NCBI RefSeq assembly: GCF_003730135.1
Contig: NZ_RJVO01000002.1
Coordinates: forward strand, 124,001 to 188,000
Length of the DNA: 64,000 nt
Direction of reading: 5' to 3'
Source of the DNA: Stagnimonas aquatica
GTDB lineage: Bacteria; Pseudomonadota; Gammaproteobacteria; Nevskiales; Nevskiaceae
The translations under genes and the position numbers were made by a program. Position 1 is the stretch's first letter, and the number at the start of each line of letters is the position of its first letter. Of the stretch, positions 1 to 64,000 are shown one piece after another. The notes under the pieces were generated by a model. That model made no database searches and was not told the DNA's origin. It saw only the letters and a program-made list of their open reading frames with translations.

Positions 1-2
1 AG

Positions 3-590
3 GCGGCCTGGAGCCTGCCCTTCACCCAGAGCCTGGCCGACCCCGAGTTCCACACCGGCACGCCAGAAACCGACCGCCGCTTCCTGCGCGACATGATCGC
101 CTTCTACGTGGTGTTTGAAGGCATCTTCTTCTACGTCGGCTTCGTGCAACTGCTCAGCTTCGGCCGCCGCAACAAGATGATCGGCGTCAGCGAGCAGATC
201 CAGTACATCATGCGTGACGAAGCCATGCACATGAACTTCGGCATCGACGTGATCAACCAGATCAAGCTCGAAAACCCGCACCTGTGGAGCGCCGAGTTCC
301 AACAGGAAGTGCTGGAGATGATCCGCGAAGCGACCGAGCTGGAGATCAAGTACGCGCACGACACCATGCCGCGCGGCGTGCTGGGCCTGAACGCCAGCAT
401 GTTCAACGACTACATGAAGTTCATCGCCAACCGCCGCTGCGCCCAGATCGGCCTCAAGGCCCTCTACCCCGGCGCCATCGAGAACCCCTTCCCGTGGATG
501 AGCGAGGTGATTGATCTCAAGAAGGAGAAGAACTTCTTTGAGACGCGGGTTACCGAGTACCAGACGGGCGGAGCTTTGAGCTGGGATTGA
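3..590 (+). CDS. nrdB: Ribonucleoside-diphosphate reductase beta subunit, C-terminal part (partial)
   Basis: This is the small subunit of class I ribonucleotide reductase. It carries the diiron cofactor and radical used to convert ribonucleotides to deoxyribonucleotides together with NrdA. The reading frame is open from the window edge, so the 5' part is missing. The visible part has the helix with EGIFFY and the DEAMHMNFG segment, which supply Glu and His iron ligands in this family. The C-terminal tail [11 protein letters not shown] is the type that docks on the alpha subunit. It ends in TGA and is followed by a hairpin terminator. It marks the core chromosome to the left of the island. The family call is firm. 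Confidence 0.95.
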
Positions 591-621
591 TCTGCGGTAC
601 CGGCAAATCGTAAGGGCAACT

Positions 622-650
622 AGCCTCCTAGATTCTCTAGGGGGCTTTTT
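622..650 (+). terminator. Rho-independent terminator after nrdB
   Basis: An 11-bp stem (AGCCTCCTAGA / TCTAGGGGGCT, one G-T wobble) with a TTC loop is followed by a T run. It lies 31 nt after the nrdB stop. No gene is visible in the A+T-rich stretch from here to the next start codon. Confidence 0.85.
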
Positions 651-838
651 ATATTCTTAACTCAATACCCAGATTTGGCGTCCACAACAACAGTTAAGAC
701 GAGATTCCCCGACGACCTAGATCAGCTCGATTACAGGCAACAACCAGATTTGCAGTTCCTGCCATGAATCACCGAGAGAATGCTTACTCCCTGTCGGCAT
801 CATGCTTCTACATATAAAAATCAAGGGACAGAACCGCG

Positions 839-2041
839 ATGCAATCACATGACCCCAATCGGCAGCTCGGCTTCATACAGCAAGCGCTATCGCAAAATAG
901 AAAGCCTCTCGGTTTTTTTATCGGCGCAGGCTGCCCATTGTCGGTACGAATAACACGCGAAATCGACGGAACAACTCAGAATCTCCCACTAATCTGGGAT
1001 GTCGCCGGGCTAACGAAGGTCATCGGAGATCGCCTAAGAGCGACGGAGGGGGCGCAACCGTCTAACTGGGACAAAATGATTGCCATCGTTAGGGAGGACG
1101 GCGGCAATGAGATGAATATTGAATTAATTCTAAGCAAGATTCGAGCGTTCATCAGCGTGGCAGGGAAAGGCAATGTGCGCGGAATGGCCGTCGATGATTT
1201 AACAACTCTCGACAGCAGCATCTGCAAAGTCATCTCAGAAGAAGTAGAACGCTCCCTCCCCAATAACCAGACGCCATATCACAATCTAGCGGTATGGATT
1301 CGCTCGATTCACCGCGAAAAACCCGTACATCTTTTTACAACCAATTATGACCTGCTGCTGGAGCAGGCACTCGAAGAAAGTTCCGCCCCATATTTCGACG
1401 GGTTTATTGGCGCTCGGAAGGCTTTTTTCGACCTAGGTGCCGTTGAAGACGAAAATCTCTTACCACCTCGCTGGACTCGCCTTTGGAAGATTCACGGCTC
1501 CTTGAACTGGCGCCTGGAAAATAAAAATAATGTCGTCAGAAGTGATATTAAATCCGAAAATCAATCTTATTTAATATACCCCTCACATCTAAAATACGAC
1601 CAAAGCCGCAAGATGCCTTATCTGGCAATGCTAGATCGCCTGAAATCATTTCTACTATCGCCATCTGCCGTTGTTTTTATATGCGGGTACTCTTTTGGCG
1701 ATGAGCATATAAACGATATTATATGCAGAAGTCTAGAAACAAACCCAACCGCACATGTTTTTGCATTTTTGTTCGGAGCCTTAGAAGATCCCAAATACAT
1801 GCACGGCAAAATATGGGCAGAAAAAACCCCCAACTTAAGCCTTTTGGCTTTTGATAAAGCCATTATTGGTCGCAACATCGGTGCTTGGAAGACCGACAAC
1901 CCAACCGCTCTGAGCCTGCCAGTAAACGTGCTCGTCAGTAGCGGGGAAGACATCAGTCTGAAACTTGGCGACTTTTCTGCTTTCGGCAACCTGCTCCGCG
2001 CCTTATCCGGGGCCCAAGACAGCGCACATGAAACCGAGTAA
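839..2041 (+). CDS. SIR2-like domain protein (defence effector of a SIR2-HerA pair)
   Basis: This 400-residue protein has a SIR2-type NAD-binding fold. GFFIGAGCP (residues 25-33) is the dinucleotide loop, TTNYD (167-171) carries the conserved Asn, and KIHGSLNW (217-224) carries the catalytic His. A late VFICGYSFGDEHIN segment is typical of SIR2_2-like proteins. In characterised SIR2-HerA systems the SIR2 protein depletes NAD+ during phage infection; that activity is inferred here from family and partner. The ATG has an AGGGA-type ribosome binding site. The stop codon overlaps the start of the HerA-like gene by 14 nt, so the two are probably translationally coupled. Base composition is clearly A+T-richer than nrdB, consistent with transfer. 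Confidence 0.88.
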   Translation: MQSHDPNRQLGFIQQALSQNRKPLGFFIGAGCPLSVRITREIDGTTQNLPLIWDVAGLTKVIGDRLRATEGAQPSNWDKMIAIVREDGGNEMNIELILSKIRAFISVAGKGNVRGMAVDDLTTLDSSICKVISEEVERSLPNNQTPYHNLAVWIRSIHREKPVHLFTTNYDLLLEQALEESSAPYFDGFIGARKAFFDLGAVEDENLLPPRWTRLWKIHGSLNWRLENKNNVVRSDIKSENQSYLIYPSHLKYDQSRKMPYLAMLDRLKSFLLSPSAVVFICGYSFGDEHINDIICRSLETNPTAHVFAFLFGALEDPKYMHGKIWAEKTPNLSLLAFDKAIIGRNIGAWKTDNPTALSLPVNVLVSSGEDISLKLGDFSAFGNLLRALSGAQDSAHETE

Positions 2042-3923
2042 CGCCGGGCGCGCAACGATAATTGGAACGGTTCAAGATGTTAGCGGAGCATCCGTTAGCG
2101 TCACTCTAAAATCCGACCGCTCCTCAGGCTTAAGCTTCGTCGATGGTCAAGGTTACCGAATCGGCCAAATCGGCAGTTTTATAAAAATACCCATCGGCTA
2201 CATCGATTTATTCGGAATTGTTTCTCAAGTTGGCGCAAGCGCAGTCCCGGAAACCCTTGCCCCCAACGCTCCGAATGGCTTGCGCTGGATGACGGTTCAG
2301 CTGATTGGCGAAGGCTATCGCGGCGGCAAATTTCAGCGCGGCATTTCGCAATATCCAACGATTGATGATGAAGTACATCTAGTCTCTGAGGCGGATTTAC
2401 AAGCCCTCTATGGAAGACTGCATCAGCAAAATCATTTAGTAAGGGTCGGCCATATCGCGGGGAGCGAATCTATTGACGCTCTTGTAGATATAAATAAATT
2501 GGTTACCCGGCATTCGGCCATCGTAGGCACGACAGGCTCAGGAAAGTCCACCACAGTAGCAGGGCTGCTCAATGCATTATCAAATACCAATCGTTTCCCT
2601 TCTGCCCGAATTTGCGTCCTCGACCTCCATGGAGAGTACGGGCGCGCATTAGGCGACCTAGCAAATATCTACAGAATCAGCCCCGATCAACATAAAAATA
2701 ACGAGTCGCGGCTTTGCATTCCCTTTTGGGCGTTGAGCTTTGACGAACTTGTCCGCGTAACCTTTGGCTCTCTTCCACCTGATGGCAAAGCTCGAAACAT
2801 AATATTAGAGCGCATTGCAGAAGCAAAAGCAGAGAGCATTGAAAAGAATGGAATCCAAGGAATTTCGAGAGAAAATATCAGCGTCGATAGCCCAGTGCCA
2901 TTTTCGCTGAATCAGCTTTGGTACGACCTTTACTGCACTGAATTTGGGACCTACTATAGTTCGGGAAACGCTAACCCATCTGACCCAGCCACTTGGGCGT
3001 ATGAGAGCGATGCCGACGGCAATCTTCTTAAAGGCGATGCAGCAAATGGTGTGCCGCCGAAATTTCGCAAAGTCAAAAATGTCAAAGACGATGCAGAGAA
3101 GATTAACTACCTTCCCGACCCCTTAAACATTCGGGGACCACTCGAGGCCCTTGGAGCAAAACTTCGAATTTCTAGATACGATTTTCTTCTGAAGCCCGGA
3201 GCATGGCAACCGGACCTTGAAGGAGTAACTCAAGAAAGTCTGGCAGGGCTTCTAAAGAAGTGGTTGGGTAGTCCTCGCCCCATCACAATTTTAGATTTGT
3301 CAGGCGTGCCATCTTCAATGACCAAGGACATCATTGGAAGTGTGCTCAGAGTACTTTATGACGGGCTATTCTGGGCAAGGCACCTGTCAGAAGGTGGGCG
3401 AGAGCGCCCACTTTTAGTCGTTATGGAAGAGGCACACGCTTACCTCAATGATAACTTTGACGGCGCAGCCTCCGTTATCACACAGAGAATTGTTAAAGAA
3501 GGGCGAAAATATGGCATAGGCGCCATGATCGTGAGCCAGCGTCCTTCTGAGATCAATTCAACCATTCTGTCGCAGTGCGGCACTTTCTTCGCCATGCGGC
3601 TTAGCAACTCAACTGATCGATCACACGTAACTGGAGCATTGTCTGACAACTTGGAAGGGCTAACCAACATGCTCCCCATTTTGCGGACCGGGGAAGCGAT
3701 AATTCTCGGAGAATCCGTTCGACTCCCGATGAGGACGATGATCCAAGCGCCCCCCAAAGAGAGGTTGCCAGATAGCCAAGATCCCGTGGTTTGCGATGAA
3801 TTGCCTCCTCAAGATTCAATGAATCCCGGCGGCTGGAACATTCGGCGCGTTGAGGATTCCGACTACAATGATTTTGTCGAGACGTGGCTTCAACAGAGCC
3901 CGGTTTTATCCCAGAAAAAATGA
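2028..3923 (+). CDS. herA: HerA/DUF87-family ATPase
   Basis: This 631-residue HerA-like ATPase (FtsK/HerA clade) has an N-terminal beta-barrel-like region. Walker A GTTGSGKST is at 167-175 and Walker B VVMEEAH lies near residue 465. A conserved C-terminal segment with SQRPSEI and RLSNSTDRSHV supplies sensor or arginine-finger residues. The ATG was chosen because it lies inside the 3' end of the SIR2 gene; a start 63 nt further upstream is possible but would bury much more of the SIR2 gene. HerA forms hexameric rings and in defence pairs assembles with SIR2 into a large complex (known for the family). The operon context makes this the likely ATPase or sensor half. Confidence 0.88.
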   Translation: MKPSNAGRATIIGTVQDVSGASVSVTLKSDRSSGLSFVDGQGYRIGQIGSFIKIPIGYIDLFGIVSQVGASAVPETLAPNAPNGLRWMTVQLIGEGYRGGKFQRGISQYPTIDDEVHLVSEADLQALYGRLHQQNHLVRVGHIAGSESIDALVDINKLVTRHSAIVGTTGSGKSTTVAGLLNALSNTNRFPSARICVLDLHGEYGRALGDLANIYRISPDQHKNNESRLCIPFWALSFDELVRVTFGSLPPDGKARNIILERIAEAKAESIEKNGIQGISRENISVDSPVPFSLNQLWYDLYCTEFGTYYSSGNANPSDPATWAYESDADGNLLKGDAANGVPPKFRKVKNVKDDAEKINYLPDPLNIRGPLEALGAKLRISRYDFLLKPGAWQPDLEGVTQESLAGLLKKWLGSPRPITILDLSGVPSSMTKDIIGSVLRVLYDGLFWARHLSEGGRERPLLVVMEEAHAYLNDNFDGAASVITQRIVKEGRKYGIGAMIVSQRPSEINSTILSQCGTFFAMRLSNSTDRSHVTGALSDNLEGLTNMLPILRTGEAIILGESVRLPMRTMIQAPPKERLPDSQDPVVCDELPPQDSMNPGGWNIRRVEDSDYNDFVETWLQQSPVLSQKK

Positions 3924-3933
3924 GGCCCCACTA

Positions 3934-4152
3934 ATGTCCTGGAATCAGTTTCCATCTTTCACGTCATCGAATTTGGCGTCGGCTCGATACGAAGAAACGC
4001 AAGCCATTTTGGAAGTAACCTTTCACAATGGAGGAACCTATCAATATTTCGACGTTCCATCCCATATTGCTGAAGCAATGAAGAATGCCGACTCTAAAGG
4101 CGCTTTCTTGGCGGCCAATATAAAAGGACACTACAGATACAGCAAAGCCTAA
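3934..4152 (+). CDS. KTSC domain protein
   Basis: This 72-residue single-domain protein matches the KTSC family, the small domain also found at the C-terminus of some lysyl-tRNA synthetases. The conserved pattern is an SSNLASARYEE start, a beta-strand with F/Y-HNGGTYQYFDVP, and a C-terminal FLAANIKGHYRY segment. The start ATG lies 10 nt after the herA stop, in the same direction, so it is probably the third gene of the SIR2-HerA operon. Biochemical function is unknown. Stand-alone KTSC genes are common beside many gene types, so a defence role rests only on position. Confidence 0.75.
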   Translation: MSWNQFPSFTSSNLASARYEETQAILEVTFHNGGTYQYFDVPSHIAEAMKNADSKGAFLAANIKGHYRYSKA

Positions 4153-4209
4153 AAACAGCTTTTACTAAGCAGAAAACCGCAATGCCTTACAAAAGCAAAT
4201 CACAACGAC

Positions 4210-5610
4210 TTAAGAATCCTTTTTTTCATTCAACTCGGAAAATTTCGCCGCCATTGTTGGATTTCCACGAGTAAGTTTTTTTATTGTCACATCCTGTGCT
4301 TTGTCGTTGGCAAGCCGAAGATTTCTATCAGCTCCCAGCAAAGCATCTTTAGTCTTCTGAAGATGATCAATCGATTTGTCGATTTCCTCGATTGCAACCT
4401 GGAAGCGTCTTGAGGCTAAATCGTAATTTTTTGCGAATGCAACCTTAAAAGTCTCAAGTTCGTTTTCAAAATTTGTGATGTCCGCGTTTTGCGCCTTGAC
4501 TAGCGCAAGCTCTGATTTGTATTTAACTGTATTCATCGCCGCATTTCTCAGCAATGTGATCATTGGGAGAAAAAATTGCGGTCGAACGACGTACATTTTG
4601 GGATATCGATGAAACATATCGACAATCCCAGTGTTATAAAGCTCACTGTCAGGCTCAAGCAGCGACACTAACACCGCGTATTCACATCCCTTTTCGCCAC
4701 GATCCTTGTCGAGTTCTTTTAGGAAGTCTTCATTTTTACTTTTAGTGGCCGTCTTATCGCTCTCGTTTTTCATTTCAAACATAATTGAGACGATCTCGGC
4801 GCCAGACTCATCTAAATCTCGGAAGATGTAATCGCCTTTACTGCCGGTTCGCGCATCATTATCCTTCTCAAAATATGCCTTCGGAAATGCGGTCGCGCGG
4901 ATTCGGTTGAATTCCGTTTCACAATGCTGCTCGAGAGTTTCGCCGACCATCTTAGTAGACAACCGGGCCTTCATGTCTCTTAGCCGTTCGATTGCGTCGT
5001 CGCGATCCTTTATCTGCGTCTCATATTTATCTTTAAGCGATTTTTCCGAAATCAGTTTTTCGAGCTTTGCTCGTTCTAAATCGCTTTTAAGCTCATTTCG
5101 TTCTTTCTCAATTGCGCCAATGGCTTCGACTATTGCAAACTGTTGCGCGACCGCAGTCGCTGCTAGTTCGGACTTTAATCCTTGAATTTCGGCATCCTTC
5201 TTAGCCGTCGATTTCTCAAGTTCAATCGAAAGCTTCGCCTCCGCTAGCTGTAAGGCACCCTGTTTATCTTGCTTCGCTCGCTCAAGCTCGTTTGCAAGCA
5301 TATCGCGGTGCTTTTCCACAGCAGCCAAGGCCTCCGCTACCGCAAGCTTCCGCTCAACCTCACCGGCGTCGAGCTTGGCTTTGAGTGAGTTTATTTCGGA
5401 GTCCTTGGCAGCGGATTCCTTTTGCAACTCGCTAGCGAATTTAGTCTCGGCGAGTGCGACAGCACTCCTTTTGTCTTGCTCTGCCAACTCAAGCCGGTCC
5501 TGCAACTGTTTCTCGAACTCGCTGTCTCGAACTTGTTTCAGAATGTCGGCGTATCCAGCCTCATCGATTTTGAATGCCTTTCCACAGTGCGGACAAATTA
5601 TTTCGGTCAT
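4210..5610 (-). CDS. DUF2130 coiled-coil protein, possible nuclease
   Basis: This 466-residue protein begins with a Cys-pair knuckle (CPHCGKAF, residues 6-13). A long charged coiled coil follows with three repeated blocks, each with a lysine/glutamate-rich heptad pattern. The C-terminal half contains GDYIFRDL followed by FEMKNE, which fits the D...E-x-K core of PD-(D/E)XK nuclease folds, and the conserved segments CEYAVLVS and MYVVRPQFF. This arrangement is that of DUF2130. The nuclease idea is an inference from the motif. The gene stands alone between the convergent SIR2-HerA operon and the pPIWI-RE operon, with an A+T-rich 104-nt gap upstream that probably holds its promoter. Confidence 0.75.
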
Positions 5611-5714
5611 AGTCCCTCGTCAGACACAAAATTCAATAGTCGCTTTCGGAATACTTACCGCCGTCCTCCCACAATATTCCCCAGAAAACACTAAATAATA
5701 TTAAGAATTATTTA

Positions 5715-8447
5715 TTAGTATGACTCCAGATATTCCCTTATTTTTTCCAGCACATGGAGTGGCGAGGGCATCTTGACCCAAATGTCACCACGTGCTTGTG
5801 GAATCCCCGCACGGAGGTGATGGCCGAGCCCAGCTAAAACAGTCGGATCATCATTCAGCTGCCGACGCAGTACGGCGAGCTCAATTGGGTTCGGAGTCTG
5901 ATGCTGCGAATACTCTGCATCTCGCTCCTCGAACCCTAGGCGATCAGCTCGAAGAACATACTTCGATCGGTAGCAACTGGTGCCCCGCTTGAATTGGCCA
6001 ATCGTCCGAGCAATTGACCAGTACGTTGGTACAACAGTATCAGCAGCCTCGATTAGACGCTGTACTGGCGTTGCCCACTCGATAGAACGATCTCCAAATA
6101 ACGCTGATCGTTGGTGAACGATCATAGGAGCGTTTTCGCGAACTCGGATCAGACGCAAGCTATTCCACTTTGGAAAGGCTTGTCCATCAATCACAATGTC
6201 GTCGGATTTTGCTTTGGGATTGGTGAGCATTGGCCAAAATCGCGCCATATTTGTGGCATCGACAAAAACGACAGCGTTGGCGTCCTCGCTCGACAGCGAG
6301 TCAAATGACTCTCGAAGCAACTTAGAAATTAGACTCTTCTGCGCGTTGTAGTCCCCCATCGTCAGGCGCCCGCGCCCGGCGACGTATCCGAGCGCCTCGT
6401 CAAACGTCATCCAGGTTGTAACGATTGCCTCCGACTCGAGATGGGCCAGCTTGATGCAAGTTTTGCCGGTCGCGACCTCAATGCGGGCGGTTGCAACTAG
6501 GGTTGCAAGGTCAGCCCTCTCGCCAATTCGGATATACCCGATACCGGCCAGGAATTGCGGACGCGAATCCATGTCCGGAAAAGCAGCCTCAACTACTGCC
6601 TTCAGCCCCATCACACATCCGGCATGGCCATATCGAAGGTCTAGCAATGCCGATTGAAGGCGCACCAGATAGCCATCCATCCGGCCTCGTTCAGGCGGCA
6701 GTAGATACTGAACCGTGCCTCCCCCGACTCCGGAGAGAGTTCTCACTGCAGCAACCTTATTGACGGAATCGTCCTGACCGCCGGGATAAAAATCGGCTGC
6801 TTGAACTAGGAACATGGGCCGACTGCCGAATTCATTCGACTCGATGAAACGCCGCCAAGCAGCTACGCGACACTGGAAACGTTCGGCAGAGTTGAGTTCC
6901 GAACCTGGCAATCCATTTCTCGGTCCGTGAACATCAGGCGGGAGTTGTACCGCAGTAACCTTGACCTCATCGCCGACCATCATGCTATCGACCGCCTTTA
7001 TCCACATGCTCGACTCGCCGGTATTGAGCAGAAGATAAAGATTGCGTCGGCCCGGATCGGTGCGAACACCCATCCCCTCCACGACTCGGCTAACCAAGCC
7101 CGCTAAAGTGCCTTCATAGCGCTCTTCTAAGCCTTTAACATTTTTCGAAAACCACTCACTCAGAGGCTTCTGAGTTACGCGACGAAGCGCCTCATCGACA
7201 CTTTCAAGTACGGGCTCTTCAAGCTGCTCGCCTTGATCACGAAACAAGCGATTGAGAATCATCGCAGGCTTGAAGACGTCAAGACGGGGTACAGCTTTGG
7301 CTTTACGCCCCGGCGTTACCTTTTTAACCTCAGAATGACCGTCGAAAATCCGGAATCCATAAGGTTCGAGGATTCCCACAATGGCATGCGTTGCGTCCAA
7401 TTGGTCGGTAGCAGATACGCCCGCCCCCAAGTCAGGCTCACCCAACGTCGTCACCTTCGCTTTGTACATTAACAATGCTTCGGCAGTTTCGTCGTTTGGA
7501 TAGTCCACGACTTGCTCGTTGGCATATCCAACCTGCATGCCGAAATGACTCACGAGCTCGTCAAATGCTTCATCAGTTCGCCAGATCTTTCGGCCTTGCT
7601 CGAACTTCATCGTCGCGTTGAACGAAAACGCCTCATGAGGCCTAATCGCCTCAGAAAGTACAAAACCTCCGATGTTTCGCTCGGCAACGTAACCTTGCTC
7701 AAAACCTGAGGCCCAGCGTCGACGGAAAAAGCGGAGATAGACGACCGGCTGCCGAGCTCCAGGTAATGTTTCAAGCGAAATCCTGCACCCCAAGCTAAAT
7801 CGCCCTTTACCTGCTATCTGCGGTCGACTAAAAAGCTCCGCCGAATTGGACTGGTCACCGACAACACGAAGCATTGGGCCCAACCCTGGGAACACCTCTT
7901 TTCCAGCCAGAAGACGCGAAATCTGTCCCGCCGTTACCTTATAGAAGTCCGTCGGAGCGCCAGCGACTCCCCATGGGAATGCCTGCATTTCGCGGTGAGC
8001 TACTGAAAACAGTGAGCGCGTCCGAATTAGCTGCGTTAGTTGGCTGATCGCTTGCCCAGAAACGCCGTAAGCCTGAGCCCATGCGGATAGCCGACCTTGA
8101 ATCCACTGAGCAGCAGCGTCTTGAAGATCATCGATACTTAAGACCGCATTCCCCTCAAGATATCCAAAGGGGTCCGCCGTCATTTTTGTTTGACGCAGGC
8201 CGAGGCCAGGATCCATGGAGGCGAATCGTGGATCTGCAATAAGAAGCGATGCGCGCAAGCTGGCGTAAGGCAGGCTGAGCTTTTCTTTGCCCCTTGCTCG
8301 ACTGACCTCTCCGGATACGGCGCGTTCGCGCATTCCCGCAAGAATTCTGAGCGCATCTGGCGACCAAGATATGGCGGCAACACTGACCGCATGCGGTGGC
8401 ATCGACAAATCGAATTTGAGCGCGAGCACTATGTCTTGGCCTTTCAT
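5715..8447 (-). CDS. pPIWI-RE family protein (MID/PIWI-like, DUF3962/DUF3893 type)
   Basis: This 910-residue protein is the last gene of the three-gene pPIWI-RE island described computationally by Burroughs, Iyer and Aravind. The N-terminal half corresponds to the X/MID-like region. The RNase H-like PIWI half includes VVFVDATN (726-733, candidate acidic residue D730), an RVRE segment (768-771) that could be the family's namesake R and E, and a C-terminal TPNPIEL motif (851-857) followed by HHLRAGI. The expected role is nucleic-acid-guided recognition of invading DNA or R-loops with the helicase and nuclease encoded upstream. The gap to the helicase gene is 5 nt. Family assignment rests on architecture and partners; activity is inferred. 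Confidence 0.8.
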   Translation of the reverse strand: MKGQDIVLALKFDLSMPPHAVSVAAISWSPDALRILAGMRERAVSGEVSRARGKEKLSLPYASLRASLLIADPRFASMDPGLGLRQTKMTADPFGYLEGNAVLSIDDLQDAAAQWIQGRLSAWAQAYGVSGQAISQLTQLIRTRSLFSVAHREMQAFPWGVAGAPTDFYKVTAGQISRLLAGKEVFPGLGPMLRVVGDQSNSAELFSRPQIAGKGRFSLGCRISLETLPGARQPVVYLRFFRRRWASGFEQGYVAERNIGGFVLSEAIRPHEAFSFNATMKFEQGRKIWRTDEAFDELVSHFGMQVGYANEQVVDYPNDETAEALLMYKAKVTTLGEPDLGAGVSATDQLDATHAIVGILEPYGFRIFDGHSEVKKVTPGRKAKAVPRLDVFKPAMILNRLFRDQGEQLEEPVLESVDEALRRVTQKPLSEWFSKNVKGLEERYEGTLAGLVSRVVEGMGVRTDPGRRNLYLLLNTGESSMWIKAVDSMMVGDEVKVTAVQLPPDVHGPRNGLPGSELNSAERFQCRVAAWRRFIESNEFGSRPMFLVQAADFYPGGQDDSVNKVAAVRTLSGVGGGTVQYLLPPERGRMDGYLVRLQSALLDLRYGHAGCVMGLKAVVEAAFPDMDSRPQFLAGIGYIRIGERADLATLVATARIEVATGKTCIKLAHLESEAIVTTWMTFDEALGYVAGRGRLTMGDYNAQKSLISKLLRESFDSLSSEDANAVVFVDATNMARFWPMLTNPKAKSDDIVIDGQAFPKWNSLRLIRVRENAPMIVHQRSALFGDRSIEWATPVQRLIEAADTVVPTYWSIARTIGQFKRGTSCYRSKYVLRADRLGFEERDAEYSQHQTPNPIELAVLRRQLNDDPTVLAGLGHHLRAGIPQARGDIWVKMPSPLHVLEKIREYLESY

Positions 8448-8452
8448 CCCGT

Positions 8453-11400
8453 TTATTCCCCTTCTATGTTCAACAAAGGCGTACCCAAGAAATCTCCTTC
8501 TTCTGTATCGCTACTTTTCCCCGTCAGCTTGGATTGGAGCCCTGAGACCTTGCGCAAAGGATCAAGGAATGAACCAAATAGCTCTCGATAAAGCCATGCA
8601 GCAGTAGCGTCCGACTGAGAGACTCCCTCCTCAAGCAGATAGCGCAACTGAACGAGCATGCTTGAGTTCTGACTGTCGTCCTCGCCGACCGCAGATTTAG
8701 GGGCCCACGCCGAGTCGACAAAAAAGCACTGCGCAGGACAGCCGTTGCGCATCGCGCGCCCAATAGTCTGTAACAAGATGACCGCAACATCTGCGGTGAA
8801 AGGTTTGAAAAGCTCCCCGAGAGTGCGCGAATAAAGCGGGTGGCGAAGAAGTTTCCCGACCCTCTTGTAAGTCTTCCCTCGAGCTTTCGTAAGCTTTTCA
8901 GCAAGACTCCCCATTGAGGTCACTGTTGAGAAATCCTGCATGTCGAAGCTCTGGGTGGCGGATGCTCCTAAGCTGACTAGTAGCGAGAGATCTTCGGGAC
9001 TTGGGTGCGGTCGAGTGAGGAAATAAAGACTTCCAATCGCTGCGTCGAGCTTTCTGGGTCCACTGGTGAAGACGATGTTGGCACCTCGACCCAGCGCCCC
9101 CATTGGAAAGATGAGAATGTCCCAGTTCGGATCGTCGCCCAAGGCTTCGACACGTGCGGCCGTGACATAGCCAACGTCGCCTAGGTGCTCCGGCAGTTCT
9201 TTAACTACGGCTACAACACGGCCACGCCACGCGGGGTAGCGTTGATCAATGTATGTCTTGAGTCGACGACACTGATCGTAGCTATTCACCACGAATGCAG
9301 CTCTTCGCTTTATGCCCTCACGGACATCGAACGTATCGCAGTCCCGCCAGAGCTGAGATTCACTTGGGCGGCCGTCCAAAAGTGAATCAACCATGCGCTC
9401 TAAATTGGAAAGCCTTTGATGCTCTGACCGAACTCCACTGAATCGATAGTGCCGTTCGCCCATCAACTCGCCGGTCTCTACTGGTCGAAATGCATAAAGT
9501 GATGACTGCTTTGCAGCGAAACCGGAGGCACGGCGGAGAATGTAGTGCGGCCCACTTGCGATGTGAGAGGCCGGGCTATCAGGCAGGTAGCTGGTAGCAC
9601 TGGTGAGGAGTACAGACGGACCATCCCGTGTCCCATCCGGACGAACACACCACTCGTGCAAGTGGTAAAGCAAAGCACGAGGAGCTCCCGAGAAAACAAC
9701 ATACTGCAGTCGAACGTCGAACAGGTCCCCCTTACCGCCCGAAGGTCCACGACTTGCAGCGAAAAATCGCACTCCAGAGAGACTGCCCAGCAAATTTTCT
9801 GGCGTTAAATCGAGTAATGCGTCAGAGCATCGGCGCTCGGCGGCGACTGGAATGAAGCCGTGATCTTCACCCAGCTGCGCCAATTTCGGCGACAGGCGCC
9901 GATAACCCAATATCGTGAAAGTCACAGCGATCAGCAACGCACAAACTTCATCTGTGTCGCCTTTGCCCGACGGCTTCACATAAGGCTTTAGAAGCTCGCT
10001 GATCTTTCGCTCTTGCTCTTCTCGCTGCTGTCGATTTACCGCATTGAGCCACCGAGCAAGCTCGGCCAGCAGGTTCGAACGAAGTTGATTAACAGTCTCA
10101 GTGTCTGTTCGAAGTCCAGCAGCCAACCGTTGCAATTCGTCATCAGCTAAAGTCTCGTTGCTTTCCGAGGTAGCAGCTCGGAACTGAAATGCCGGAATTG
10201 CAGCACTCTCCCATATCGAGCAAAGCGCATCTTTTGCCCGAGCATTTCCGTCTCTGAATTCTGCATCTGGATTTAACCCACTGTGCTTCGGAGGAGACAG
10301 CCAATCTCCGATGATTCGCAAAGTGGTCAACAACATCCCCTGCAACTCGTTCCGCAAACGATCAGGAAGTCGTTGCACGGCACTGATTAGGCAGATGTTT
10401 AGCTTTTCAAACTCCGCAGCTTCGATAGCAAGTTGGGCGAGGGAGTCATCGCCTAGCCATGCATTGACCCCCTTGCCGAGGAGCTGCAACGTCGTCTGCT
10501 GAGCCTGGTGATGAAAAGAGAGCGCATATCCGGACAACTGGAGCTGCGAGATTCCGCTCATGTCGAGATCGCGCTGCGCTTGATCCGCCTCATCGAAAAT
10601 GACCAGATCGAACTGCTCGGCGATCAAGTCGAAATATCGGATGTCCAATGCCGTCGTATGCGACGGCACTTTTGTGTCGGCTGACAAGACATGCCCCAGC
10701 CAAACAGAGGCAGTAGGTAGTTCACGTGGCGCACGGTTCAGCGAACATACGGACCAGGCTGGACACAGGTGCGCCTTGCCATCACGCGACTTTTCCGTGA
10801 CTTGGATGACATCTCGGCAAAAGCGGCTCTGAAAGCCGAACGCCTCCGATGGAGCTTGCGTAAAGGCCGGAAGGACACAATTCCCCTCGAACAACGGTGC
10901 AGAAGTCGTCGTGTTGGCAAAGCCCCTCAGGGAATCGCCGGTAGCAATTGACTCGGCAAGCTTGAGCGCGTGACGCTCACGTGTGGATCGACTCTGACCA
11001 ACAAGGAGGCCGGCGTTAACTTCGTACCCGCGCAGGTCATCTAGGTACTGCCGACACATCTCGATCGACGGCATGAACATGGCAACGCGGATACCGAATG
11101 CTTCGCAGTGCCTTAACAGACACATGAGAACCGTTGTCTTCCCCGCGCCCGGTAATCCGATCAAATGCTTCAGCCCTGTTAGATCGATTTCATCAACTGG
11201 AACGGGCGATGTCATGACCTTTTCAAGGTTTACAGCCTCAAGCCTCTTGCGCCAGTTACCAGGGCGTTCAGAGCCTCGACTCGTATCGATTTGATCCATC
11301 AAATCTGCTTGGTCGAGAAGCTGGGACCATCGGATGCGAATCGGCTCTCGCCGTCGCGTCTCAACTGAATGGGCAATAGGCGCTTGCAGATCGCTGGGTA

Positions 11401-11854
11401 ACCCCACGACTCCGTAGCGTCTCCTTTCTCCCGCGTAATCGACGCTGATCTCTATGGGCAACTTGTTCGACGGAAGCTTCTGCCCATGCTTTCCATGTTG
11501 CCGCGGCTGAGAGAGATGCCTCAGCCCCTCTTGGATTGCCAAGCTCGGCACATCGAACATGGGTTTGAAAGTGAGTGATTTCTCGTCGATGAGGTATTGG
11601 CGCGAATTACGATCGTTATAGCGAGCTGCATTCGCGCGCAAGGCCGGCAACGTGGTCATCCCGCGGCATAGCGTCCTCAAATTGATCAAGCTAACGCGAT
11701 GAGGCTTAAGCAACTGGCTTTCAGCGACACTTTGATAGCCCATCAAAAGAATGGGAGCGTCGATCAACGACCGACTTCCCAGGACGTGCTGCAGAAAGCC
11801 ACACAAGATGTCGAGCTTGTGAAGGCGCAGAGATTCGATTACTGGATCTTTCAT
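8453..11854 (-). CDS. DinG-like superfamily 2 helicase of pPIWI-RE system (pPIWI_RE_Z type)
   Basis: This 1133-residue helicase has Walker A GLPGAGKTT at 233-241, DEAD Walker B at 421-424 and motif VI QTIGRAMRNG at 1029-1038. Four cysteines between motifs I and II (C326, C346, C364, C370) could ligate an iron-sulphur cluster as in XPD/DinG helicases; this is my reading of spacing, not proof. The roughly 230 residues before Walker A match the accessory region expected of the pPIWI-RE helicase. The gene overlaps the end of the nuclease-like gene by 4 nt (ATGA) and precedes the PIWI gene, so all three are one transcription unit. Probable role: unwinding target duplex or R-loop for the PIWI protein. 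Confidence 0.82.
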   Translation of the reverse strand: MKDPVIESLRLHKLDILCGFLQHVLGSRSLIDAPILLMGYQSVAESQLLKPHRVSLINLRTLCRGMTTLPALRANAARYNDRNSRQYLIDEKSLTFKPMFDVPSLAIQEGLRHLSQPRQHGKHGQKLPSNKLPIEISVDYAGERRRYGVVGLPSDLQAPIAHSVETRRREPIRIRWSQLLDQADLMDQIDTSRGSERPGNWRKRLEAVNLEKVMTSPVPVDEIDLTGLKHLIGLPGAGKTTVLMCLLRHCEAFGIRVAMFMPSIEMCRQYLDDLRGYEVNAGLLVGQSRSTRERHALKLAESIATGDSLRGFANTTTSAPLFEGNCVLPAFTQAPSEAFGFQSRFCRDVIQVTEKSRDGKAHLCPAWSVCSLNRAPRELPTASVWLGHVLSADTKVPSHTTALDIRYFDLIAEQFDLVIFDEADQAQRDLDMSGISQLQLSGYALSFHHQAQQTTLQLLGKGVNAWLGDDSLAQLAIEAAEFEKLNICLISAVQRLPDRLRNELQGMLLTTLRIIGDWLSPPKHSGLNPDAEFRDGNARAKDALCSIWESAAIPAFQFRAATSESNETLADDELQRLAAGLRTDTETVNQLRSNLLAELARWLNAVNRQQREEQERKISELLKPYVKPSGKGDTDEVCALLIAVTFTILGYRRLSPKLAQLGEDHGFIPVAAERRCSDALLDLTPENLLGSLSGVRFFAASRGPSGGKGDLFDVRLQYVVFSGAPRALLYHLHEWCVRPDGTRDGPSVLLTSATSYLPDSPASHIASGPHYILRRASGFAAKQSSLYAFRPVETGELMGERHYRFSGVRSEHQRLSNLERMVDSLLDGRPSESQLWRDCDTFDVREGIKRRAAFVVNSYDQCRRLKTYIDQRYPAWRGRVVAVVKELPEHLGDVGYVTAARVEALGDDPNWDILIFPMGALGRGANIVFTSGPRKLDAAIGSLYFLTRPHPSPEDLSLLVSLGASATQSFDMQDFSTVTSMGSLAEKLTKARGKTYKRVGKLLRHPLYSRTLGELFKPFTADVAVILLQTIGRAMRNGCPAQCFFVDSAWAPKSAVGEDDSQNSSMLVQLRYLLEEGVSQSDATAAWLYRELFGSFLDPLRKVSGLQSKLTGKSSDTEEGDFLGTPLLNIEGE

Positions 11855-13317
11855 TCGATCGCCTTCATTCGCTTCAAAAGGGCTGACATCGACAAAAATT
11901 CAATGTCGGAGCCACCTCGGTACTCGCGCTTGAGCACCTCCAAGTAGTTTGGAAAGCGTTTTAAGCTTTGATCGTTTATGGCGACGATCTTTTTCTCATA
12001 AAACGAAAGAAGGCCTGGTTTTTTTGACAATGCCTCCGCGAGCACAAAAGCATTTGAATGACTCTTCACATCAATGCCTGTTTTGCCCCCATCAAAGCTG
12101 ATGTCGCAAGAATCAAAATCGGGATACAGCATGTACGGCAAACTCAAATTTTCTGCTTTCCGAGCGATAGCGAGCTCATCGATCGCCGGACCGATCCAGT
12201 AGGTCATCACATGCGGGCGAGCGATTCTGGTGTTTGCGCCGTGCTCGGAACGAACCAAAGTCGGATCGACAGGCTCCTCAAAGCCAACACATTGCGGAAT
12301 TACGCAGGCGACTTTTCCAGTCACTCGCGCTGCACGCATTGGCGTCCTACAACTCTTACAACGGTACAAACCACCATTTACTAAATGGTGTGGTTGAACA
12401 GACTCGTAGCAGGAGTTTATGAAAGCCACCGCAAGCTGAATCGCCTGGGATCGCTGATAGACACGGATCTCGTCGACAGTCGTGATCGCGTGCTCGGCTA
12501 TGAATCTGCGCAAGATCGTGTAGACCTCAGGCGCACGGCCTACAAAACGATCGCTTGTCGCCCGAAGCTCTTCGAATGCCAGTTGCTCTAGTAGGTCGAG
12601 TTCGTTTCGAGCCAATCGAGCCATTTCTACGGCGTCAATCGTCGGCAAGCGAGTCGCTGGGTCAAGAAGTCTCACCCCAGCAAATGCAAACTGGGGATCT
12701 TCAAATACCGGCAGGTTCCAAGCACCCGAGGCAAAGGTTTCACGACAGCGAGCCAACACGTCATGCACTGAGCCGAATTCATCGACGAGCCCAGCCGAGA
12801 CCTTCAGTGCACCAAGCCGCAACATGGCTAAATACATGGCGTGGGGCAAAAGTGGACCTTGAATCAGGACGTCCCCGCCACGGCACGCTCGATAGACCTC
12901 CACAACAGCGATAGCCAGAAGGCGTACAGCCTGCTCAGCACGCTCCCGCGTCTCGCGAGAAACGGAAATCCCCAAGTGCTCGGACGCCGACATGGGTGCT
13001 CGAATAGCCTCAAGCAAATTCTCAGGAGCCTGGTGCGGAATCCAATCTGCAAGTTGTTTACGGGACCAACGCACGTCGGCTAATCGCCGTGCAGCAGCAA
13101 GTTCCAGAATGTGCCGCCAGGTAAATTGCTTCCCCTCCGGAGCGGAGAGCACCCCAATTTGCCGGTACGCAATCACCCCATTTCGGCCGTACGGCTCAAG
13201 CGATAGCGCGGCTTTGCTGAGAAGCGAGTTGACCTTCTCAGCCAGTCCAGACGCAGATCCGAACCAGTCACGAGATGATCTTATTTCATTGATTAATAAC
13301 GATATTTTATCCGACAT
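11851..13317 (-). CDS. PD-(D/E)XK-like nuclease of pPIWI-RE system (pPIWI_RE_Y type)
   Basis: This 488-residue protein is the first gene of the operon. A mid-C-terminal Zn-knuckle (CKSC ... C-x5-C around ACVIPQC) precedes a restriction-endonuclease-like core: D400, D402 and D405, then GIDVKSH with D416 and K418, fitting D-x(n)-D/E-x-K. I chose the ATG because the TTG two codons earlier gives no better ribosome site and because a -10 box lies exactly 7 nt upstream of the ATG. That spacing would make the A of ATG the first transcribed base. No Shine-Dalgarno sequence is visible. Inferred role: the nuclease arm of the pPIWI-RE defence system. Confidence 0.8.
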   Translation of the reverse strand: MSDKISLLINEIRSSRDWFGSASGLAEKVNSLLSKAALSLEPYGRNGVIAYRQIGVLSAPEGKQFTWRHILELAAARRLADVRWSRKQLADWIPHQAPENLLEAIRAPMSASEHLGISVSRETRERAEQAVRLLAIAVVEVYRACRGGDVLIQGPLLPHAMYLAMLRLGALKVSAGLVDEFGSVHDVLARCRETFASGAWNLPVFEDPQFAFAGVRLLDPATRLPTIDAVEMARLARNELDLLEQLAFEELRATSDRFVGRAPEVYTILRRFIAEHAITTVDEIRVYQRSQAIQLAVAFINSCYESVQPHHLVNGGLYRCKSCRTPMRAARVTGKVACVIPQCVGFEEPVDPTLVRSEHGANTRIARPHVMTYWIGPAIDELAIARKAENLSLPYMLYPDFDSCDISFDGGKTGIDVKSHSNAFVLAEALSKKPGLLSFYEKKIVAINDQSLKRFPNYLEVLKREYRGGSDIEFLSMSALLKRMKAIE

Positions 13318-13363
13318 GTACAATATTATACATACAAGAAAATGCTTTGTATAATATTATACA
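13317..13363 (-). promoter_or_regulatory. Leaderless promoter of pPIWI-RE operon inside two palindromic operators
   Basis: Two 16-bp sites lie with centres 31 bp apart, about three helical turns. The distal one (TGTATAATATTATACA) is a perfect palindrome and the proximal one differs from it by one base. On the minus strand TATACA in the distal site and TATAAT in the proximal site are separated by exactly 17 bp, as in a sigma-70 promoter. Seven bases separate TATAAT from the ATG. A dimeric repressor on both sites would cover -35 and -10. The sites are seen directly; their use as promoter and operator is inferred. No obvious repressor gene is encoded next to it. Confidence 0.65.
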
Positions 13364-13478
13364 TATCGTCTTTTTTGTGTAAGGCCGGGTTCAACGCACC
13401 ACGCAGATTGAGGCGATCTGGTGGCCGCGAGCCAGTCACAGGCCACCATGAGTACTGAGCTTCCAGAAACTGGGAAGA

Positions 13479-13724
13479 TCAATCGAGCTTTTTCCCTACA
13501 GGCGGTATCGATTCGCTCCTTTCCGGACGCACGAAAGGCTTCGATGCACGAGCGATCAGCTTGCTCGGCACAGCATGAGAATCGAGGAGTTCATTGAATA
13601 TGACCTTCTGGACTTCGGCAGGTAGCTTGAAAACTTCGATCTGGAAGAAATGGTCTACCTCCTCTTCAGTCTTCGCCCCATATCGCGCCGCGATTTCACT
13701 GTAGATGTGCATGGGCGTCGTCAT
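13479..13724 (-). CDS. Small hypothetical protein
   Basis: This 81-residue protein begins MTTPMHIYSEIAARYG. A good AGGGGAGGT ribosome site lies just upstream of the ATG, which fixes the start although the frame is open further upstream. The sequence predicts several helices (residues 4-60) and a basic proline-containing tail. I do not recognise a family. It starts 29 nt inside the 3' end of the upstream phosphatase gene on the same strand, so it is probably co-expressed with it. Confidence 0.6.
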   Translation of the reverse strand: MTTPMHIYSEIAARYGAKTEEEVDHFFQIEVFKLPAEVQKVIFNELLDSHAVPSKLIARASKPFVRPERSESIPPVGKKLD

Positions 13725-14679
13725 GGCCGACCTCCCCTGATACAACCCCCGGTGTTGCAGCGTCTGCTTCCAGGATCCTCCGCAACGACACGCGAACATC
13801 CCAAGCGGTGTACGGCATCGCCAGCGTGCCGGAATGGACGTGGCGAAGCGGTGCTTTGAGATTCTTCCGCCACCCGACTTGCCAGTAGCGGCGTGTAGCT
13901 GGCTCCACCATCGTCAGTCGGCCCAGAGGGCGATAGACGCCCGTATCGATCGACAGGCGGTTGGCGATGGCGACAGGCTCGAAGTTCGGGGTGATAACGT
14001 GACCACTGATCAGCAGGTCCACTCCCGGCGTTCGGCAAGCACGTCGCTGAAGAGAGCGACGGTTTCGGGCTAGTCCCCGTTCGTAGCCCTGTGTGCTCCG
14101 TAGCCCCAGCGCTCCCTCCAAGGCGGCCTGTTCGCGCCCTCGAATGACATCCCAGACCAAAGTGCCGACTCTTGGACTTTGAGGCAGCATGTCGTGGACA
14201 TCGACGCCATACAGGGCGCTCCAGGCGGTTTTGATGGGTAGCATGGCGTGGATCACACCAATCAAACCGCCTTGTGGCTGCTCGATTTCGAGGGCCAGCG
14301 GCAGTGACTTCAAGCGCGCTATCAGCTGAGCGCGCTTTGAGGCTTGCAGCTTCCCGTGCCAGTCGAGGTGGTCCGAGTACCGTAGCCGCTCCTCCCACTG
14401 CGTGTAGGGGGTGATTCGAAATTGCGAGAGTGACCAGATCTCGTGATTCCCCAAGACGGCGAAGAACCATGGGGTGTCGAGCAATTCTGTTGCCCCTAAG
14501 GAATCCGGCCCTCGATCAACGAGATCGCCGACAGAGATAACCCGGTCGGATGACGGGTCAAAGGCGATGTATTCGAGTAGCCGCGTAAGGTGATCGGTGC
14601 AGCCGTGCAGGTCGCCGATATAGAAGTCGCGGCCACTGGAGTTCGGGGGCAGCCGACGAACGATGGATGGGTTTCGCAC
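13696..14679 (-). CDS. PPP-family metallophosphatase (serine/threonine phosphatase-like)
   Basis: This 327-residue protein contains the three signature blocks of PPP-type metallophosphatases: GDLHG (about residue 22), GDLVDRGPDS (about 51) and GNHE (about 76), followed by SGHVI later. These bind two metals and phosphate. Bacterial members such as PrpA/PphA-type enzymes are usually near 220 residues, so this one has an extended C-terminal part. The start is GTG, supported by AGGAG six bases upstream. The tRNA on the same strand ends only about 25 nt before this start, so the tRNA sits in the likely 5' leader. Substrate is unknown. Confidence 0.8.
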   Translation of the reverse strand: MRNPSIVRRLPPNSSGRDFYIGDLHGCTDHLTRLLEYIAFDPSSDRVISVGDLVDRGPDSLGATELLDTPWFFAVLGNHEIWSLSQFRITPYTQWEERLRYSDHLDWHGKLQASKRAQLIARLKSLPLALEIEQPQGGLIGVIHAMLPIKTAWSALYGVDVHDMLPQSPRVGTLVWDVIRGREQAALEGALGLRSTQGYERGLARNRRSLQRRACRTPGVDLLISGHVITPNFEPVAIANRLSIDTGVYRPLGRLTMVEPATRRYWQVGWRKNLKAPLRHVHSGTLAMPYTAWDVRVSLRRILEADAATPGVVSGEVGHDDAHAHLQ

Positions 14680-14704
14680 ACGAAACTCCTCATAACGATT
14701 GGAG

Positions 14705-14809
14705 TGGTGCCCGGGGCGGGAATCGAACCCGCATCAGCTCGCTTATCTGGCGAGTGCTGTGAACCGGTTTATAAGGCCGGCGCTTTGAACCAATGTCAGC
14801 CACCCGGGC
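14705..14809 (-). tRNA. Type-II (long variable arm) tRNA with UAU anticodon, CCA encoded
   Basis: Read on the minus strand: a perfect 7-bp acceptor stem GCCCGGG/CCCGGGC, discriminator A and encoded CCA. Conserved tertiary bases are present: U8, A14, G18G19, A21, U33 and a T-loop TTCGATT on a 5-bp stem. The anticodon loop CTTATAA gives UAU (codon AUA), with a C-A mismatch at the last stem pair. A 31-nt variable region folds as CAG-(CA)-CTCGC...GCGAG-CTG. Total length is 105 nt with CCA. Isoleucine tRNAs normally have short variable loops, whereas long arms belong to Leu, Ser, Tyr and Sec tRNAs, so the charged amino acid is uncertain. Its 5' end can also join an upstream 9-bp hairpin (GGGCGTTGA/TCAACGCCC). 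Confidence 0.75.
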
Positions 14810-14928
14810 GTTGAACAGATCAACGCCCGACGTATTCGGACTTGGTGCCGCTCAGTCGCGGCTGTGATTTTCAATGAGCTCAACATGGCGATCAGGCGTC
14901 CTGATCGGCCGCACGGATCACGGCAGCC

Positions 14929-14957
14929 TTGCCCCAAGCGCAGTCGGATTCGATAAT
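14929..14957 (+). promoter_or_regulatory. Putative sigma-70 promoter of a small RNA
   Basis: TTGCCC and GATAAT are separated by exactly 17 bp. Transcription would start near position 14964 and meet a strong terminator about 140 nt later. No convincing coding frame with a ribosome site is present between them. Confidence 0.4.
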
Positions 14958-14963
14958 CAACGC

Positions 14964-15103
14964 GGGCGACGGATCAGTTGAGGCGAAAGCCGAGAGCGCC
15001 CACCCTGAAGGAATTCGGCCACGCGCGAGCGGGATACGTCGCAAGACGGAAGTGCAGAACTGAGCCACGGCAAGCTGGGCACCTTCGGGTGCCCAGTTTT
15101 TTT
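14964..15103 (+). ncRNA. Candidate small RNA of about 140 nt
   Basis: This stretch is bounded by a putative promoter and an excellent intrinsic terminator: CTGGGCACC, TTCG tetraloop, GGTGCCCAG, then seven T. The terminator needs a plus-strand transcript, yet the nearest gene to the left is on the minus strand and no plus-strand gene with a ribosome site is seen. I know no homologous family. Presence of the terminator is directly seen; the RNA itself is inferred. Confidence 0.4.
15075..15103 (+). terminator. Intrinsic terminator with TTCG loop
   Basis: A perfect 9-bp stem (CTGGGCACC/GGTGCCCAG) has a UUCG tetraloop and is followed by TTTTTTT. It would end plus-strand transcription coming from the region next to the tRNA. 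Confidence 0.85.
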
Positions 15104-15320
15104 GCCGGCCGTTGCCTCGGTTGCAGACGGCTAAAGTTGGCGAAACGCCACTCAAAATCGCATGAGTGTCATTGCCACCGACTGAGATGTCGTTGGCCGG
15201 GACAGCTACGTCCTCGGTCCATCGTTGGACCTGGGTCACGGTCTTGCCAAACACCAGGTGGGGTTTGGAGAGGTTTTGGATTGTGCTCATGGGGGCGTGC
15301 TTGGAAACAGGACCCAACGC

Positions 15321-15361
15321 CAGAAAAGAAAACGCCCCGGAAGTGAGCCTCCCGGGGCGTT
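15321..15361 (-). terminator. Intrinsic terminator, minus strand
   Basis: A 10-bp perfect stem (AACGCCCCGG/CCGGGGCGTT) with an 11-nt loop is followed on the minus strand by TTCTTTTCTG. It implies a minus-strand transcript from the roughly 300-nt stretch to the right, where no coding gene is recognised. Confidence 0.6.
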
Positions 15362-15673
15362 GGATTCACAGGGAGGTCGGACTTGCCGACCTCGATTTGT
15401 CAGATCAGGCCGGCAACGTCGGGGCGGAGATCCGTATGCGTATGACCTGGTGCGCACGCACACTCCCGCCGGCGCTTTGAGCGCTCAGGATGGGGAGGGC
15501 GGAAGGAGTGCGGGCCATGGTTTTCGGGTAGCGCGAGGGGTGTGCGTCCGTTTCATGCTAGGCCCGCCGCCGGGAGCTTGGCAAGCCAGTGGGAGCTACG
15601 CCCCCTGCGTCTGGATATGCTGCCCCAACGCCAAGTCACCGCCCTGCTCGCCTAAATTAAATCGCACTAAACA
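15362..15673. other. Intergenic stretch without recognisable gene
   Basis: About 310 nt lie between the minus-strand terminator and the HEPN-like gene. Frames on both strands are short or lack ribosome sites and family features. The terminator at its left edge suggests a minus-strand RNA may arise here, but I cannot place a promoter. Confidence 0.4.
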
Positions 15674-16459
15674 ATGCTGCCTCCACGCTCACAGCTTCAG
15701 CCAGAGGTCGAACGGCGCATCGGACGCAACCTGCTCCGATATCAGCTGGTAGAGCTGCGATTGAAGATGCTGCTGCCCCTCCGACACTTCACGATGACGA
15801 CCGCGGGCGTCGAGGAGGTCCGGGCGCACTCCGAGAAGCTACGGCTTCTCACCTTGGGACAGCTTCTGGGCGCATACGGCGCTTCGTCTGGCCCGACACC
15901 TAGGTCTGATCGGCTCGGCCATCTCGAAGCTTTTGTGGCCGCGCGAAATTGGCTAGTCCACCACCTCATCAGCGACCACGGATTTCTGGCGAGCGATGAG
16001 CAGTGCCAAAGCTGCATCGAACGGTTGGACCGAGACTATGAGGCTGCATTCATTCTGGCGAATGAGGTGATGGAGGCCACGCGCATCACAATCAAAGTGC
16101 TGAAGGCATTCCTCGATTCCTGGGTCGAGGTGGGGGCCGATATCGGAGATGGTCAACGCCTGGCCGAAGCTCTGGCTCTGCGCCTTGCCGGCGAGTCAGT
16201 CGGAACCATCACATTGACGGTACCTCTCAACAGCGTCGAGAGCATCCTTGCGATAGCGATGGAGCGACTTCAGAAGTCCCACGTCGACAAGGAGGGTTGG
16301 ACGCATTTCAACGCGGTCGGGCAACTGGCCCGGCAAGAAATTTCAGGCTTGCCCAAAGGACTTTTGGCGATCGCCAGGCAGATCCCTGGGTTTAAGTTCG
16401 AACAGCGGCCAGCCAAAAGTCCCAATGCCAGTTGGATGTTCAGGCGAACTGAGACTTAG
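15674..16459 (+). CDS. HEPN-like protein with possible C-terminal OST-HTH/LOTUS domain
   Basis: The 261 residues divide into a helical N-terminal half and a small C-terminal domain. The N-terminal half has a conserved ARNWLVHH segment (R91-x4-H96), the R-x(4-6)-H signature of HEPN RNases. It lies on a helix following the acidic EAFVAA segment, as in HEPN folds. The last 55 or so residues, from GWTHFNAVGQLAR to the SWMFRR strand, resemble an OST-HTH/LOTUS winged helix, a domain that binds RNA. Both assignments are by motif and pattern only. HEPN proteins in islands usually cleave RNA during phage response. The ATG has no clear ribosome site. No antitoxin-like minimal nucleotidyltransferase is adjacent. 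Confidence 0.5.
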   Translation: MLPPRSQLQPEVERRIGRNLLRYQLVELRLKMLLPLRHFTMTTAGVEEVRAHSEKLRLLTLGQLLGAYGASSGPTPRSDRLGHLEAFVAARNWLVHHLISDHGFLASDEQCQSCIERLDRDYEAAFILANEVMEATRITIKVLKAFLDSWVEVGADIGDGQRLAEALALRLAGESVGTITLTVPLNSVESILAIAMERLQKSHVDKEGWTHFNAVGQLARQEISGLPKGLLAIARQIPGFKFEQRPAKSPNASWMFRRTET

Positions 16460-16506
16460 GCCGAGGATTTCAGCAACGGAGCTACGCGCGATGACAAAGC
16501 GTAGGG

Positions 16507-17538
16507 TCAGCTAGGACAGGTCTTCTTCAACGCGGCCACTTGCTCCAGCACCTCCGCGCGCACGACGTCTCGCGGTCGAGCCAGGGGGCCCAATCGCCAT
16601 TTTTTGTATTGGCCGTGCAACGGCTTCAGGCTTTCCTCGAACCACTCAAGCTGTGGAGTTCGGTAGACCACTCGTCTGATGCTCGGCCTAGGCGTCTTAG
16701 CCGCTTCCACCATCCAGTCGCACAAATCCTCCAACTTGTCCTTCGAGGGATTGCCCATTGTCTTCAGCCATTTTCTGGCACTGACGTAGCCAGCCGGGGA
16801 TGGGTCGGGTTCCTGCGTTCGACATCTCGCGACCTCCGCAAAATTCAGGGCCCGCTTTTCCACAAGGCGCAGGCGAATGACTGCCTGAAGAAGCTCTGAC
16901 AGCCCCTCTTTCATGGATTCCGAGGGCCAGAGTTCCTGAGGGGCCGCTAGCATTTCCATCTCTAGGGCCGCTGCTGACGCATGGTCGCGAAGAATTTCCG
17001 ACTCCCTGTACAACAGACACAGCAGCGATAGGGAGGCGATCCTTGGCCACCCCCTCCGCAGAGCACGGAGCTCTCGGCGAAGTTCTACAGCCTCTGGAGG
17101 AACAAATGCGGGTTCTTCTGGGAATGTCCACTGACCAACCGACATGTCATCGGGCGCCACGCGGTAGCACGAGTTTTCCCTGACCAAAACGTCCAACGCT
17201 TCCTGGACCCGTTCCGACGGCATCTGAGGATCTTGAAGCAGCTCCCAAATCGGAGCTTCGAACCAAAGCCGCGCTTCCTCGCAGCCCCCGTCTCGATGCA
17301 CTGCGTGGAAAAGCGTAGCCCCGCCGCGACCACGTTTACCGGCGAAAGACCTTGGTGACGCGCCGTCACGGCGTATTTGGAAGAACAACCGCCGGCGCGC
17401 AGATGACATCACCGCTCCGAATCGTTCGTCCAAAGCGTCGTCAGAAAGCTGGAGCTCAGTCTTTACCAGCCAGCACCACCCCCAGTTCCGAATCCGGGCC
17501 GCGATATCGATTTCCGGACGCCCTCGAGGCCGCTTCAT
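16507..17538 (-). CDS. Hypothetical protein with N-terminal AT-hook-like motif
   Basis: This 343-residue protein is not recognised. It begins MKRPRGRPEID; the RGRP core with basic flanks resembles an AT-hook, a minor-groove DNA-binding motif. The middle is leucine- and arginine-rich and helical. There are no membrane segments and no obvious catalytic motif. Codon use is GC-rich but lower than the host genes to the right. It is divergent from the next small gene and convergent with the HEPN-like gene, so it is probably a stand-alone accessory gene, perhaps part of the Tn7-like element's cargo. Confidence 0.55.
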   Translation of the reverse strand: MKRPRGRPEIDIAARIRNWGWCWLVKTELQLSDDALDERFGAVMSSARRRLFFQIRRDGASPRSFAGKRGRGGATLFHAVHRDGGCEEARLWFEAPIWELLQDPQMPSERVQEALDVLVRENSCYRVAPDDMSVGQWTFPEEPAFVPPEAVELRRELRALRRGWPRIASLSLLCLLYRESEILRDHASAAALEMEMLAAPQELWPSESMKEGLSELLQAVIRLRLVEKRALNFAEVARCRTQEPDPSPAGYVSARKWLKTMGNPSKDKLEDLCDWMVEAAKTPRPSIRRVVYRTPQLEWFEESLKPLHGQYKKWRLGPLARPRDVVRAEVLEQVAALKKTCPS

Positions 17539-17614
17539 GGCTGGAATTCTTGGAGCACTTTAATCGCCTCTTTATGGCGACTAGACCATCCACGCCGTCA
17601 CCAGTCAAATAGAC

Positions 17615-17923
17615 ATGTTTCCCAGGCAAACCGCCAACCCGTCCACCGTGCAAATGAAAAGGAATGAGATCGTGGCTGCAAAACAGACGCTTTCCGGCGA
17701 CGCTCTCGTCGCGGCGCTAGGGTTTTCCAGCGCGCGTTCGTTTCAGCGCGCGAAGCAACAAGGCCGAATCGCGATACCCCTGTACCCAGTTCAGGGACGG
17801 AAAGGGGTCTATGCGTTCGTGGAGGACGTCGAGCGACTGCGGCGCAACCGAGACACTGCGGCAATCAGTGGGCAGGGCGAGACCGAGGAACCGCGAAACA
17901 ATCGACCGAGGAGAGCGCCATGA
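17615..17923 (+). CDS. Small putative DNA-binding protein
   Basis: This is a 102-residue product from the first ATG, or 89 residues from the ATG at 17654. Neither has a strong ribosome site. The central part, GDALVAALGFSSARSFQRAKQQGRI, reads as a helix-turn-helix of the kind in excisionase or MerR-like small regulators. It is followed by a beta-like GRKGVYAFVEDVERL segment and an Arg-rich tail. It points towards tnsA and lies about 290 nt upstream of it, so a regulatory role for the transposition genes is possible but unproven. Confidence 0.45.
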   Translation: MFPRQTANPSTVQMKRNEIVAAKQTLSGDALVAALGFSSARSFQRAKQQGRIAIPLYPVQGRKGVYAFVEDVERLRRNRDTAAISGQGETEEPRNNRPRRAP

Positions 17924-17958
17924 ATCCCAGCTAGAGCACCGCGAGAACCGTGGACCTA

Positions 17959-18180
17959 GCGGACAAGAAAAAGCCCCGACAGCGGTAGGACGCTTATCGA
18001 GGCTTGGTCGAAGAATTTTGCAGGTTCTTCTAAGGCCAGTATCGCGCATCCAGAAAATCCGTCAAGCCCCATCCAGGGGCTGGGACAACTGTGCCGACTT
18101 GCTCCTAAAGGCGTCCACCGCCACCGCCCAAAACGGGCGTTTCCCAGCACACGAAAAACAACTCCGCCTTCTCTGGCGGG
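17959..18180. other. Structured non-coding leader upstream of tnsA
   Basis: Several compact hairpins follow one another. A minus-strand terminator-like stem has 9 bp (AAGCCTCGA/TCGGGGCTT) and a TTTCTTG tail. GAAGAA/TTCTTC comes next, then AGCCCC-ATCC-AGGGGCT, CGCCC-AAAA-CGGGCG followed by TTT, and CCGCC-TTCTCT-GGCGG just before the tnsA ribosome site. No gene with a ribosome site fits here. It could be a transposon-end region, a leader attenuator or a minus-strand small RNA. TnsB-binding repeats matching those at the other side were not found. Confidence 0.4.
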
Positions 18181-18215
18181 CCCTCCCGTGTGCGCTACCA
18201 AGGAGCAAGTCACCC

Positions 18216-18992
18216 ATGACAGATCCATCTGAAATTGCAGTAAGGCCGTCCGGAACAGCGCCGTATCTCCGGGCCGTTGCTGAATGCTTCCATCGACGAC
18301 CCGACGCTGCCGGCATCCTGCAGGGCGTCCGCCCGATGCGCCAAGGCGTTCCCCACACGCGCATCGTGCTTGTCCCCTCCAGCAAGAACGGCGGAACTAT
18401 CGCCTGCGAGGGTCGCCTGGAAGCGGCGCTCGCGAAGAATCTGGAGATCGATCCGTTCGCAGCGCGGTTCCGGGGACAGCCGTTCTCGATGCCCGGCCCC
18501 ATGAGTCGCAAAGTCGTGTGCGATTTCGCCGTGCAGCAGTCCGACGGCATTTACCTGGTCGTTGACGTGAAGCCGAGCGGGCAACTGGCCAGCGCGAGGG
18601 TCGCCGAACGCATGCGTCACGTACGAAGCCTGTTGGCGGATTCCTTCGTGCCACACCGGATCGTCACGGAGCTCGACCTGGAACGTCAGCCAGCCCGCCA
18701 GATTCGCGACCAGCTCTGGAAGGGCGTCGATGCGCCGGTCACCGCGCACCAGCGCGACGGCCTACTCGGCTTCGTTCGCCGCGGCCCGGTGACGGTCGGT
18801 CAGGCCCGCGAGTTCTGCCGATCCGAGCGGCTCCCGGTCTTCGCCATCGAGAAGCTCGTGATCCGCAATTTCCTGTCTTTCGAAATCAATGCCCCTTGGG
18901 GCAGCAAAACCCTTATTGGAGATCGTCATGAAAGCCATTCTTCCGCTCGTGCAGTTTGGGGCTCAGTTCAAGATGTTGTCGTCCGACTATGA
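18216..18992 (+). CDS. tnsA: TnsA endonuclease of a Tn7-like transposon
   Basis: This 258-residue TnsA-like restriction-endonuclease-fold protein makes the 5' nicks that, with TnsB, give cut-and-paste transposition. The catalytic pattern is present: E65 (in CEGRLEAAL), D103 (in VVCDFAV) and D117-V-K119-P. The C-terminal half fits the DNA- and TnsC-interacting domain. The start ATG was chosen for the upstream AAGGAG. The frame is open further upstream, but that part shows no family features. It is the first gene of an operon in which every following gene overlaps or nearly abuts its predecessor. Confidence 0.85.
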   Translation: MTDPSEIAVRPSGTAPYLRAVAECFHRRPDAAGILQGVRPMRQGVPHTRIVLVPSSKNGGTIACEGRLEAALAKNLEIDPFAARFRGQPFSMPGPMSRKVVCDFAVQQSDGIYLVVDVKPSGQLASARVAERMRHVRSLLADSFVPHRIVTELDLERQPARQIRDQLWKGVDAPVTAHQRDGLLGFVRRGPVTVGQAREFCRSERLPVFAIEKLVIRNFLSFEINAPWGSKTLIGDRHESHSSARAVWGSVQDVVVRL

Positions 18993-20262
18993 GGTGGTGC
19001 ACGTCGGCAAGGATCAACTCCGCATTACACCGATGCAGGGTGGGCCGACGCGCGTCATGAAATTCGAGACCCTTAGCGAGCTGGTTGAGCAGGGTCAAAT
19101 CAAGGCCGAATACACACCGCCGTCTGCCTCCGATCCGCTCGGCGAAGGCCTCTACTCCGGTTTGACCGAAGCACAGCTGGAGCAGCTCAAGCGGAGACTG
19201 CACTACGTGCACGGTGTTTACCGCGCCAACGAGAATCCGTGCTCGCAGAAGGAAATCCGAGCGCAGATTCCGGAACTCGCCAAGCGCCTCAGCGACCAGG
19301 ATCCTCCGGGCGCATCCACGATCGCAAGCTGGGTGAAGCTATGGCTCGATGGCGGCCGCAGGGATGCCGCCCTGATGCCTAGCATCAAGCCGTCGCGCGC
19401 CGTCAGCAGTCTCGATCCTGATGTCGACCGGATCGTTTCGGAGTCGATCCAGCAGGTCTACATGACCCGCCAGCGGAACTCGATGAAGGCGGTGTGCGCC
19501 GATGTCCATCTCCGCATCACTCAGTACAACGAGCATTCGGCAGCTCAGCTAGAAGCTCCGTCGGCAGAGACCATTCGACGAATCATCCAGCGGATTGACC
19601 TCTACGCCCGCAACAAGGAGCGCTATGGCACGGCCTACGCGCGACGTCGACATCGTGCGGTGGGCCGGGCGTTCAGTGCCATTTCAATTCTGGACCTCGC
19701 CATGGCCGACGGGCAGATCATGGACATCATCGTCGTGGATGCCGACGGCCAGGACATCGGGCGCCCCTTCATCACGGTGATCATCGACGTCTACTCACGC
19801 TGTGTACTGGCGGCGCACGTCAGTCTGGCTCCATTCAGCGGTGCCACGCTGCTCAAGACCATGGCCGAAGCCGTGGTGGCGAACGGAAAGGAGCCCAGGG
19901 GAATCATGAGCACCCTGATCGTCGACAACGGCTCCGACTACCGTCACGCCGGCTTCGTCCGTTTCTGCTCCCAACAGAACATCGTGGTCGAGCCGTGTCC
20001 CCCGAGGTCCCCGAACGGCAAGGCCATCGTTGAACGGTTTTTCAGGACTCTGAATCAGGGGCTGATCCACAAGTTTCCCGGCACGACCTTCTCCAATCCG
20101 ACCTCACGCGGTGACTACGCATCGCAGACGTTCGCGCGGATGACGATCGACGACATCCGCAAGCACGTGAAAGTCTGGATCCACGACGTCTACCACCTCG
20201 AAATCCACCGTGGCATCTGTCGGGCCCCGATCGATGTGTGGTCGGAAGGGCTCAACGCATGA
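18928..20262 (+). CDS. tnsB: TnsB-like transposase, catalytic protein (DDE), lacking the C-terminal domain
   Basis: This 444-residue protein carries N-terminal helix-turn-helix regions and an RNase H-like rve core: D261 (in MADGQIMD), D333 (in LIVDNGSDY) and E369 (in GKAIVERFF), a D-35-E spacing. TnsB/TniA cuts the 3' ends and joins them to the target. Full TnsB/TniA proteins continue with a Mu-transposase-type C-terminal beta-barrel. Here the frame stops at WSEGLNA, exactly where that domain should begin, and the missing domain is encoded by the next gene. The preferred ATG follows a GGAG site and lies 65 nt inside the tnsA end. It is the defining gene of the element. Confidence 0.85.
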   Translation: MKAILPLVQFGAQFKMLSSDYEVVHVGKDQLRITPMQGGPTRVMKFETLSELVEQGQIKAEYTPPSASDPLGEGLYSGLTEAQLEQLKRRLHYVHGVYRANENPCSQKEIRAQIPELAKRLSDQDPPGASTIASWVKLWLDGGRRDAALMPSIKPSRAVSSLDPDVDRIVSESIQQVYMTRQRNSMKAVCADVHLRITQYNEHSAAQLEAPSAETIRRIIQRIDLYARNKERYGTAYARRRHRAVGRAFSAISILDLAMADGQIMDIIVVDADGQDIGRPFITVIIDVYSRCVLAAHVSLAPFSGATLLKTMAEAVVANGKEPRGIMSTLIVDNGSDYRHAGFVRFCSQQNIVVEPCPPRSPNGKAIVERFFRTLNQGLIHKFPGTTFSNPTSRGDYASQTFARMTIDDIRKHVKVWIHDVYHLEIHRGICRAPIDVWSEGLNA

Positions 20263-21092
20263 AAGTCCCGATTCGAACCCTGTCTGCCAAGGACGCGGAG
20301 ATCCTGGCACGGTCCTCTGTTAGCGCTGTGGTCAGCAAAGGCTATGTCGAACGACATGGCCTTCGCTGGAGATCCCACGCGCTGAGGGAATGGGAGCTGC
20401 GTCGGCGGAACCGAAATCAATCACGCGCAGTCGAGCTGTTGATCGACGAACTCGATCTGACCGTCGTCTACGTTGTTCTTCCAGCCGAGGAGGGGATCCC
20501 GTCCGTGAAGCTACGAGCGGAGTCGACGCAGCCGATGTACACGCAGTACCTGTCGCTTTACGAGCACCAGAAGTTGAAGGCCGTGCTCAAGGAGAAACAC
20601 CTTCAGTGCCGACTGGAGCGAATGGCCGACACCGAGCTCTATCGATTAAGGCTGGAGTACTACGCCCTTCTAGGGCGGCAGGAAGACCCGATCTCTGCAC
20701 GGCGCCTCGAGAAGATTCGGGACGAGCTCGCAGCTCGCCGCAATGAAAGTGGCAGGTCGGAACCGCCTGACATGCTTGCCTCAGAGGAACCCGAGACAGT
20801 ACTCGGTGAGGCTCGATCTCCGGACGGGATGGCCGATGCGAATCCGGAGAAGCCACCCAGCAGGAAGAAACGCGGCAGACCCCGAAATCCAGCCGGCGGA
20901 GCGGCTCCGTCGCCGCCACCGTCTGCCGACCCATCTGTTACCGACCCGCCTGTCGAAGCACCTCTGCCGGCCAGTGCTGCTCCCGAGCCTGACGCACCTG
21001 CCCCGGCGACCTCTACGTTTTCGAGCGCCACGCGCGGCGTGAAGGCCAACCCCAGCTTTTCATCTTTGTCTATTCGGAGAACTCCGCGATGA
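20259..21092 (+). CDS. Separate TnsB C-terminal domain protein (Mu-C-like barrel, AT-hook, basic tail)
   Basis: The 277 residues start with IRTLSAKDAEIL and a charged HALREWELRRR block. The strand pattern LDLTVVYVVLP follows, which matches the Mu-transposase C-terminal barrel that follows the catalytic core in intact TnsB/TniA proteins. A helical region, an AT-hook-like KKRGRPRNP (203-211), a Pro/Ala-rich linker and a short basic tail ending SIRRTPR follow. TnsB C-terminal tails contact TnsC in studied elements. The start ATG overlaps the tnsB stop as ATGA and has GGAAGGG 8 nt upstream. That supports genuine reinitiation rather than a sequencing error. The frame is shifted by -1 relative to tnsB. 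Confidence 0.7.
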   Translation: MKVPIRTLSAKDAEILARSSVSAVVSKGYVERHGLRWRSHALREWELRRRNRNQSRAVELLIDELDLTVVYVVLPAEEGIPSVKLRAESTQPMYTQYLSLYEHQKLKAVLKEKHLQCRLERMADTELYRLRLEYYALLGRQEDPISARRLEKIRDELAARRNESGRSEPPDMLASEEPETVLGEARSPDGMADANPEKPPSRKKRGRPRNPAGGAAPSPPPSADPSVTDPPVEAPLPASAAPEPDAPAPATSTFSSATRGVKANPSFSSLSIRRTPR

Positions 21093-22153
21093 ATACCTAC
21101 GACACCACCACGCTGTCTCCGGACTGCGCCGCCGCAAACGATCTTCCGCCCAACGAAGCCCTGCTTCTGGAGCGTTTGAGTTCAGCCGTCATCAATCACC
21201 CTGAAATGGCGCACGCCTCCCGGTTGGTCGATAGCGTCATCGCGATGAATCGCCACTACTCCGAGCCCCGCCACCTGCTGGTCATTGGGGATTCGGGCTG
21301 CGGAAAATCGACATTGTGCGACCTGATCGAGAATCGGTATGGGACTTTCGACCAGGAGTTCCGTCTGGGCGTACAACGTAATGTCGGCGCGCTCATGACC
21401 TCGGTGCCGAGCCCCGTGACCCCGCGGTCCATGGCGATCCAGATGCTTCGCAGCATGGGAATCACCCGCAGACTCAATCAGCCGACCCAGGCACTTACCG
21501 AAGAACTGATCGAGCAGTTCAGGCAGTGCGACGTACGGGTTGTCGTCCTCGACGAGTTCCAACACCTGCTGTCGGTCGGTGAAGGCGGGGAAAAGCAGGC
21601 CCCTAAACAGTTGAGGCAGGTCCAGGACTGGATCAAGACGCTGATCGTGAAGTCCGGAGTGAGTTTCATCCTGTTGGGCCTGCCGTCGTCCACCGCGCTA
21701 CTGCTGGCCGAGGATCAGATGTCACGGCGGTTCAACCAGATTTTTCGGCTGCGCGCGTTCCCGATGCCCGCCGCGAAAAAGCCCAGCACGATCGGTGCCT
21801 TTGTCGGCGACCTCCTGTTCTGTGCCGTCAATGAGCTGAGCTTCTTCGACGATGCCGTGTCGTTCGAGGATCAGTCCTACAACGCTCTGCGAATACATCT
21901 GGCAACCGGTGGGGTTCCAGGCCCGATCAAGGATCTGGTGATCAACGCGGCACGACACGCTCTGGTGCGAGGCGACCGGATCATCACGCTGGCTCACTTC
22001 GCGTCGGCCTACGAGTCGGTCAGTAGAAGCCTCGAAACGCAAAACGAAGTGCGCAGGGAGAACGGAGAGCCAGGCCTGCCCACCTCAGTCATCAACCCTT
22101 TCACCGCGCCGGAGCAGTGGGTGCTCTCGCAGGCGTATCAGAAGGCGGCCTGA
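21089..22153 (+). CDS. tnsC: TnsC/TniB-like AAA+ ATPase
   Basis: This 354-residue AAA+ regulator has Walker A GDSGCGKST at 67-75 and Walker B VVVLDEF at 151-157. RRFNQIFRLRAF carries the arginine residues expected near sensor 2. The length and the conserved QHL after Walker B fit the TniB/TnsC group. The role in the family is to link the target selector (TniQ) to the TnsAB transposase and to impose target immunity. It starts by an ATGA overlap with the upstream gene and ends one base before tniQ, so translation of all five genes is chained. Confidence 0.88.
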   Translation: MNTYDTTTLSPDCAAANDLPPNEALLLERLSSAVINHPEMAHASRLVDSVIAMNRHYSEPRHLLVIGDSGCGKSTLCDLIENRYGTFDQEFRLGVQRNVGALMTSVPSPVTPRSMAIQMLRSMGITRRLNQPTQALTEELIEQFRQCDVRVVVLDEFQHLLSVGEGGEKQAPKQLRQVQDWIKTLIVKSGVSFILLGLPSSTALLLAEDQMSRRFNQIFRLRAFPMPAAKKPSTIGAFVGDLLFCAVNELSFFDDAVSFEDQSYNALRIHLATGGVPGPIKDLVINAARHALVRGDRIITLAHFASAYESVSRSLETQNEVRRENGEPGLPTSVINPFTAPEQWVLSQAYQKAA

Positions 22154-22154
22154 G

Positions 22155-24251
22155 ATGATCGCCCACCTTCCCTTCAGACCCCGCGCTCAAGCGGGGGAGT
22201 CTCCTCTCAGCCTCTTGCGGCGCGCTGCACACGGCAATGGCGTTCGGTCGACGCTGGGCTTCGCGGTCAGCCTCAATCCGGAGATCGACTACGCCGAGAC
22301 CGCGCTCGGGACACTGGCACGCAACCCGGAGCTGTTCCGGAACACATGTCTGGCGGTCGGCATCGCAGCGGCTGATATCGAATCAACGGTCTACCGTCGA
22401 GTCGGCGCCGGCGGTCGCGACCAACTCATCTGGAATGGACTTCGAGTTCCGGTCGGCGGATTGAGCTTCCGGCGTGCAAAAACCTGCATCACCTGCCTTC
22501 AGGAACAGGGCTACTCGGCAAGTGAGTGGGATCACCGCGCCGCAGCCGCATGTGCCCGACACGAAGTCTTGTTGATGGATGCCTGTCCGCTGTGTCGTGC
22601 GGCGTGGACTCACGATCGAGGAGCCTTGGCGTGCCGGTGCCCGGCCGAGCAAGTTCAGGCCTTGGCGATTCCCACTCCCACTCCGGCCGCCACGCTGTTG
22701 CATCGATTGATCGCCGCCAGCGATCAGGTCGGGCTGTCGCTGCTCGGGTGCGTCGAGCAGGTACTAACCTGGTGGCAACGTCTCGGGCTCAGCCTGGAGC
22801 CGCTTTCGAGAGCTGTGGCGTTGGAGAGGCTGTTCACGGGCCGATGGCCAGAGTCGCCTCCAATGGCAGATGGCGCTGACAGCAAACGGCTTCATCCACG
22901 CGTTGCCTTGGCGCCTCTTCTCACCAGCCCGCATCCGGCAGGCAGAGACCTGGCGGCAAAGCTGCTGGAGAAGGATGTCCCTCACCTAGTGGGCGCTCAT
23001 CTCGATGCCGTGATGAGCGCCAGTGACGCCATGGCAGTCCTAGGCCTGAGGAGGGTGCCTTTCGGCAAGCTGGTTCGTGATCGGCATTTGGTGCCGAGAT
23101 TGGGTGTTTTCGCGGTCTCCGATCTCGATCAACTGCTGTGGTCGACTCAAGGGGCTCATGCGCCGAGCCAGGACCTGGTCTCGATTCAACAGCTTCGTAC
23201 CGGGAAGCATCGACTGTCGCTATCCGCGATCGTCGGTGAGATACATGCCGGAGGGATCAAAGCCTATCACTGTCCGGTTAATCGGGGTCTCGAGGGCCTG
23301 CAGGTACAGGATCCGTCAAAAGCCAAAGCGCCCGGCAGATTTCCGGAGTTCGGGCTGAAGGAGGTGGCGCTGCATCTCGGCGTGCATACGGAGTGCGTCC
23401 GGAGCCTAGTTCGGACTGGGCTGCTCAGCGCCAGTCGTGACATCAGTGCCGCCGGCGTGAGGTGGACCTTCGAGCCAGAAGCGGTCGCCCAGTTCGAAAA
23501 CACCTACGTCTTCGCCTCCGTCCTCGCCAAGGCACACGCCGCACCTGTGACGACGTTCGCAAGCCGCATCCGATCGGCGGGCATCGCTCCGGCGAGTGGG
23601 CCGGACATGGACGGTGGCCTGACGTACGTCTTTCGGCGGGCGGAGATTGCCGGCCTGGACTTCAACCGGATCGCGACAGGTGACTACGTGTCCCCGGCCG
23701 GAAGGCGGCCTCTTTCAACCCGGCGGCGGAAGCAGACGTTGGGCTGGGCCGGGGCCGCCCGAACGCTGGGCCTGTCATCCCAACAGCTTCGCGTCGCTGC
23801 GGCGGATGGATGGATTGATCTCTCGGGCTGCGCGAGCGACGCCCGAAGGTTCATCGAGGAGGACGTGCACGCCATTTGTGATCGAGTGACTCAGGACCAC
23901 CTGCCGCTGCTGGCCGCAGCGTCACGGCTGAGTCAGACACCTTCCCAGTTTCGAAAAACCTGGGTGGACACCGGTTTGATATCAGTCCGGCGGCTCGGCG
24001 ATCGGGACTTGGTACCGCTGGCCGACCTCGAAAGCCTGCAGGCCCTCTGGGAACAACTCGCGACAGGATCGGAAATCGGTCGGCTCACGGGGCGTCACCG
24101 TACGCTCTGCTCCAACTTGGAGAAGATTGGTCAGCTTCGGCCGGTCCGGGTGATCGGCACGGGCACACGCAAGGTAAAGCTGTACTCGCGGGCCGCCGAG
24201 GCCTTCGCGCGCTTCCTGCCGGCGAATCCAGCGATAGCCGATACCGCGTGA
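22155..24251 (+). CDS. tniQ: TniQ/TnsD-family target selector
   Basis: This 698-residue protein opens with the TniQ-type LPFRPRAQAGESPLSLLRRAA. Zinc ligands follow: C111-x2-C114, C133-x2-H136, C144-x2-C147 and C160-x-C162. The long C-terminal part has at least four helix-turn-helix-like units, for example around ALHLGVHTECVRSLV and RLSQTPSQFRKTW. Such long TniQ proteins resemble TnsD, which recognises a specific chromosomal site. No Cas genes or CRISPR repeats are present in the window, so protein-directed targeting is likely. The operon terminator follows about 115 nt later. Confidence 0.85.
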   Translation: MIAHLPFRPRAQAGESPLSLLRRAAHGNGVRSTLGFAVSLNPEIDYAETALGTLARNPELFRNTCLAVGIAAADIESTVYRRVGAGGRDQLIWNGLRVPVGGLSFRRAKTCITCLQEQGYSASEWDHRAAAACARHEVLLMDACPLCRAAWTHDRGALACRCPAEQVQALAIPTPTPAATLLHRLIAASDQVGLSLLGCVEQVLTWWQRLGLSLEPLSRAVALERLFTGRWPESPPMADGADSKRLHPRVALAPLLTSPHPAGRDLAAKLLEKDVPHLVGAHLDAVMSASDAMAVLGLRRVPFGKLVRDRHLVPRLGVFAVSDLDQLLWSTQGAHAPSQDLVSIQQLRTGKHRLSLSAIVGEIHAGGIKAYHCPVNRGLEGLQVQDPSKAKAPGRFPEFGLKEVALHLGVHTECVRSLVRTGLLSASRDISAAGVRWTFEPEAVAQFENTYVFASVLAKAHAAPVTTFASRIRSAGIAPASGPDMDGGLTYVFRRAEIAGLDFNRIATGDYVSPAGRRPLSTRRRKQTLGWAGAARTLGLSSQQLRVAAADGWIDLSGCASDARRFIEEDVHAICDRVTQDHLPLLAAASRLSQTPSQFRKTWVDTGLISVRRLGDRDLVPLADLESLQALWEQLATGSEIGRLTGRHRTLCSNLEKIGQLRPVRVIGTGTRKVKLYSRAAEAFARFLPANPAIADTA

Positions 24252-24367
24252 TGCAATCCCCAGATCAGCGCCATGCCTTAACGGGGTAAACACGGAGAGG
24301 CATTCCGAGATTCGCTGCGCGCCCACGTCCAAACCGCGAGGCATCTGAAGGTATCCCTGCGTGCCCG

Positions 24368-24404
24368 AAGCTCGGCCAAGTCGTCACTTGGCCGAGCTTT
24401 TTTT
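24368..24404 (+). terminator. Rho-independent terminator of the tns operon
   Basis: A 13-bp perfect stem (AAGCTCGGCCAAG/CTTGGCCGAGCTT) with a TCGTCA loop runs into a T tract. It is the first terminator after tniQ. Confidence 0.9.
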
Positions 24405-24421
24405 GCTGGTCCGGCTGGCGC

Positions 24422-24528
24422 CGAATCCAGAAATTACGTCCATCTCGCCGGGCGCGAATCTGAATGTAGCGGCCACCTTTTCCGGCGTTTCCTCGTCCCG
24501 CGAATCTGGCCTTAGCAGTCATTTCCGG
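24422..24528. repeat. Three diverged direct repeats, possible TnsB-binding sites of one transposon end
   Basis: Three imperfect copies of about 28-31 nt start at 24422, 24455 and 24501. Each begins CGAATC(C/T) and ends in CCGG, with a partly shared middle (TAGCGGCCA / TAGCAGTCA in the last two). Irregularly spaced repeats of this size are how Tn7-like ends bind TnsB. They lie beyond the tns operon terminator, the place expected for an end in an element with little cargo on that side. A matching inverted set at the other side was not found, so this is tentative. The remaining bases up to the next gene show nothing else. Confidence 0.4.
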
Positions 24529-24687
24529 GGCCTATTGCCGGATTTGCAGGCTCAACCGATCTGGGGCACCAATTCGCATATTCGCAAGGCCATGATTTTG
24601 TTGAAGGCCCTTACAGGGAGAGAAAAGCCCCTACGCAAATATCATCCCCATGGACCCGCCTTGTAAAAGAACCAAAGCGGGGCTTGG

Positions 24688-25299
24688 ATGTACCACCTGC
24701 AAATTAATATAGACATTGGCGACCTCGCTGCTTGGGTCCAAGCAATTGGATCTGTAGTAGCGCTTGTAATAAGCATCTGGATTTATGTCGCGTCGCAACG
24801 AAAAGAATTAGCGTTTCGGATAAGCGCCGATCTTATGCAGCGTCAAGATCGGCGAATCCAGCAATGGGTGCATGCACGGAAACTGGTTCTCACCCGCCAA
24901 ACCGATCTGAACTTGCTTGAGCAAAGTTTGCGGAAAATCGAGGCAGGAGCTTCAAGTGCACTTGCTGGCGCGACTTGGGAACCCATTGAGCTATTGGGAC
25001 TGAACGCGCTGGAGAATCAAATTCCCGATGCCATCCACCTACGCTCTGATAGAGCAGACGCCTACCTAGGCCTCATTTACATCTGCCGTCATCTCGAAGT
25101 CAGAATTGCCAATCTGGCTGCAGCGGACTGGTTCGCCATCACCGAGCCAGAGCTCACTGCCATCAAAAATCTCGCAAATGCCTCGCTTAAAGCTCTAGAG
25201 ACTGTGAGCGATACATTTCGTCGAATACAAAAGAACGGAATCCCAACGGTAATGATTTATTACCCACCGGGACAACAAACTTTTGATGAGCCGTACTAG
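24688..25299 (+). CDS. Hypothetical membrane-anchored protein
   Basis: This 203-residue protein has one N-terminal transmembrane helix (WVQAIGSVVALVISIWIYVA) followed by a basic RKEL and a cytoplasmic, mostly helical domain of about 165 residues. No family is recognised. The layout, a short N-terminal helix, TM segment and soluble tail, is common in small accessory proteins of islands. It is A+T-richer than the tns genes, with no close neighbour on the same strand upstream, and is probably cargo or a remnant next to the element. Confidence 0.6.
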   Translation: MYHLQINIDIGDLAAWVQAIGSVVALVISIWIYVASQRKELAFRISADLMQRQDRRIQQWVHARKLVLTRQTDLNLLEQSLRKIEAGASSALAGATWEPIELLGLNALENQIPDAIHLRSDRADAYLGLIYICRHLEVRIANLAAADWFAITEPELTAIKNLANASLKALETVSDTFRRIQKNGIPTVMIYYPPGQQTFDEPY

Positions 25300-25395
25300 G
25301 CACGGGACATCGTGCTCAGACAATCCACAGACGAAGATGAGGTCATCTCCGCATCATTTCCGCACAACATGCAACCAGGCAGGAATGCCGACGCT

Positions 25396-25617
25396 ATGAG
25401 CAAAGCTAAGCCGAAACCAGATACCTCCGACATCGCCGAAGTCACCGATTGGTCCGGCGCGGTGCGTGGCCGCTTTCATACCGCCGGCAAGAAGGTGCTG
25501 AAGCCAGCCAGCGTAGCCCGGATGCAATCCGGGGCTTTGGTTCGAACGTGCACTCCCGGATTTCATCCGGGCTACGGACCTAGCGCGGAACAAAGGCGAA
25601 CAAAGGGGTCGGAGTAA
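25396..25617 (+). pseudogene. Antitoxin-like N-terminal fragment running into a REP element
   Basis: The reading frame begins MSKAKPKPDTSDIAEVTDWSG and continues AVRGRFHTAGKK, a pattern seen at the start of small conserved DIPE-DWS-AVRGKF proteins often paired with toxins. After about 45 residues it enters a REP palindrome and continues through repeat-derived sequence to a stop. The C-terminus is therefore probably replaced and the gene truncated. The identification as an antitoxin relative is by pattern only. Confidence 0.4.
25512..25576. repeat. REP/BIME-like inverted repeat pair
   Basis: CGTAGCCCGGAT ... ATCCGGGCTACG forms a perfect 12-bp outer inverted repeat. The inner arms (GCCCGGATGCAATCCGGGG and CCCGGATTTCATCCGGG) are themselves palindromic. 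This is the form of REP sequences mobilised by RAYT transposases in gammaproteobacteria. No RAYT gene is in the window. Confidence 0.75.
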
Positions 25618-25660
25618 ATAAATCCCTGGCTGACTACGCGCGCAGCGCCATCGGATTTAC

Positions 25661-26059
25661 TCAGGCAACAGCCACCGCCAGCAAGCCCAAGTGTTGCTCG
25701 AAGGGCAAAAAATCCTTGTCGTCGTGCAACAAGGGCAACCCTTCCTCGATGCAGAACGTGGCGATGAGGGTATCCACCGTTTTTCGCACGGTGATGCCCT
25801 TGTTGCGCAGAAACCGGTAGTGCTCTGCGGCGCGCAGCGCCAATTCCGTGCTCAGCACGGTCCTTACGTCCAGGTGCAGCATCAGCGCGCGGGCTTTGCG
25901 AAAGTCGGCATCGACGCGAAAGCCTTGCAGGACCTCGGTCAGAACCAGATCGCCGACCACGACGCGGGTATTGCCCAGCGCGGCATCCAGCGCATTGGTT
26001 TGCGCGGTGTCGATGCCGTTGAAGTAGGCGATCCAGACGCTTGAATCAACAAAGATCAT
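25661..26059 (-). CDS. vapC: VapC-like PIN-domain toxin RNase
   Basis: This 132-residue PIN-domain protein starts MIFVDSSVWIAYF, which carries the first acidic metal ligand (D5). TEVLQG holds the conserved Glu, and TVDTLIATF and LLHDDKDF hold the remaining acidic residues of the Mg2+ site. VapC toxins cleave tRNA or rRNA. The ATG lies 2 nt after the antitoxin stop. An open frame extends further upstream but overlaps the antitoxin gene, so the internal ATG is preferred. It stands at the right edge of the island. Confidence 0.9.
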   Translation of the reverse strand: MIFVDSSVWIAYFNGIDTAQTNALDAALGNTRVVVGDLVLTEVLQGFRVDADFRKARALMLHLDVRTVLSTELALRAAEHYRFLRNKGITVRKTVDTLIATFCIEEGLPLLHDDKDFLPFEQHLGLLAVAVA

Positions 26060-26061
26060 CT

Positions 26062-26256
26062 CTATGCGTCGCGGCGCATGGCGTCCAGATCGCCTTCCCA
26101 CTTGAGCTTGCCGCGCAAGCTGCGAATGTCCCGCTGCTTTTGCAGGGTGATGAGGGCCTTGAGCCCCTGCTCCACGACTTCGCGCTTGGTCTTGAGCCCC
26201 GCAGCGGCCTGGGCCTGCTTCATCAGTTGGTCGTCAATCACGATGTTGGTGCGCAT
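26062..26256 (-). CDS. vapB: VapB-like antitoxin
   Basis: This 64-residue antitoxin starts MRTNIVIDDQLMKQA, an N-terminal ribbon-helix-helix typical of VapB. The helical KTKREVVEQGLKALI segment follows, then an acidic/aromatic C-terminal segment (KWEGDLDAMR) that would bind the toxin. It is the first gene of the pair, with an inverted-repeat operator directly upstream that it would bind for autoregulation. Confidence 0.9.
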   Translation of the reverse strand: MRTNIVIDDQLMKQAQAAAGLKTKREVVEQGLKALITLQKQRDIRSLRGKLKWEGDLDAMRRDA

Positions 26257-26266
26257 GGGGGGCTCC

Positions 26267-26298
26267 GATGTGTATCTATTCCACGGACACTACACATC
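26267..26298 (-). promoter_or_regulatory. Inverted-repeat operator of vapBC
   Basis: GATGTGTA and TACACATC are separated by 16 nt and begin 10 nt upstream of the vapB start. Perfect 8-bp arms at this place fit autorepression by the VapBC complex. Confidence 0.65.
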
Positions 26299-26420
26299 GC
26301 GGCGTGTCGCGGCAACGTGCCTGAGGCAGGCCTGATCGCTTACCTATTCCCAAGCAAGCCCTCTGTCGCCTTGCGACATCTCCCCTGCTCGCAGGGGAGA
26401 CAAGGCCTGGCCGCGCGGAC

Positions 26421-27083
26421 TCAATCCCGCTCCGGTGCCCCCAAGGGAAAGTACGGCCGGAACGGCCGCGCCTCCTCCACCGCCCGTGCGAATGGCGCCC
26501 ATGCCTTGAGCCGCTCGCGGTAGGCGGTGAGGTTCGGGTAGCGCGTGGCGTCGATGCGCTGGGTCCAGTCGGCATAGAACAGCGCGGGGGCGGCGGAGCA
26601 GTCGGCCAGGCTGGGCGCATCGCCGACGGCCCAGGTTCGGCCGGGCAGATACTGCTCCAGCCAGGCGTAGCTGGTTTCCAGCGCCGCCAGGGCGTCGGCC
26701 ACGCCGCGTGCGTCGCGCTGCTCGGCCGGGCGCAGGGCGTCGAAGACCACCTTCTGCTGATGGCTCTGGATGTAGTTGTCGAAGAAGCGGTCGAGAAAGC
26801 GCACCTGCAAGGCGCTGGCGGGGTCGGCGGGCAGCCAGCGGGTGCGGCCGGGGTGGTTCACATCGAGGTGCTCGATGATGATCGAGGCCTCGATCACCGA
26901 CTGCTCGCCATCCACCAGCAGCGGGAAGCGCTTGATCGGCCAGCGCCGCGCCAGTTCCAGATTGGCCGGCGAGTCGGGCGCACCCAGGGTCTGGTAGTCG
27001 AAGGCGAGGCCGTTTTCGTAGAGGGCGATCAGCACCTTCTGGCAGTAGGACGAGAACGGATGGGCGTAGAGCTTCAGGGCCAT
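26421..27083 (-). CDS. Glutathione S-transferase family protein
   Basis: This 220-residue protein has an N-terminal thioredoxin-like domain. It starts MALKLYAHPFSSYCQKVLIALYENG, with SSYC in the active-site position and the cis-Pro-like KRFPLLVDG followed by VIEASIII. An all-helical C-terminal domain contains the conserved GDAPSLADC N-capping box. It would conjugate or reduce electrophiles with glutathione in the cytoplasm. The internal ATG is the start; the extra upstream frame is not conserved in type. It is the first clearly host-like, very GC-rich gene right of the island. Confidence 0.88.
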   Translation of the reverse strand: MALKLYAHPFSSYCQKVLIALYENGLAFDYQTLGAPDSPANLELARRWPIKRFPLLVDGEQSVIEASIIIEHLDVNHPGRTRWLPADPASALQVRFLDRFFDNYIQSHQQKVVFDALRPAEQRDARGVADALAALETSYAWLEQYLPGRTWAVGDAPSLADCSAAPALFYADWTQRIDATRYPNLTAYRERLKAWAPFARAVEEARPFRPYFPLGAPERD

Positions 27084-27236
27084 GGCGGGGTACGGTCCGG
27101 GCGGTGGCGCGAGGGGCGCGGAGGCACAGTGTGCCCGCGCGAGCCACGGTATGCGGAGCATCAGGACGCTTGTGGAGCCCGGGGGCGGCTCGCTACCCTG
27201 CCGGCCCCATTGAATCCAACCGAGCTATAGACCGCC

Positions 27237-27587
27237 ATGACCGTGACCACCGCCTCCGGCCTGCAGTACGAAGACACCACCGTCGGCACCGGCGCCGAAG
27301 CCAAGGCCGGGCAGCAGGTGCGCGTGCACTACACCGGCTGGCTCTACAACGACGGCAAGCAGGGCGGCAAGTTCGACAGCAGCAAGGATCGCGGCCAGCC
27401 GTTCTCGTTCGCGCTCGGCGCCGGCCAGGTGATCCGCGGCTGGGACGAGGGCGTGCAGGGCATGAAGGTGGGCGGTACCCGTCGCCTGATCATCCCCGCC
27501 GCGCTCGGCTACGGCGCGCGCGGCGCCGGCGGCGTGATTCCGCCCAACGCCACGCTGCTGTTTGAAGTGGAGCTGCTCGCGGTCTGA
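27237..27587 (+). CDS. FKBP-type peptidyl-prolyl cis-trans isomerase
   Basis: This 116-residue single FKBP domain shows GQQVRVHYTGWL, FDSSKDRGQPFSFALG, QVIRGWDEGVQGMKVGG, LIIPAALGYG and PPNATLLFEVELL in canonical order. There is no signal peptide, so it is cytoplasmic. It would act in protein folding. The stop codon lies inside an 18-bp tandem duplication. Confidence 0.95.
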   Translation: MTVTTASGLQYEDTTVGTGAEAKAGQQVRVHYTGWLYNDGKQGGKFDSSKDRGQPFSFALGAGQVIRGWDEGVQGMKVGGTRRLIIPAALGYGARGAGGVIPPNATLLFEVELLAV

Positions 27588-27618
27588 GGCCGGCTCGCGG
27601 TCTGAGGCCGGCTCGCGG
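27575..27618. repeat. 18-bp tandem duplication over the FKBP stop codon
   Basis: Two exact copies of GCTCGCGGTCTGAGGCCG and a partial third (GCTCGCGG) are seen. The first copy holds the end of the FKBP gene. It is probably a replication-slippage product. Confidence 0.8.
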
Positions 27619-27714
27619 GCCGGGCGGGAGGCGCCCGGCCTAACTGACGCGGATCAAGTTGCGCGGACGGCGCCGAGGCCATGCTCGGCGCCCCCCTGCG
27701 ATCCCAGGCCGCCA

Positions 27715-28101
27715 ATGTCCCAGCTCAATCCCTACCAAATGCTCGGCGGCGAAGCCGGGGTGCAAGCCCTGGCCGCCGCCTTCTACCGTGCCATGGACCG
27801 CCTGCCGGAAGCGCAGGGCATCCGCGCGATGCACGGCGCCTCGCTGGAGCTGATCCAGGCCAAGCTCGCGGCCTATCTCAGCGGCTGGCTGGGCGGGCCA
27901 CTGGTCTATGTCGAGCGCTTCGGACCGATGTGCCTGAGCCGCGCCCACCAGCCCTACGAGATCGGCGACGCCGAACGCGACCAGTGGCTGCTGTGCATGC
28001 ACGCGGCGCTGGAGGAAATCGGCGCGCCCCTGCCCTTGCGCGAACCGCTGCGCCAGGCCTTTCACCGCCTGGCCAGCGCGCTGCGCACGGTCGAGGGCTG
28101 A
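27715..28101 (+). CDS. Group II truncated haemoglobin
   Basis: This 128-residue protein begins MSQLNPYQMLGGEAGVQAL, followed by AAAFYRAMDRLPEAQGIR, the 2-on-2 globin start. HGASLELIQAKLAAYLSGWLGGP spans the E-helix region, and RAHQPYEIGDAERDQWLLCM contains the proximal His of the F-helix and the family's conserved Trp. Such globins bind O2 or NO. It follows the FKBP gene in the same direction by about 130 nt. Confidence 0.88.
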   Translation: MSQLNPYQMLGGEAGVQALAAAFYRAMDRLPEAQGIRAMHGASLELIQAKLAAYLSGWLGGPLVYVERFGPMCLSRAHQPYEIGDAERDQWLLCMHAALEEIGAPLPLREPLRQAFHRLASALRTVEG

Positions 28102-28148
28102 CGCGGCGGCTCTGGAACGTCACGGCTATCCGCCCCTAGCATCCGGGC

Positions 28149-28931
28149 ATGGATACCGTCACCGCCCTGCTCGCGCTCTATCGCGAACCCCTGTTCTGGC
28201 AGTTTCCGATCGCCACCATCGTGATCGGCATGGTCGCCTTCATGGCCTTTGCGCTGCCGATGACCTGGGCGGCGCAGAAGGATGTGCCCTGGCTCAGGCG
28301 CTACCGCATCCAGAACCGGCGCGAGAAGCCGGGCCTGTTCTGGCCCTCGGTCTGGGCCTGGCTGCGCAACAACCTGTGGATGCTCGCCACCGTGGTGCTG
28401 GTCTGGCCGCTGGTGCGGCTCACCGGCGTGCACGCCGGACCGCTGCCGGCCTGGTGGCTGGTGGCGCTGCAACTGCTGTTCTTCATCTACCTCGACGACG
28501 CCATCTACTACGCCTTTCACCGGACGATGCACCGCCCCTGGTGGTTCAAGCGCGTGCACGGCGTGCATCACCGCGTGCACACGCCCTGGGCGATCACCGG
28601 CCACAACATGCACCCCTTCGAGTACGTCGCCACCGGCCTGATCGCCACGCTCGGCCCGGTGCTGGTTGGCGCCCATGTCTTCACCGTCTACCTGTGGGTG
28701 GTGATCCGCCAGTGGGAAGCCGCCGAAGGCCATTGCGGCTACGACCTGCCGTTCTCGCCGACGCGCTTCCTGCCGCTCTCCGACGGCGCCCTGCACCACG
28801 ACTTTCACCACGCGCGGGTGCGCGGCAACTTCGGGGGCTTCCTGCCGATCTGGGACCGCGTGTTCGGCACTTACGTGCGCGACTACGAGGCCGACCGCGA
28901 CCGGCTGCGGCAGGCGCAGCGCGCGTCCTAG
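28149..28931 (+). CDS. Sterol desaturase/fatty acid hydroxylase family membrane protein
   Basis: This 260-residue integral membrane protein has four or so hydrophobic segments and the His-box set of diiron hydroxylases: HRTMH, HGVHHRVHTP, HPFEY and LHHDFHHAR. It would hydroxylate or desaturate a lipid in the inner membrane. The start has no strong ribosome site but matches the length of the family. Its stop overlaps the convergent gene by 4 nt. A second family member lies about 5 kb to the right. Confidence 0.88.
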   Translation: MDTVTALLALYREPLFWQFPIATIVIGMVAFMAFALPMTWAAQKDVPWLRRYRIQNRREKPGLFWPSVWAWLRNNLWMLATVVLVWPLVRLTGVHAGPLPAWWLVALQLLFFIYLDDAIYYAFHRTMHRPWWFKRVHGVHHRVHTPWAITGHNMHPFEYVATGLIATLGPVLVGAHVFTVYLWVVIRQWEAAEGHCGYDLPFSPTRFLPLSDGALHHDFHHARVRGNFGGFLPIWDRVFGTYVRDYEADRDRLRQAQRAS

Positions 28932-29452
28932 ATCAACGCTGGCCGGTGCAGGCGCGCCAGGGCTCCGCGCAGCAGCAGCCGCGAGTAGAGCCGGTGAAAG
29001 CCGAGCAGGGCGTGGAACAGCCAGCCCATGCGCGGCACGCCGTCGGCGGCGGTGCGCAACGGCACCACCGCCGAGCCGAAGTACAGCCGGGTGTGCGGCA
29101 CCGGCGCGCCCGCCAGCGGCAACACCATCAGCCAGGAGCGGGTACGGCCGAGGTAGTCGCTGAGCAGCAGTTGCCGGTGGTCGCGGGCCTCGACCGTCCA
29201 GGCAGCGAAGCTGTTGGTGGCGCCTGCGGCGAGTTGCAGCAGCTGGGCATCGCTGGAAGGCCTGTTGACCGCCAGCCGCAGAATCAGCCGCTCCAGCCGG
29301 AAAAGCCGGCCGGTGTAGAAGGCCCGCAGGTACTGCGGCAGCGAGACGGCGCCATCGACTTCGACGGCATAGCAATCGGCATAGCCGCCATCGCTGGCAT
29401 AGCGGCACAGCAGGGCATCCTCGGGCAGCGGGCAGGCTTGGATCGCGGTCAT
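28928..29452 (-). CDS. Conserved hypothetical protein
   Basis: This 174-residue cytoplasmic protein has a compact domain with FYTGRLFRLERLILRLAV, FAAWTVEARDHRQLLLSD, GRTRSWLMVLPL and TRLYFGSAVVP. These look like the strands of a conserved polyketide-cyclase-like or DUF fold, but I cannot name it. The ATG with GGAG upstream was chosen over an earlier start. The C-terminal FHRLYSRLLLRGALARLH is an amphipathic helix. It is convergent with the hydroxylase gene. Confidence 0.6.
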   Translation of the reverse strand: MTAIQACPLPEDALLCRYASDGGYADCYAVEVDGAVSLPQYLRAFYTGRLFRLERLILRLAVNRPSSDAQLLQLAAGATNSFAAWTVEARDHRQLLLSDYLGRTRSWLMVLPLAGAPVPHTRLYFGSAVVPLRTAADGVPRMGWLFHALLGFHRLYSRLLLRGALARLHRPALI

Positions 29453-29572
29453 CGCCGGGGCTCCTGACGGCAACAGGCCCTTCGATGCTAGCCAAGTACG
29501 GCCGCTTGTGAGCACCGCCCGCCGGGACTACCTTGGCGCCACTACAAAAGCCCGTGCCCGAGGAGTCGCGCC

Positions 29573-30364
29573 ATGCCCTACGCCGCCATCAATGGTCAGC
29601 AGTTGCATTACCTCGACACCGGCGGAGCCGGGCCGGCCATCGTCTTCTCGCACGGCCTGCTGATGGATCACGCGATGTTCGCGCCGCAGATCAAGGCGCT
29701 GCGCGACCACTACCGGGTGATCGCCTGGGACGAGCGCGGCCACGGCCTCACCAACGACGCTGGCGCGCCGTTCAGCTACTACGACTCGGCGGACGATCTG
29801 GTCGGCCTGCTCGATCATCTCGGCGTGGCGCGGGCGGTGTTCGCCGGCATGTCGCAGGGCGGCTATCTGTCGCTGCGCGCGGCGCTGCGGCATCCGCAAC
29901 GGGTACGGGCGCTGATCCTGATCGACACCCAGGCCCGGCCGGAGGCGGCGGAGACGCTGCCGATGTACGAGCAGATGATCGGCACCTGGGTCGCCCAAGG
30001 GCTGTCGGACGAGATGGCCACCACCATCGAGCACATCATCCTCGGCGCCGGCTATGCCCGTGCGCCGGCCTGGAAGGAGAAGTGGAAGGCGCAGCGCCCC
30101 GCCAACCTGGCGCAGATCTTCCACACCCTGGCCAGCCGCGACGACATCAGCGACGAGCTGGGGCGCATCGCGGTGCCGGCGCTGGTGATCCATGGCGATG
30201 CCGACGCCGCCATCCCGCTCGCGCACGCGCAGGAAATGGCGCAGGCGCTGCCGCAGGCGCGGCTGGAGGTGATCGCCGGCGCCGGCCACGCCAGCAACCT
30301 CACCCACCCCGAGCAGGTGACGCCGCTGATCGAGGCGTTTCTCGCCGGGCTAGAGGCGCCCTGA
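29573..30364 (+). CDS. Alpha/beta hydrolase
   Basis: This 263-residue alpha/beta-hydrolase-fold enzyme has the oxyanion segment SHGLLMDHAMF, then DERGHG and the nucleophile elbow GMSQGG. A late VIHGDADAAIP supplies the acid and AGHASNL the catalytic His. Substrate is unknown (esterase, lactonase or haloperoxidase-like). No signal peptide is present. It overlaps the convergent DUF2892 gene by 15 nt. Confidence 0.88.
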   Translation: MPYAAINGQQLHYLDTGGAGPAIVFSHGLLMDHAMFAPQIKALRDHYRVIAWDERGHGLTNDAGAPFSYYDSADDLVGLLDHLGVARAVFAGMSQGGYLSLRAALRHPQRVRALILIDTQARPEAAETLPMYEQMIGTWVAQGLSDEMATTIEHIILGAGYARAPAWKEKWKAQRPANLAQIFHTLASRDDISDELGRIAVPALVIHGDADAAIPLAHAQEMAQALPQARLEVIAGAGHASNLTHPEQVTPLIEAFLAGLEAP

Positions 30365-30574
30365 GGAGCGCCGCGAGCGCGAACGCAGCTTTCTGGACGG
30401 GGCGCTGCTGAAGCCGAGCAGGCGGTAGAGCGGGCAGAAGCCAACCAGCGCGGTCGCCAGCGGGATCAGGCCGATCCAGGCCCAGAGCGGGCCGTCGAAC
30501 AGCGCCCAGGCGATCAGCAGCAGACCCAGCAGCGCGCGGGCGGCGCGGTCCACGGTTCCGACATTGGTTTTCAC
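30350..30574 (-). CDS. DUF2892 (YgaP-like) inner membrane protein
   Basis: This 74-residue protein starts at GTG: MKTNVGTVDRAARALLGLLL. Two transmembrane segments (ARALLGLLLIAWALF and WAWIGLIPLATALVGF) are joined by a short turn. The CPLYRLLGFSS end and a basic tail match the DUF2892 family. GGAG lies 8 nt upstream of the GTG, which decides this start. Confidence 0.8.
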   Translation of the reverse strand: MKTNVGTVDRAARALLGLLLIAWALFDGPLWAWIGLIPLATALVGFCPLYRLLGFSSAPSRKLRSRSRRSSGRL

Positions 30575-30734
30575 GGCAAGCTCCTGCGCAAGGTGGCATC
30601 GCCACCCGAGCCGGCAGTAGAGCCGCGACGCGAAACCGCCGCGTTGACCAGGATCAAGTCGGCCAGCACCGGCGCTGGGCTTGCTCCGGGGCGAAGGCCT
30701 ACACTGCGCCGCCTTTCCCGCCTGCCCTGCCCCC

Positions 30735-31625
30735 ATGACCGCCCGCGCCGCCGGCTCTGCCCCCGACCACCGTCTGCAACGCCTGGCGCTGGGCAGCATC
30801 CTGCTCGGCTTGGTGGTGCTGGCGCTGAAGTTCGCGGCCTGGAAGCTCACCGGCAGCGTCGCGCTCTACTCGGATGCGCTGGAAAGCATCATCAACGTCG
30901 TCACCGCCATTGCTGCCTACGCGGCGATCCGGGTCAGCGCCCTGCCGGCCGACGCCGGCCATCCGTACGGACACAGCAAGGCCGAGTATTTCTCGGCGGT
31001 GGTGGAGGGCGCGCTGATCCTGCTGGCGGCGCTGGCGATCCTGCGCGAGGCCTACCACGGACTGCTCAACCCCCGCCCCCTGGATGCGCCCCTGGCCGGC
31101 CTGCTGGTCAGCGGCCTGGCCAGCGCCCTCAATATGGCCTGGGGCCTGATGCTGATCCGCCGTGGTCGCCGGGCGCGTTCGCCGGCGCTGGAGGCCGACG
31201 GCCACCACCTAATGAGCGACGTCTACACCTCGGCCGGCGTGATGCTCGGCGTGGCGGTGGTGGCTCTCAGCGGCTGGGCCTGGCTGGACTCGGCGCTGGC
31301 CGGCCTGGTCGCCCTGCACATCCTCTGGACCGGCTGGACCCTGATGCGCGACAGCCTCGGCGGCCTGATGGACGCCGCCCTGCCAGCCGCCGATTTGGAT
31401 CGGCTGGTCGCCCTGATCGAGGCGGAGAAGGGCGAGGATGCCCGCGTGCTGGGCCTGCGCACCCGGCTGGCCGGCCGGCTCAGCTTCATCGACTTCACCT
31501 TGCAGGTGCCGGCGCAGCTCACTGTCGCCGAGGCGCACGCCCGCTGCGACCGCATCGAGGAAGCCCTGCTGCGCGCGCTCGGCGAAGCCTCGATCAACAT
31601 CCATCTGGAACCCCTGCCGAACTGA
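30735..31625 (+). CDS. Cation diffusion facilitator family transporter
   Basis: This 296-residue CDF protein has six predicted transmembrane helices. SDALES after TM2 and HPYGHSKAEYFSAV hold metal-binding His/Asp residues of the transport site, and EADGHHLMSDVYTS is the second half site. The cytoplasmic C-terminal metallochaperone-like domain includes the histidine-containing INIHLEP end. It exports Zn2+, Fe2+ or related cations with proton antiport (family knowledge). It stands alone and transcribes to the right. Confidence 0.9.
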   Translation: MTARAAGSAPDHRLQRLALGSILLGLVVLALKFAAWKLTGSVALYSDALESIINVVTAIAAYAAIRVSALPADAGHPYGHSKAEYFSAVVEGALILLAALAILREAYHGLLNPRPLDAPLAGLLVSGLASALNMAWGLMLIRRGRRARSPALEADGHHLMSDVYTSAGVMLGVAVVALSGWAWLDSALAGLVALHILWTGWTLMRDSLGGLMDAALPAADLDRLVALIEAEKGEDARVLGLRTRLAGRLSFIDFTLQVPAQLTVAEAHARCDRIEEALLRALGEASINIHLEPLPN

Positions 31626-31774
31626 CGACAGCGCCCTGACGGCCGCTCGTCCGGCGGTTCCGGCTAAGCTGGCCGGACGCAAGCGCGTTCCAGACTGACT
31701 GTTCGTTCAGCCCTGAATCAGTTCTTGCATCTAAAAAGGGGCGGATTCCGCTCCGCTTCGCTACCGAGTTCGCC

Positions 31775-32095
31775 ATGCCCCGCCAGCGCCTTTCCAGCTT
31801 CGCCGCACTGTGGCTGTTCAGCGCCGGAGCGCTGGCGGTGCCCGCTGGCGGCGTCGATGAGCGGCTGATGAGTGCCTGCGCGGCGCGGGTGGACGCCCGC
31901 ATGGACAGCATGGGCCCGGAGGAACTCGACTACCTGCGGCGCCTGGAATTCGGCCTGCGCATGGCGATGGCGCCGTTCGCCGCCGGCGAGTCGCTCAGCG
32001 ACCACGATCTGGAAGAAGCCAGCGAGCAGCTGGACCTCGCGCGCCGGCAGCTGGCTTCGGCCTGCGGCGTGCCACTGCACACCGCCGGCCGCTGA
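31775..32095 (+). CDS. Hypothetical exported protein
   Basis: This 106-residue protein has a signal peptide (FAALWLFSAGALAVPAGG, cleavage near residue 23) and a helical mature domain with two cysteines (in MSACAAR and ASACGVPL) that could form a disulphide. No family is recognised. It precedes the DUF4169 gene by 16 nt. Confidence 0.6.
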   Translation: MPRQRLSSFAALWLFSAGALAVPAGGVDERLMSACAARVDARMDSMGPEELDYLRRLEFGLRMAMAPFAAGESLSDHDLEEASEQLDLARRQLASACGVPLHTAGR

Positions 32096-32111
32096 GCCCC
32101 GGAGCCGGCCG

Positions 32112-32303
32112 ATGGCGGAGATCATCAACCTCAACAAGGCGCGCAAGGCCAAGGCGCGTCTGAGCGCCGAGCAGCAGGCGGCGGAAAACCGGGTCCGCCA
32201 CGGCCGCAGCAAAGCGCAGAAACAGCAGGACGCCGCCGCAACCGAGGCGATGCGCCGCAAGCTCGATGGCCTGCGGCTGGACCCGTCCGAGCCCGAGGCC
32301 TAG
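32112..32303 (+). CDS. DUF4169 family protein
   Basis: This 63-residue basic protein starts MAEIINLNKARKAKAR and continues with an Arg/Lys/Gln-rich coiled segment (NRVRHGRSKAQKQ). That is the family pattern. Function is unknown. Confidence 0.8.
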   Translation: MAEIINLNKARKAKARLSAEQQAAENRVRHGRSKAQKQQDAAATEAMRRKLDGLRLDPSEPEA

Positions 32304-32343
32304 CTCCCGCCCCCGCCGTGCGGGAGGCCGACCCGCTGCCGGT

Positions 32344-33306
32344 TCAGGCCGCCAGCAGGCGCCGGCGCGCCGCCGCGTACTCGTCCGCCAGCCGCTGCAC
32401 CAGCTGCGCCGCCGGCCGCACCTCGCGCACCGCGCCGATGCCCTGGCCGCAGCCCCAGATGTCCTTCCAGACCTTGGCATCGCCGCTGGCGGCGCCGAAG
32501 TCCATCTTGCTGGGGTCGGAACCGGGCAGATTGGCCGGGTCCAGTCCTGCCGCGACGATGGAGGGGATCAGGTAGTTGCCAGGCACGCCGGTGAACGAGG
32601 GCGTGTAGAGGATGTCGGCCGAGCTGGCATCGACGATGGCCTGCTTGTAGGCGGCGCTGGCACGCGCCTCTTCGGTGGCGATGAAGGCCGAGCCGATGTA
32701 GGCGAGATCGGCACCCATCGCCTGCGCGGCGAGGATGGCGTCGCCGGTGGCGATGCTGCCGGATAGCGCCAGCGGCCCCTGGAACCACTCGCGGATCTCC
32801 TGGATCAGCGCGAACGGCGAGGTGGTGCCGGCATGGCCGCCGGCACCGGCAGCGACCGCGATCAGACCGTCAGCGCCCTTCTCCACCGCCTTCTTGGCGA
32901 ACTTGTTGTTGATGATGTCGTGGAACACCACGCCGCCGTAGCTGTGCACTGCGGCGTTGACGTCCTCGCGCGCGCCCAGCGAGGTGATCACCACCGGCAC
33001 CTTGTACTTCACGGTCAGCTCGAGGTCGTGCATCAGCCGGTCGTTGGACTTGTGCACGATCTGGTTGACGGCGAACGGCGCGCTGGGGGCTTCCGGGTGC
33101 TTGGCGTCGTGTTCGGCCAGCTCGCTGGTGATGCGGATCAGCCATTCCTCCAGCTGCGCCGCCGGCCGCGCGTTGAGCGCCGGAAAGCTGCCGACCACGC
33201 CGGCCTTGCACTGGGCGATGACCAGATCGGGATTGCTGACGATGAACAGCGGCGAGCCGATGACGGGCAGACGAAGCTTGTTCTGGAGCGCGGCGGGCAG
33301 AGCCAT
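32344..33306 (-). CDS. Nitronate monooxygenase / NAD(P)H-dependent flavin oxidoreductase
   Basis: This 320-residue TIM-barrel flavoenzyme starts with LPVIGSPLFIVSNPDLV. FAVNQIVHKSNDR, then VAAGAGGHAGTTSPFALIQEI, and SIATGDAILAAQAMGADLAYIGSAFIATEEA hold FMN and phosphate contacts typical of the 2-nitropropane dioxygenase family. It would oxidise propionate-3-nitronate and similar toxic nitro compounds. It is monocistronic as far as visible. Confidence 0.9.
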   Translation of the reverse strand: MALPAALQNKLRLPVIGSPLFIVSNPDLVIAQCKAGVVGSFPALNARPAAQLEEWLIRITSELAEHDAKHPEAPSAPFAVNQIVHKSNDRLMHDLELTVKYKVPVVITSLGAREDVNAAVHSYGGVVFHDIINNKFAKKAVEKGADGLIAVAAGAGGHAGTTSPFALIQEIREWFQGPLALSGSIATGDAILAAQAMGADLAYIGSAFIATEEARASAAYKQAIVDASSADILYTPSFTGVPGNYLIPSIVAAGLDPANLPGSDPSKMDFGAASGDAKVWKDIWGCGQGIGAVREVRPAAQLVQRLADEYAAARRRLLAA

Positions 33307-33383
33307 GAGGACCTCGTGGGGCGGTAGGGAAATTCGGGTGGCGCATGATGCGCGACCTACCGGGCGGTATGCCAGCTTGAGCC

Positions 33384-33498
33384 CCCTCCCCCGCCTGCGG
33401 GGGAGGGTTGGGGTGGGGGCGGTTGCCGCGCCCTCGTTTGCGCAGCACGCCCGAGCGAAACGCCCCCATCCCGGCCTTCCCCCGCAAGCGGGGGAAGG
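33384..33498. repeat. GC hairpin pair (BIME-like intergenic repeat)
   Basis: Two perfect 11-bp hairpins, CCCTCCCCCGC-CT-GCGGGGGAGGG and CCTTCCCCCGC-AA-GCGGGGGAAGG, lie 67 nt apart. Similar GC-rich hairpins are widespread intergenic repeats in high-GC proteobacteria. Here they may also terminate transcription. This fills most of the gap between two minus-strand genes. Confidence 0.6.
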
Positions 33499-33523
33499 GG
33501 CGTAAGCAGCGAGTGATGTGCTT

Positions 33524-33670
33524 GGCCCTCGCTAAGCGCCCGCACTCCGTATGCAGCCCGTCCTCGCCATCCCTGGCGCGACCAACCACTCCGATCTACC
33601 CCCGGCCCGGCCATCCATGGCCGGGCGTTCGGCCGGGCAGCGAGGGCCACCGGCCCTCGCTAAGCGCCCG
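33524..33670. repeat. 19-bp direct repeat overlapping a stop codon
   Basis: GGCCCTCGCTAAGCGCCCG occurs twice, 128 bp apart (33524-33542 and 33652-33670). The right copy contains the TAG stop of the hydroxylase gene. Between them lies a short GGCCGGGCG-rich hairpin. No gene is seen in the interval. Confidence 0.55.
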
Positions 33671-34535
33671 GCCTCACCCATTCCGGCGCCGCCCAGAGGT
33701 GTTTCAGGCGCTGCCAAAGCGGGCCGGGGCGGGCGGCGTCGCGGAACATGTCCTGCCATTCGTGGAACATCATCACCAGCGGGTTGCGGCTGTGAATCTG
33801 GCGGACGATGCCGTATTCCGGCGCTTCGACCTCGGGCACGTAGGTGCCGAACAGGCGGTCCCAGACGATCAGCACGCCGGCGTAGTTGCGGTCGATGTAC
33901 TGGGGATTGCGGGCGTGGTGCACGCGGTGGTGGGAGGGCGTGTTGAACACCGCCTCGATCCAGCGCGGCAGCTTGCGCAGGCTCTCGGTGTGCACGAAAA
34001 ACTGGTAGCCCAGGCTGATCGCCACGGCCAGGATCACCGTCTCTGGCTTGAAGCCCAGCCAGGCCAGCGGCAGCCAGAAGATCCACATGCCGGACAAGGG
34101 ATAGGTCAGGCTCTGGCGCAGCGCGGTGGCCAGGTTCATGGTCTCGGAGGAATGGTGGGTGACGTGGCTGGCCCACATCCAGCGGATGCGGTGGCTGCCG
34201 CGATGAAACCAGTAGTAGAGAAAGTCCTGCAATACCAGCAGCAGCAGCGCCGACCACCAGGTCGCCGGAATCTCGAACAGCCGGTGCTGGTAGAGCCCGT
34301 AGAACAGGCCGATCACCAGCGCCCAGGCGATGCCGTCGGCCACCGCGTGGCTGAGCGCCAGCAGGATGTTGGTGGAGACCTGCCCGAGCGAGTAGGTCTG
34401 CCGGCCGCGCCGCGCCAGATACCAGGCCTCGGCGGCCATGCAGACGGCGAACACCGGCGCCATCAGCAACAGGAAGATCTTCTCCAGGCCGATGGCCTGC
34501 ACAGCGGCCAGGGCTTGTTGCAGCAGCGATTGCAC
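33660..34535 (-). CDS. Sterol desaturase/fatty acid hydroxylase family membrane protein
   Basis: This 291-residue membrane enzyme has His boxes HRGSHRIRW, HVTHHSSE and HHRVHHARN, which bind the two irons, within four to five transmembrane helices. It is 31 residues longer than the other family member in the window and clearly a separate paralogue group. It is divergent from the AraC-type regulator with an 84-nt intergenic gap, so the regulator likely controls it. Confidence 0.88.
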   Translation of the reverse strand: MQSLLQQALAAVQAIGLEKIFLLLMAPVFAVCMAAEAWYLARRGRQTYSLGQVSTNILLALSHAVADGIAWALVIGLFYGLYQHRLFEIPATWWSALLLLVLQDFLYYWFHRGSHRIRWMWASHVTHHSSETMNLATALRQSLTYPLSGMWIFWLPLAWLGFKPETVILAVAISLGYQFFVHTESLRKLPRWIEAVFNTPSHHRVHHARNPQYIDRNYAGVLIVWDRLFGTYVPEVEAPEYGIVRQIHSRNPLVMMFHEWQDMFRDAARPGPLWQRLKHLWAAPEWVRPGA

Positions 34536-34619
34536 GTTCGGGCTCCTCTCTAACGGTTGACGCTGGCGGCATTCTGGGGGAGCGTGCGCGCGCCTTCTTG
34601 ACCGCAGCCGTCAATCCGA

Positions 34620-35633
34620 ATGACCGCAGACGCCAGCCAGCCACCCAGCGTTGCCCTCGGCTATCTGCGCGCGCTGTTCGACTACCTGCGGCTGAACCGG
34701 ATCGCGGCCGAAACCCTGCTGGCGGGACGGCGCCTGGACTTCGACGACCGCGAGGCGCGCATCCCCGAGCCGGAGGCGGCGGCGCTGTTCGATCACGCCG
34801 CCACCCTGCTCGGCGACGCCGACCTCGGCCTGCACGTCGGCGAGCAGATCCGCCCCGGCCATTACGGCGTGCTCGGCTATGTGGCGATGGCCTGCGACAC
34901 CCTGGGCGAGGCGCTGGCCTGCCAGCAGCGCTACCAGTCGCTGGTACTGAGCCTGCCGCCGATGCGCCTGAACCAGGAGGACGAGGGCCTGCTGCTGAGC
35001 TGGCGGTCGGTGCCGGACGCCAGCTACCGCCAGCTCGCCGAATTCAATCTCTCGGCCCTGCTCAGCTTCGTGCGCTGGATCACCGGCCTGCCGCTGCGGC
35101 CGCTACGGCTGGACTTCATCTACCCGGAGCCAGCCGACACCCGCGAGCAGCGCCGCCTGTTCGGCTGCCCGCTGCGCTACGGCGAGAGTGAATACCGGCT
35201 GCTGATCCCCCAGACCTGGGCCGGCCTGCCGCTGATCCAGCCCGATCCGGCGATGCGCGCGCTGATGGATCGCCTCGCCGGGCGCCAGCTCCAGCAACTG
35301 GCGCAAGCCGACGACCCGGTGGCGCGGGCGCGCGCGCAGATCGCGCGCCAGCTCAGCGATGGCGTGCCGGAACTGGGGCGGGTCGCCGCGCAGTTGCAGC
35401 TTTCACCGCGCAGTCTGCAAAGGCTGTTGCAGGAGCAGGGCCTGAGCTACAGCCAGCTGGTGGAGGCGGTGCGCCGCGAGCTGGCCGAGCGCTATCTGGC
35501 CGAGCCGGCGCTGGATCTTACCGACCTCGCCTTCCTGCTCGGCTACTCCGAGCAAAGCGCCTTTCAGCGCGCCTACAAACGCTGGACCGGGCAGACCCCG
35601 GGCGAGTACCGGCGCCAGCGCGCGGCCGGTTGA
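34620..35633 (+). CDS. AraC-family transcriptional regulator
   Basis: This 337-residue protein has an N-terminal Arabinose_bd-type (OruR/ArgR-like) sensor domain, with GDADLGLHVGEQIRPGHYGVLGYVAMA characteristic. The C-terminal double helix-turn-helix AraC domain follows from about residue 235 (ARAQIARQLSDG, SPRSLQRLLQEQGLSY, YSEQSAFQRAYKRWTGQTPGEYR). Regulators of this type often act on a neighbouring lipid or amino-acid pathway. The divergent hydroxylase is the natural target. Ligand is unknown. Confidence 0.9.
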   Translation: MTADASQPPSVALGYLRALFDYLRLNRIAAETLLAGRRLDFDDREARIPEPEAAALFDHAATLLGDADLGLHVGEQIRPGHYGVLGYVAMACDTLGEALACQQRYQSLVLSLPPMRLNQEDEGLLLSWRSVPDASYRQLAEFNLSALLSFVRWITGLPLRPLRLDFIYPEPADTREQRRLFGCPLRYGESEYRLLIPQTWAGLPLIQPDPAMRALMDRLAGRQLQQLAQADDPVARARAQIARQLSDGVPELGRVAAQLQLSPRSLQRLLQEQGLSYSQLVEAVRRELAERYLAEPALDLTDLAFLLGYSEQSAFQRAYKRWTGQTPGEYRRQRAAG

Positions 35634-35643
35634 GGCGCGGCAG

Positions 35644-36414
35644 CTACCAGCGGCGGCTGTTGGGCAGCCGGGCGCCATAGGCGGTGAGAAAGGCGCGGAG
35701 GTCCGGGTCGTCCACCCGCAGAGCGACACTGCGCACGGTATCGGCGATGGCGGCCTGCCCAGCCTCGTCCAGGCGCTCGGGCAACTGCCGGCAGAAATCC
35801 AGCACCGCCCGACGCTCCTCGACGCTCGACAACCAGTTCATCCGCTTGGCCAGCTCCTTGAGCACCTCGCCCGGCCCCGGCACCGCCTTGCCGAAAGCGC
35901 CGCGCCAGTAGGACTCGCTGTTGCACAGATCGAGGTACTCCAGGAGATCGACCCGTGGCAGCAGCGCCGCCAGTTCCAGGTGCCGTCCGGCGCGGTGCAG
36001 GCGCACCATCAGGGCGCGCACGCAGGGGCGCCGGTGCGGGCTCGGCGGGCATTGCAGCAGGCCCTCGGCGACTTCAGCGAGCGCGGTTTCGTCCCAACTG
36101 CCCAGGGCGTCGGCGTAGAGCTGCAACAGCGCGATCTGGTTGCGCAGCCGCTCGCGCAGGCCCTGCACCAGGCCCGGCCGCTGGCTCTGCAACTGCTTGA
36201 GCGCCTGCACCCGCAGGGGCGTGGCCAGACCCTCCGGCTGACGGTAGGCGGCCTCCAGCAGGTCGATCACCGCGATCCCGCGCGGGTCGCCGGCCGGCGC
36301 CGCCAGCGCCAGCGCCAGGGCCTGGCTCAGCTTCTCGGCCGATACCGAGCCGAGCCGGCGCATGGCGGTGAGCGGATCGCGGAGGATGTCCTTGTCCGGG
36401 TGAGGCTCAATCAT
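35644..36414 (-). CDS. Hypothetical protein
   Basis: This 256-residue, largely helical cytoplasmic protein begins MIEPHPDKDILRDPL. Ala/Leu-rich segments such as ALALALAAPAG and YADALGSWDETALAEVAEGLL suggest helical repeats (HEAT-like). No catalytic motif or family is recognised. It is convergent with the AraC gene (11-nt gap) and downstream of the DUF3014 gene on the same strand. Confidence 0.55.
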   Translation of the reverse strand: MIEPHPDKDILRDPLTAMRRLGSVSAEKLSQALALALAAPAGDPRGIAVIDLLEAAYRQPEGLATPLRVQALKQLQSQRPGLVQGLRERLRNQIALLQLYADALGSWDETALAEVAEGLLQCPPSPHRRPCVRALMVRLHRAGRHLELAALLPRVDLLEYLDLCNSESYWRGAFGKAVPGPGEVLKELAKRMNWLSSVEERRAVLDFCRQLPERLDEAGQAAIADTVRSVALRVDDPDLRAFLTAYGARLPNSRRW

Positions 36415-36500
36415 GACGGTTCAGCACAGCGCAGCAGGCAATGGGGAGACGGGATTCAAAAGCGGTGCCAGGCGATCCAGCGCGGTACGCCGGCCGGTGC

Positions 36501-37307
36501 TCAGGGCGCGGCGGCACCGGTCACCCGGCGGCGCAGCGCGCGCAGCCAGTCCTCGACCACCGCGCGGTTGGCCGGGCCCAGCCGGATCATCAGCTTCTGC
36601 CCGAAGGACAGCGCTTCCAGCGCCGGATCGGCGAACTCGTAGAAATACTTGGGCCGCTGCAGGCGGATCGGTGCCGCCGGCACCGGCGCCGCCAGCAGAT
36701 GGTCGATCACCTGCACCAGCCGGTCGTTGAAATGGCCCTGCGGGTAGCCCAGCTCGCGGTAGGCGGCCTGGAACAAGGGGTAGTAGTGGCGGTAGAGCCG
36801 CACCAGCGCGTCGACATCCACCGCCTTGAGCACGGTCACCGCCAGGGTGTAGCGGGCGCCGTTGTCGTCGGCGAGCACGGTGTCGCCGTCCTGCTCGACC
36901 ACCACCAGGGCGCCGGGCGTGGTCTTGACCGGCCACTCGCGCAGACCCACCCGCTCGCGCGGCAGGTTATCCACCGCCACCACCAGCCGGCGGATCAGGT
37001 GCTCGGGCACCAGCAGGCGCTGGGCGTTGGCGCTGCCCAGCAGGGCGCCGAGGGCGTCGATGAACTCGCCATCGCTGTCGCCCAGGCCTGGCAGCGGCGC
37101 CTCGGCTTGCTCGCTGCTCGCCGGCGGCAACGGGTACTGCGGCTCGGTGGACACCGGCGCCGGGGCCGGCTCGGCCGGCGGGGCCTCGACCGGCGGCGCG
37201 CTGGCCACCGGCGTCGGCGCGGGCTCGCGCAGCAGGAAGTAGTACACCGCCGCGCCGGCACCGACGGTCAGCGCCAGCAGCCAGGCAAACCACTGTTTCT
37301 CGTTCAT
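36501..37307 (-). CDS. DUF3014 domain membrane-anchored protein
   Basis: The 268 residues start with MNEKQWFAWLLALTVGAGAA, a signal anchor. A Pro/Ala-rich periplasmic linker and the DUF3014 domain follow (LIRRLVVAVDNLP, LVRLYRHYYPLFQAAYRELGYP, FYEFADPALEALSFGQKLMIRLGP). The ATG has GGAGTCGG upstream; a start six codons earlier is possible. Function is unknown; the family is usually envelope-associated. Confidence 0.8.
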   Translation of the reverse strand: MNEKQWFAWLLALTVGAGAAVYYFLLREPAPTPVASAPPVEAPPAEPAPAPVSTEPQYPLPPASSEQAEAPLPGLGDSDGEFIDALGALLGSANAQRLLVPEHLIRRLVVAVDNLPRERVGLREWPVKTTPGALVVVEQDGDTVLADDNGARYTLAVTVLKAVDVDALVRLYRHYYPLFQAAYRELGYPQGHFNDRLVQVIDHLLAAPVPAAPIRLQRPKYFYEFADPALEALSFGQKLMIRLGPANRAVVEDWLRALRRRVTGAAAP

Positions 37308-37450
37308 CCGTTCCGACTCCTGCATCAACCCGGCCACCGATCTTGCCGCAAGCGGCGCGCCGATAGGGCGCGCGGACGAGGTAAATCCACCCCCACCAGC
37401 GGCTAAGCTGGCGACCCTTGCGATCCCCATCCTCCACGGAAAGTTCGACC

Positions 37451-38209
37451 ATGCCCTCCCGCATCCTGATTACCGGCGCCAGCTCCGGCATCGGCCGCCA
37501 GCTCGCCCTGGAATTCGCCGCCCGCGGCCACCACCTGGGCCTGGCCGCGCGCCGGCTCGACAGCCTGCAAACCCTGGCGCAGGAGATCAGCCGCCGCCAC
37601 CCGCAATGCCAGGTGGTTCTGCGGGAACTGGATGTCTGCGCGCTGGAAACCGTCGCGCCGGTGGTGAATGACATCGACCAGGCGCTGGGCGGCCTGGACA
37701 TCGTCGTCGCCAACGCCGGCATCGGCGACGGCGGCGGGCTGATCGGCAGCGGCGGCTTTGCCCGCGACGCGCAGTTGATCCAGACCAATGTGCTGGGCGC
37801 GATGGCCACCATCGACGCCGCCGCCGCGCTGTTCCGGCCACGCCGGAAAGGGCAGATCGTCGCCATCGCCTCGGTGGCGGCGGCGCGCGGCCTGCCCGGC
37901 GCCGGCTCCTACAGCGCCTCCAAGGCCGCCATCGCGGTCTACGCCGACGCCGCGCGCAACGAGCTGCACCGTTGCGGCGTGCGGGTGACCACGCTCTACC
38001 CCGGCTACATCGACACTCCGATCAACCAGCGCATGCGCAGCCGGCCGTTCCTGGTGACGGTGAAAAAGGGCGCCGCCCTGATCGCCGACCGGATCGAGCG
38101 GCGCGTGCAGGAAGCCGCCGTGCCGGGCTTCCCCTGGGCACTGGCGATGAAGGTCCTGCGCTGGCTGCCGACCTCGGCGATGGCCAAGCAGAATCCCTTC
38201 GCGAGCTGA
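37451..38209 (+). CDS. Short-chain dehydrogenase/reductase
   Basis: This 252-residue Rossmann enzyme has TGASSGIG (NAD(P) loop), ANAGIG, the catalytic Ser in AIASVAAARG, and Y-x3-K as YSASK. GYIDTPI follows. The C-terminal hydrophobic FPWALAMKVLRWLP suggests membrane association, as in classical SDRs acting on lipids. The arginine after the first strand (AARR) favours NADP. Substrate is unknown. Confidence 0.9.
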   Translation: MPSRILITGASSGIGRQLALEFAARGHHLGLAARRLDSLQTLAQEISRRHPQCQVVLRELDVCALETVAPVVNDIDQALGGLDIVVANAGIGDGGGLIGSGGFARDAQLIQTNVLGAMATIDAAAALFRPRRKGQIVAIASVAAARGLPGAGSYSASKAAIAVYADAARNELHRCGVRVTTLYPGYIDTPINQRMRSRPFLVTVKKGAALIADRIERRVQEAAVPGFPWALAMKVLRWLPTSAMAKQNPFAS

Positions 38210-38229
38210 GCGGTCGGCAGCGCGGAAGC

Positions 38230-38655
38230 TCAGCGCGGCAGGTCCGGACAGACCCGCGCGGTGTTCGAGGCCTGGTAGTGCTGAAGCTGGTGCTCGCCGC
38301 CCCGGAGTTGCAACTCCAGTTGCAGTTGCTCACCGTCCAATCGCGGCAGCCGCGCCTCGATGCGCGCACCGTCTTCGTCCCAGTGGATCGCGTCGGCGCC
38401 ATCGCGCTGCCAGCGGGCGATGCGGTAGGTCTCCACGCAGGAACTCATCAGCAGGTTGCCGTCGGGCAGGAAGATGCGCAGCTCACCCGGCGGCGCGTCG
38501 GCATCGCGGCGCAGCCAGACCTTGCCGGTCAACGGGTCGGCCGGCAGCAGAGCAGGGGCGGTCGCGAGCGGCGCGGCGGCGGGTTGCGGCGCACGGCCAC
38601 AGGCGGCCAGCCACAGCGCGGCCAGAACGATGCCGGGCAGCCGGCAGCGACTCAC
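38230..38655 (-). CDS. Putative lipoprotein
   Basis: This 141-residue protein starts at GTG with a lipoprotein signal peptide ending in the lipobox LAAC (about residue 18). A compact beta-rich domain follows, with LTGKVWLRRDADAPPGELRIFLPDG, ETYRIARW and GEQLQLELQLRGGEHQLQ. GGAGG upstream and the GTGA overlap with the stop of the DUF2238 gene decide the start. No family name can be given. It is probably coupled to DUF2238. Confidence 0.65.
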   Translation of the reverse strand: MSRCRLPGIVLAALWLAACGRAPQPAAAPLATAPALLPADPLTGKVWLRRDADAPPGELRIFLPDGNLLMSSCVETYRIARWQRDGADAIHWDEDGARIEARLPRLDGEQLQLELQLRGGEHQLQHYQASNTARVCPDLPR

Positions 38656-39401
38656 GCCTTGCCTCCGGCCTTCTGCTCGGCGAGCAGGCGCAGAATCTCG
38701 TCCTCGCCGGCCGGACGGGCGTCCTTGATCCGCAGGCTGTCCGACCACTCGCGGGCGAAGTCGCGCTGCAACCAGGCATTGAGCGCGGCGGTGATCAGCA
38801 TGGCGACCAGCGCGCCGCAGCCGGCCAGGGCCATGTCCTTGTGGGCGTCCCAGACATCGCCCTGGGTGCCCAGATAGGCGACGCCGAGATCGCCGCCGAA
38901 GAATTCCGCCGCGCCCCACTCGAACAACTCGAACAGCGCCGAGCTGGCGAGGGTGAAATCCAGCGGCAGGAAATAGCCCCAGAAGCCGCGCACCTCGGCC
39001 AGGCGCAGGAATAGCTCGCGCAGCGGATAGGCCAGCAGCAGGCCATAGCTGAAATGCACCAGACGGTCGAAGTGATTGCGCTCCGACAACCCCAGCGCGG
39101 CATTCAGCGAGCCGCCGGTGAGCGACTGCCAGGCCTCCTGGTAGGGCACCAGCGCATAGGTGTAGTGGGCGCCGACCGCGTGCAGGCAGAGAAACAGGAA
39201 GATCAGCGTGTAGGACACCCGCGAGAACACGAAATGCCGGGCGCTCGCCGCCATCGCCAGGCCGAAGACCAGCACCAGCGCGTTCTCCAGCGCCCAGTCG
39301 TGGCGGTCCACCGGCTTGATCGCTAGGCCGATCCAGAGCAGGGCATAGACCAGGGCCAGGATCAGCAGGTAGCGGCGGTGCGGTTGCAGGGGGTGCGACA
39401 T
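38652..39401 (-). CDS. DUF2238 (YjdF-like) membrane protein
   Basis: This 249-residue protein has about six transmembrane helices. The conserved segments HAVGAHYTY, NHFDRLVHFSYGLLL, SSALFELFEWGAAEFFGG and TQGDVWDAHKDM are all diagnostic of DUF2238. It is an inner-membrane protein of unknown function. It precedes the lipoprotein gene with a GTGA overlap. Confidence 0.85.
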   Translation of the reverse strand: MSHPLQPHRRYLLILALVYALLWIGLAIKPVDRHDWALENALVLVFGLAMAASARHFVFSRVSYTLIFLFLCLHAVGAHYTYALVPYQEAWQSLTGGSLNAALGLSERNHFDRLVHFSYGLLLAYPLRELFLRLAEVRGFWGYFLPLDFTLASSALFELFEWGAAEFFGGDLGVAYLGTQGDVWDAHKDMALAGCGALVAMLITAALNAWLQRDFAREWSDSLRIKDARPAGEDEILRLLAEQKAGGKA

Positions 39402-39507
39402 GGGCGACTCTCGGAGTGGGCCTGAGCCCGATTATGCGCAGCGGGCTGGCCGCCGCGTGTGACCGGGCAGTATCCTCGGCCACCTGATCCCGCCCCTGGA
39501 GTGAACC

Positions 39508-40560
39508 ATGATCGGCTCCCTCGCCTACGCCGCCCAGAACGCGAAAACCCCGCTGGCCCCGTTTTCCTTCGAGCGCCGCGAGCCGCTGCCGGGCGATGTG
39601 CTGATCGACATCCTCTACTGCGGCGTCTGCCATTCCGACATCCACCAGGCGCGCGACGAATGGGGCGGCTCCTTGTTCCCGATGGTGCCGGGCCACGAGA
39701 TCGTCGGCCGGGTGCGCGCGGTGGGCAGCGCGGTGACCCGGTTCAAGGTCGGCGAGGCGGTGGGCGTGGGCTGCATCGTCGACTCCTGTCGCGCCTGCGG
39801 CGCCTGCGGCGAGGGCCTGGAGCAGTACTGCGAGAACGGATTCACCGGCACCTACAACAGCAAGGACCGCATCGACGGCTCGCTGCGCCAGGGCGGCTAC
39901 AGCAACAACATCGTGGTCGACGAGGCCTTCGTGCTGAAGGTGTCGGACAGTCTGGCGCTGGACGCGGTGGCACCCCTGCTCTGCGCCGGCATCACCACCT
40001 ACTCGCCGCTGCGCCACTGGGGCGTGAAGGCCGGTGACAAGGTCGGCATCGTCGGGCTTGGCGGCCTCGGCCACATGGCGGTGAAGTTTGCCAAGGCCTT
40101 CGGCGCCCATGTGGTGCTGTTCACCACCTCCGAGAAGAAGCGCGAGGACGCGCTGCGCCTGGGTGCCCACGAGGTGGTGATCTCCAGCGACAAGAAGCAG
40201 ATGAAGGCGCAGGCCAACCAGCTCGACTTCATCCTCGACTGCGTCTCCGCCCCGCACGACCTCAACGCCTATCTCGCCTGCCTCAAGCGCGAGGGCACCA
40301 TGACCCTGGTCGGCGTGCCCGACCAGCCGCCGGCGGTGCAGATGTTCGCCCTGATCGGCAAGCGCAAGAGCCTCGCCGGCTCGCTGATTGGCGGCATCGC
40401 CGAGACCCAGGAGATGCTCGACTTCTGCGCCGAGCACGGCATCGTCGCCGACATCGAGCGCATCGCCATCCAGGACATCAACGCCGCCTACGAGCGGATG
40501 ATCCGCAGCGATGTGAAGTACCGTTTCGTGATCGACCTCGCCAGCCTGAAAGCGGCCTGA
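39508..40560 (+). CDS. Zinc-dependent NAD(P) alcohol dehydrogenase (YahK/CAD type)
   Basis: The 350 residues have catalytic zinc ligands in CGVCHSD and GHE (PGHEIVGRV). A structural zinc site lies in CRACGACGEGLEQYC, and the Rossmann loop GLGGLGHMAVKFAKAFG is followed by a short loop fitting NADP preference. The closest group is the cinnamyl-alcohol-dehydrogenase-like aldehyde reductases. It would interconvert aldehydes and alcohols in the cytoplasm. The DUF502 gene follows after 20 nt. Confidence 0.92.
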   Translation: MIGSLAYAAQNAKTPLAPFSFERREPLPGDVLIDILYCGVCHSDIHQARDEWGGSLFPMVPGHEIVGRVRAVGSAVTRFKVGEAVGVGCIVDSCRACGACGEGLEQYCENGFTGTYNSKDRIDGSLRQGGYSNNIVVDEAFVLKVSDSLALDAVAPLLCAGITTYSPLRHWGVKAGDKVGIVGLGGLGHMAVKFAKAFGAHVVLFTTSEKKREDALRLGAHEVVISSDKKQMKAQANQLDFILDCVSAPHDLNAYLACLKREGTMTLVGVPDQPPAVQMFALIGKRKSLAGSLIGGIAETQEMLDFCAEHGIVADIERIAIQDINAAYERMIRSDVKYRFVIDLASLKAA

Positions 40561-40580
40561 AACTTGCGGTCTCCCACCCC

Positions 40581-41237
40581 ATGAAGCTGAACCCGAAAAC
40601 CCAGGCCAGCCTGGCCGCCAATCTGCGGCGGCTGGCCGGCACCTTCTTCACCGGCCTGTTGGCGGTGCTGCCGATCCTGATCACCGTGGCGGTGGTGATG
40701 TGGCTGTTCCAGGCGGCGGAGTCGGTGCTCGGCGGCCTGCTCGGCGTGCTGCTGCCCAACAGCCTGTATCTGCCGGGCATGGGACTGCTGCTGGCGATCG
40801 TGCTGATCTTCCTGGTCGGCGCCGGCATGCAGGGCCTGTTCGTGCGGCAGTTCCTGGGCTGGGTGGAAGACGCGATCAACCGCATCCCGCTGATCAAGAC
40901 CGTCTACGGCGCCGTGCGCGACCTCACCGGCCTGATGAGCAACAAGAACGGCCGCAAGTTCAGCCAGGTGGTGGTGGTGCAGATGCCCAACCTGCCGCTG
41001 CGGCTGGTCGGCTTCGTCACCATCGAGGATCTCGCCAGCCTGGGCCTCGCCAACGGCGAGGACGAGGTCGCGGTCTATCTGCCGATGAGCTACCAGATCG
41101 GCGGCTATACCCTGCTGCTGCCGCGCCGCTACCTGACGCCGCTGGACATGGGCTTCGAGGAGGCCATGCGCTTCGTCATCACCGCCGGCCTGTCGCGGCC
41201 GAACGATCCCGACGACACCGGCGCCAGCGGCCGCTGA
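40581..41237 (+). CDS. DUF502 family membrane protein
   Basis: This 218-residue protein has two N-terminal transmembrane helices (around FFTGLLAVLPILITVAVVMW and LLLAIVLIFLVGAG). The family blocks INRIPLIKTVYGAVRDL, SQVVVVQMP, GFVTIED, AVYLPMSY and GGYTLLLPRRYL are present. It is an inner-membrane protein of unknown role. Its 3' end is overlapped by about 109 nt by the convergent sigma-factor gene. Confidence 0.88.
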   Translation: MKLNPKTQASLAANLRRLAGTFFTGLLAVLPILITVAVVMWLFQAAESVLGGLLGVLLPNSLYLPGMGLLLAIVLIFLVGAGMQGLFVRQFLGWVEDAINRIPLIKTVYGAVRDLTGLMSNKNGRKFSQVVVVQMPNLPLRLVGFVTIEDLASLGLANGEDEVAVYLPMSYQIGGYTLLLPRRYLTPLDMGFEEAMRFVITAGLSRPNDPDDTGASGR

Positions 41238-41857
41238 GCCAGCGCCGGCTGCACGGCGGCCAGCGGCGGCAGCGGCGGACGCACCAAGGCGGCGGCGTTC
41301 TCCAGCTCGCCACGCAGCTTCTGTAGCCCGCGGCGGATCCAGCTCTTCACCGTGCCCAGGGGCACCCTCAGGCGGGCGGAAATCTCCTGGTGGCTCATGC
41401 CCTCGTAATAGGCCATCAGGAAAGTCTGGCGTTCCCAGCCACTGAGCTGGCGCATGCATTCGGCGACCCGGTTCAGCTCCTGGCGGGCATCGGCCAGCTC
41501 GGCCAGCTCGCGCTGCGGATCGACCAGCTCCGCCGGCCCTTCGCTGACCAGCTCCTCGGACGCGTTCCACAGCGCCTGGCGCGGGCTGCGCAGCTGATCC
41601 AGCGCGGCGTTGCGGACCAGAGCGGTGAGCCAGGCCATCACCGCGCCTTTCTCCGGCCGGTAGCTGGCGGCGTTGCGCCAGATCTTCAGATAGCACTCCT
41701 GCAGCAGGTCTTCGGCCTGCATGGGCTCGCGCAACATCCGCAGCAGCAGGGCATACAGCGGGCCGCTGGTGACCCGGTACAGGGCCTCGAAGGCGCGGGA
41801 ATCACCTTCAGCAACACGCGCCAGCAGCAGGGCCAGTTCCTGATTTTGAGGAGTCAT
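41129..41857 (-). CDS. ECF-like sigma-70 family RNA polymerase sigma factor
   Basis: This 242-residue protein has region 2 at GDSRAFEALYRVTSGPLYALLLRML, then AEDLLQECYLKIWRNA and MAWLTALVRNAALDQLR. Region 4 is a helix-turn-helix (MSHQEISARLRVPLGTVKSWIRRGL). A proline-rich C-terminal tail of about 55 residues is unusual for this size class and is antisense to the end of DUF502. The start is supported by GGGAG upstream. No anti-sigma gene is adjacent, so its control is unclear. Confidence 0.88.
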   Translation of the reverse strand: MTPQNQELALLLARVAEGDSRAFEALYRVTSGPLYALLLRMLREPMQAEDLLQECYLKIWRNAASYRPEKGAVMAWLTALVRNAALDQLRSPRQALWNASEELVSEGPAELVDPQRELAELADARQELNRVAECMRQLSGWERQTFLMAYYEGMSHQEISARLRVPLGTVKSWIRRGLQKLRGELENAAALVRPPLPPLAAVQPALAQRPLAPVSSGSFGRDRPAVMTKRMASSKPMSSGVR

Positions 41858-42327
41858 CGGACAGCTCCCGTCGGGTGGCAGCCGCATCGGGGGATGGGCC
41901 TGTCCTTTAAATATACATAAATTACACAGTAGTGTTTATTAGTTTGTATTTAATTTTTGTACATTTTCTAGCGCCGACCGCAGCCACCACGGGCCGACCG
42001 CCACGCACCGCCTGTGAAACGGACCCTCCCTCGCTGATTCGCGCTGTCACTGCTATTGAATTGTCGCGCCCGTCGCCGGCCGAAAGTCGTCCCCCCCGGG
42101 CGCCAGACCAGGCATGCAGCTCGGATATTCACAAAACATGGACACCGGCCTGAACGGTGACAGGCCTGCAGGCAGCCCAGCAGCAGTGCTGGGAATGCGG
42201 GAAGAAAAGCCGGCGCCCGGAGGCCGCCCAGGCCGGGACGCCGGGACCCGCCTCCCCGAGGAGGGACGGCGCGCACTGCGGTGACCGGGGCGCTCGGGCC
42301 CGGGCCGGCAAGCCGGCCGGGACGCTG
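41858..42327. other. Intergenic region with a strongly A+T-rich patch
   Basis: About 470 nt separate the sigma-factor start from the msrA stop, both on the minus strand. An A+T-rich block (about 41900-41970) in otherwise GC-rich DNA lies upstream of the sigma gene and probably holds its promoter. The rest is GC-rich with no gene recognised. A CCGGCAAGCCGG hairpin sits just before the msrA stop. Confidence 0.5.
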
Positions 42328-42948
42328 TTAGCGCAGCGCCTCGCCGAAATAGGCGCGCAGCTTCTCGACCTTGGGCGTCGATACCGCCTGGATGTAGGGC
42401 TGGCCGGGATGCAGGGCGGCGTAGTTCTGGTGGTAGGCCTCGGCCTCGAAGAAGGCCGCCAGCGTCTCCAGCCGGGTGACAATGGGCGCGGTGTAGACGC
42501 CGGCGGCGTCGAGCTGCGCGATGTAACGCTCGGCCACCGCCTTCTGCTCGGCATCGGCATAGAAGATCGCCGAGCGGTATTGAGGGCCGACGTCATTGCC
42601 CTGACGGTTGAGCTGGGTGGGGTCGTGCGCCACCGCAAAGAAGATGCGCAGCAACTCGCCGTAGCTGACCCGGGCCGGGTCGTAGGCGATCTGGATCACC
42701 TCGGCGTGCTCGCTGCGGCCGGTGCAGACGGTGCCGTAGTCGGCGGTCTCGGCGCTGCCACCGGAATAGCCGGAGACCACCGCCAGCACCCCATCCAGTT
42801 CGCGGTACACCGCCTCGGTACACCAGAAGCAGCCGCCGGCCAGCACTGCCTCGGCGCGCCCGGCCGGCTGCGGCGGATCGTAGTCCGGCGCCGGCACCTC
42901 GCGGGGACTCACCTTGAGGCTACTGCCACCGAATCGGGAACCGAACAT
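42328..42948 (-). CDS. msrA: Peptide-methionine (S)-S-oxide reductase
   Basis: This 206-residue protein carries the MsrA signature GGCFWCTEAV with the catalytic Cys. VSGYSGG, the HAEVIQIAYDP and FFAVAHDPTQLNRQG segments and the regenerating-Cys region towards the C-terminus are also present, although no further obvious Cys is visible near the end. It repairs oxidised methionine with thioredoxin. It is last in a minus-strand cluster after the esterase and kynureninase genes (36-nt gap). Confidence 0.95.
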   Translation of the reverse strand: MFGSRFGGSSLKVSPREVPAPDYDPPQPAGRAEAVLAGGCFWCTEAVYRELDGVLAVVSGYSGGSAETADYGTVCTGRSEHAEVIQIAYDPARVSYGELLRIFFAVAHDPTQLNRQGNDVGPQYRSAIFYADAEQKAVAERYIAQLDAAGVYTAPIVTRLETLAAFFEAEAYHQNYAALHPGQPYIQAVSTPKVEKLRAYFGEALR

Positions 42949-42984
42949 GGGACACCTCCGTGAGTGGCTGAGCAGGCAATATGG

Positions 42985-43914
42985 TCACTGCCGCAAGCGC
43001 TGCAAGGCCTGCTTGAGCGCCGCCTCGCTGGCCGGGTGCGGCACCGCCGGCTCGAAGTGGCCGGCCCCGGGCAGCACGACCAGACTCGCGGCGTCACCAG
43101 CCCGCACCGCCGCATCGACATAGGCCTGCACGCCGGCGGTGGGCACTATGGGGTCCAGAGCGCCCTGCACCAGCACCTGCGGCACACCCAGCGGCAGGCG
43201 CGCCAGCGGCGAGGTCTCGGCGTAGCGGCGCGGCTCCTGCTCCGGGCTGCCACCCAGCAGGCGGTCGACCGAGGCATTGCAGCTGTCGGCGGGACCGACG
43301 CGGTAGCTGGCGAGATCGGTGATCGCCGCCAGGCCCAGCACGCCGCGAATCTTCAGCGGCTCGCTGCGCGCCAGCTCGCTGTCGTTGGCCAGCTTGGCGC
43401 GAGAGGCCAGCCACAATGCCAACTGGCCGCCGGCGGAATGCCCGGCGGCGTAGACCTGTTTCAGATCAACCGGGTCGGTCTTGGCGATGACATAGAGCGC
43501 ATCGGCCGCCTCGCCGACATCCATGAAGGTGTTGGGCCAGCCGCCACCGGGGTCGCCGAGCCGGCGGTACTCGATGTTCCAGGTCGCCCAGCCCTGCTCG
43601 GTGACCCAGGCCGCGAGCCGGGTGAAGTAGGCGTAGTCGTAGTCGGCCAGCCAGCAGCCGCCGTGGATCATTACCAGCACCGGATACGGCCCCTTGCCGT
43701 GGCGCCTGGCATCCGGCAGCCGCAGCTCGCCGAACTTGGCGGCGGAGGCGCCGTAGGGAATGCGCTGCCCCGGCTTGGCCGGATAGGGCATGGCGTCGAG
43801 TTCGGACCAGCTCAGGGTTTTCGGGCTCATCGGCGGCGCCTTTACCGGCTCGGCGCCGGCGGCCAGCGCCAGACTGCCGGACCACAGCAGGAACAGAAGT
43901 TTGTGGATGGACAT
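42985..43914 (-). CDS. Exported alpha/beta hydrolase (kynurenine formamidase-like HGGxW motif)
   Basis: The 309 residues begin with a signal peptide (LLFLLWSGSLALAAGAEPV). The hydrolase has the oxyanion motif IHGGCW, nucleophile elbow GHSAGG, an acid in LVQGALDPIVP and a His in GAGHFEP. The HGG-x-W motif and its position 9 nt downstream of the kynureninase gene recall kynurenine formamidases of the alpha/beta type. A secreted formamidase would be unusual, so general esterase is the safer call. Confidence 0.8.
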   Translation of the reverse strand: MSIHKLLFLLWSGSLALAAGAEPVKAPPMSPKTLSWSELDAMPYPAKPGQRIPYGASAAKFGELRLPDARRHGKGPYPVLVMIHGGCWLADYDYAYFTRLAAWVTEQGWATWNIEYRRLGDPGGGWPNTFMDVGEAADALYVIAKTDPVDLKQVYAAGHSAGGQLALWLASRAKLANDSELARSEPLKIRGVLGLAAITDLASYRVGPADSCNASVDRLLGGSPEQEPRRYAETSPLARLPLGVPQVLVQGALDPIVPTAGVQAYVDAAVRAGDAASLVVLPGAGHFEPAVPHPASEAALKQALQRLRQ

Positions 43915-43923
43915 GACGCCTCC

Positions 43924-45204
43924 TCAGGTGACCTTGCCACGCGCCTGGAAGCGCGCCTGCCGCCACTCGTCGCTGGCCATCACCTGCGCGAGTTGCTCGA
44001 CGGCGTCCCAGACATCGACATGGCGCAGGTACAGCGGCGTAAAACCGAAGCGCAGGATATCCGGCGCGCGGAAGTCGCCGACCACACCACGGGCGATCAG
44101 CGCCTGGCAGATCGGCCAGGCCTGGGGATGCTGCCAGCAGACCTGGCTGCCACGCCGGGCCGCCTCTCGCGGGCTGGCCAGGACAAAGCCCTGCCCGGCC
44201 AGCCGGGATTCGACCAGCCCGATGCACAACTCGCTCAGGGCCAGGGACTTGGCGCGCAACTGCGCCATATCGACACCCTCGAACTGCTCGATGCCGACCT
44301 CCAGCGCGCTCAGGCCGAGGATCGGGGGCGTGCCGCAGAGCGCCTGGGCGATGTCCGGCGCCGGCCGGTAGTCGGGCTCGAAGGCGAAGGGCTGGGCGTG
44401 GCCGAACCAGCCGCTCAACGGGCTGGTCGCCTGACCCTGCCAGCGACGGGCGATGTACAGGAAGGCCGGCGCACCGGGGCCGCCATTGAGGTACTTGTAG
44501 CCGCAGCCCACCGCGAAGTCGGCGCCATCGGCATCCAGCGCCAGCGGCAGCGCGCCGGCCGAGTGCGCGAGATCCCAGAGCGTGAGCGCACCCGCCGCAT
44601 GGGCAGCCGCGCTCAGCGCGCGCATGTCGTGCAGGGCGCCGCTGCGGTAGCTGACCTGCGAGAGCATCAATACTGCGGCCTGATCGTCCAGCGCCGCCCT
44701 GTAGTCGGCGAGGCTGGCGCCGGCGGGCAGCAGGCGCAGCTCGTGCCGGCCTCCGAGTTGCGCGATCAGCCCCTGGGCGATGTAGAGATCGGTGGGAAAG
44801 TTGTCGGCCTCGCTGACGATCACCCGGCGTTCCGGCCGCAGTTGCAAAGCCATGGCCAGCAGCTTGTAGAGATTCACCGAGGTGGAATCGGCCACCGCCA
44901 CCTGCCCCGGCGCGGCGCCGAGCAATGGCGCCAGGCGCTCGCCCACCCGCAGCGGCGCATCCACCCAGCCGGCACCGAGGCCGGACTCGGGCGAGGGACT
45001 GTTCCAGCTCCGGATCAAGCCCTCGCCCCACTCCTCGCGGATCACCCGCGCGAGGCGCTCCGGGGTGGCAAGGGGCAGCACGCCCAGGGAATTGCCGTCG
45101 AGATAGATCTGCCCGGCCGGCAGGTGAAAGCGCGCGCGGAAGCCGGCAAGCGGGTCGGCGGCATCGAGGGCGAGGCAGGCCTCGCGGGATGAAGGAATCG
45201 TCAT
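43924..45204 (-). CDS. kynU: Kynureninase
   Basis: This 426-residue PLP enzyme begins with FHLPAGQIYLDGNSLGVLP. The segment VIVSEADNFPTDLYIAQGL, WDLAHSAGALPL, and the PLP-lysine region DFAVGCGYKYLNGGPGAPAF are canonical. The C-terminal part includes FRAPDILRFGFTPLYL. It cleaves kynurenine and 3-hydroxykynurenine to (hydroxy)anthranilate in tryptophan degradation. The first gene of a three-gene cluster. Confidence 0.95.
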   Translation of the reverse strand: MTIPSSREACLALDAADPLAGFRARFHLPAGQIYLDGNSLGVLPLATPERLARVIREEWGEGLIRSWNSPSPESGLGAGWVDAPLRVGERLAPLLGAAPGQVAVADSTSVNLYKLLAMALQLRPERRVIVSEADNFPTDLYIAQGLIAQLGGRHELRLLPAGASLADYRAALDDQAAVLMLSQVSYRSGALHDMRALSAAAHAAGALTLWDLAHSAGALPLALDADGADFAVGCGYKYLNGGPGAPAFLYIARRWQGQATSPLSGWFGHAQPFAFEPDYRPAPDIAQALCGTPPILGLSALEVGIEQFEGVDMAQLRAKSLALSELCIGLVESRLAGQGFVLASPREAARRGSQVCWQHPQAWPICQALIARGVVGDFRAPDILRFGFTPLYLRHVDVWDAVEQLAQVMASDEWRQARFQARGKVT

Positions 45205-45266
45205 GGCGGCAGGCTAGCATCATGGACGCCCGCCGCCGCGCTGCCGATACTGGCGCCACCACGCAC

Positions 45267-45280
45267 GCAATCCGCAATCC
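45267..45280 (+). repeat. Two-copy GCAATCC heptamer upstream of the CAP-domain gene
   Basis: GCAATCCGCAATCC ends 4 nt before the ATG of the next gene, in the direction reading GCAATCC towards the start. The same heptamer makes the long arrays at 55061 and 56095. Confidence 0.7.
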
Positions 45281-45284
45281 ACCC

Positions 45285-45935
45285 ATGCTCCGCCTCAGCC
45301 TCTTGCTGGCCGCGCTCACGCTCGGCCCGACCGCGCACGCCGAGTCCGAGCCGGCCGAATTCGCCGGCCTGCTGGCCGGGCACAACGCCTTGCGCGCGCC
45401 GCTGGGGCTGGCGCCGCTGGGCTGGTCAAACGCCAACGCCACCAGCGCCCAGGCCTGGGCCAACCAACTGGCGACGCAGGGCTGCGCGCTGCGCTACAGC
45501 AGCGATCCGGCGCGCCGCGAAACCACCGGCGAGAACCTGCTCAAGGCCTGGTCCACCACCGCCTACGACGGCTACAAGCGCACGCCGGCGGCAGTGGTCG
45601 AGCGCTGGTCCTCGGAGGGCCTGTACTACAACCACGCCCAGCACCGCTGCCAGGCGCCGCAGGGGCGCCAGTGCGGGCAGTACCTGCAGATGATCTGGGA
45701 GACCACCACCGAAGTGGGCTGCGGCCGCGCCCGCTGCGCCGATGGCGAGATCTGGGTCTGCCACTACACCCCGCGCGGCAATCAGGAGGGCCTGAAGCCT
45801 TACGGCAACCCGCCGCCGCAGCCGGTGACGCCGCCCGAGGTGCTCGGCTGCTCGATTGACGATGCCATGCCGGGACCGCAGGCGACGCCGGTCTTGTCCT
45901 CGCCGCACCTGATCCCGGTGCCGCCGCCTCAGTAG
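45285..45935 (+). CDS. CAP-domain (SCP-like) secreted protein
   Basis: The 216 residues include a signal peptide (LLLAALTLGPTAHA). The CAP domain has HNALRAPLGLAPLGWS, TTGENLL, and QYLQMIWETTTEVGCG followed by WVCHYTPRGN. Conserved His and Glu residues of CAP proteins are visible (H of HNALR; E of TGEN). Six or more cysteines suggest disulphides, so it is exported. A Pro-rich tail follows. Its end overlaps slyX by 7 nt. The start is preceded by a heptamer pair and lacks a Shine-Dalgarno sequence. Confidence 0.88.
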   Translation: MLRLSLLLAALTLGPTAHAESEPAEFAGLLAGHNALRAPLGLAPLGWSNANATSAQAWANQLATQGCALRYSSDPARRETTGENLLKAWSTTAYDGYKRTPAAVVERWSSEGLYYNHAQHRCQAPQGRQCGQYLQMIWETTTEVGCGRARCADGEIWVCHYTPRGNQEGLKPYGNPPPQPVTPPEVLGCSIDDAMPGPQATPVLSSPHLIPVPPPQ

Positions 45936-46138
45936 TGCGGCGGGACTTCCTCGGCGAGGCTGAACTTCTCCTGGTTGCCGTCGCCGAGGCGGTCCAGGCG
46001 CTCCTTGAGCTGGCGACACAGCGCTTCCAGCCGGTCGATCTGCTCGGTCTGGCGGATCAGCACCTCGTTGAGGACGCGCAGGCTGTCCTCCTGCTCGGCG
46101 AGCTTGATTTCCAGGGTGATGAAACGGTCTTCGGACAT
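45929..46138 (-). CDS. slyX: SlyX family protein
   Basis: This 69-residue protein begins MSEDRFITLEIKLAEQEDSL, a coiled coil (LNEVLIRQTEQIDRLEALCRQLKERL), and ends PHY as SlyX proteins do. Exact role is unknown. It is convergent with the CAP gene. Confidence 0.9.
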   Translation of the reverse strand: MSEDRFITLEIKLAEQEDSLRVLNEVLIRQTEQIDRLEALCRQLKERLDRLGDGNQEKFSLAEEVPPHY

Positions 46139-46274
46139 GCGCGGCGACCCGTCGGATAGGCAGATTGGGCGGCGATCGTAACGAAAGTTGAATCCCAGAC
46201 CTGACTTTGACGACAGGTTGGTGCATTGTTTGCGTTAACTTTCCGTTAACAAAACATCTTCAGGTCCGTTACCC

Positions 46275-49200
46275 ATGCGCCTTCTCCGCCTGCCGCCCGC
46301 CCTCGGAGCTGCCCTCTGCAGCCTGCTGCTGGTCACTGCCACCCTGCAATCCCGGCCGCCGGCGGAAACCCGGCAACAACGGCTGACCGCCCATCGCAGC
46401 GCCGAAACCCCGGCACAGCTGATGCAGGCCAAGGACGTGCGCCACCGCAAGGCCGGTGTGGTGCCGGAGGGCGCCATCCGTTCGGCACTGGCGCAGAAGG
46501 CGCTGATCGCCGGCAAGGCCGACATCCCCGGCTCCGCCGGCGTCTGGTCCGAGCACGGAAAGGGCAATCTCGACGACGGCTCGGGGGCCTTCCAGGCCGC
46601 GCGAGTCGACAACTTCGCCTACGACCCGGTGGCCAAGCGGCTGTTCCTGGCCGGCGGCACCGCCGGCGTCTGGATGTCCACCGCCGTCGATGGCGACGTA
46701 CGCACCATCGGCGACCAGTGGGTTTCGGTGGGCGAAACCCTGCCGACCCAGATCGTCGGCGGCGTCGGCTGGAGCGCGGCCGAAGGCGGCACCCTGATCG
46801 CCGCCAGCGGCGAGGCCGTGATGGGTTCCAGCGGCTACCTGGGCCTGGGCGCCTACTGGAGCAGCGATCTCGGCGCCAGCTGGCACCAGGCCAGCGGCTT
46901 TCCGGACGCGGCGCTGGTGTTCCGCGTCGCGGTGGACGAGGCCAATCCGCAGTACGTCTACATCGCCAGCAGCAAGGGTCTGTTCCGCAGCGCCGACGCT
47001 GGCCGCAGCTACGCCAATGTGCGGCTGCCGACCTCGGAGGACTGCGCCGGTGTCGAGGACATCGCCAGCAAGTGCTTCTACGCCAACTACGTCACCGACG
47101 TGATCGTGAAGGTGCCTGGCGGCCTCACCGAGGAAACCTGCGACGCCAAGGGCTGCCCGGTGCTGGCCGGCGTCGGCTTCCGTACCGGCTCCACGGCGAC
47201 TTTCCAGGACGGCACCCCGCAGGCACCGGGCAACGGCCTGTACCGCTCGGCCAGCGGCGAGGTGGATAGTTTCGCCAAGCTCGATGTCTCCGCCGTCAGC
47301 CCGCTGCTGCCGGTGGGCTTCGCGCCGCAGGAGCGCATCGGCCGCATCGAGCTGACCAGTGCCCACGGCCCGGATCAGGACCACAACTACGTCTATGCCA
47401 TCGTCCAGGACGCGATCCTGTTCAACGGCGGCATCACCGGCATCGAACAGCTCGACGCGCTGCTGGGGCCCTTGCTGATCCTCGGCTTCCCCTCGGTATT
47501 CAACGGCCTGTACGTGTCCTCCAATTTCGGCGACAGCTGGGTGCGGATGGCCGACACCACCGAGATCATCGCCCCGATCACCGGCTCCGAGATCGCCCTG
47601 GTCGGCGTCATCGCCGGCAGCGGCGCCGGCATCCAGACCTGGTACAACGCCTGGGTGGCGGTGGACCCGACCCGCGCCGATCTGCTGCTGGGCGCGCCCA
47701 CCCGCATCGGCTTCGGTCTGGAAGAGGTCTGGCAGAACCGCATCCCCGGCGTGCCGCTCAACGGCCTCAGCCAGTTCGGCCCCTCCGACTTCGAGGTGAT
47801 CGGCACCTACTTCAATCTCGCCGGCCTGTTCCCCTCCACCACCCATCCCGACCAGCACGCCGGCATCTACCTGCCCACGGACGACGGCGGCGTCTGCCTG
47901 TTCGCCGGCAATGACGGCGGTGTCTACAAGCAGTGCGTGGCCGCCAACGGCCAGATGAACAACAGTGGCTGGGGCCAGGGCGCCAACACCGGCATGTACA
48001 GCCTGCTGCCCTACGGCCTGGGCGTGGCCAAGGACGAGACCGTGTGGTTCGGCCTGCAGGACAACGGCTCCGGCCTGATCGACCCCAAGCGCGAATTCAA
48101 GATGTTCCAGACCCTGGGTGGCGACGGCTTCTACGCCGAGGTCGATCCGGACAATTCCGACATCGCCTACTTCGAGACCCAGAACGGCGGCCTCACCCGC
48201 ACCACCAACCGTGGCGCCAGCACCAGCGACATCGCGCCCACCTATACCCGGGTGATGTTCGACAACTGGTTCCGCATGGACCCGCTGGACGCCCAGCACA
48301 TGGTCACCGGCGCGCAGGAGATCTACGAGACCAAGAGCGCTTCGACCGTCACCGGCAGCAGCTGGGTGGAGGTGTTCAACTTCGGCACCAACCCCGACAC
48401 CGGCGCGATCATCACCACCACCACCATGGAGGTGCTGGGCACGGCGGTCTACGTCGGCGGCTGCGGCGACTGCGGCGCCTCCGGCAACGACACCGGCTTC
48501 CAGAACTTCCTCGCCACCAACGTCCAGGACGGCGTCGAGCGGGTGCCGGAAACGGCTGCCGGCTGGCATCTCGCCAAGCGCGAGGGCCTGCCCAACCGCT
48601 ACATCACCGGCATTGCCATCGACCCGGCCAATCCGAAGACCATCTACGTCGCGCTCGGCGGCTACCTCTCCAACCTGCGTCCGCCGGGCCACTACAACGA
48701 CCCCAATACCAACATCGGCGGCGGCGCCCTGTACAAGTCCACCGACGCCGGTGAAACCTTCGTCGCTGCCTCCGGCGACCTGCCGGAGGCCCAGGCGTCC
48801 AGCGTGGTGCTGCGCGGCCAGCAGCTGATCGTCGCCACCGATGTCGGCGTGTTCATCTCCAGCGATCTCAGCGGCAGCAGCTGGACCGGCCTCGGCACCG
48901 GCCTGCCGGCGGTGCCGGTGAACATGCTGCGGATGAAGCCCAAGGCCACGCCGGACGAGGCCGACAAGCTGTTCGCCGCCACCTTCGGCCGCCACATCTG
49001 GAGCTACCGCTTCGCCGACCCGGCGGGCGGTTCCAGCAGCGGCGGTTCCAGCTCCGGCGGCTCGACCAGCTCCGGCTCGGGTTCCGGCGGTTCGAGCGGC
49101 TCGGGCTCCAGTTCGGGCAGCACCAGCAGCGGCGGTTCGACCAGCTCCGGCTCCGGTTCCAGCTCCGGCGGTTCCGGCTCGGGCAGCGGCTCGGGCTCGG

Positions 49201-49316
49201 GCGGCAGCTCCGGCAACGAGGGTCGCTTCGGCGGCGGCAGTCTGGGTGGCGGCCTGCTCGGTCTGCTGATGCTGGCGGCGCTGGCCGGCCGCCGGCGCCT
49301 GGCCGGCGGTCGCTGA
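46275..49316 (+). CDS. Large secreted beta-propeller (VPS10/sortilin-like) protein with GlyGly-CTERM tail
   Basis: This 1013-residue protein has a signal peptide (LGAALCSLLLVTATLQS). A long series of BNR/sialidase-like strands follows, with W-S-x-D-x-G-x-S-W-like turns such as SSDLGASWHQASGF, KSTDAGETFVAASGDLP and SADAGRSYANV. The VPS10 or exo-xyloglucanase-type ten-bladed propeller is the best comparison. The tail is a Ser/Gly-rich linker, then GGGSLGGGLLGLLMLAALAG and RRR, the GlyGly-CTERM form cleaved by rhombosortase and sorted through type II secretion. Its paralogue follows 9 nt later, so they form an operon. Confidence 0.8.
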   Translation: MRLLRLPPALGAALCSLLLVTATLQSRPPAETRQQRLTAHRSAETPAQLMQAKDVRHRKAGVVPEGAIRSALAQKALIAGKADIPGSAGVWSEHGKGNLDDGSGAFQAARVDNFAYDPVAKRLFLAGGTAGVWMSTAVDGDVRTIGDQWVSVGETLPTQIVGGVGWSAAEGGTLIAASGEAVMGSSGYLGLGAYWSSDLGASWHQASGFPDAALVFRVAVDEANPQYVYIASSKGLFRSADAGRSYANVRLPTSEDCAGVEDIASKCFYANYVTDVIVKVPGGLTEETCDAKGCPVLAGVGFRTGSTATFQDGTPQAPGNGLYRSASGEVDSFAKLDVSAVSPLLPVGFAPQERIGRIELTSAHGPDQDHNYVYAIVQDAILFNGGITGIEQLDALLGPLLILGFPSVFNGLYVSSNFGDSWVRMADTTEIIAPITGSEIALVGVIAGSGAGIQTWYNAWVAVDPTRADLLLGAPTRIGFGLEEVWQNRIPGVPLNGLSQFGPSDFEVIGTYFNLAGLFPSTTHPDQHAGIYLPTDDGGVCLFAGNDGGVYKQCVAANGQMNNSGWGQGANTGMYSLLPYGLGVAKDETVWFGLQDNGSGLIDPKREFKMFQTLGGDGFYAEVDPDNSDIAYFETQNGGLTRTTNRGASTSDIAPTYTRVMFDNWFRMDPLDAQHMVTGAQEIYETKSASTVTGSSWVEVFNFGTNPDTGAIITTTTMEVLGTAVYVGGCGDCGASGNDTGFQNFLATNVQDGVERVPETAAGWHLAKREGLPNRYITGIAIDPANPKTIYVALGGYLSNLRPPGHYNDPNTNIGGGALYKSTDAGETFVAASGDLPEAQASSVVLRGQQLIVATDVGVFISSDLSGSSWTGLGTGLPAVPVNMLRMKPKATPDEADKLFAATFGRHIWSYRFADPAGGSSSGGSSSGGSTSSGSGSGGSSGSGSSSGSTSSGGSTSSGSGSSSGGSGSGSGSGSGGSSGNEGRFGGGSLGGGLLGLLMLAALAGRRRLAGGR

Positions 49317-49325
49317 GTCGCCGCC

Positions 49326-52220
49326 GTGGCCCTGCCCAAGGCACCCTTGCTGGCGGCCTCGCTGGCGGTTCTCGCCACCCTGGCGGTCAGCGGCACCGAT
49401 CCGCGCCCCGGGCAATGCCCGCAAGGCACGCAGCCGATCCATAGCGCGCGGGCGCAGCAGGGCGGGCGCTATTGCAGCAAGCTGGTGCCGCGCGAGCTGG
49501 AGGCGAAGGCGCCGAGCGCGCACCCGCTGCTGCGCGGCGCGGCGCCGGACCCGGCGGTCTTTCGCGGCGCCCTGCACGACAAGGCCAGCCTGGAGCCGCT
49601 CAAGAGCCTGGTGCCCAAGGCCAATGGCGACTGGCAGCCCTATGCCAGGGGCGGGCTGATCTCCGGGCGCTCGATCTACAGCGCCCGCGTCGACAACTTC
49701 GCCTACGACGAGGACGGCAAGCGCCTGTTCGCGGCGGTCGGCACCGGCGGCCTCTGGATGAGCGAGGCCATCGACGGCGACATCCGCACGCTCGGCGACC
49801 ACTGGGTCTCGGTCGGCGAGAAGCTGCCCAGCCAGATCAACGGCGGGGTGATCTGGACCCCGGCCGGTGGCGGCACCCTGCTGGCGGCCGGCGGCGAATC
49901 GGTGATGGGCAACAACGGCTACATGGGCCTGGGCGCGTACTGGAGCAAGGACCTCGGCCAGAGCTGGACCCGCGCCACCGGCTTCCCCGACGGCGTGCAG
50001 GTCTACAACGCCCGCCGCGATCCCGGCAATCCGCAGGTTCTCTACATCGCCTCATCCATCGGCCTCTACCGCTCGGAGGACGCCGGCCGCAGCTTCGTCA
50101 ACGTACGGCTGCCGACCACCCCGGACTGCGCCGGCAACGAGAGCATCAGCAGCCCCTGCCAGTTCGCCAACGTGGTCACCGACGTGGTCATCAAGGCACC
50201 GGGCGGCAGTACCGGCGAGGTCTGCGATCCCAGCGGTTGCCCGGTGGTGGCGGCGGTGGGCTGGCGCGCCGGACAAGCGACCTTCCCCGACGGCACGGTG
50301 ATGGCGCCGGCCAACGGTCTCTATCGCTCCGACACCGGCGCCCGCGACAGCTTCGTCGCCATCGACGACGAGCCGCTGAACGCGCTGCTGCCGCAGGGCT
50401 TCGCGCCACGCGCGCGCACCGGGCGCATCGAGATGGGCGCCGCCACCGGCCCCGAGCAGGATCACAACTACCTCTACGCCATCGTCCAGGACTCGGTGAA
50501 TTTCAACGAGGGCTACGCGCTGCTCGACCCCATCCTCGACGATCTGCTGACCCTGCCGCTGACGACTGCCGTGCACGGCATCTTCGTCTCCGCCGACTTC
50601 GGCCAGAGCTGGTTCCGCATGGCCAACGACGACGAGCTGATCGCGACGGTGGGCTCGCTGTCGTTCCTGCCCGGCGTGCAGACCTGGTACAACGAATGGA
50701 TCGCGGTGGACCCGACGCGCCAGTTGGCCGGCATCCCCACCCGCATGAGCTTCGGCATGGAAGAGGTGTTCCAGAACACGCTGACGCGAGTGCCGCTCAA
50801 CGGTGTGCTGCAGGCCGGCCTGCTCGACTTCACGGTGATCGGCCGCTACTTCGAGCTGGGCCTGCCCGGCGAGTCCACCACCACCCATCCCGACCAGCAC
50901 GTCGGCCTCTATCTGCCGGATGGCGAGGGCGGGGTCTGCCTGTTTGCCGGCGGTGACGGCGGCGTGTTCAAGCAGTGCGTGGCCGCCAACGAGGAGATGG
51001 ACAACACGAAGTGGGGCGCCGGCGCCAACGAGGGCTTCTACGCCTTGCTGCCCTACGGCCTGGCGGTGGCCAAGGACGGCACCGTCTGGCAGGGCCACCA
51101 GGACAACGGCTCCGGCCACATCGAGCCGGACACCCGCGAGCAGTTCCAGGACTTCGGCGCCGACGGCTTCTTCGCCGAGGTGGACCCGGACAACAGCGAT
51201 GTCAGCTACACCGAGTCGCAGAACGGCGGCCTGCGCCGCACCACCGACCGCGGCGCCAGTTCGAGCAACATCGCGCCCAGCTACACCCGGGTGAACTTCG
51301 CCAACTGGTTCGTGATGGACCCGCTGGACGCCCAGCACATGCTCACCGGCGCGCAGGAGATCTACGCCACGCTCAAGGCCGAGACGGTGACCAGCAGCTC
51401 CTGGCTGGAGGTTTTCAACCTCGGCAGCAATCCCGACACCGGCGCGATCCGCACCACCACCACCATGCACGTCCACGGCCCGCACGCCTACGTCGGCTAC
51501 TGCGGCGACTGCGGGGTGACGGTGAACGACACCGGCTTCGCCAATGGCATCGCCACCAATGTCGGCGGCACCGAACCGCCCGAGAAGGGGACCAGCAAGG
51601 GCTGGCACTTCGCAGCCGCGCGCGGACTGGACAGCCGCTTCATCGCCGGCATCGAGATGGACGAGAGCGACCCCAAGACCATCTACGTGACGCTCGCCGG
51701 CTACGCCTCCAACATCCGGCCGGCCGGCAGCTACCAGGACCCCAATGCCGAGAAGATCGGCAGCGGCGTGGTGTTCAAGTCCACCGACGCGGGCGAGAGC
51801 TTTACCGACATCTCCGGCAACCTGCCGCGCGCGCAGACCAACACCGTGGTGCTGCATCGCGACGCCAGCGGGCGCGGCCAGTTGATCGTCGGCACCGACA
51901 TCGGCCCCTTCATTTCCAGCGACACCGAGGGCAGCAACTGGGCGCCGCTGGGCAACCAGTTGCCCAATGTGCCGGTGGTGATGCTGCGGATGAAGCCCAA
52001 GGCCAGCGCCGACGAGCCCGACACCCTGTTCGCCGCCACGCATGGTCGCGGCATCTGGAGCTACGAGCTGCCGAAGCTGATCGTCGATCCGCCGCCCGCC
52101 GGTGGTGGTGGCAGCGACGGTGGCGACGGCCAGGGCCGCTATGGCGGCAGCCTGGGCGGCCTGAGCCTGCTCGGCCTGCTGGGCTTGCTGGCCCTGCGGC
52201 GCGGCCGTCGCCGCCACTGA
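49326..52220 (+). CDS. Second large secreted beta-propeller protein with GlyGly-CTERM tail (paralogue)
   Basis: This 964-residue protein is a tandem paralogue of the preceding gene. Corresponding segments are readily aligned: VDNFAYDEDGKRLFAAVGTGG, GADGFFAEVDPDNSDVSYTE, and DPLDAQHMLTGAQEIY. It ends RYGGSLGGLSLLGLLGLLAL with RRGRRR, again a GlyGly-CTERM sorting signal, without the long Ser-Gly linker of its neighbour. The signal peptide is at LLAASLAVLATLAVS. Substrate and role are unknown. A terminator follows. Confidence 0.8.
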   Translation: MALPKAPLLAASLAVLATLAVSGTDPRPGQCPQGTQPIHSARAQQGGRYCSKLVPRELEAKAPSAHPLLRGAAPDPAVFRGALHDKASLEPLKSLVPKANGDWQPYARGGLISGRSIYSARVDNFAYDEDGKRLFAAVGTGGLWMSEAIDGDIRTLGDHWVSVGEKLPSQINGGVIWTPAGGGTLLAAGGESVMGNNGYMGLGAYWSKDLGQSWTRATGFPDGVQVYNARRDPGNPQVLYIASSIGLYRSEDAGRSFVNVRLPTTPDCAGNESISSPCQFANVVTDVVIKAPGGSTGEVCDPSGCPVVAAVGWRAGQATFPDGTVMAPANGLYRSDTGARDSFVAIDDEPLNALLPQGFAPRARTGRIEMGAATGPEQDHNYLYAIVQDSVNFNEGYALLDPILDDLLTLPLTTAVHGIFVSADFGQSWFRMANDDELIATVGSLSFLPGVQTWYNEWIAVDPTRQLAGIPTRMSFGMEEVFQNTLTRVPLNGVLQAGLLDFTVIGRYFELGLPGESTTTHPDQHVGLYLPDGEGGVCLFAGGDGGVFKQCVAANEEMDNTKWGAGANEGFYALLPYGLAVAKDGTVWQGHQDNGSGHIEPDTREQFQDFGADGFFAEVDPDNSDVSYTESQNGGLRRTTDRGASSSNIAPSYTRVNFANWFVMDPLDAQHMLTGAQEIYATLKAETVTSSSWLEVFNLGSNPDTGAIRTTTTMHVHGPHAYVGYCGDCGVTVNDTGFANGIATNVGGTEPPEKGTSKGWHFAAARGLDSRFIAGIEMDESDPKTIYVTLAGYASNIRPAGSYQDPNAEKIGSGVVFKSTDAGESFTDISGNLPRAQTNTVVLHRDASGRGQLIVGTDIGPFISSDTEGSNWAPLGNQLPNVPVVMLRMKPKASADEPDTLFAATHGRGIWSYELPKLIVDPPPAGGGGSDGGDGQGRYGGSLGGLSLLGLLGLLALRRGRRRH

Positions 52221-52249
52221 ACCGATCCACCGCCGGTACGGTCAGGATC

Positions 52250-52275
52250 AAGCCCGGGCGAAACCCGGGCTTTTT
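52250..52275 (+). terminator. Rho-independent terminator
   Basis: A stem AAGCCCGGG/CCCGGGC(TT) with a CGAAA loop is followed by TTTTT. It ends the propeller operon 18 nt before the M61 peptidase gene starts. Confidence 0.85.
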
Positions 52276-52292
52276 CTTGCTAGCCAAACTGC

Positions 52293-54158
52293 ATGAACCG
52301 CTCGCCCCTGCCCCGCCTCGCCCTCCTGTTCACCGCCTACACCGGCTCCCTGTTCGCGGCGCCGGCGCCGATCCAGTTGCAGGTCGATGTCAGCGACACC
52401 CAGCGCCGGCTGTTCCGGGTGGAGGAAACCATCCCGGTGCAAGCCGGACCGCTGTCGCTGCTCTACCCGGAATGGCTGCCCGGCAATCACGCCCCGCGCG
52501 GCCCCATCGAGGCCCTGGCCGGCCTGCGCATCGAGGGCGGCGGCCAGGCCCTGGCCTGGACCCGCGATCCTCTGGACATGTACCGCTTCCGCCTGCTGGT
52601 TCCGGACGGCGTCAGCGAGCTGAAGGTCCGGTTCGACTACGCAACACCGATGCTGCGCGAGCAGGGCCGCATCGTCGCCACGCCGGAAATGATCGGCCTG
52701 CAATGGAACACCGTGCTGCTGTACCCCGAGGGCGCCGCCCGTGAGCTGCGCGTCGAACCGAGCATCCGCCTGCCGACCGGCTGGCAGCAGGCCAGCGCGC
52801 TGCCGGCGCGGGACCGCGAGGGCGACCTCGTCCGCTTCGCCAACGTGGATCTCGACACTCTGATCGACTCACCGCTGTTCGCCGGCCGCTACTTCCGGCA
52901 GTACACGCTCGATGCCGGCGCGCGGCCGGTGTACCTGAACATGGTCGCCGACGCGCCCTACCAGCTCGACGCCAAGCCCGAGCAGCTCGCCGCCCATGCC
53001 CGCTTGGTGCGCGAGGCCGACGCGCTGTTCCGCTCGCGGCATTTCGAGCGCTACGACTTCCTCTTCGCGCTCAGCGATGCCTTCAGCGGCATCGGCCTGG
53101 AGCACCATCGCTCCAGCGAAAACGCGCTGCCGCCCAACTACTTCAGCGACTGGGACAAGGCCGGCGCCGGGCGCTCGCTGCTGCCGCACGAGTACGTGCA
53201 TTCCTGGAACGGCAAGTTCCGCCGCCCCGCCGACCAGGTGGTGGCCAATCACAACACGCCGCTGCAGAACAGCCTGCTCTGGGTCTACGAGGGCCAGACC
53301 ACCTACTGGGGCAATGTGCTGGCGGCGCGCTCCGGACTGTGGAGCGCCGACTTCGCCCGCGAGGCGCTGGCGCAACTGGTCGCCACCCAGGCACTGGCGC
53401 GGCCCGGACGGCTCTGGCGGCCCCTGATCGACACCACCAACCAGCCGATCCTCACCCCACGCCGGCCGCTGTCCTGGCCGGGCTGGCAGCGCGGCGAGGA
53501 CTACTACACCGAAGGCGCGCTGATCTGGCTGGATGTCGACACCCGCCTGCGCGAGCTGAGCCGGGAAAAGAAGTCGCTGGACGATTTCGCCGCTGGCTTC
53601 TTCGGCGTCGAGGATGGCCGCGTCGAGGCCCTGCCCTACTCGTTTGAAGACGTGGTGGCTGCGCTGAACCGGATCGCGCCCTACGACTGGGCCGGCTTCC
53701 TGAAGGACAAGCTGCATCGCAGCAGCGAGGACGCGCCGCTGGACGGCCTCGCCCGCGCCGGCTGGAAGCTGAGCTTCGCGCCGGAGCCCACCGCCTTCGT
53801 GAAGAGCAACGAGGAGCGCAACAAGAACAAGGATTTCAGCTGGTCGCTGGGCGTCGTGGTGGGCAAGGACGGCGCGCTGGAGGATGTGCTCTGGGGCTCA
53901 CCCGCCTTCGCCGCCGGGCTCTCCAAGGGCGACACCCTGTTGTCGGTGAATGGCCGCAGCTACAGCGCCGACTTGCTCAGGCAGGCGCTGATCGACGCGC
54001 AGAAGAACACGCAGCCGATCGAACTGATCCTGAAGAACCTCGACCGCTGGCGCACGGTGCGCATCGACTACCGCGAAGGCCCGCGCTATCCGCGCCTGGA
54101 ACGCCTCGCCGGCACGCCCGACCGGCTGTCCGCCATCCTCAGGCCGCGCGCGAACTAG
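52293..54158 (+). CDS. M61 family peptidase (glycyl-aminopeptidase-like) with PDZ domain
   Basis: The 621 residues have a signal peptide (LALLFTAYTGSLFAAP) and an N-terminal beta-sandwich. The zinc site is HEYVHSWNGK (HExxH), and a downstream Glu (LWVYEGQTTYWG) fits the third ligand. The C-terminal PDZ-like domain has VLWGSPAFAAGLSKGDTLLS and VNGRSY. The family cleaves N-terminal glycine or alanine residues. It is exported and probably periplasmic. The 3' end overlaps the convergent hydrolase gene by 20 nt. Confidence 0.9.
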   Translation: MNRSPLPRLALLFTAYTGSLFAAPAPIQLQVDVSDTQRRLFRVEETIPVQAGPLSLLYPEWLPGNHAPRGPIEALAGLRIEGGGQALAWTRDPLDMYRFRLLVPDGVSELKVRFDYATPMLREQGRIVATPEMIGLQWNTVLLYPEGAARELRVEPSIRLPTGWQQASALPARDREGDLVRFANVDLDTLIDSPLFAGRYFRQYTLDAGARPVYLNMVADAPYQLDAKPEQLAAHARLVREADALFRSRHFERYDFLFALSDAFSGIGLEHHRSSENALPPNYFSDWDKAGAGRSLLPHEYVHSWNGKFRRPADQVVANHNTPLQNSLLWVYEGQTTYWGNVLAARSGLWSADFAREALAQLVATQALARPGRLWRPLIDTTNQPILTPRRPLSWPGWQRGEDYYTEGALIWLDVDTRLRELSREKKSLDDFAAGFFGVEDGRVEALPYSFEDVVAALNRIAPYDWAGFLKDKLHRSSEDAPLDGLARAGWKLSFAPEPTAFVKSNEERNKNKDFSWSLGVVVGKDGALEDVLWGSPAFAAGLSKGDTLLSVNGRSYSADLLRQALIDAQKNTQPIELILKNLDRWRTVRIDYREGPRYPRLERLAGTPDRLSAILRPRAN

Positions 54159-55050
54159 CCAGGGCTTCAACCTTGTCGAAATGCTCGACCAGCAGACCGA
54201 CGAGCTTGGGCACCAGCACCGGCGGAATGTCGTGGCCCATGCCGGGAATCACGTGCAGGGTGGCGTCCGGCACCTGCTTGGCAAGATCGTAGGCGGCCGC
54301 CACTGGCACCAGGGGATCGGCCTCGCCGTGGATGATCTGCACCGGCATCGGTAACTGGCGCAGCAATTGGCGACGGTGGCGCGCGGCGAGGATGGCGGCA
54401 GTCTGGCGAGCGGTGCCGCGCGGGTAGTGGGCGCGGTCGATGTAGCGCTCCACCTGGGCCTGCAAGTGCTCGACCGGCGTCGGATAGCCAGGACTGCCGA
54501 TCAACTGCCAGGTCTGCACACCATGACGCACCAGCGCGGCGCGGTCGCGGCCTTCGGGACGACGGATCATGCGCAACTGCAGCCGCCAGTGCGGCTGCGG
54601 CAGGCCGGGATGGCCGCTGTTGGTCATCCACAGCGTCAGGCTGCGCAAGCGCTGCGGGTGCCGGGCGGCGAGCAACTGGGCGATCATGCCGCCCATCGAC
54701 AGGCCCACCACATGGGCCTGGGCAATGCCCAGCGCATCCATCAGTCCAAGGGCGTCGGCAGCGAGGTCTTCCAGACCATAGGGCGCGCGCAGCGGTAGCC
54801 GCAGGCGCGCAGCGATGCCGGCGCGCAGCAGCTTGGGCATGCCCGCCTGCTCCATGCGGCTGCTCAGGCCGACATCGCGATTGTCGAAGCGCACGACGCG
54901 ATAGCCGGCCGCCAGCAACTGCTCGCAGAGCGCGTCCGGCCAATGGATCAGCTGGCAGCCCAGCCCCATGATCAGCAGCGCCACTGGCGCCTGATCGGGA
55001 CCCAGGCTTTCGTATTCGATTTCGATTCCGTTGGCGGTGACGCGGGGCAT
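54139..55050 (-). CDS. Alpha/beta hydrolase
   Basis: This 303-residue enzyme has the fold landmarks IMGLGCQLIHWP, RFDNRDVGLSSR, nucleophile elbow GLSMGG, IHGEADPLVPV and GMGHDIPP for the catalytic His. The pattern resembles carboxylesterase/TAP-like lipid hydrolases. The ATG lies 10 nt downstream (minus strand) of a heptamer array, and no Shine-Dalgarno sequence stands between. The array could therefore affect expression. Confidence 0.88.
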   Translation of the reverse strand: MPRVTANGIEIEYESLGPDQAPVALLIMGLGCQLIHWPDALCEQLLAAGYRVVRFDNRDVGLSSRMEQAGMPKLLRAGIAARLRLPLRAPYGLEDLAADALGLMDALGIAQAHVVGLSMGGMIAQLLAARHPQRLRSLTLWMTNSGHPGLPQPHWRLQLRMIRRPEGRDRAALVRHGVQTWQLIGSPGYPTPVEHLQAQVERYIDRAHYPRGTARQTAAILAARHRRQLLRQLPMPVQIIHGEADPLVPVAAAYDLAKQVPDATLHVIPGMGHDIPPVLVPKLVGLLVEHFDKVEALASSRAA

Positions 55051-55060
55051 GAGGGTGCTC

Positions 55061-55132
55061 GGATTGCGGATTGCGGATTGCGGATTGCGGATTGCGGATT
55101 GCGGATTGCGGATTGCGGATTGCGGATTGCGG
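55061..55132 (-). repeat. GCAATCC heptamer array, 10 copies, upstream of a hydrolase start
   Basis: Ten exact tandem copies (GGATTGC on the plus strand, GCAATCC on the minus strand) and two extra bases are present. The array ends 10 nt before the minus-strand hydrolase ATG. A unit of 7 bp is prone to slippage, so copy number may vary between cells. Confidence 0.95.
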
Positions 55133-55184
55133 CCATCCTCGCACGAGGCCCCGGAATTCGGCTTGGCTCTGGCTACACTGGCGC

Positions 55185-55661
55185 ATGTCCGCGCCGCCCA
55201 CCAAGAAGCATCTGCTGCTGATCTGGCACAGCCAGTCCGGCCGCACTGCGGCGCTGGCCGAGGCGGTGGCAGCCGGTGCGGCAGACTTCGCCGACGAGGT
55301 GGAACTGCGCCGGCGCCGGGCACTGGACGCCAACCTCGACGACCTGCTCTGGGCGCAAGGCCTGCTGATCGGCACTCCGGAGAACTTCGGCTATCTCAGC
55401 GGCGCGCTGAAGGACTTCCTCGACCGCACCTACTACCCGGCGCAGGGCAAGGTCGATGGCCTGCCCTGGGCGATGTTCGTGAGCGCCGGCAACGACGGCA
55501 GCGGCGCGGTGCGGGCGCTGGAGCGCATCGCCCTGGGCTACAACTGGCGACGCGTCGCGCCACCCTTGATCGTCCAGGGAGAGGTCGAAATCGCGCATCT
55601 GGAAGCAGCGCGCGAGCTGGGACAAACCCTGGCAGCCGGCCTGGCCTATGGCGCCTACTGA
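55185..55661 (+). CDS. Flavodoxin/NADPH-dependent FMN reductase-like protein
   Basis: This 158-residue flavodoxin-fold protein has the phosphate loop HSQSGRTAAL, then GTPENFGYLSGALKDFLDRTYYP around the second flavin contact, and SAGNDGSGAVRALERIAL at the third. It is predicted to bind FMN. Electron partner is unknown. It overlaps arfB by 14 nt, suggesting a two-gene unit flanked by inverted heptamer arrays. Confidence 0.85.
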   Translation: MSAPPTKKHLLLIWHSQSGRTAALAEAVAAGAADFADEVELRRRRALDANLDDLLWAQGLLIGTPENFGYLSGALKDFLDRTYYPAQGKVDGLPWAMFVSAGNDGSGAVRALERIALGYNWRRVAPPLIVQGEVEIAHLEAARELGQTLAAGLAYGAY

Positions 55662-56079
55662 AACACCGGTGCTAGAGGTTGCCGGGCTGGCCGTGTACGA
55701 ACGCGAGCTGGACTGGCAGGCGCTGCGGGCGCAGGGCTCCGGCGGCCAGAATCTGCACAAGACCGAAAGCGCGGTGCAGTTGCGCTATGACATCCGCGCC
55801 GGCTCGCTGCCGGTCGAGGTGCAGGAGCGGCTGCTGGCGCGCGGCGACCGTCGCATCAGCCGTGAGGGCGTGCTGGTCATCAAGGCGCAAACACTGCGCA
55901 GCCAGGATCGCAACCGCGAGGACGCGCTGGCGCGGCTGGCCGAGCTCATCGCCAGCGCCGCCAGCGTACCCAAGCCGCGCAAGCCGACCCGCCCCAGTCG
56001 CGCGGCAAAACGCCGGCGGCTGGACGACAAGGGGCGCCGCTCCGAGCTCAAGGCCGGCCGCGGCAAGCTTCTTGAATAG
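55648..56079 (+). CDS. arfB: Alternative ribosome-rescue factor (ArfB/YaeJ, peptidyl-tRNA hydrolase)
   Basis: This 143-residue protein has an N-terminal RF-1-like domain with GSGGQNLHK (GGQ at 32-34), the catalytic motif that hydrolyses peptidyl-tRNA. A basic C-terminal tail (KPRKPTRPSRAAKRRRLDDK) inserts in the mRNA channel of stalled ribosomes in known ArfB. Family identification is firm. Confidence 0.95.
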   Translation: MAPTETPVLEVAGLAVYERELDWQALRAQGSGGQNLHKTESAVQLRYDIRAGSLPVEVQERLLARGDRRISREGVLVIKAQTLRSQDRNREDALARLAELIASAASVPKPRKPTRPSRAAKRRRLDDKGRRSELKAGRGKLLE

Positions 56080-56094
56080 CCGAATCCAGCTCCC

Positions 56095-56170
56095 GCAATC
56101 CGCAATCCGCAATCCGCAATCCGCAATCCGCAATCCGCAATCCGCAATCCGCAATCCGCAATCCGCAATC
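56095..56170 (+). repeat. GCAATCC heptamer array, nearly 11 copies, upstream of SET gene
   Basis: Ten full and one six-base partial GCAATCC units lie between the arfB stop and the SET gene, ending 7 nt before its ATG. Orientation is opposite to the array at 55061 on the map but the same relative to the downstream start codon. Confidence 0.95.
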
Positions 56171-56177
56171 GAAAAGT

Positions 56178-56648
56178 ATGGCCCGCCGAATTGCTGTCCG
56201 CCGCTCTCCCATCCACGGCTCTGGCGTGTTCGCCGTCCAGGACATCCCCGCCGGCACCACCCTGCTGGAATATCGTGGCCGCCGCCTCAGCCACGAGGAG
56301 GGCGACCTGATCTACGGCGACAACCACGCCGGCGGCCACACCTTCCTGTTCACGCTCAATGAGCGCTGGCTGATCGACGCCAATGTCAGCGGCAATGCCG
56401 CGCGCTGGATCAATCACAGCTGCGCGCCCAACTGCCAGGCGTTGCTGGTGGAAAGCGCGCAGCCGGGCTCGGAGTTTGATCGCGTCTACATCGAGACCCT
56501 GCGTGCGGTGAAGTCCGGCGAGGAGCTGGCCTATGACTACGGCATCGACCTCGGCGTGAAGCCGACCGCCAAGCTGCGGAAGATCTGGGCCTGCCGCTGC
56601 GGCGCGCCGGAGTGCACCGGCACGCTCATCAAGTCCTGGCCGAAATAG
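56178..56648 (+). CDS. SET domain protein (lysine methyltransferase)
   Basis: This 156-residue protein is a nearly bare SET domain. RRSPIHGSGVFAVQDIPAGTTLLEYRG is the start, NHSCAPNC the knot motif and GEELAYDYG the catalytic Tyr region. A post-SET-like cysteine cluster (CRCGAPECTG) follows. Such bacterial proteins methylate lysines on unknown substrates, possibly ribosomal or nucleoid proteins; the link to the small Lys-rich gene 2 kb away is speculation. It starts 7 nt after the heptamer array and has only a weak GAAAAG ribosome site. Confidence 0.9.
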   Translation: MARRIAVRRSPIHGSGVFAVQDIPAGTTLLEYRGRRLSHEEGDLIYGDNHAGGHTFLFTLNERWLIDANVSGNAARWINHSCAPNCQALLVESAQPGSEFDRVYIETLRAVKSGEELAYDYGIDLGVKPTAKLRKIWACRCGAPECTGTLIKSWPK

Positions 56649-56676
56649 CGGCCAGCGACACAGGCCGAGCACAACG

Positions 56677-56705
56677 AAAAACCCCGGCGCGAGGCCGGGG
56701 TTTTC
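56677..56705. terminator. Bidirectional intrinsic terminator between SET and cold-shock genes
   Basis: AAAACCCCGGC / GCCGGGGTTTT form a perfect 11-bp stem with a GCGAG loop and A and T runs on both sides. It suits the convergent gene pair. Confidence 0.9.
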
Positions 56706-56733
56706 TTACCGCGTGAAGCCTTTGGAGCAAGCC

Positions 56734-56943
56734 TTACAGGGGCTTGATCTGGGTGGCCTGCATGCCCTTGGGGCCGCGCTGCGCGGTGTACTCCACGCGC
56801 TGGCCTTCCTTGAGGGTCTTGAAGCCGGTGCCCTGGATTTCCTTGAAGTGGGCGAAGAGGTCTTCACCGCCGCCTTCCGGGGTGATGAAGCCAAAGCCCT
56901 TGGTGTCATTGAACCACTTGACGATGCCGGTAGTCGTGGACAT
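56734..56943 (-). CDS. Cold-shock domain protein (CspA family)
   Basis: This 69-residue protein has the RNP motifs KGFGFI and VEYTAQ, with KWFND and DLFAHF conserved. It is a nucleic-acid-binding cold-shock protein. The ATG was chosen after the AAAGGAA ribosome site; a longer frame lacks family similarity. Confidence 0.95.
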
Positions 56944-57298
56944 TGAAACGTTCCTTTTGAACTGATGTTTTTGAAAATGCGGCAAAACGCCGCGGTTTTG
57001 TCAGCCATCCAGAAACGTTACCGTGACGCTACATTCATCGAGGTTGAAACAACGCCGATGAAACTCCCGGAAATCTTTTTTTGAATATGCTGCGGTGGCG
57101 ATTCTACACCCAAGTAGAAATTGCGGCGCAAGCCCCTCAGAGCCTCATTCGAGGGATGCAGGGCACCTCTGGCGGCGCCCAGTGTCAGAGCCCGGGATGG
57201 CCGATCAGCGCCGATTCGCCATCAACGGTCGAAAACGCCGTCATTCGTCGCCCAGCCTGCGCGTATCCTTCGCCACCTTTTCGTCGTCCCCCAAAGCC
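56944..57298. other. Intergenic region between divergent csp and AI-2E transporter genes
   Basis: This 355-nt stretch holds the promoter and leader of the cold-shock gene on the minus strand; csp mRNAs often have long leaders. It also holds the upstream region of the transporter. The right half contains only frames without ribosome sites. I see no clear terminator or operator. Confidence 0.5.
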
Positions 57299-58324
57299 AT
57301 GAGCGACCCTACCCGTCCAACCGCCGTGAGTCGCTATGACTGGATCGCCTGGGGCCTGGCGGTGGCGGCGCTGATCTTCGTGCTGAAAACCCATCTGCTG
57401 CCGGCCTTGCTGGCGGGGCTGATGGTCTATTCCCTGGTGCAGTTGCTCACCCCGAGGCTGGCGATCACCAGCCTGGGCGGTGAGGGCCGGCGCTGGCTGG
57501 CGGTGCTGATGGTCGCCAGCGCGGTGATCGCCGGCATGGCCGCCCTGGGCTTTGCCATCGCCTCGTTCTTCCGCGCCAGCGACGAGAGCATCCCGGCCCT
57601 GTTCCAGCGCATGGCGGAAATCATCGACCAGTCGCGTGACCGCCTCCCCGACTGGCTGCTGGCCAACCTCCCCGACAACGCCGAAGACCTGCGCCGCTCG
57701 GTCACCGAATGGCTGCGGGTGCATGCGCAGTCACTGCAGACCGCGAGCACCGAGTTCCTGCGCGGACTGGCGCACGTGATCATCGGCATGGTGGTCGGCG
57801 CCATGCTGGCCTTGCAGGCGACGCGCGGCCCGCGCGAGTCGGCGCCGCTGACCGCCGCGCTCATCCATCACGGCCGACGCATCGCCGACTCCTTCCGCCG
57901 CGTGGTGTTCGCGCAGGTCTGGATCTCCGCCATCAATACCCTGCTCACCTGGGCCTATCTGGTGCTGATCCTGCCCTCGCTGGACATCAATCTGCCGCTG
58001 ACCAAGACCCTGGTGGCACTGACCTTCGTGGTCGGCCTGCTGCCGATCATCGGCAACCTGATCTCCAATACCGCCATCTTCGTGGTCAGTATGAGCCAGT
58101 CGCTGGTGCTGGCCTTCGCCTCGCTCAGCTACCTGGTGTTGATCCACAAGCTGGAGTACTTCCTCAATGCCCGGATCATCGGCGGCCACATCCGCGCCCG
58201 AGCCTGGGAGCTGCTGCTGGCCATGCTGGCGATGGAGGCCGCGTTCGGCATCTCCGGCCTGATCATCGCGCCCATGGCCTATTCGTATTTCAAGGACGAG
58301 CTGCGCGACAAGGGCCTGGTGTAG
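57299..58324 (+). CDS. AI-2E family transporter (PerM/TqsA-like membrane protein)
   Basis: The 341 residues have about seven to eight transmembrane helices. The family core is a central hydrophobic block (VFAQVWISAINTLLTWAYLVLI), ALTFVVGLLPIIGNLISNTAIF and LNARIIGG. It may export autoinducer-2 or other small molecules. The start after the csp leader region has no strong ribosome site. No neighbour suggests a substrate. Confidence 0.88.
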   Translation: MSDPTRPTAVSRYDWIAWGLAVAALIFVLKTHLLPALLAGLMVYSLVQLLTPRLAITSLGGEGRRWLAVLMVASAVIAGMAALGFAIASFFRASDESIPALFQRMAEIIDQSRDRLPDWLLANLPDNAEDLRRSVTEWLRVHAQSLQTASTEFLRGLAHVIIGMVVGAMLALQATRGPRESAPLTAALIHHGRRIADSFRRVVFAQVWISAINTLLTWAYLVLILPSLDINLPLTKTLVALTFVVGLLPIIGNLISNTAIFVVSMSQSLVLAFASLSYLVLIHKLEYFLNARIIGGHIRARAWELLLAMLAMEAAFGISGLIIAPMAYSYFKDELRDKGLV

Positions 58325-58485
58325 AGCCCGCCAAAAGCAACCGTTCGTCGGATATTTTTTAGCCAGTCACCACAACCCATTGTGTCTCCATGGCAGTTGA
58401 TCCACGATCCCTAGCGGTGGAGGTCGTAGTCTCCGCATGGTGCGAAGGCCGCCCCCCACGTACTGAAAGGTAAGGAGGAATCAAC

Positions 58486-58551
58486 ATGGCCGCTGCCAAG
58501 AAACCCGCCGCCAAGAAGACCGCTGCGAAGAAGACCGCCAAGAAGAAGTAG
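58486..58551 (+). CDS. Tiny Lys/Ala-rich histone H1-like peptide (21 aa)
   Basis: This small gene encodes MAAAKKPAAKKTAAKKTAKK followed by one more Lys. A perfect TAAGGAGG ribosome site lies 8 nt upstream, and an intrinsic terminator follows 18 nt after the stop, both strong signs that it is expressed. Repeats of AKK resemble the C-terminal tails of H1-like nucleoid proteins, which bind DNA. A stand-alone 21-residue form is notable. Confidence 0.7.
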   Translation: MAAAKKPAAKKTAAKKTAKKK

Positions 58552-58569
58552 GCGCTGTCCTTTACCTTG

Positions 58570-58603
58570 GGGCATGGCGCGCTTTCCGCGCCATGCCCTT
58601 TTT
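58570..58603 (+). terminator. Intrinsic terminator after the small Lys-rich gene
   Basis: A 12-bp stem GGGCATGGCGCG/CGCGCCATGCCC with a CTTTC loop is followed by TTTTT. Confidence 0.95.
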
Positions 58604-58621
58604 AGTGTCCGCCGCCGACGC

Positions 58622-59596
58622 TCAGGCGGCGAAGAAGGCCGCCACCGCCGCTCGCTGGGCGGCCGCCTCGTTGAGGGTGCAGACCTCGCGCCAGAAGCGC
58701 TCGCCGTCCGGCCGCGCCTCGCAGTACCACTGGATGTGCTTGCGCGCGACGCGCAGACCGCGGCCCTCGCCGTACAGGCCATACAGCTCATCGAGGTGCT
58801 GGAGCAGCACCGCGCGCTGCTCGGCATCGGTGGGCAGAGGCGGGATCTCGCCGGTCTCCAGATAGCTGGCGATCTCGCGAAAGATCCAGGGGTTTCCCTG
58901 CGCCGCGCGGCCAATGTACAGGCCATCGGCGCCGGTCAGGCGCAGGACCTCGGCGGCCTTCAGAGGGCCATCGACATCGCCGTTGGCGAACACCGGGATG
59001 GCCACCGCCTGCTTCACCTCGGCGATGGTCTCGTACTCGGCGCTGCCCAGGTAGTAGTCCTCGCGGGTGCGGCCATGCAGCGCCAGGCTGGCAATGCCCG
59101 CCTGCTCGGCGATGCGGGCTATGCGCAGGGCGTTGCGGCTCTGGCGGGAAAATCCGGTGCGAAACTTGAGCGTCACCGGCACCGTGACCGCAGCGACCAC
59201 CGCCTCCAGGATCCGCGCCACCAGCGCCTCGTCGCGCAGCAGCGCCGAGCCGGACAGCGCGCCGCAGACCTTCTTGGCCGGACAGCCCATGTTGATGTCG
59301 ATGATCTCGGCACCCTGCCCGACGTTCCAGCGCGCCGCCTCGGCCAGCACTTGCGGCTCGGCCCCGGCCAGCTGCACAGCGATGGGTCCGGGCTCACCGG
59401 CGTGGTCACGGCGGGTGCGACTCTTTTCGGTATCGCGCAGACGCGGATCGGCGTGCGCCATCTCGCTGACCGCCAGCCCGGCGCCCAGCCGTCGGCAGAG
59501 CACACGGAACGGCCGGTCGGTGACGCCGGCCATGGGCGATAGCACCAAGGGCGGATCAATGCGGTGCGGACCAATCTGGATCGCGGGCAGCTTCAA
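58622..59596 (-). CDS. dusB: tRNA-dihydrouridine synthase B-like
   Basis: This 324-residue FMN TIM-barrel protein has SPMAGVTDRPFR at the N-terminus and INMGCPAKKVCG (101-112) with the catalytic Cys. ALHGRTREDYY, VFANGDVDGP and GRAAQGNPWIF are also present. It reduces uridines in tRNA D-loops. It is convergent with the H1-like gene beyond its terminator. Membership in Dus is firm; the subgroup B is likely. Confidence 0.92.
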   Translation of the reverse strand: MKLPAIQIGPHRIDPPLVLSPMAGVTDRPFRVLCRRLGAGLAVSEMAHADPRLRDTEKSRTRRDHAGEPGPIAVQLAGAEPQVLAEAARWNVGQGAEIIDINMGCPAKKVCGALSGSALLRDEALVARILEAVVAAVTVPVTLKFRTGFSRQSRNALRIARIAEQAGIASLALHGRTREDYYLGSAEYETIAEVKQAVAIPVFANGDVDGPLKAAEVLRLTGADGLYIGRAAQGNPWIFREIASYLETGEIPPLPTDAEQRAVLLQHLDELYGLYGEGRGLRVARKHIQWYCEARPDGERFWREVCTLNEAAAQRAAVAAFFAA

Positions 59597-59854
59597 GCGA
59601 ATCGGCCGGGAAAAATGCCATGGGAAGGCTGGCGGGGGCGCGAGTGTAGGCCAGCCCGCGCCCGGGGGAAGTCTCCCAGGGTCGATTGCAGCGGATGCGG
59701 CCCGGCATTCATGACGAATAGATCAGGTTAAAAAGCCGCCGACACCGACCCTCTGCGCAGTTCGTCGGCTGGACGCCGAGGAGGCTCAATTTGCAGCTTG
59801 GCCCTGCCGCTGGGGAGTGGTAGGTTTGACGCACGATTCATAAGAAATCTCCCC

Positions 59855-60937
59855 ATGATCAAGACTGCCCTCGTAGTGGACGACTCCAAGTCGGCCCGCT
59901 TCGCCCTCCGGAAGTTTCTGGAAGGCTTCAACTACAAGGTCAACACGGCGGACAGCGCGGCGGATGCCTACCGCCAGCTGGCCGGCCCGCTGCCGGACGT
60001 GGTGTTTCTCGATCACATCATGCCGGGCGTCGATGGCTTCGAGGCGCTCAAGGTGATTCGCGCCGACCCGCTGACCTCGGCGCTGCCGGTGGTCATCTGT
60101 TCGTCCAACGAGGGTGAGGACTTCGTCCACCAGGCCAAGCTGCGCGGCGCCACCGACGTCTTGCAGAAGCCGCCCAGCCCGGAGCAGATCGCCGGCGTGC
60201 TGGCCAACCTCTCCAACCAGGACGCCGACTTCGCCAGTCTGGCACCGCGCCTGCAGCCGGAGCCCGCACCGGCGCGCGAGGCGCCGAGCATGATGGAACG
60301 GCTGATGGCGGCGATCCCGGCCAAGTCCGGCACGGTGACGGCCACGCCGGCGCCGATCACGCCCTCGAAGGTGCAGCCGATCCGCGAACCGGCGGTGGCG
60401 ATCCAGCAGGCGGTCATGAAATCCCTGCGCGACGCCATGCCGCAGACCAGCGAACCGCGCCCGCCGGCACGGCCCGAGCTGCCGGCGGTGCCGACGCTGT
60501 CCAGCGAGGCCGCCAGCCCGGCATCGGATGCCCTGGAACAGCTGCGTTTAGAGGCCGAGGCGCGGTTCGCCGCGCTGCGCGAGGAACTGCTGGCCGAGAT
60601 GCAGGGCCTGCGCCAGCAGTTGGGCCAGCTGAATGCCGGCACCGGCAGCGAGGAGCGCCTGCGCAATCTCGCCCAGGAGGCCGCCAAGAGCCGCACCAAT
60701 GCCCTGGCGCAGACCCTGGAGCAGCACCTGACCTCGCTGCAGGCCAATCTCGATGCGGTCCTGCGTGCGCAGAACGAGCGTCTCGAACAGGCCCTGCAGC
60801 TGGTGCGTCAGACCGCCGCCGAGGAAGCCGAGCGGGTGGTGATGAACGCCGCCCAGCGCATCGCCGACCAGATGACCAGCTCCATGCTCAAGACCATGGG
60901 CCAGCAGCTGTCCTCGCTGGGGCGCGGCTCCTTCTAG
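59855..60937 (+). CDS. Response-regulator receiver protein with coiled-coil C-terminus
   Basis: The 360 residues have an N-terminal receiver domain: acidic pair D9/D10, phospho-acceptor D53 (in VVFLDHIM), S83 in ICSSN, and K105 before PP. After about 130 residues of low-complexity Pro/Ala sequence, the C-terminal half is a helical coiled coil (residues about 230-350, EQLRLEAEARFAALREEL, RNLAQEAAKSRTNALAQTLEQ). No DNA-binding or enzymatic output domain is seen, so it probably works by protein contact (motility or polarity roles are possible). No sensor kinase is adjacent. Confidence 0.85.
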   Translation: MIKTALVVDDSKSARFALRKFLEGFNYKVNTADSAADAYRQLAGPLPDVVFLDHIMPGVDGFEALKVIRADPLTSALPVVICSSNEGEDFVHQAKLRGATDVLQKPPSPEQIAGVLANLSNQDADFASLAPRLQPEPAPAREAPSMMERLMAAIPAKSGTVTATPAPITPSKVQPIREPAVAIQQAVMKSLRDAMPQTSEPRPPARPELPAVPTLSSEAASPASDALEQLRLEAEARFAALREELLAEMQGLRQQLGQLNAGTGSEERLRNLAQEAAKSRTNALAQTLEQHLTSLQANLDAVLRAQNERLEQALQLVRQTAAEEAERVVMNAAQRIADQMTSSMLKTMGQQLSSLGRGSF

Positions 60938-60952
60938 GCAGAGAGCCCGGGG

Positions 60953-61330
60953 TCAGTAGCGCTTCAGCACAGCCCAGAACAGCAGCGCCCAGCCGGCCAG
61001 AAGCAGCAGGCCGCCGACCGGCGTGATCGCCCCCAGCCAGCGCAGGCCGGACAGCGCCAGCGTGTACAGGCTGCCACTGAACACCAGCACCCCCAGCGCG
61101 AAGCAGATGCCGGCGTTGGTCAGCGCGATCGACGGCCGCTGGCTGGCCAGCAAGCCCACCAGCAGCAGCGCCAGCGCGTGGTAGAACTGATACTCGACGG
61201 CGGTCTTCCACACCGCCAGGAGTTCCGGCGTCAGCCGCTCGCGCAGGCCGTGGGCACCGAACGCGCCCAGGGCAACGCCGAGAAAACCGTAGATCGCCCC
61301 GCTCAGCAGGGCCAGTTGCGCGAAGCTCAT
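60953..61330 (-). CDS. DUF423 family membrane protein
   Basis: The 125 residues have four transmembrane helices. GAIYGFLGVALGAFGAHGLRERL is the signature start and GITPVGG-like AITPVGGLLLLAGW the end. The stop lies 15 nt from the receiver gene's end on the opposite strand. It overlaps the start of the upstream dehydrogenase by 4 nt (ATGA), so the two are coupled. Function is unknown. Confidence 0.9.
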   Translation of the reverse strand: MSFAQLALLSGAIYGFLGVALGAFGAHGLRERLTPELLAVWKTAVEYQFYHALALLLVGLLASQRPSIALTNAGICFALGVLVFSGSLYTLALSGLRWLGAITPVGGLLLLAGWALLFWAVLKRY

Positions 61331-62502
61331 GTCCGTTCCACCACCTCGAAGCTGATCCCGGCGTTCTGCAGCCGCACCAGCAGAGCATCGCCCATCGCCG
61401 CCACTGGCGTCAGCTGACCGGCGCGCGCTGGCAGCTTGTCGTAGGCCAGCGCCAGGGTCGATTCGGCCAGCATCTTGGCGGTCTCGCCGTAACCGGGATC
61501 GCCACCCTTCACATCCACCACCACCCGCTGGCCGCCGGCTTCACCGATGAAGCGCACCCGGAACCAGCCCTGCTCGCGCTGCCGGGCACTGGGACCTTCA
61601 CCGGAGGTCTGGCGCGACAGCAGGAAGTCGCGGCTGGGCTTGAACTGGGCGCCGGCGAACAGCGCGCCGACGCCGGCCACCAGAGCGACCGCCTGCGGCA
61701 GCTTGCTCACCTGCAGGTAGTGTCCGTAACGGAACGCCGGCCCGTAACGCTCGAGCGCCACCGCACTGCGTTTGACGATCTGCGGGTCGATGGTCGGCAT
61801 CGGCAGTACCCAGCTGCCCAGTGACCGGTCGTAGCGCGGCCGGCTGCGGCTGCCGCCGATCTTGCGCAGCAGCGGCCGGGTCTCCCGCAGCCGGCGCTCG
61901 CGGTTGATCTTGAGATAGTCGCGGGCACGGGCAAAGGCATTGATCAGCGAGTGATAGGTGCCGGCGGAGAAGCGGCCGCCGACGCGCACGTAGCCCTCGA
62001 TCTGCACCGGCACCGCCTCCGGCAGCTGCAGCAGGGTGTAGTAGGCGCCGAGATCGTGCGGGATGGAATCGAAGCCGCAGCAGTGCACCAGCCTGGCGCC
62101 GCTGCGCTCGGCGACGGCCTGGTACTTCAGCCACATGGCGTCGACGAATTCCGGCTCACCGGTGAGATCGCAGTAATGGGTGCCGGCATCGGCGCAGGCG
62201 CGTACCAGCGGCTCGCCGTGCAGGGCATAAGGGCCGACGGTGCTGACCACCACCTTGCTCTGCGCCGCCACCCGGGCGAGACCGGCGGAGTCGCGGGCGT
62301 CCACCACCAGCAGCTCCAGTGCCGCGCAGGCCGGATTGATGCGGGCGAGTTGGGCGCGCACCGCGTCGAGCTTGTCGCGATTGCGGCCGGCCAGCGCCCA
62401 GCGGGCGCCGCGCGGCGCGTGGCGCGCCAGGTATTCGGCGGTGAGGCCACCGGTGTAGCCGGTGGCGCCGAACAGGACAAAATCGTAGCTGCGGTCGGTC
62501 AT
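61327..62502 (-). CDS. Saccharopine dehydrogenase-like (trans-acting enoyl reductase-type) protein
   Basis: This 391-residue Rossmann protein begins with FVLFGATGYTGGLTAEYLARH and AGRNRDKLDAVRAQL. VVVSTVGPYALHGEPLV and GTHYCDLTGEPEFVD follow, then CCGFDSIPHDLG. These fit the saccharopine-dehydrogenase-like/trans-acting enoyl reductase group. Substrate is unknown, probably lipid. It is coupled to DUF423 through the ATGA overlap. Confidence 0.88.
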   Translation of the reverse strand: MTDRSYDFVLFGATGYTGGLTAEYLARHAPRGARWALAGRNRDKLDAVRAQLARINPACAALELLVVDARDSAGLARVAAQSKVVVSTVGPYALHGEPLVRACADAGTHYCDLTGEPEFVDAMWLKYQAVAERSGARLVHCCGFDSIPHDLGAYYTLLQLPEAVPVQIEGYVRVGGRFSAGTYHSLINAFARARDYLKINRERRLRETRPLLRKIGGSRSRPRYDRSLGSWVLPMPTIDPQIVKRSAVALERYGPAFRYGHYLQVSKLPQAVALVAGVGALFAGAQFKPSRDFLLSRQTSGEGPSARQREQGWFRVRFIGEAGGQRVVVDVKGGDPGYGETAKMLAESTLALAYDKLPARAGQLTPVAAMGDALLVRLQNAGISFEVVERT

Positions 62503-62577
62503 GGGCTGGCGGCGGCGCGATAGCGCCGGCGGTGAAGGGCAGGAAGGAAAGAACGCGACCGCTGGGCCGCGCGATGC

Positions 62578-63024
62578 TCAGGGCGAGGGTTTGAACGCGG
62601 CACGCAACTCTTCGACATGCGCGCGGTTGGCGCCGAAGTCGTAGTAGCCGATGCGGCTGGACGAGCGGACCTCGATGCGCCCGGGCTCGCTCTGCGAAAA
62701 CACCAACTCCAGATCGTCGACGTAGCGCATCAGCGGACTGGTGTAGCTGGCGTAGAGGTAGTCACCCTCGTTGCGCAGCACCGCGTAGCGCGGCAGTCCG
62801 GCGATGGTGCGGGCCAAGCGCTCGCGGGCGGCAGCCGCAGCGCCGGTGTAGCGCAGCGGCGCCACCTGCTGCTCACCGCTGGCCAGCGAAGAGACGCAGT
62901 GCGGCGCTGGCGGACAGGCGGCGAGCTTGCCGTCGGCGGCGCGCAGCACCGGCGAGCCCAGACCGCAGGCACTCAGCGCCAGCGTGCTAGCGAGGATCGA
63001 AACCGCGGTCCAACTGTTCGACAT
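62578..63024 (-). CDS. DUF1499 lipoprotein
   Basis: The 148 residues have a lipobox LSAC near residue 20 and a DUF1499 domain with CPPAPHCVSSLA, LRNEGDYLYASYTSPLMRYVDDLELVF and RSSSRIGYYDFGANRAHVEEL. Envelope function is unknown. The gene starts 38 nt inside the end of the upstream gene, so the two are probably co-translated. Confidence 0.88.
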   Translation of the reverse strand: MSNSWTAVSILASTLALSACGLGSPVLRAADGKLAACPPAPHCVSSLASGEQQVAPLRYTGAAAAARERLARTIAGLPRYAVLRNEGDYLYASYTSPLMRYVDDLELVFSQSEPGRIEVRSSSRIGYYDFGANRAHVEELRAAFKPSP

Positions 63025-63631
63025 AAGTCACCCATCCATCCTCGAGAACCACCAGGCGCATCGCCGCCCGCGAGCCAAAGTTGTAAACCCACTCCTCGCG
63101 GTAGGCCGGGGTCACGTACTGATTGCGGTAAGCATAGGGATCGCTGCTATGACGGTAAATCTCAGGCCGGCTGTAGAGCGGCCGCAGCACGTTCTCGGAA
63201 CGCCGGGTCAGCGGCTCGCCGCAGCGGCGTAGCAGGCGGTATTTCGACAGGCCTTCGGTCAGCGCACGCGGCTCGCAGCGTGGTGCGCTGTCCGGCGCAA
63301 AGCCGTAGCCGTCGGTTTCCACTTCGACGATGCGGCCATTGCGCAGCTTCACCAGCCGCAGCAGCTGACTGGGACCGAGGTCATAGACCCAGACCTCGGT
63401 GTCAGCCACGTAACCGCCCTGCGGCAGCTGATAGCTCCACTGGTCACGAAGGCTGGGCTCGCCGCAGGCGGAGAGCAGCTCCGCCGCCAGGGCGTTTTCG
63501 TCCACCAGCCGCGAACCGCAGCGCAGCGAGCCCGCCGAAGACGGCGACGCGGCTAAGATGCCCGCCGCCAGCACCAACCACCGCCAACGCGGCGGTCTTG
63601 CAACCGCAGTCTGGAACCCGATCGTATTCAT
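62987..63631 (-). CDS. DUF2845 domain exported protein
   Basis: The 214 residues from MNTIGF include a signal peptide (LVLAAGILAASPSSAG). Two copies of the short DUF2845-like pattern are visible: LRCGSRLVDENALAAELLSACGEP with WVYDLG and LRNGRIVEVETDGYG, and LLRRCGEP with EEWVYNFG and VVLEDGWVTYVE. Starts 21-27 nt upstream are possible but would face the divergent gene even more closely. Function is unknown. It is divergent from the DsbD-like gene. Confidence 0.75.
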   Translation of the reverse strand: MNTIGFQTAVARPPRWRWLVLAAGILAASPSSAGSLRCGSRLVDENALAAELLSACGEPSLRDQWSYQLPQGGYVADTEVWVYDLGPSQLLRLVKLRNGRIVEVETDGYGFAPDSAPRCEPRALTEGLSKYRLLRRCGEPLTRRSENVLRPLYSRPEIYRHSSDPYAYRNQYVTPAYREEWVYNFGSRAAMRLVVLEDGWVTYVEQLDRGFDPR

Positions 63632-63650
63632 TGGGTCATTATCGCGCCCC

Positions 63651-64000
63651 ATGGACATAAAACCCCTTACCCGCCTCCTCTTTGCCGGCCTGTTGAGCGC
63701 CTGCGCCAGCCTCGCCTGGTCCGCCGACCCGGCGCCGCAGCCCCATGTGCGGGCCGAACTGGTCGCCGAAACCACCGCCCTGCTGCGTGGCGGCGACAGC
63801 CTGGTGGCGCTCAAGCTGACGCCCGAGCCCGGCTGGCATACCTACTGGCGCAATCCCGGCGACTCCGGGCTGGCCACCAAGCTCAACTGGACGCTGCCGG
63901 CCGGCGTCAGCGCCGGCCCGATCCAGTGGCCGGCGCCACACCGCGCGCCGCTGGGCGAGCTGACCAACTACGGCTACGACGACGAGACCCTGCACCTGGT
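63651..64000 (+). CDS. DsbD/ScsB-like thiol-disulphide protein, N-terminal part (partial)
   Basis: The frame is open past the window end: 116 residues are visible. A signal peptide (LLFAGLLSACASLAWSA) is followed by the N-terminal domain of DsbD/ScsB-type proteins, with VRAELVAETTALLRGGDSLV, KLTPEPGWHTYWRNPGDSG and ELTNYGYDDETLHL. The family moves electrons across the inner membrane for periplasmic disulphide chemistry. The start ATG lies 19 nt from the divergent start, with no strong ribosome site. Confidence 0.82.
   Translation, partial: MDIKPLTRLLFAGLLSACASLAWSADPAPQPHVRAELVAETTALLRGGDSLVALKLTPEPGWHTYWRNPGDSGLATKLNWTLPAGVSAGPIQWPAPHRAPLGELTNYGYDDETLHL

Follow-up and report, generated by a model that had tools for sequence, protein, structure and literature searches.

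The 64,000-nt stretch of the Stagnimonas aquatica genome analyzed here (the window) carries an element that spans positions 609 to 24635 and is inserted after nrdB, the 3' part of which, encoding the ribonucleotide reductase small chain, lies at 93 to 590 on the forward strand (Pfam Ribonuc_red_sm, 1.5e-42). The element is flanked by a perfect 5-bp target-site duplication, CAAAT (604 to 608 and 24636 to 24640), and its short inverted tips, CGTAAGGGC on the left (609 to 617, +) and GCCCCTACG on the right (24627 to 24635, +), match at 8 of 9 positions; when the two flanks (175 and 170 nt) were shuffled 500 times at the single-base level, no such pair of tips with duplication arose. Predicted TnsB-site-like repeats lie inside both ends, as is asked of a Tn7-like element: two on the left (CAAATCTGG..., 658 to 677 and 733 to 752, minus strand) and four on the right (24422, 24455 and 24501 on the plus strand, 24546 on the minus strand). 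Arrays similar to that at 24422 to 24546 occur after tniQ in the related elements L015, L023 and L024, where they are likewise followed by CCTACG. These intact ends suggest that the transposition machinery worked.

A search for ends starting with TGT returned nothing, and the insertion was then placed by comparison with genomes of the same genus, three of which conserve the flank at nrdB. A short element suggested by repeats at 18027 to 18063 was unsupported once the tips at 609 and 24635 had been found. Insertion on the nrdB side, a constant position next to a conserved gene, was observed in the window and in genome G064, and in G053 the left tip lies 18 nt past the nrdB stop. No insertion after nrdB was seen in G022 or in two Thiocapsa genomes, and neither the insertion site of L014/L020 nor the right tips of L021 and L022 were found.

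The element encodes tnsA, tnsB1, tnsB2, tnsC and tniQ on the forward strand, and it also carries SIR2/HerA and pPIWI-RE cargo; a PADLOC scan of eight of its proteins assigned five to SIR2, HerA and Ppr families and gave nothing for the other three. The tnsA gene (18216 to 18992) encodes 258 aa and shares 65 nt with tnsB1. Its product matched no Pfam family at 0.001, and a profile of nine relatives, in which E65, D103 and K119 are invariant, matched PseTnsAB at 6.9e-11 and Tn7 TnsA at 0.008. TnsC (21089 to 22153) is a TniB-type AAA+ ATPase (Pfam TniB, 5.3e-22; profile of six against VchTnsC, 2.6e-31), and the 698-residue TniQ (22155 to 24251; Pfam TniQ, 2.9e-12) contains a helix-turn-helix at residues 401 to 447 (HTH_17, 2.8e-06). 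The features by which Tn7-like elements are recognized, a TnsA-type endonuclease upstream of tnsB, a TnsC/TniB ATPase and TniQ, are thus present.

TnsB is usually a single polypeptide in Tn7-like elements, albeit this is not normally a defining criterion. That form is absent here, and two overlapping genes stand in its place. TnsB1 (18928 to 20262, 444 aa) comprises a DNA-binding region and the DDE catalytic domain (2.6e-39 against Tn6677 TnsB, 9y7b), while TnsB2 (20259 to 21092, 277 aa) contains a beta-barrel, C-terminal helices, a Pro-rich linker and a basic tail. D261, D333 and E369 of TnsB1, which we take to be the catalytic residues of the DDE pattern, are invariant across the five split elements described below. 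The genes share the start/stop overlap ATGA at 20259 to 20262, and the junction between tnsB2 and tnsC uses the same overlap, as the first-pass annotation had reported for both. The ribosome site proposed there, GGAAGGG, is indeed present within the end of tnsB1 (20244 to 20250, +), 8 nt before the tnsB2 ATG, but it is a weak signal and not exceptional by itself, since 42 of 461 in-frame 18-mers of the tnsB1 frame pair equally well with the anti-Shine-Dalgarno sequence. The corresponding counts are weak for L016 (60/508) and better for L017 (27/446), L014 (10/482) and L015 (3/467). The Stagnimonas genome has one match each for TniQ and TnsB2, and its sole other match to TnsB1 is a protein with a 597-aa frame, at 26%.

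As had been proposed, the split coincides with the domain border. It maps to about residue 446 of a structural model of the fused Thiocapsa TnsB, in which the alignment with catalytic cores of retroviral integrases extends to residues 441 to 450 and the predicted barrel starts at about residue 463. The two profiles also align with a single chain of PseTnsAB, the TnsB1 profile (450 positions) placing its position 447 at residue 652 and the TnsB2 profile its position 15 at residue 671. Both halves of TnsB, the DDE part and the Mu-type barrel with its C-terminal region, are accordingly accounted for on two proteins. Judged by sequence, TnsB1 holds the predicted end-binding region and DDE active site, and TnsB2 the predicted barrel, C-terminal helices and tail.

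TnsB2 belongs to no family in NCBIfam or PHROGs and gives solely an insignificant Pfam match (DUF4752, 0.27); its identity derives from its position, from how it aligns with the fused relatives, from a PDB profile match and from its predicted fold. The TnsB2 model matches the barrel and helical part of TnsB (8ea3_W, Z 10.4, rmsd 6.3, 130 residues aligned; 8rdu_R, Z 9.8, rmsd 2.4, 104 aligned; 9bw1_M, Z 9.4, rmsd 4.6, 121 aligned) and also resembles MuA (1bcm_B, Z 6.9, rmsd 3.5, 69 aligned). The motif KKRGRPRNP, presumably AT-hook-like, is present in TnsB2 of the window as first annotated, but none of the four split relatives shows it and we rejected it as a shared feature. What recurs among the split TnsB2 proteins is the Pro-rich linker and, in four of the five, a basic C-terminal peptide [SQN][IL][KR]R, L017 having no tail of that form. 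The TnsB2 tail may bind TnsC, and it does not show the Trp/Leu/Phe pattern reported for the PseTnsB hook (PMC13228271).

Relatives were drawn from genome samples of the order (85), the class (369), the phylum (398) and the order of Thiocapsa (210). A profile scan of genome contigs found none with P0001 alone and nine loci, three of them split, with alignment A2; no relative emerged from IMG/VR, whether scanned with P0002 or with A2. L031 (minus strand, frame of 628) was taken from the phylum-level search, and G039 (which matches the tail only), G155 (L013) and G715 (L033) were left out. Two DDE/Mu-C pairs were not accepted as independent natural splits, that of Polaromonas pPNAP04, which lies in one frame with a stop between its parts, and that of Sinorhizobium, which has IS66 genes just downstream.

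Four further elements (L014 to L017) are split like that of the window, with TnsB1 45 to 54% and TnsB2 36 to 45% identical to it, and with overlapping junctions. The five come from five assemblies and four genera, two of them (L014 and L017) coming from metagenome-assembled genomes of one genus code. Among the seven elements with the exact 65-nt tnsA/tnsB overlap, five share the split at the same residue. Their junctions read ATGA, GTGA, GTGA, ATGCTGA and ATGA. In L015 and L017 the tnsB2 frame is closed 12 nt upstream of the overlap, so that TnsB2 can start only there. As a measure of the base rate, 143 genomes were scanned with Pfam Mu-transpos_C; 18 of them had matches, 21 in total, and the sole match in a frame shorter than 457 codons (244) was the split element of G064; this control is partial, since the family misses TnsB2 of the window. 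In the literature on relatives, which was sampled in part, we found no description of a split TnsB.

The fused form appears to be ancestral, because TnsB occupies a single frame in the two Thiocapsa sisters L023 and L024 (TnsB1 region 48 to 49% identical) and in eight more distant outgroup elements. A tree of the full set of 15 elements places the two fused Thiocapsa sequences among the split ones (88/92). When three long branches are removed the five split elements group together, though at only 72/73, the alternative arrangement not being rejected, and a tree of TnsB alone, likewise pruned, groups them at 68/70. The split may have arisen once, or a split may have been followed by re-fusion.

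An intact frame in close relatives had been named as grounds for reading the split as an error. Such relatives do exist, but they do not make it one, given its presence in five separate assemblies spanning four genera, and the initial view of a natural gene split therefore stands. Decay of TnsB to a pseudogene, or a base lost in sequencing or assembly, would fit the two fused sisters and the broken-looking pairs of Polaromonas and Sinorhizobium, and a tnsC in two frames in Tn6553-v1 has been ascribed to sequencing errors (PMC9605922). A lost base cannot, however, explain a split common to five assemblies, both halves are conserved over long divergence, and the presumed catalytic residues, the duplication and the tips are intact; we regard this explanation as barely credible. 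Programmed -1 ribosomal frameshifting joins frames in IS3-type elements, and some DDE elements use such a route; it would here make the working protein one polypeptide. In every case the TnsB2 frame is -1 to that of TnsB1, and three of the five possible shift windows (those of the window, L014 and L016) contain four or five identical bases in a row. Yet a -1 frame is the product of any ATGA overlap, each of the five elements has an ATG or GTG precisely at the overlap, none of the shift windows contains an XXXYYYZ slippery heptamer, and those of L015 and L017 are 16 nt long without a run of four. Frameshifting thus seems very unlikely to us.

We consider it probable that these elements form a Tn7-like subfamily in which TnsB was fissioned into two overlapping genes, the two chains rebuilding the protomer noncovalently. 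Ordinary gene fission would have divided tnsB, and ribosomes finishing TnsB1 would restart at the overlapping start codon to make TnsB2. The two proteins would then associate at the transposon ends, where TnsB1 with TnsA would pair and cut the ends; the tail and barrel of TnsB2 would contact TnsC at the target that TniQ selects, switching TnsB1 to strand transfer.

This scheme draws on what is described for studied Tn7-like elements and CASTs, in which TnsB links target recognition by TnsC to catalysis through its barrel, helices and tail (PMC13228271, PMC9371665). In PseCAST (type I-F3), the barrel and helices have no order until the target is bound, TnsC and target DNA order them and they remodel the active site, and the tail of TnsB is by itself able to bind the TnsC complex (PMC13228271); in ShCAST, TnsB is inactive without its C-terminal region or without the hook (PMC9371665). 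TnsB2 corresponds to the I-F3 module that is ordered only in the presence of TnsC and target DNA and that activates catalysis (PMC13228271). That TnsB2 comprises the parts touching TnsC in these relatives could also suit a stand-alone regulator of TnsC, such as a free competitor or a target-immunity factor, with TnsB1 working without it. We find this very unlikely: TnsB2 retains the helices that fold back on the catalytic domain in relatives (PMC13228271), and its alignment with the fused sisters is colinear through the linker and at both borders and shows no new domain.

With TnsB fissioned as proposed, altered stoichiometry or a new regulatory step, as first suggested, is plausible: separate synthesis might supply the activating module in a different amount, or place it on TnsC ahead of TnsB1. 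More tentatively, we speculate that TnsB2 is a separately made licensing subunit that sits first on TnsC at the target and is then handed to an end-bound, inert TnsA-TnsB1 complex. If so, target choice would be joined to catalysis by a limiting, exchangeable or excess protein. A literature search for MuA domains acting in trans found nothing. With the coupling module on its own gene, one can ask whether it is active in trans and at which ratio, and whether cutting and activation are separable; a split TnsB is also a natural start for two-part programmable transposases.

By the sequences of TnsB1 (9y7b), TnsB2 (PseTnsAB, 3.8e-4), TnsA (PseTnsAB) and TnsC (VchTnsC), the closest solved relatives are the I-F3 CASTs Tn6677 and PseCAST, which have one TnsB chain rather than two; TniQ here has 698 residues with a helix-turn-helix. 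On Acinetobacter plasmids, L010 carries relatives of tnsA, tnsB, tnsC and tniQ in the same order as the window, and L011 the first three without a TniQ match; unlike the window, both have TnsB in a single frame. We take these two to be linked to the Tn6022/AbaR group. According to PMC10293859, Tn6022 uses TnsF and targets comM, whereas the window element sits after nrdB. The Thiocapsa elements L023 and L024 share with the window the exact 65-nt overlap, the Pro-rich basic tail and the same end repeats, but their TnsB is one open frame of 750 to 751 codons (705 aa in L024 from the first aligned ATG), and no tip was seen after nrdB, which lies on a contig apart from theirs. I-B2 and I-D CASTs, in which TnsA and TnsB are fused (PMC11406308), also redivide the transposase chains, by fusion of two proteins, whereas here TnsB has undergone fission.

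The Tn7-like element carries its TnsB in two frames, tnsB1 (B1, the DDE catalytic and DNA-binding half; 18928-20262) and tnsB2 (B2, barrel, helices and tail; 20259-21092), with tnsC starting at 21089 and tniQ at 22155. These frames bear out the first-pass annotation, which had proposed a natural two-gene division, and the check it suggested, a search of related elements for the same split, found separate B1 and B2 frames in four of them: L014 (=L020, a Nevskia MAG; 54% and 45% identical to the window in B1 and B2, respectively), L015 (from genome G064; 45% and 40%), L016 (=L021, Solimonas sp. SE-A11; 50% and 36%), and L017 (=L022, a MAG; 54% and 36%). With the window (G000:C2:124001-188000, in a genome of 3.8 Mb), the split elements come from five assemblies and four genus codes, L014 and L017 sharing one. 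Among 85 genomes of the order, seven had a B2 match, the window's own included; the match in G039 (3.7e-4) covers the tail only, and G068 (element L018) has TnsB in one frame. Matches were found in 4/369 genomes of the class sample and, using the B2 profile, in 6/398 of the phylum sample (own counted in both), all within 556- to 916-codon frames except those of the window and G064. A search with the B1 alignment returned nine named relatives, including Nevskia, Solimonas, Thiocapsa, and Methylophaga records and a MAG labelled Flavobacteriaceae.

The B1/B2 junction reads ATGA in the window and L017, GTGA in L014 and L015, and ATGCTGA in L016, with B2 in the -1 frame relative to B1 in all five. 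In L015 and L017 the B2 frame stays open for only 12 nt ahead of its start codon, which rules out initiation within B1 there. No slippery XXXYYYZ heptamer is present in the five possible shift windows of the split elements; the three longer ones contain homopolymer stretches of four or five nt. Anti-SD pairing before B2 is unremarkable in the window, being equalled by 42 of 461 in-frame 18-mers; 18-mers pairing as well numbered 10/482 in L014, 3/467 in L015, 60/508 in L016, and 27/446 in L017.

In Pfam, B1 resembles an integrase core (rve, 1.8e-07; 31.8 bits, cut-off 32.6); B2 had no match in NCBIfam or PHROGs and no significant one in Pfam. A profile of the five B1 proteins matches Tn6677 TnsB (9y7b, 2.6e-39) and also PseTnsAB, where the match ends at chain residue 652; on that chain the profile of the five B2 proteins picks up at residue 671 (3.8e-4). 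The predicted structure of B2 (AlphaFold2; mean pLDDT of 69, with ten-residue means of at least 85 across residues 21-110) comprises a barrel, then helices, and a low-confidence tail. By VIA-align it superposes on ShTnsB residues 407-515 (8rdu_R; Z 9.8, rmsd 2.4, 104 aligned), TnsABCD (9bw1_M; Z 9.4, rmsd 4.6, 121 aligned), Tn7 TnsB 500-596 (7pik_D; Z 7.9, rmsd 2.3, 83 aligned), and MuA 480-560 (1bcm_B; Z 6.9, rmsd 3.5, 69 aligned). In the model of a fused Thiocapsa protein (mean pLDDT of 71), retroviral catalytic cores end at 441-450 and the barrel begins at about 463; the split maps, via alignment coordinates, to about residue 446.

The two Thiocapsa elements, L023 and L024, encode TnsB in one continuous frame of 750-751 codons, with a Pro-rich basic tail similar to that of the split elements. 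They are 91% alike in B1 and 49% and 48% identical, respectively, to the window over this region (tblastn); their C-terminal part has matches only in the two Thiocapsa genomes among 210 of that order. In all seven near members, split and fused, tnsA runs exactly 65 nt into tnsB (18928-18992 in the window), compared with an overlap of -8 to 16 nt in the eight outgroup elements (the tnsB start being an estimate in L018, L027, and L028), and this exact overlap marks a subfamily of five split and two fused members. TnsB is a single frame in those eight outgroup elements of the tree set as well (L010, L011, L018, L019, and L025-L028), and because the outgroups examined are fused, the ancestral state was most likely fused. 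The history may have been a single fission with the fused sister branching outside, two fissions, or a fission with later re-fusion. In the tree of all 15 elements the Thiocapsa pair nests among the split members (88/92); once three long branches are removed, the split members form a clade of their own (72/73; 68/70 for TnsB alone), and the alternative arrangement is not rejected (p-AU of 0.40 and 0.27).

In three same-genus genomes, window 1-588 and the right-hand DNA lie only 0.1-2.4 kb apart, the latter resuming at about 24.7 kb in one genome and at about 26.4 kb in the other two. The 24,027-bp element is bounded by a CAAAT target duplication (604-608 and 24636-24640) and tips CGTAAGGGC and GCCCCTACG, matching at 8/9 positions. 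Such a tip and duplication pair occurs once in the flanks tested and in 0 of 500 single-base shuffles; a much wider search gave seven pairs of equal quality, the chosen one counted, and support for this pair therefore rests also on its position beside nrdB and the repeats, and on the CCTACG tip shared with L015, L023, and L024. The repeats, TnsB-site-like (C[GA]AATC..., often then ATAGC), lie inside both ends and also 3' of tniQ in L015, L023, and L024. Outside the element, a short inverted repeat, CGTAGCCCGGATGCAATCCGGG / CCCGGATTTCATCCGGGCTACG, occupies 25512-25576.

The left-hand neighbor is nrdB, the ribonucleotide reductase small chain (Pfam, 1.5e-42), and the left tip lies 18 nt past its stop both in the window and in the Solimonas genome G053. 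In G064 the distance past the stop is 10 nt, and the duplication copies CTTTC and CTTTG agree at 4/5 positions. In G053, nrdB is about 50 kb from tnsA, and a search for the right tip found none. No such tip was found 3' of nrdB in G022 or in either Thiocapsa genome; the nrdB match in G028 is a fragment only. Insertion directly behind nrdB, seen in the window, in G064, and probably in G053, suggests that this TniQ recognizes nrdB as its attachment site.

The defense cargo at 839-13323 includes a pair of genes matching SIR2 (5e-132) and HerA (3.6e-157), and a three-gene pPIWI-RE (Ppr) set. Also inside the element, a tRNA-like gene that appears to have a long variable arm (14708-14809, minus strand) scores 52.5 bits with Rfam tRNA, and ARAGORN reports no tRNA there. 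The gene upstream of tnsA (16507-17538, minus strand) has no family in Pfam, PADLOC, or PHROGs; it is weakly similar (26%) to the same-place gene of L021, which resembles that of L022. The host genome contains a single TniQ match and a single B2, and its sole other B1 match is a distant protein in a 597-aa frame. The element therefore probably depended on the split transposase it encodes, though a helper once present and since lost is conceivable.

Within the literature covered, in which subscription journals are mostly not included, no description of TnsB fission was found, and TnsB fission is, within this reach, undescribed; a search concerning nrdB likewise found nothing. In the available portions of PMC10293859, "split" refers to TniQ-TnsD, a model, and comM, never to TnsB, and neither "nrd" nor "ribonucleo" occurs in those portions or in those of PMC11406308. 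Fusions of TnsA with TnsB are already known (PMC11406308, available portions), and a tnsC in two frames was ascribed to sequencing errors (PMC9605922, in part). On Polaromonas pPNAP04 (L037, 2399-4207), DDE and Mu-C are two annotated genes in the same frame with a stop between them, likely decay of a different kind.

The simplest reading is that B1 and B2 reassemble non-covalently into a TnsB protomer. B2 would then act as the sensor of TnsC and target, and in a further proposed step it may be limiting or pre-bound to TnsC. In PseCAST, as described in the accessible parts of PMC13228271, the paired-end complex shows no order in the TnsB barrel and helices; in the presence of TnsC and target DNA they become ordered and shift the catalytic glutamate helix, and the tail suffices alone to bind the targeting complex. 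According to the accessible parts of PMC9371665, ShTnsB requires its C-terminal region and hook for transposition, and its C-terminal fragments bind to TnsC filaments but do not disassemble them; B2 is the counterpart of this C-terminal region, plus the barrel.
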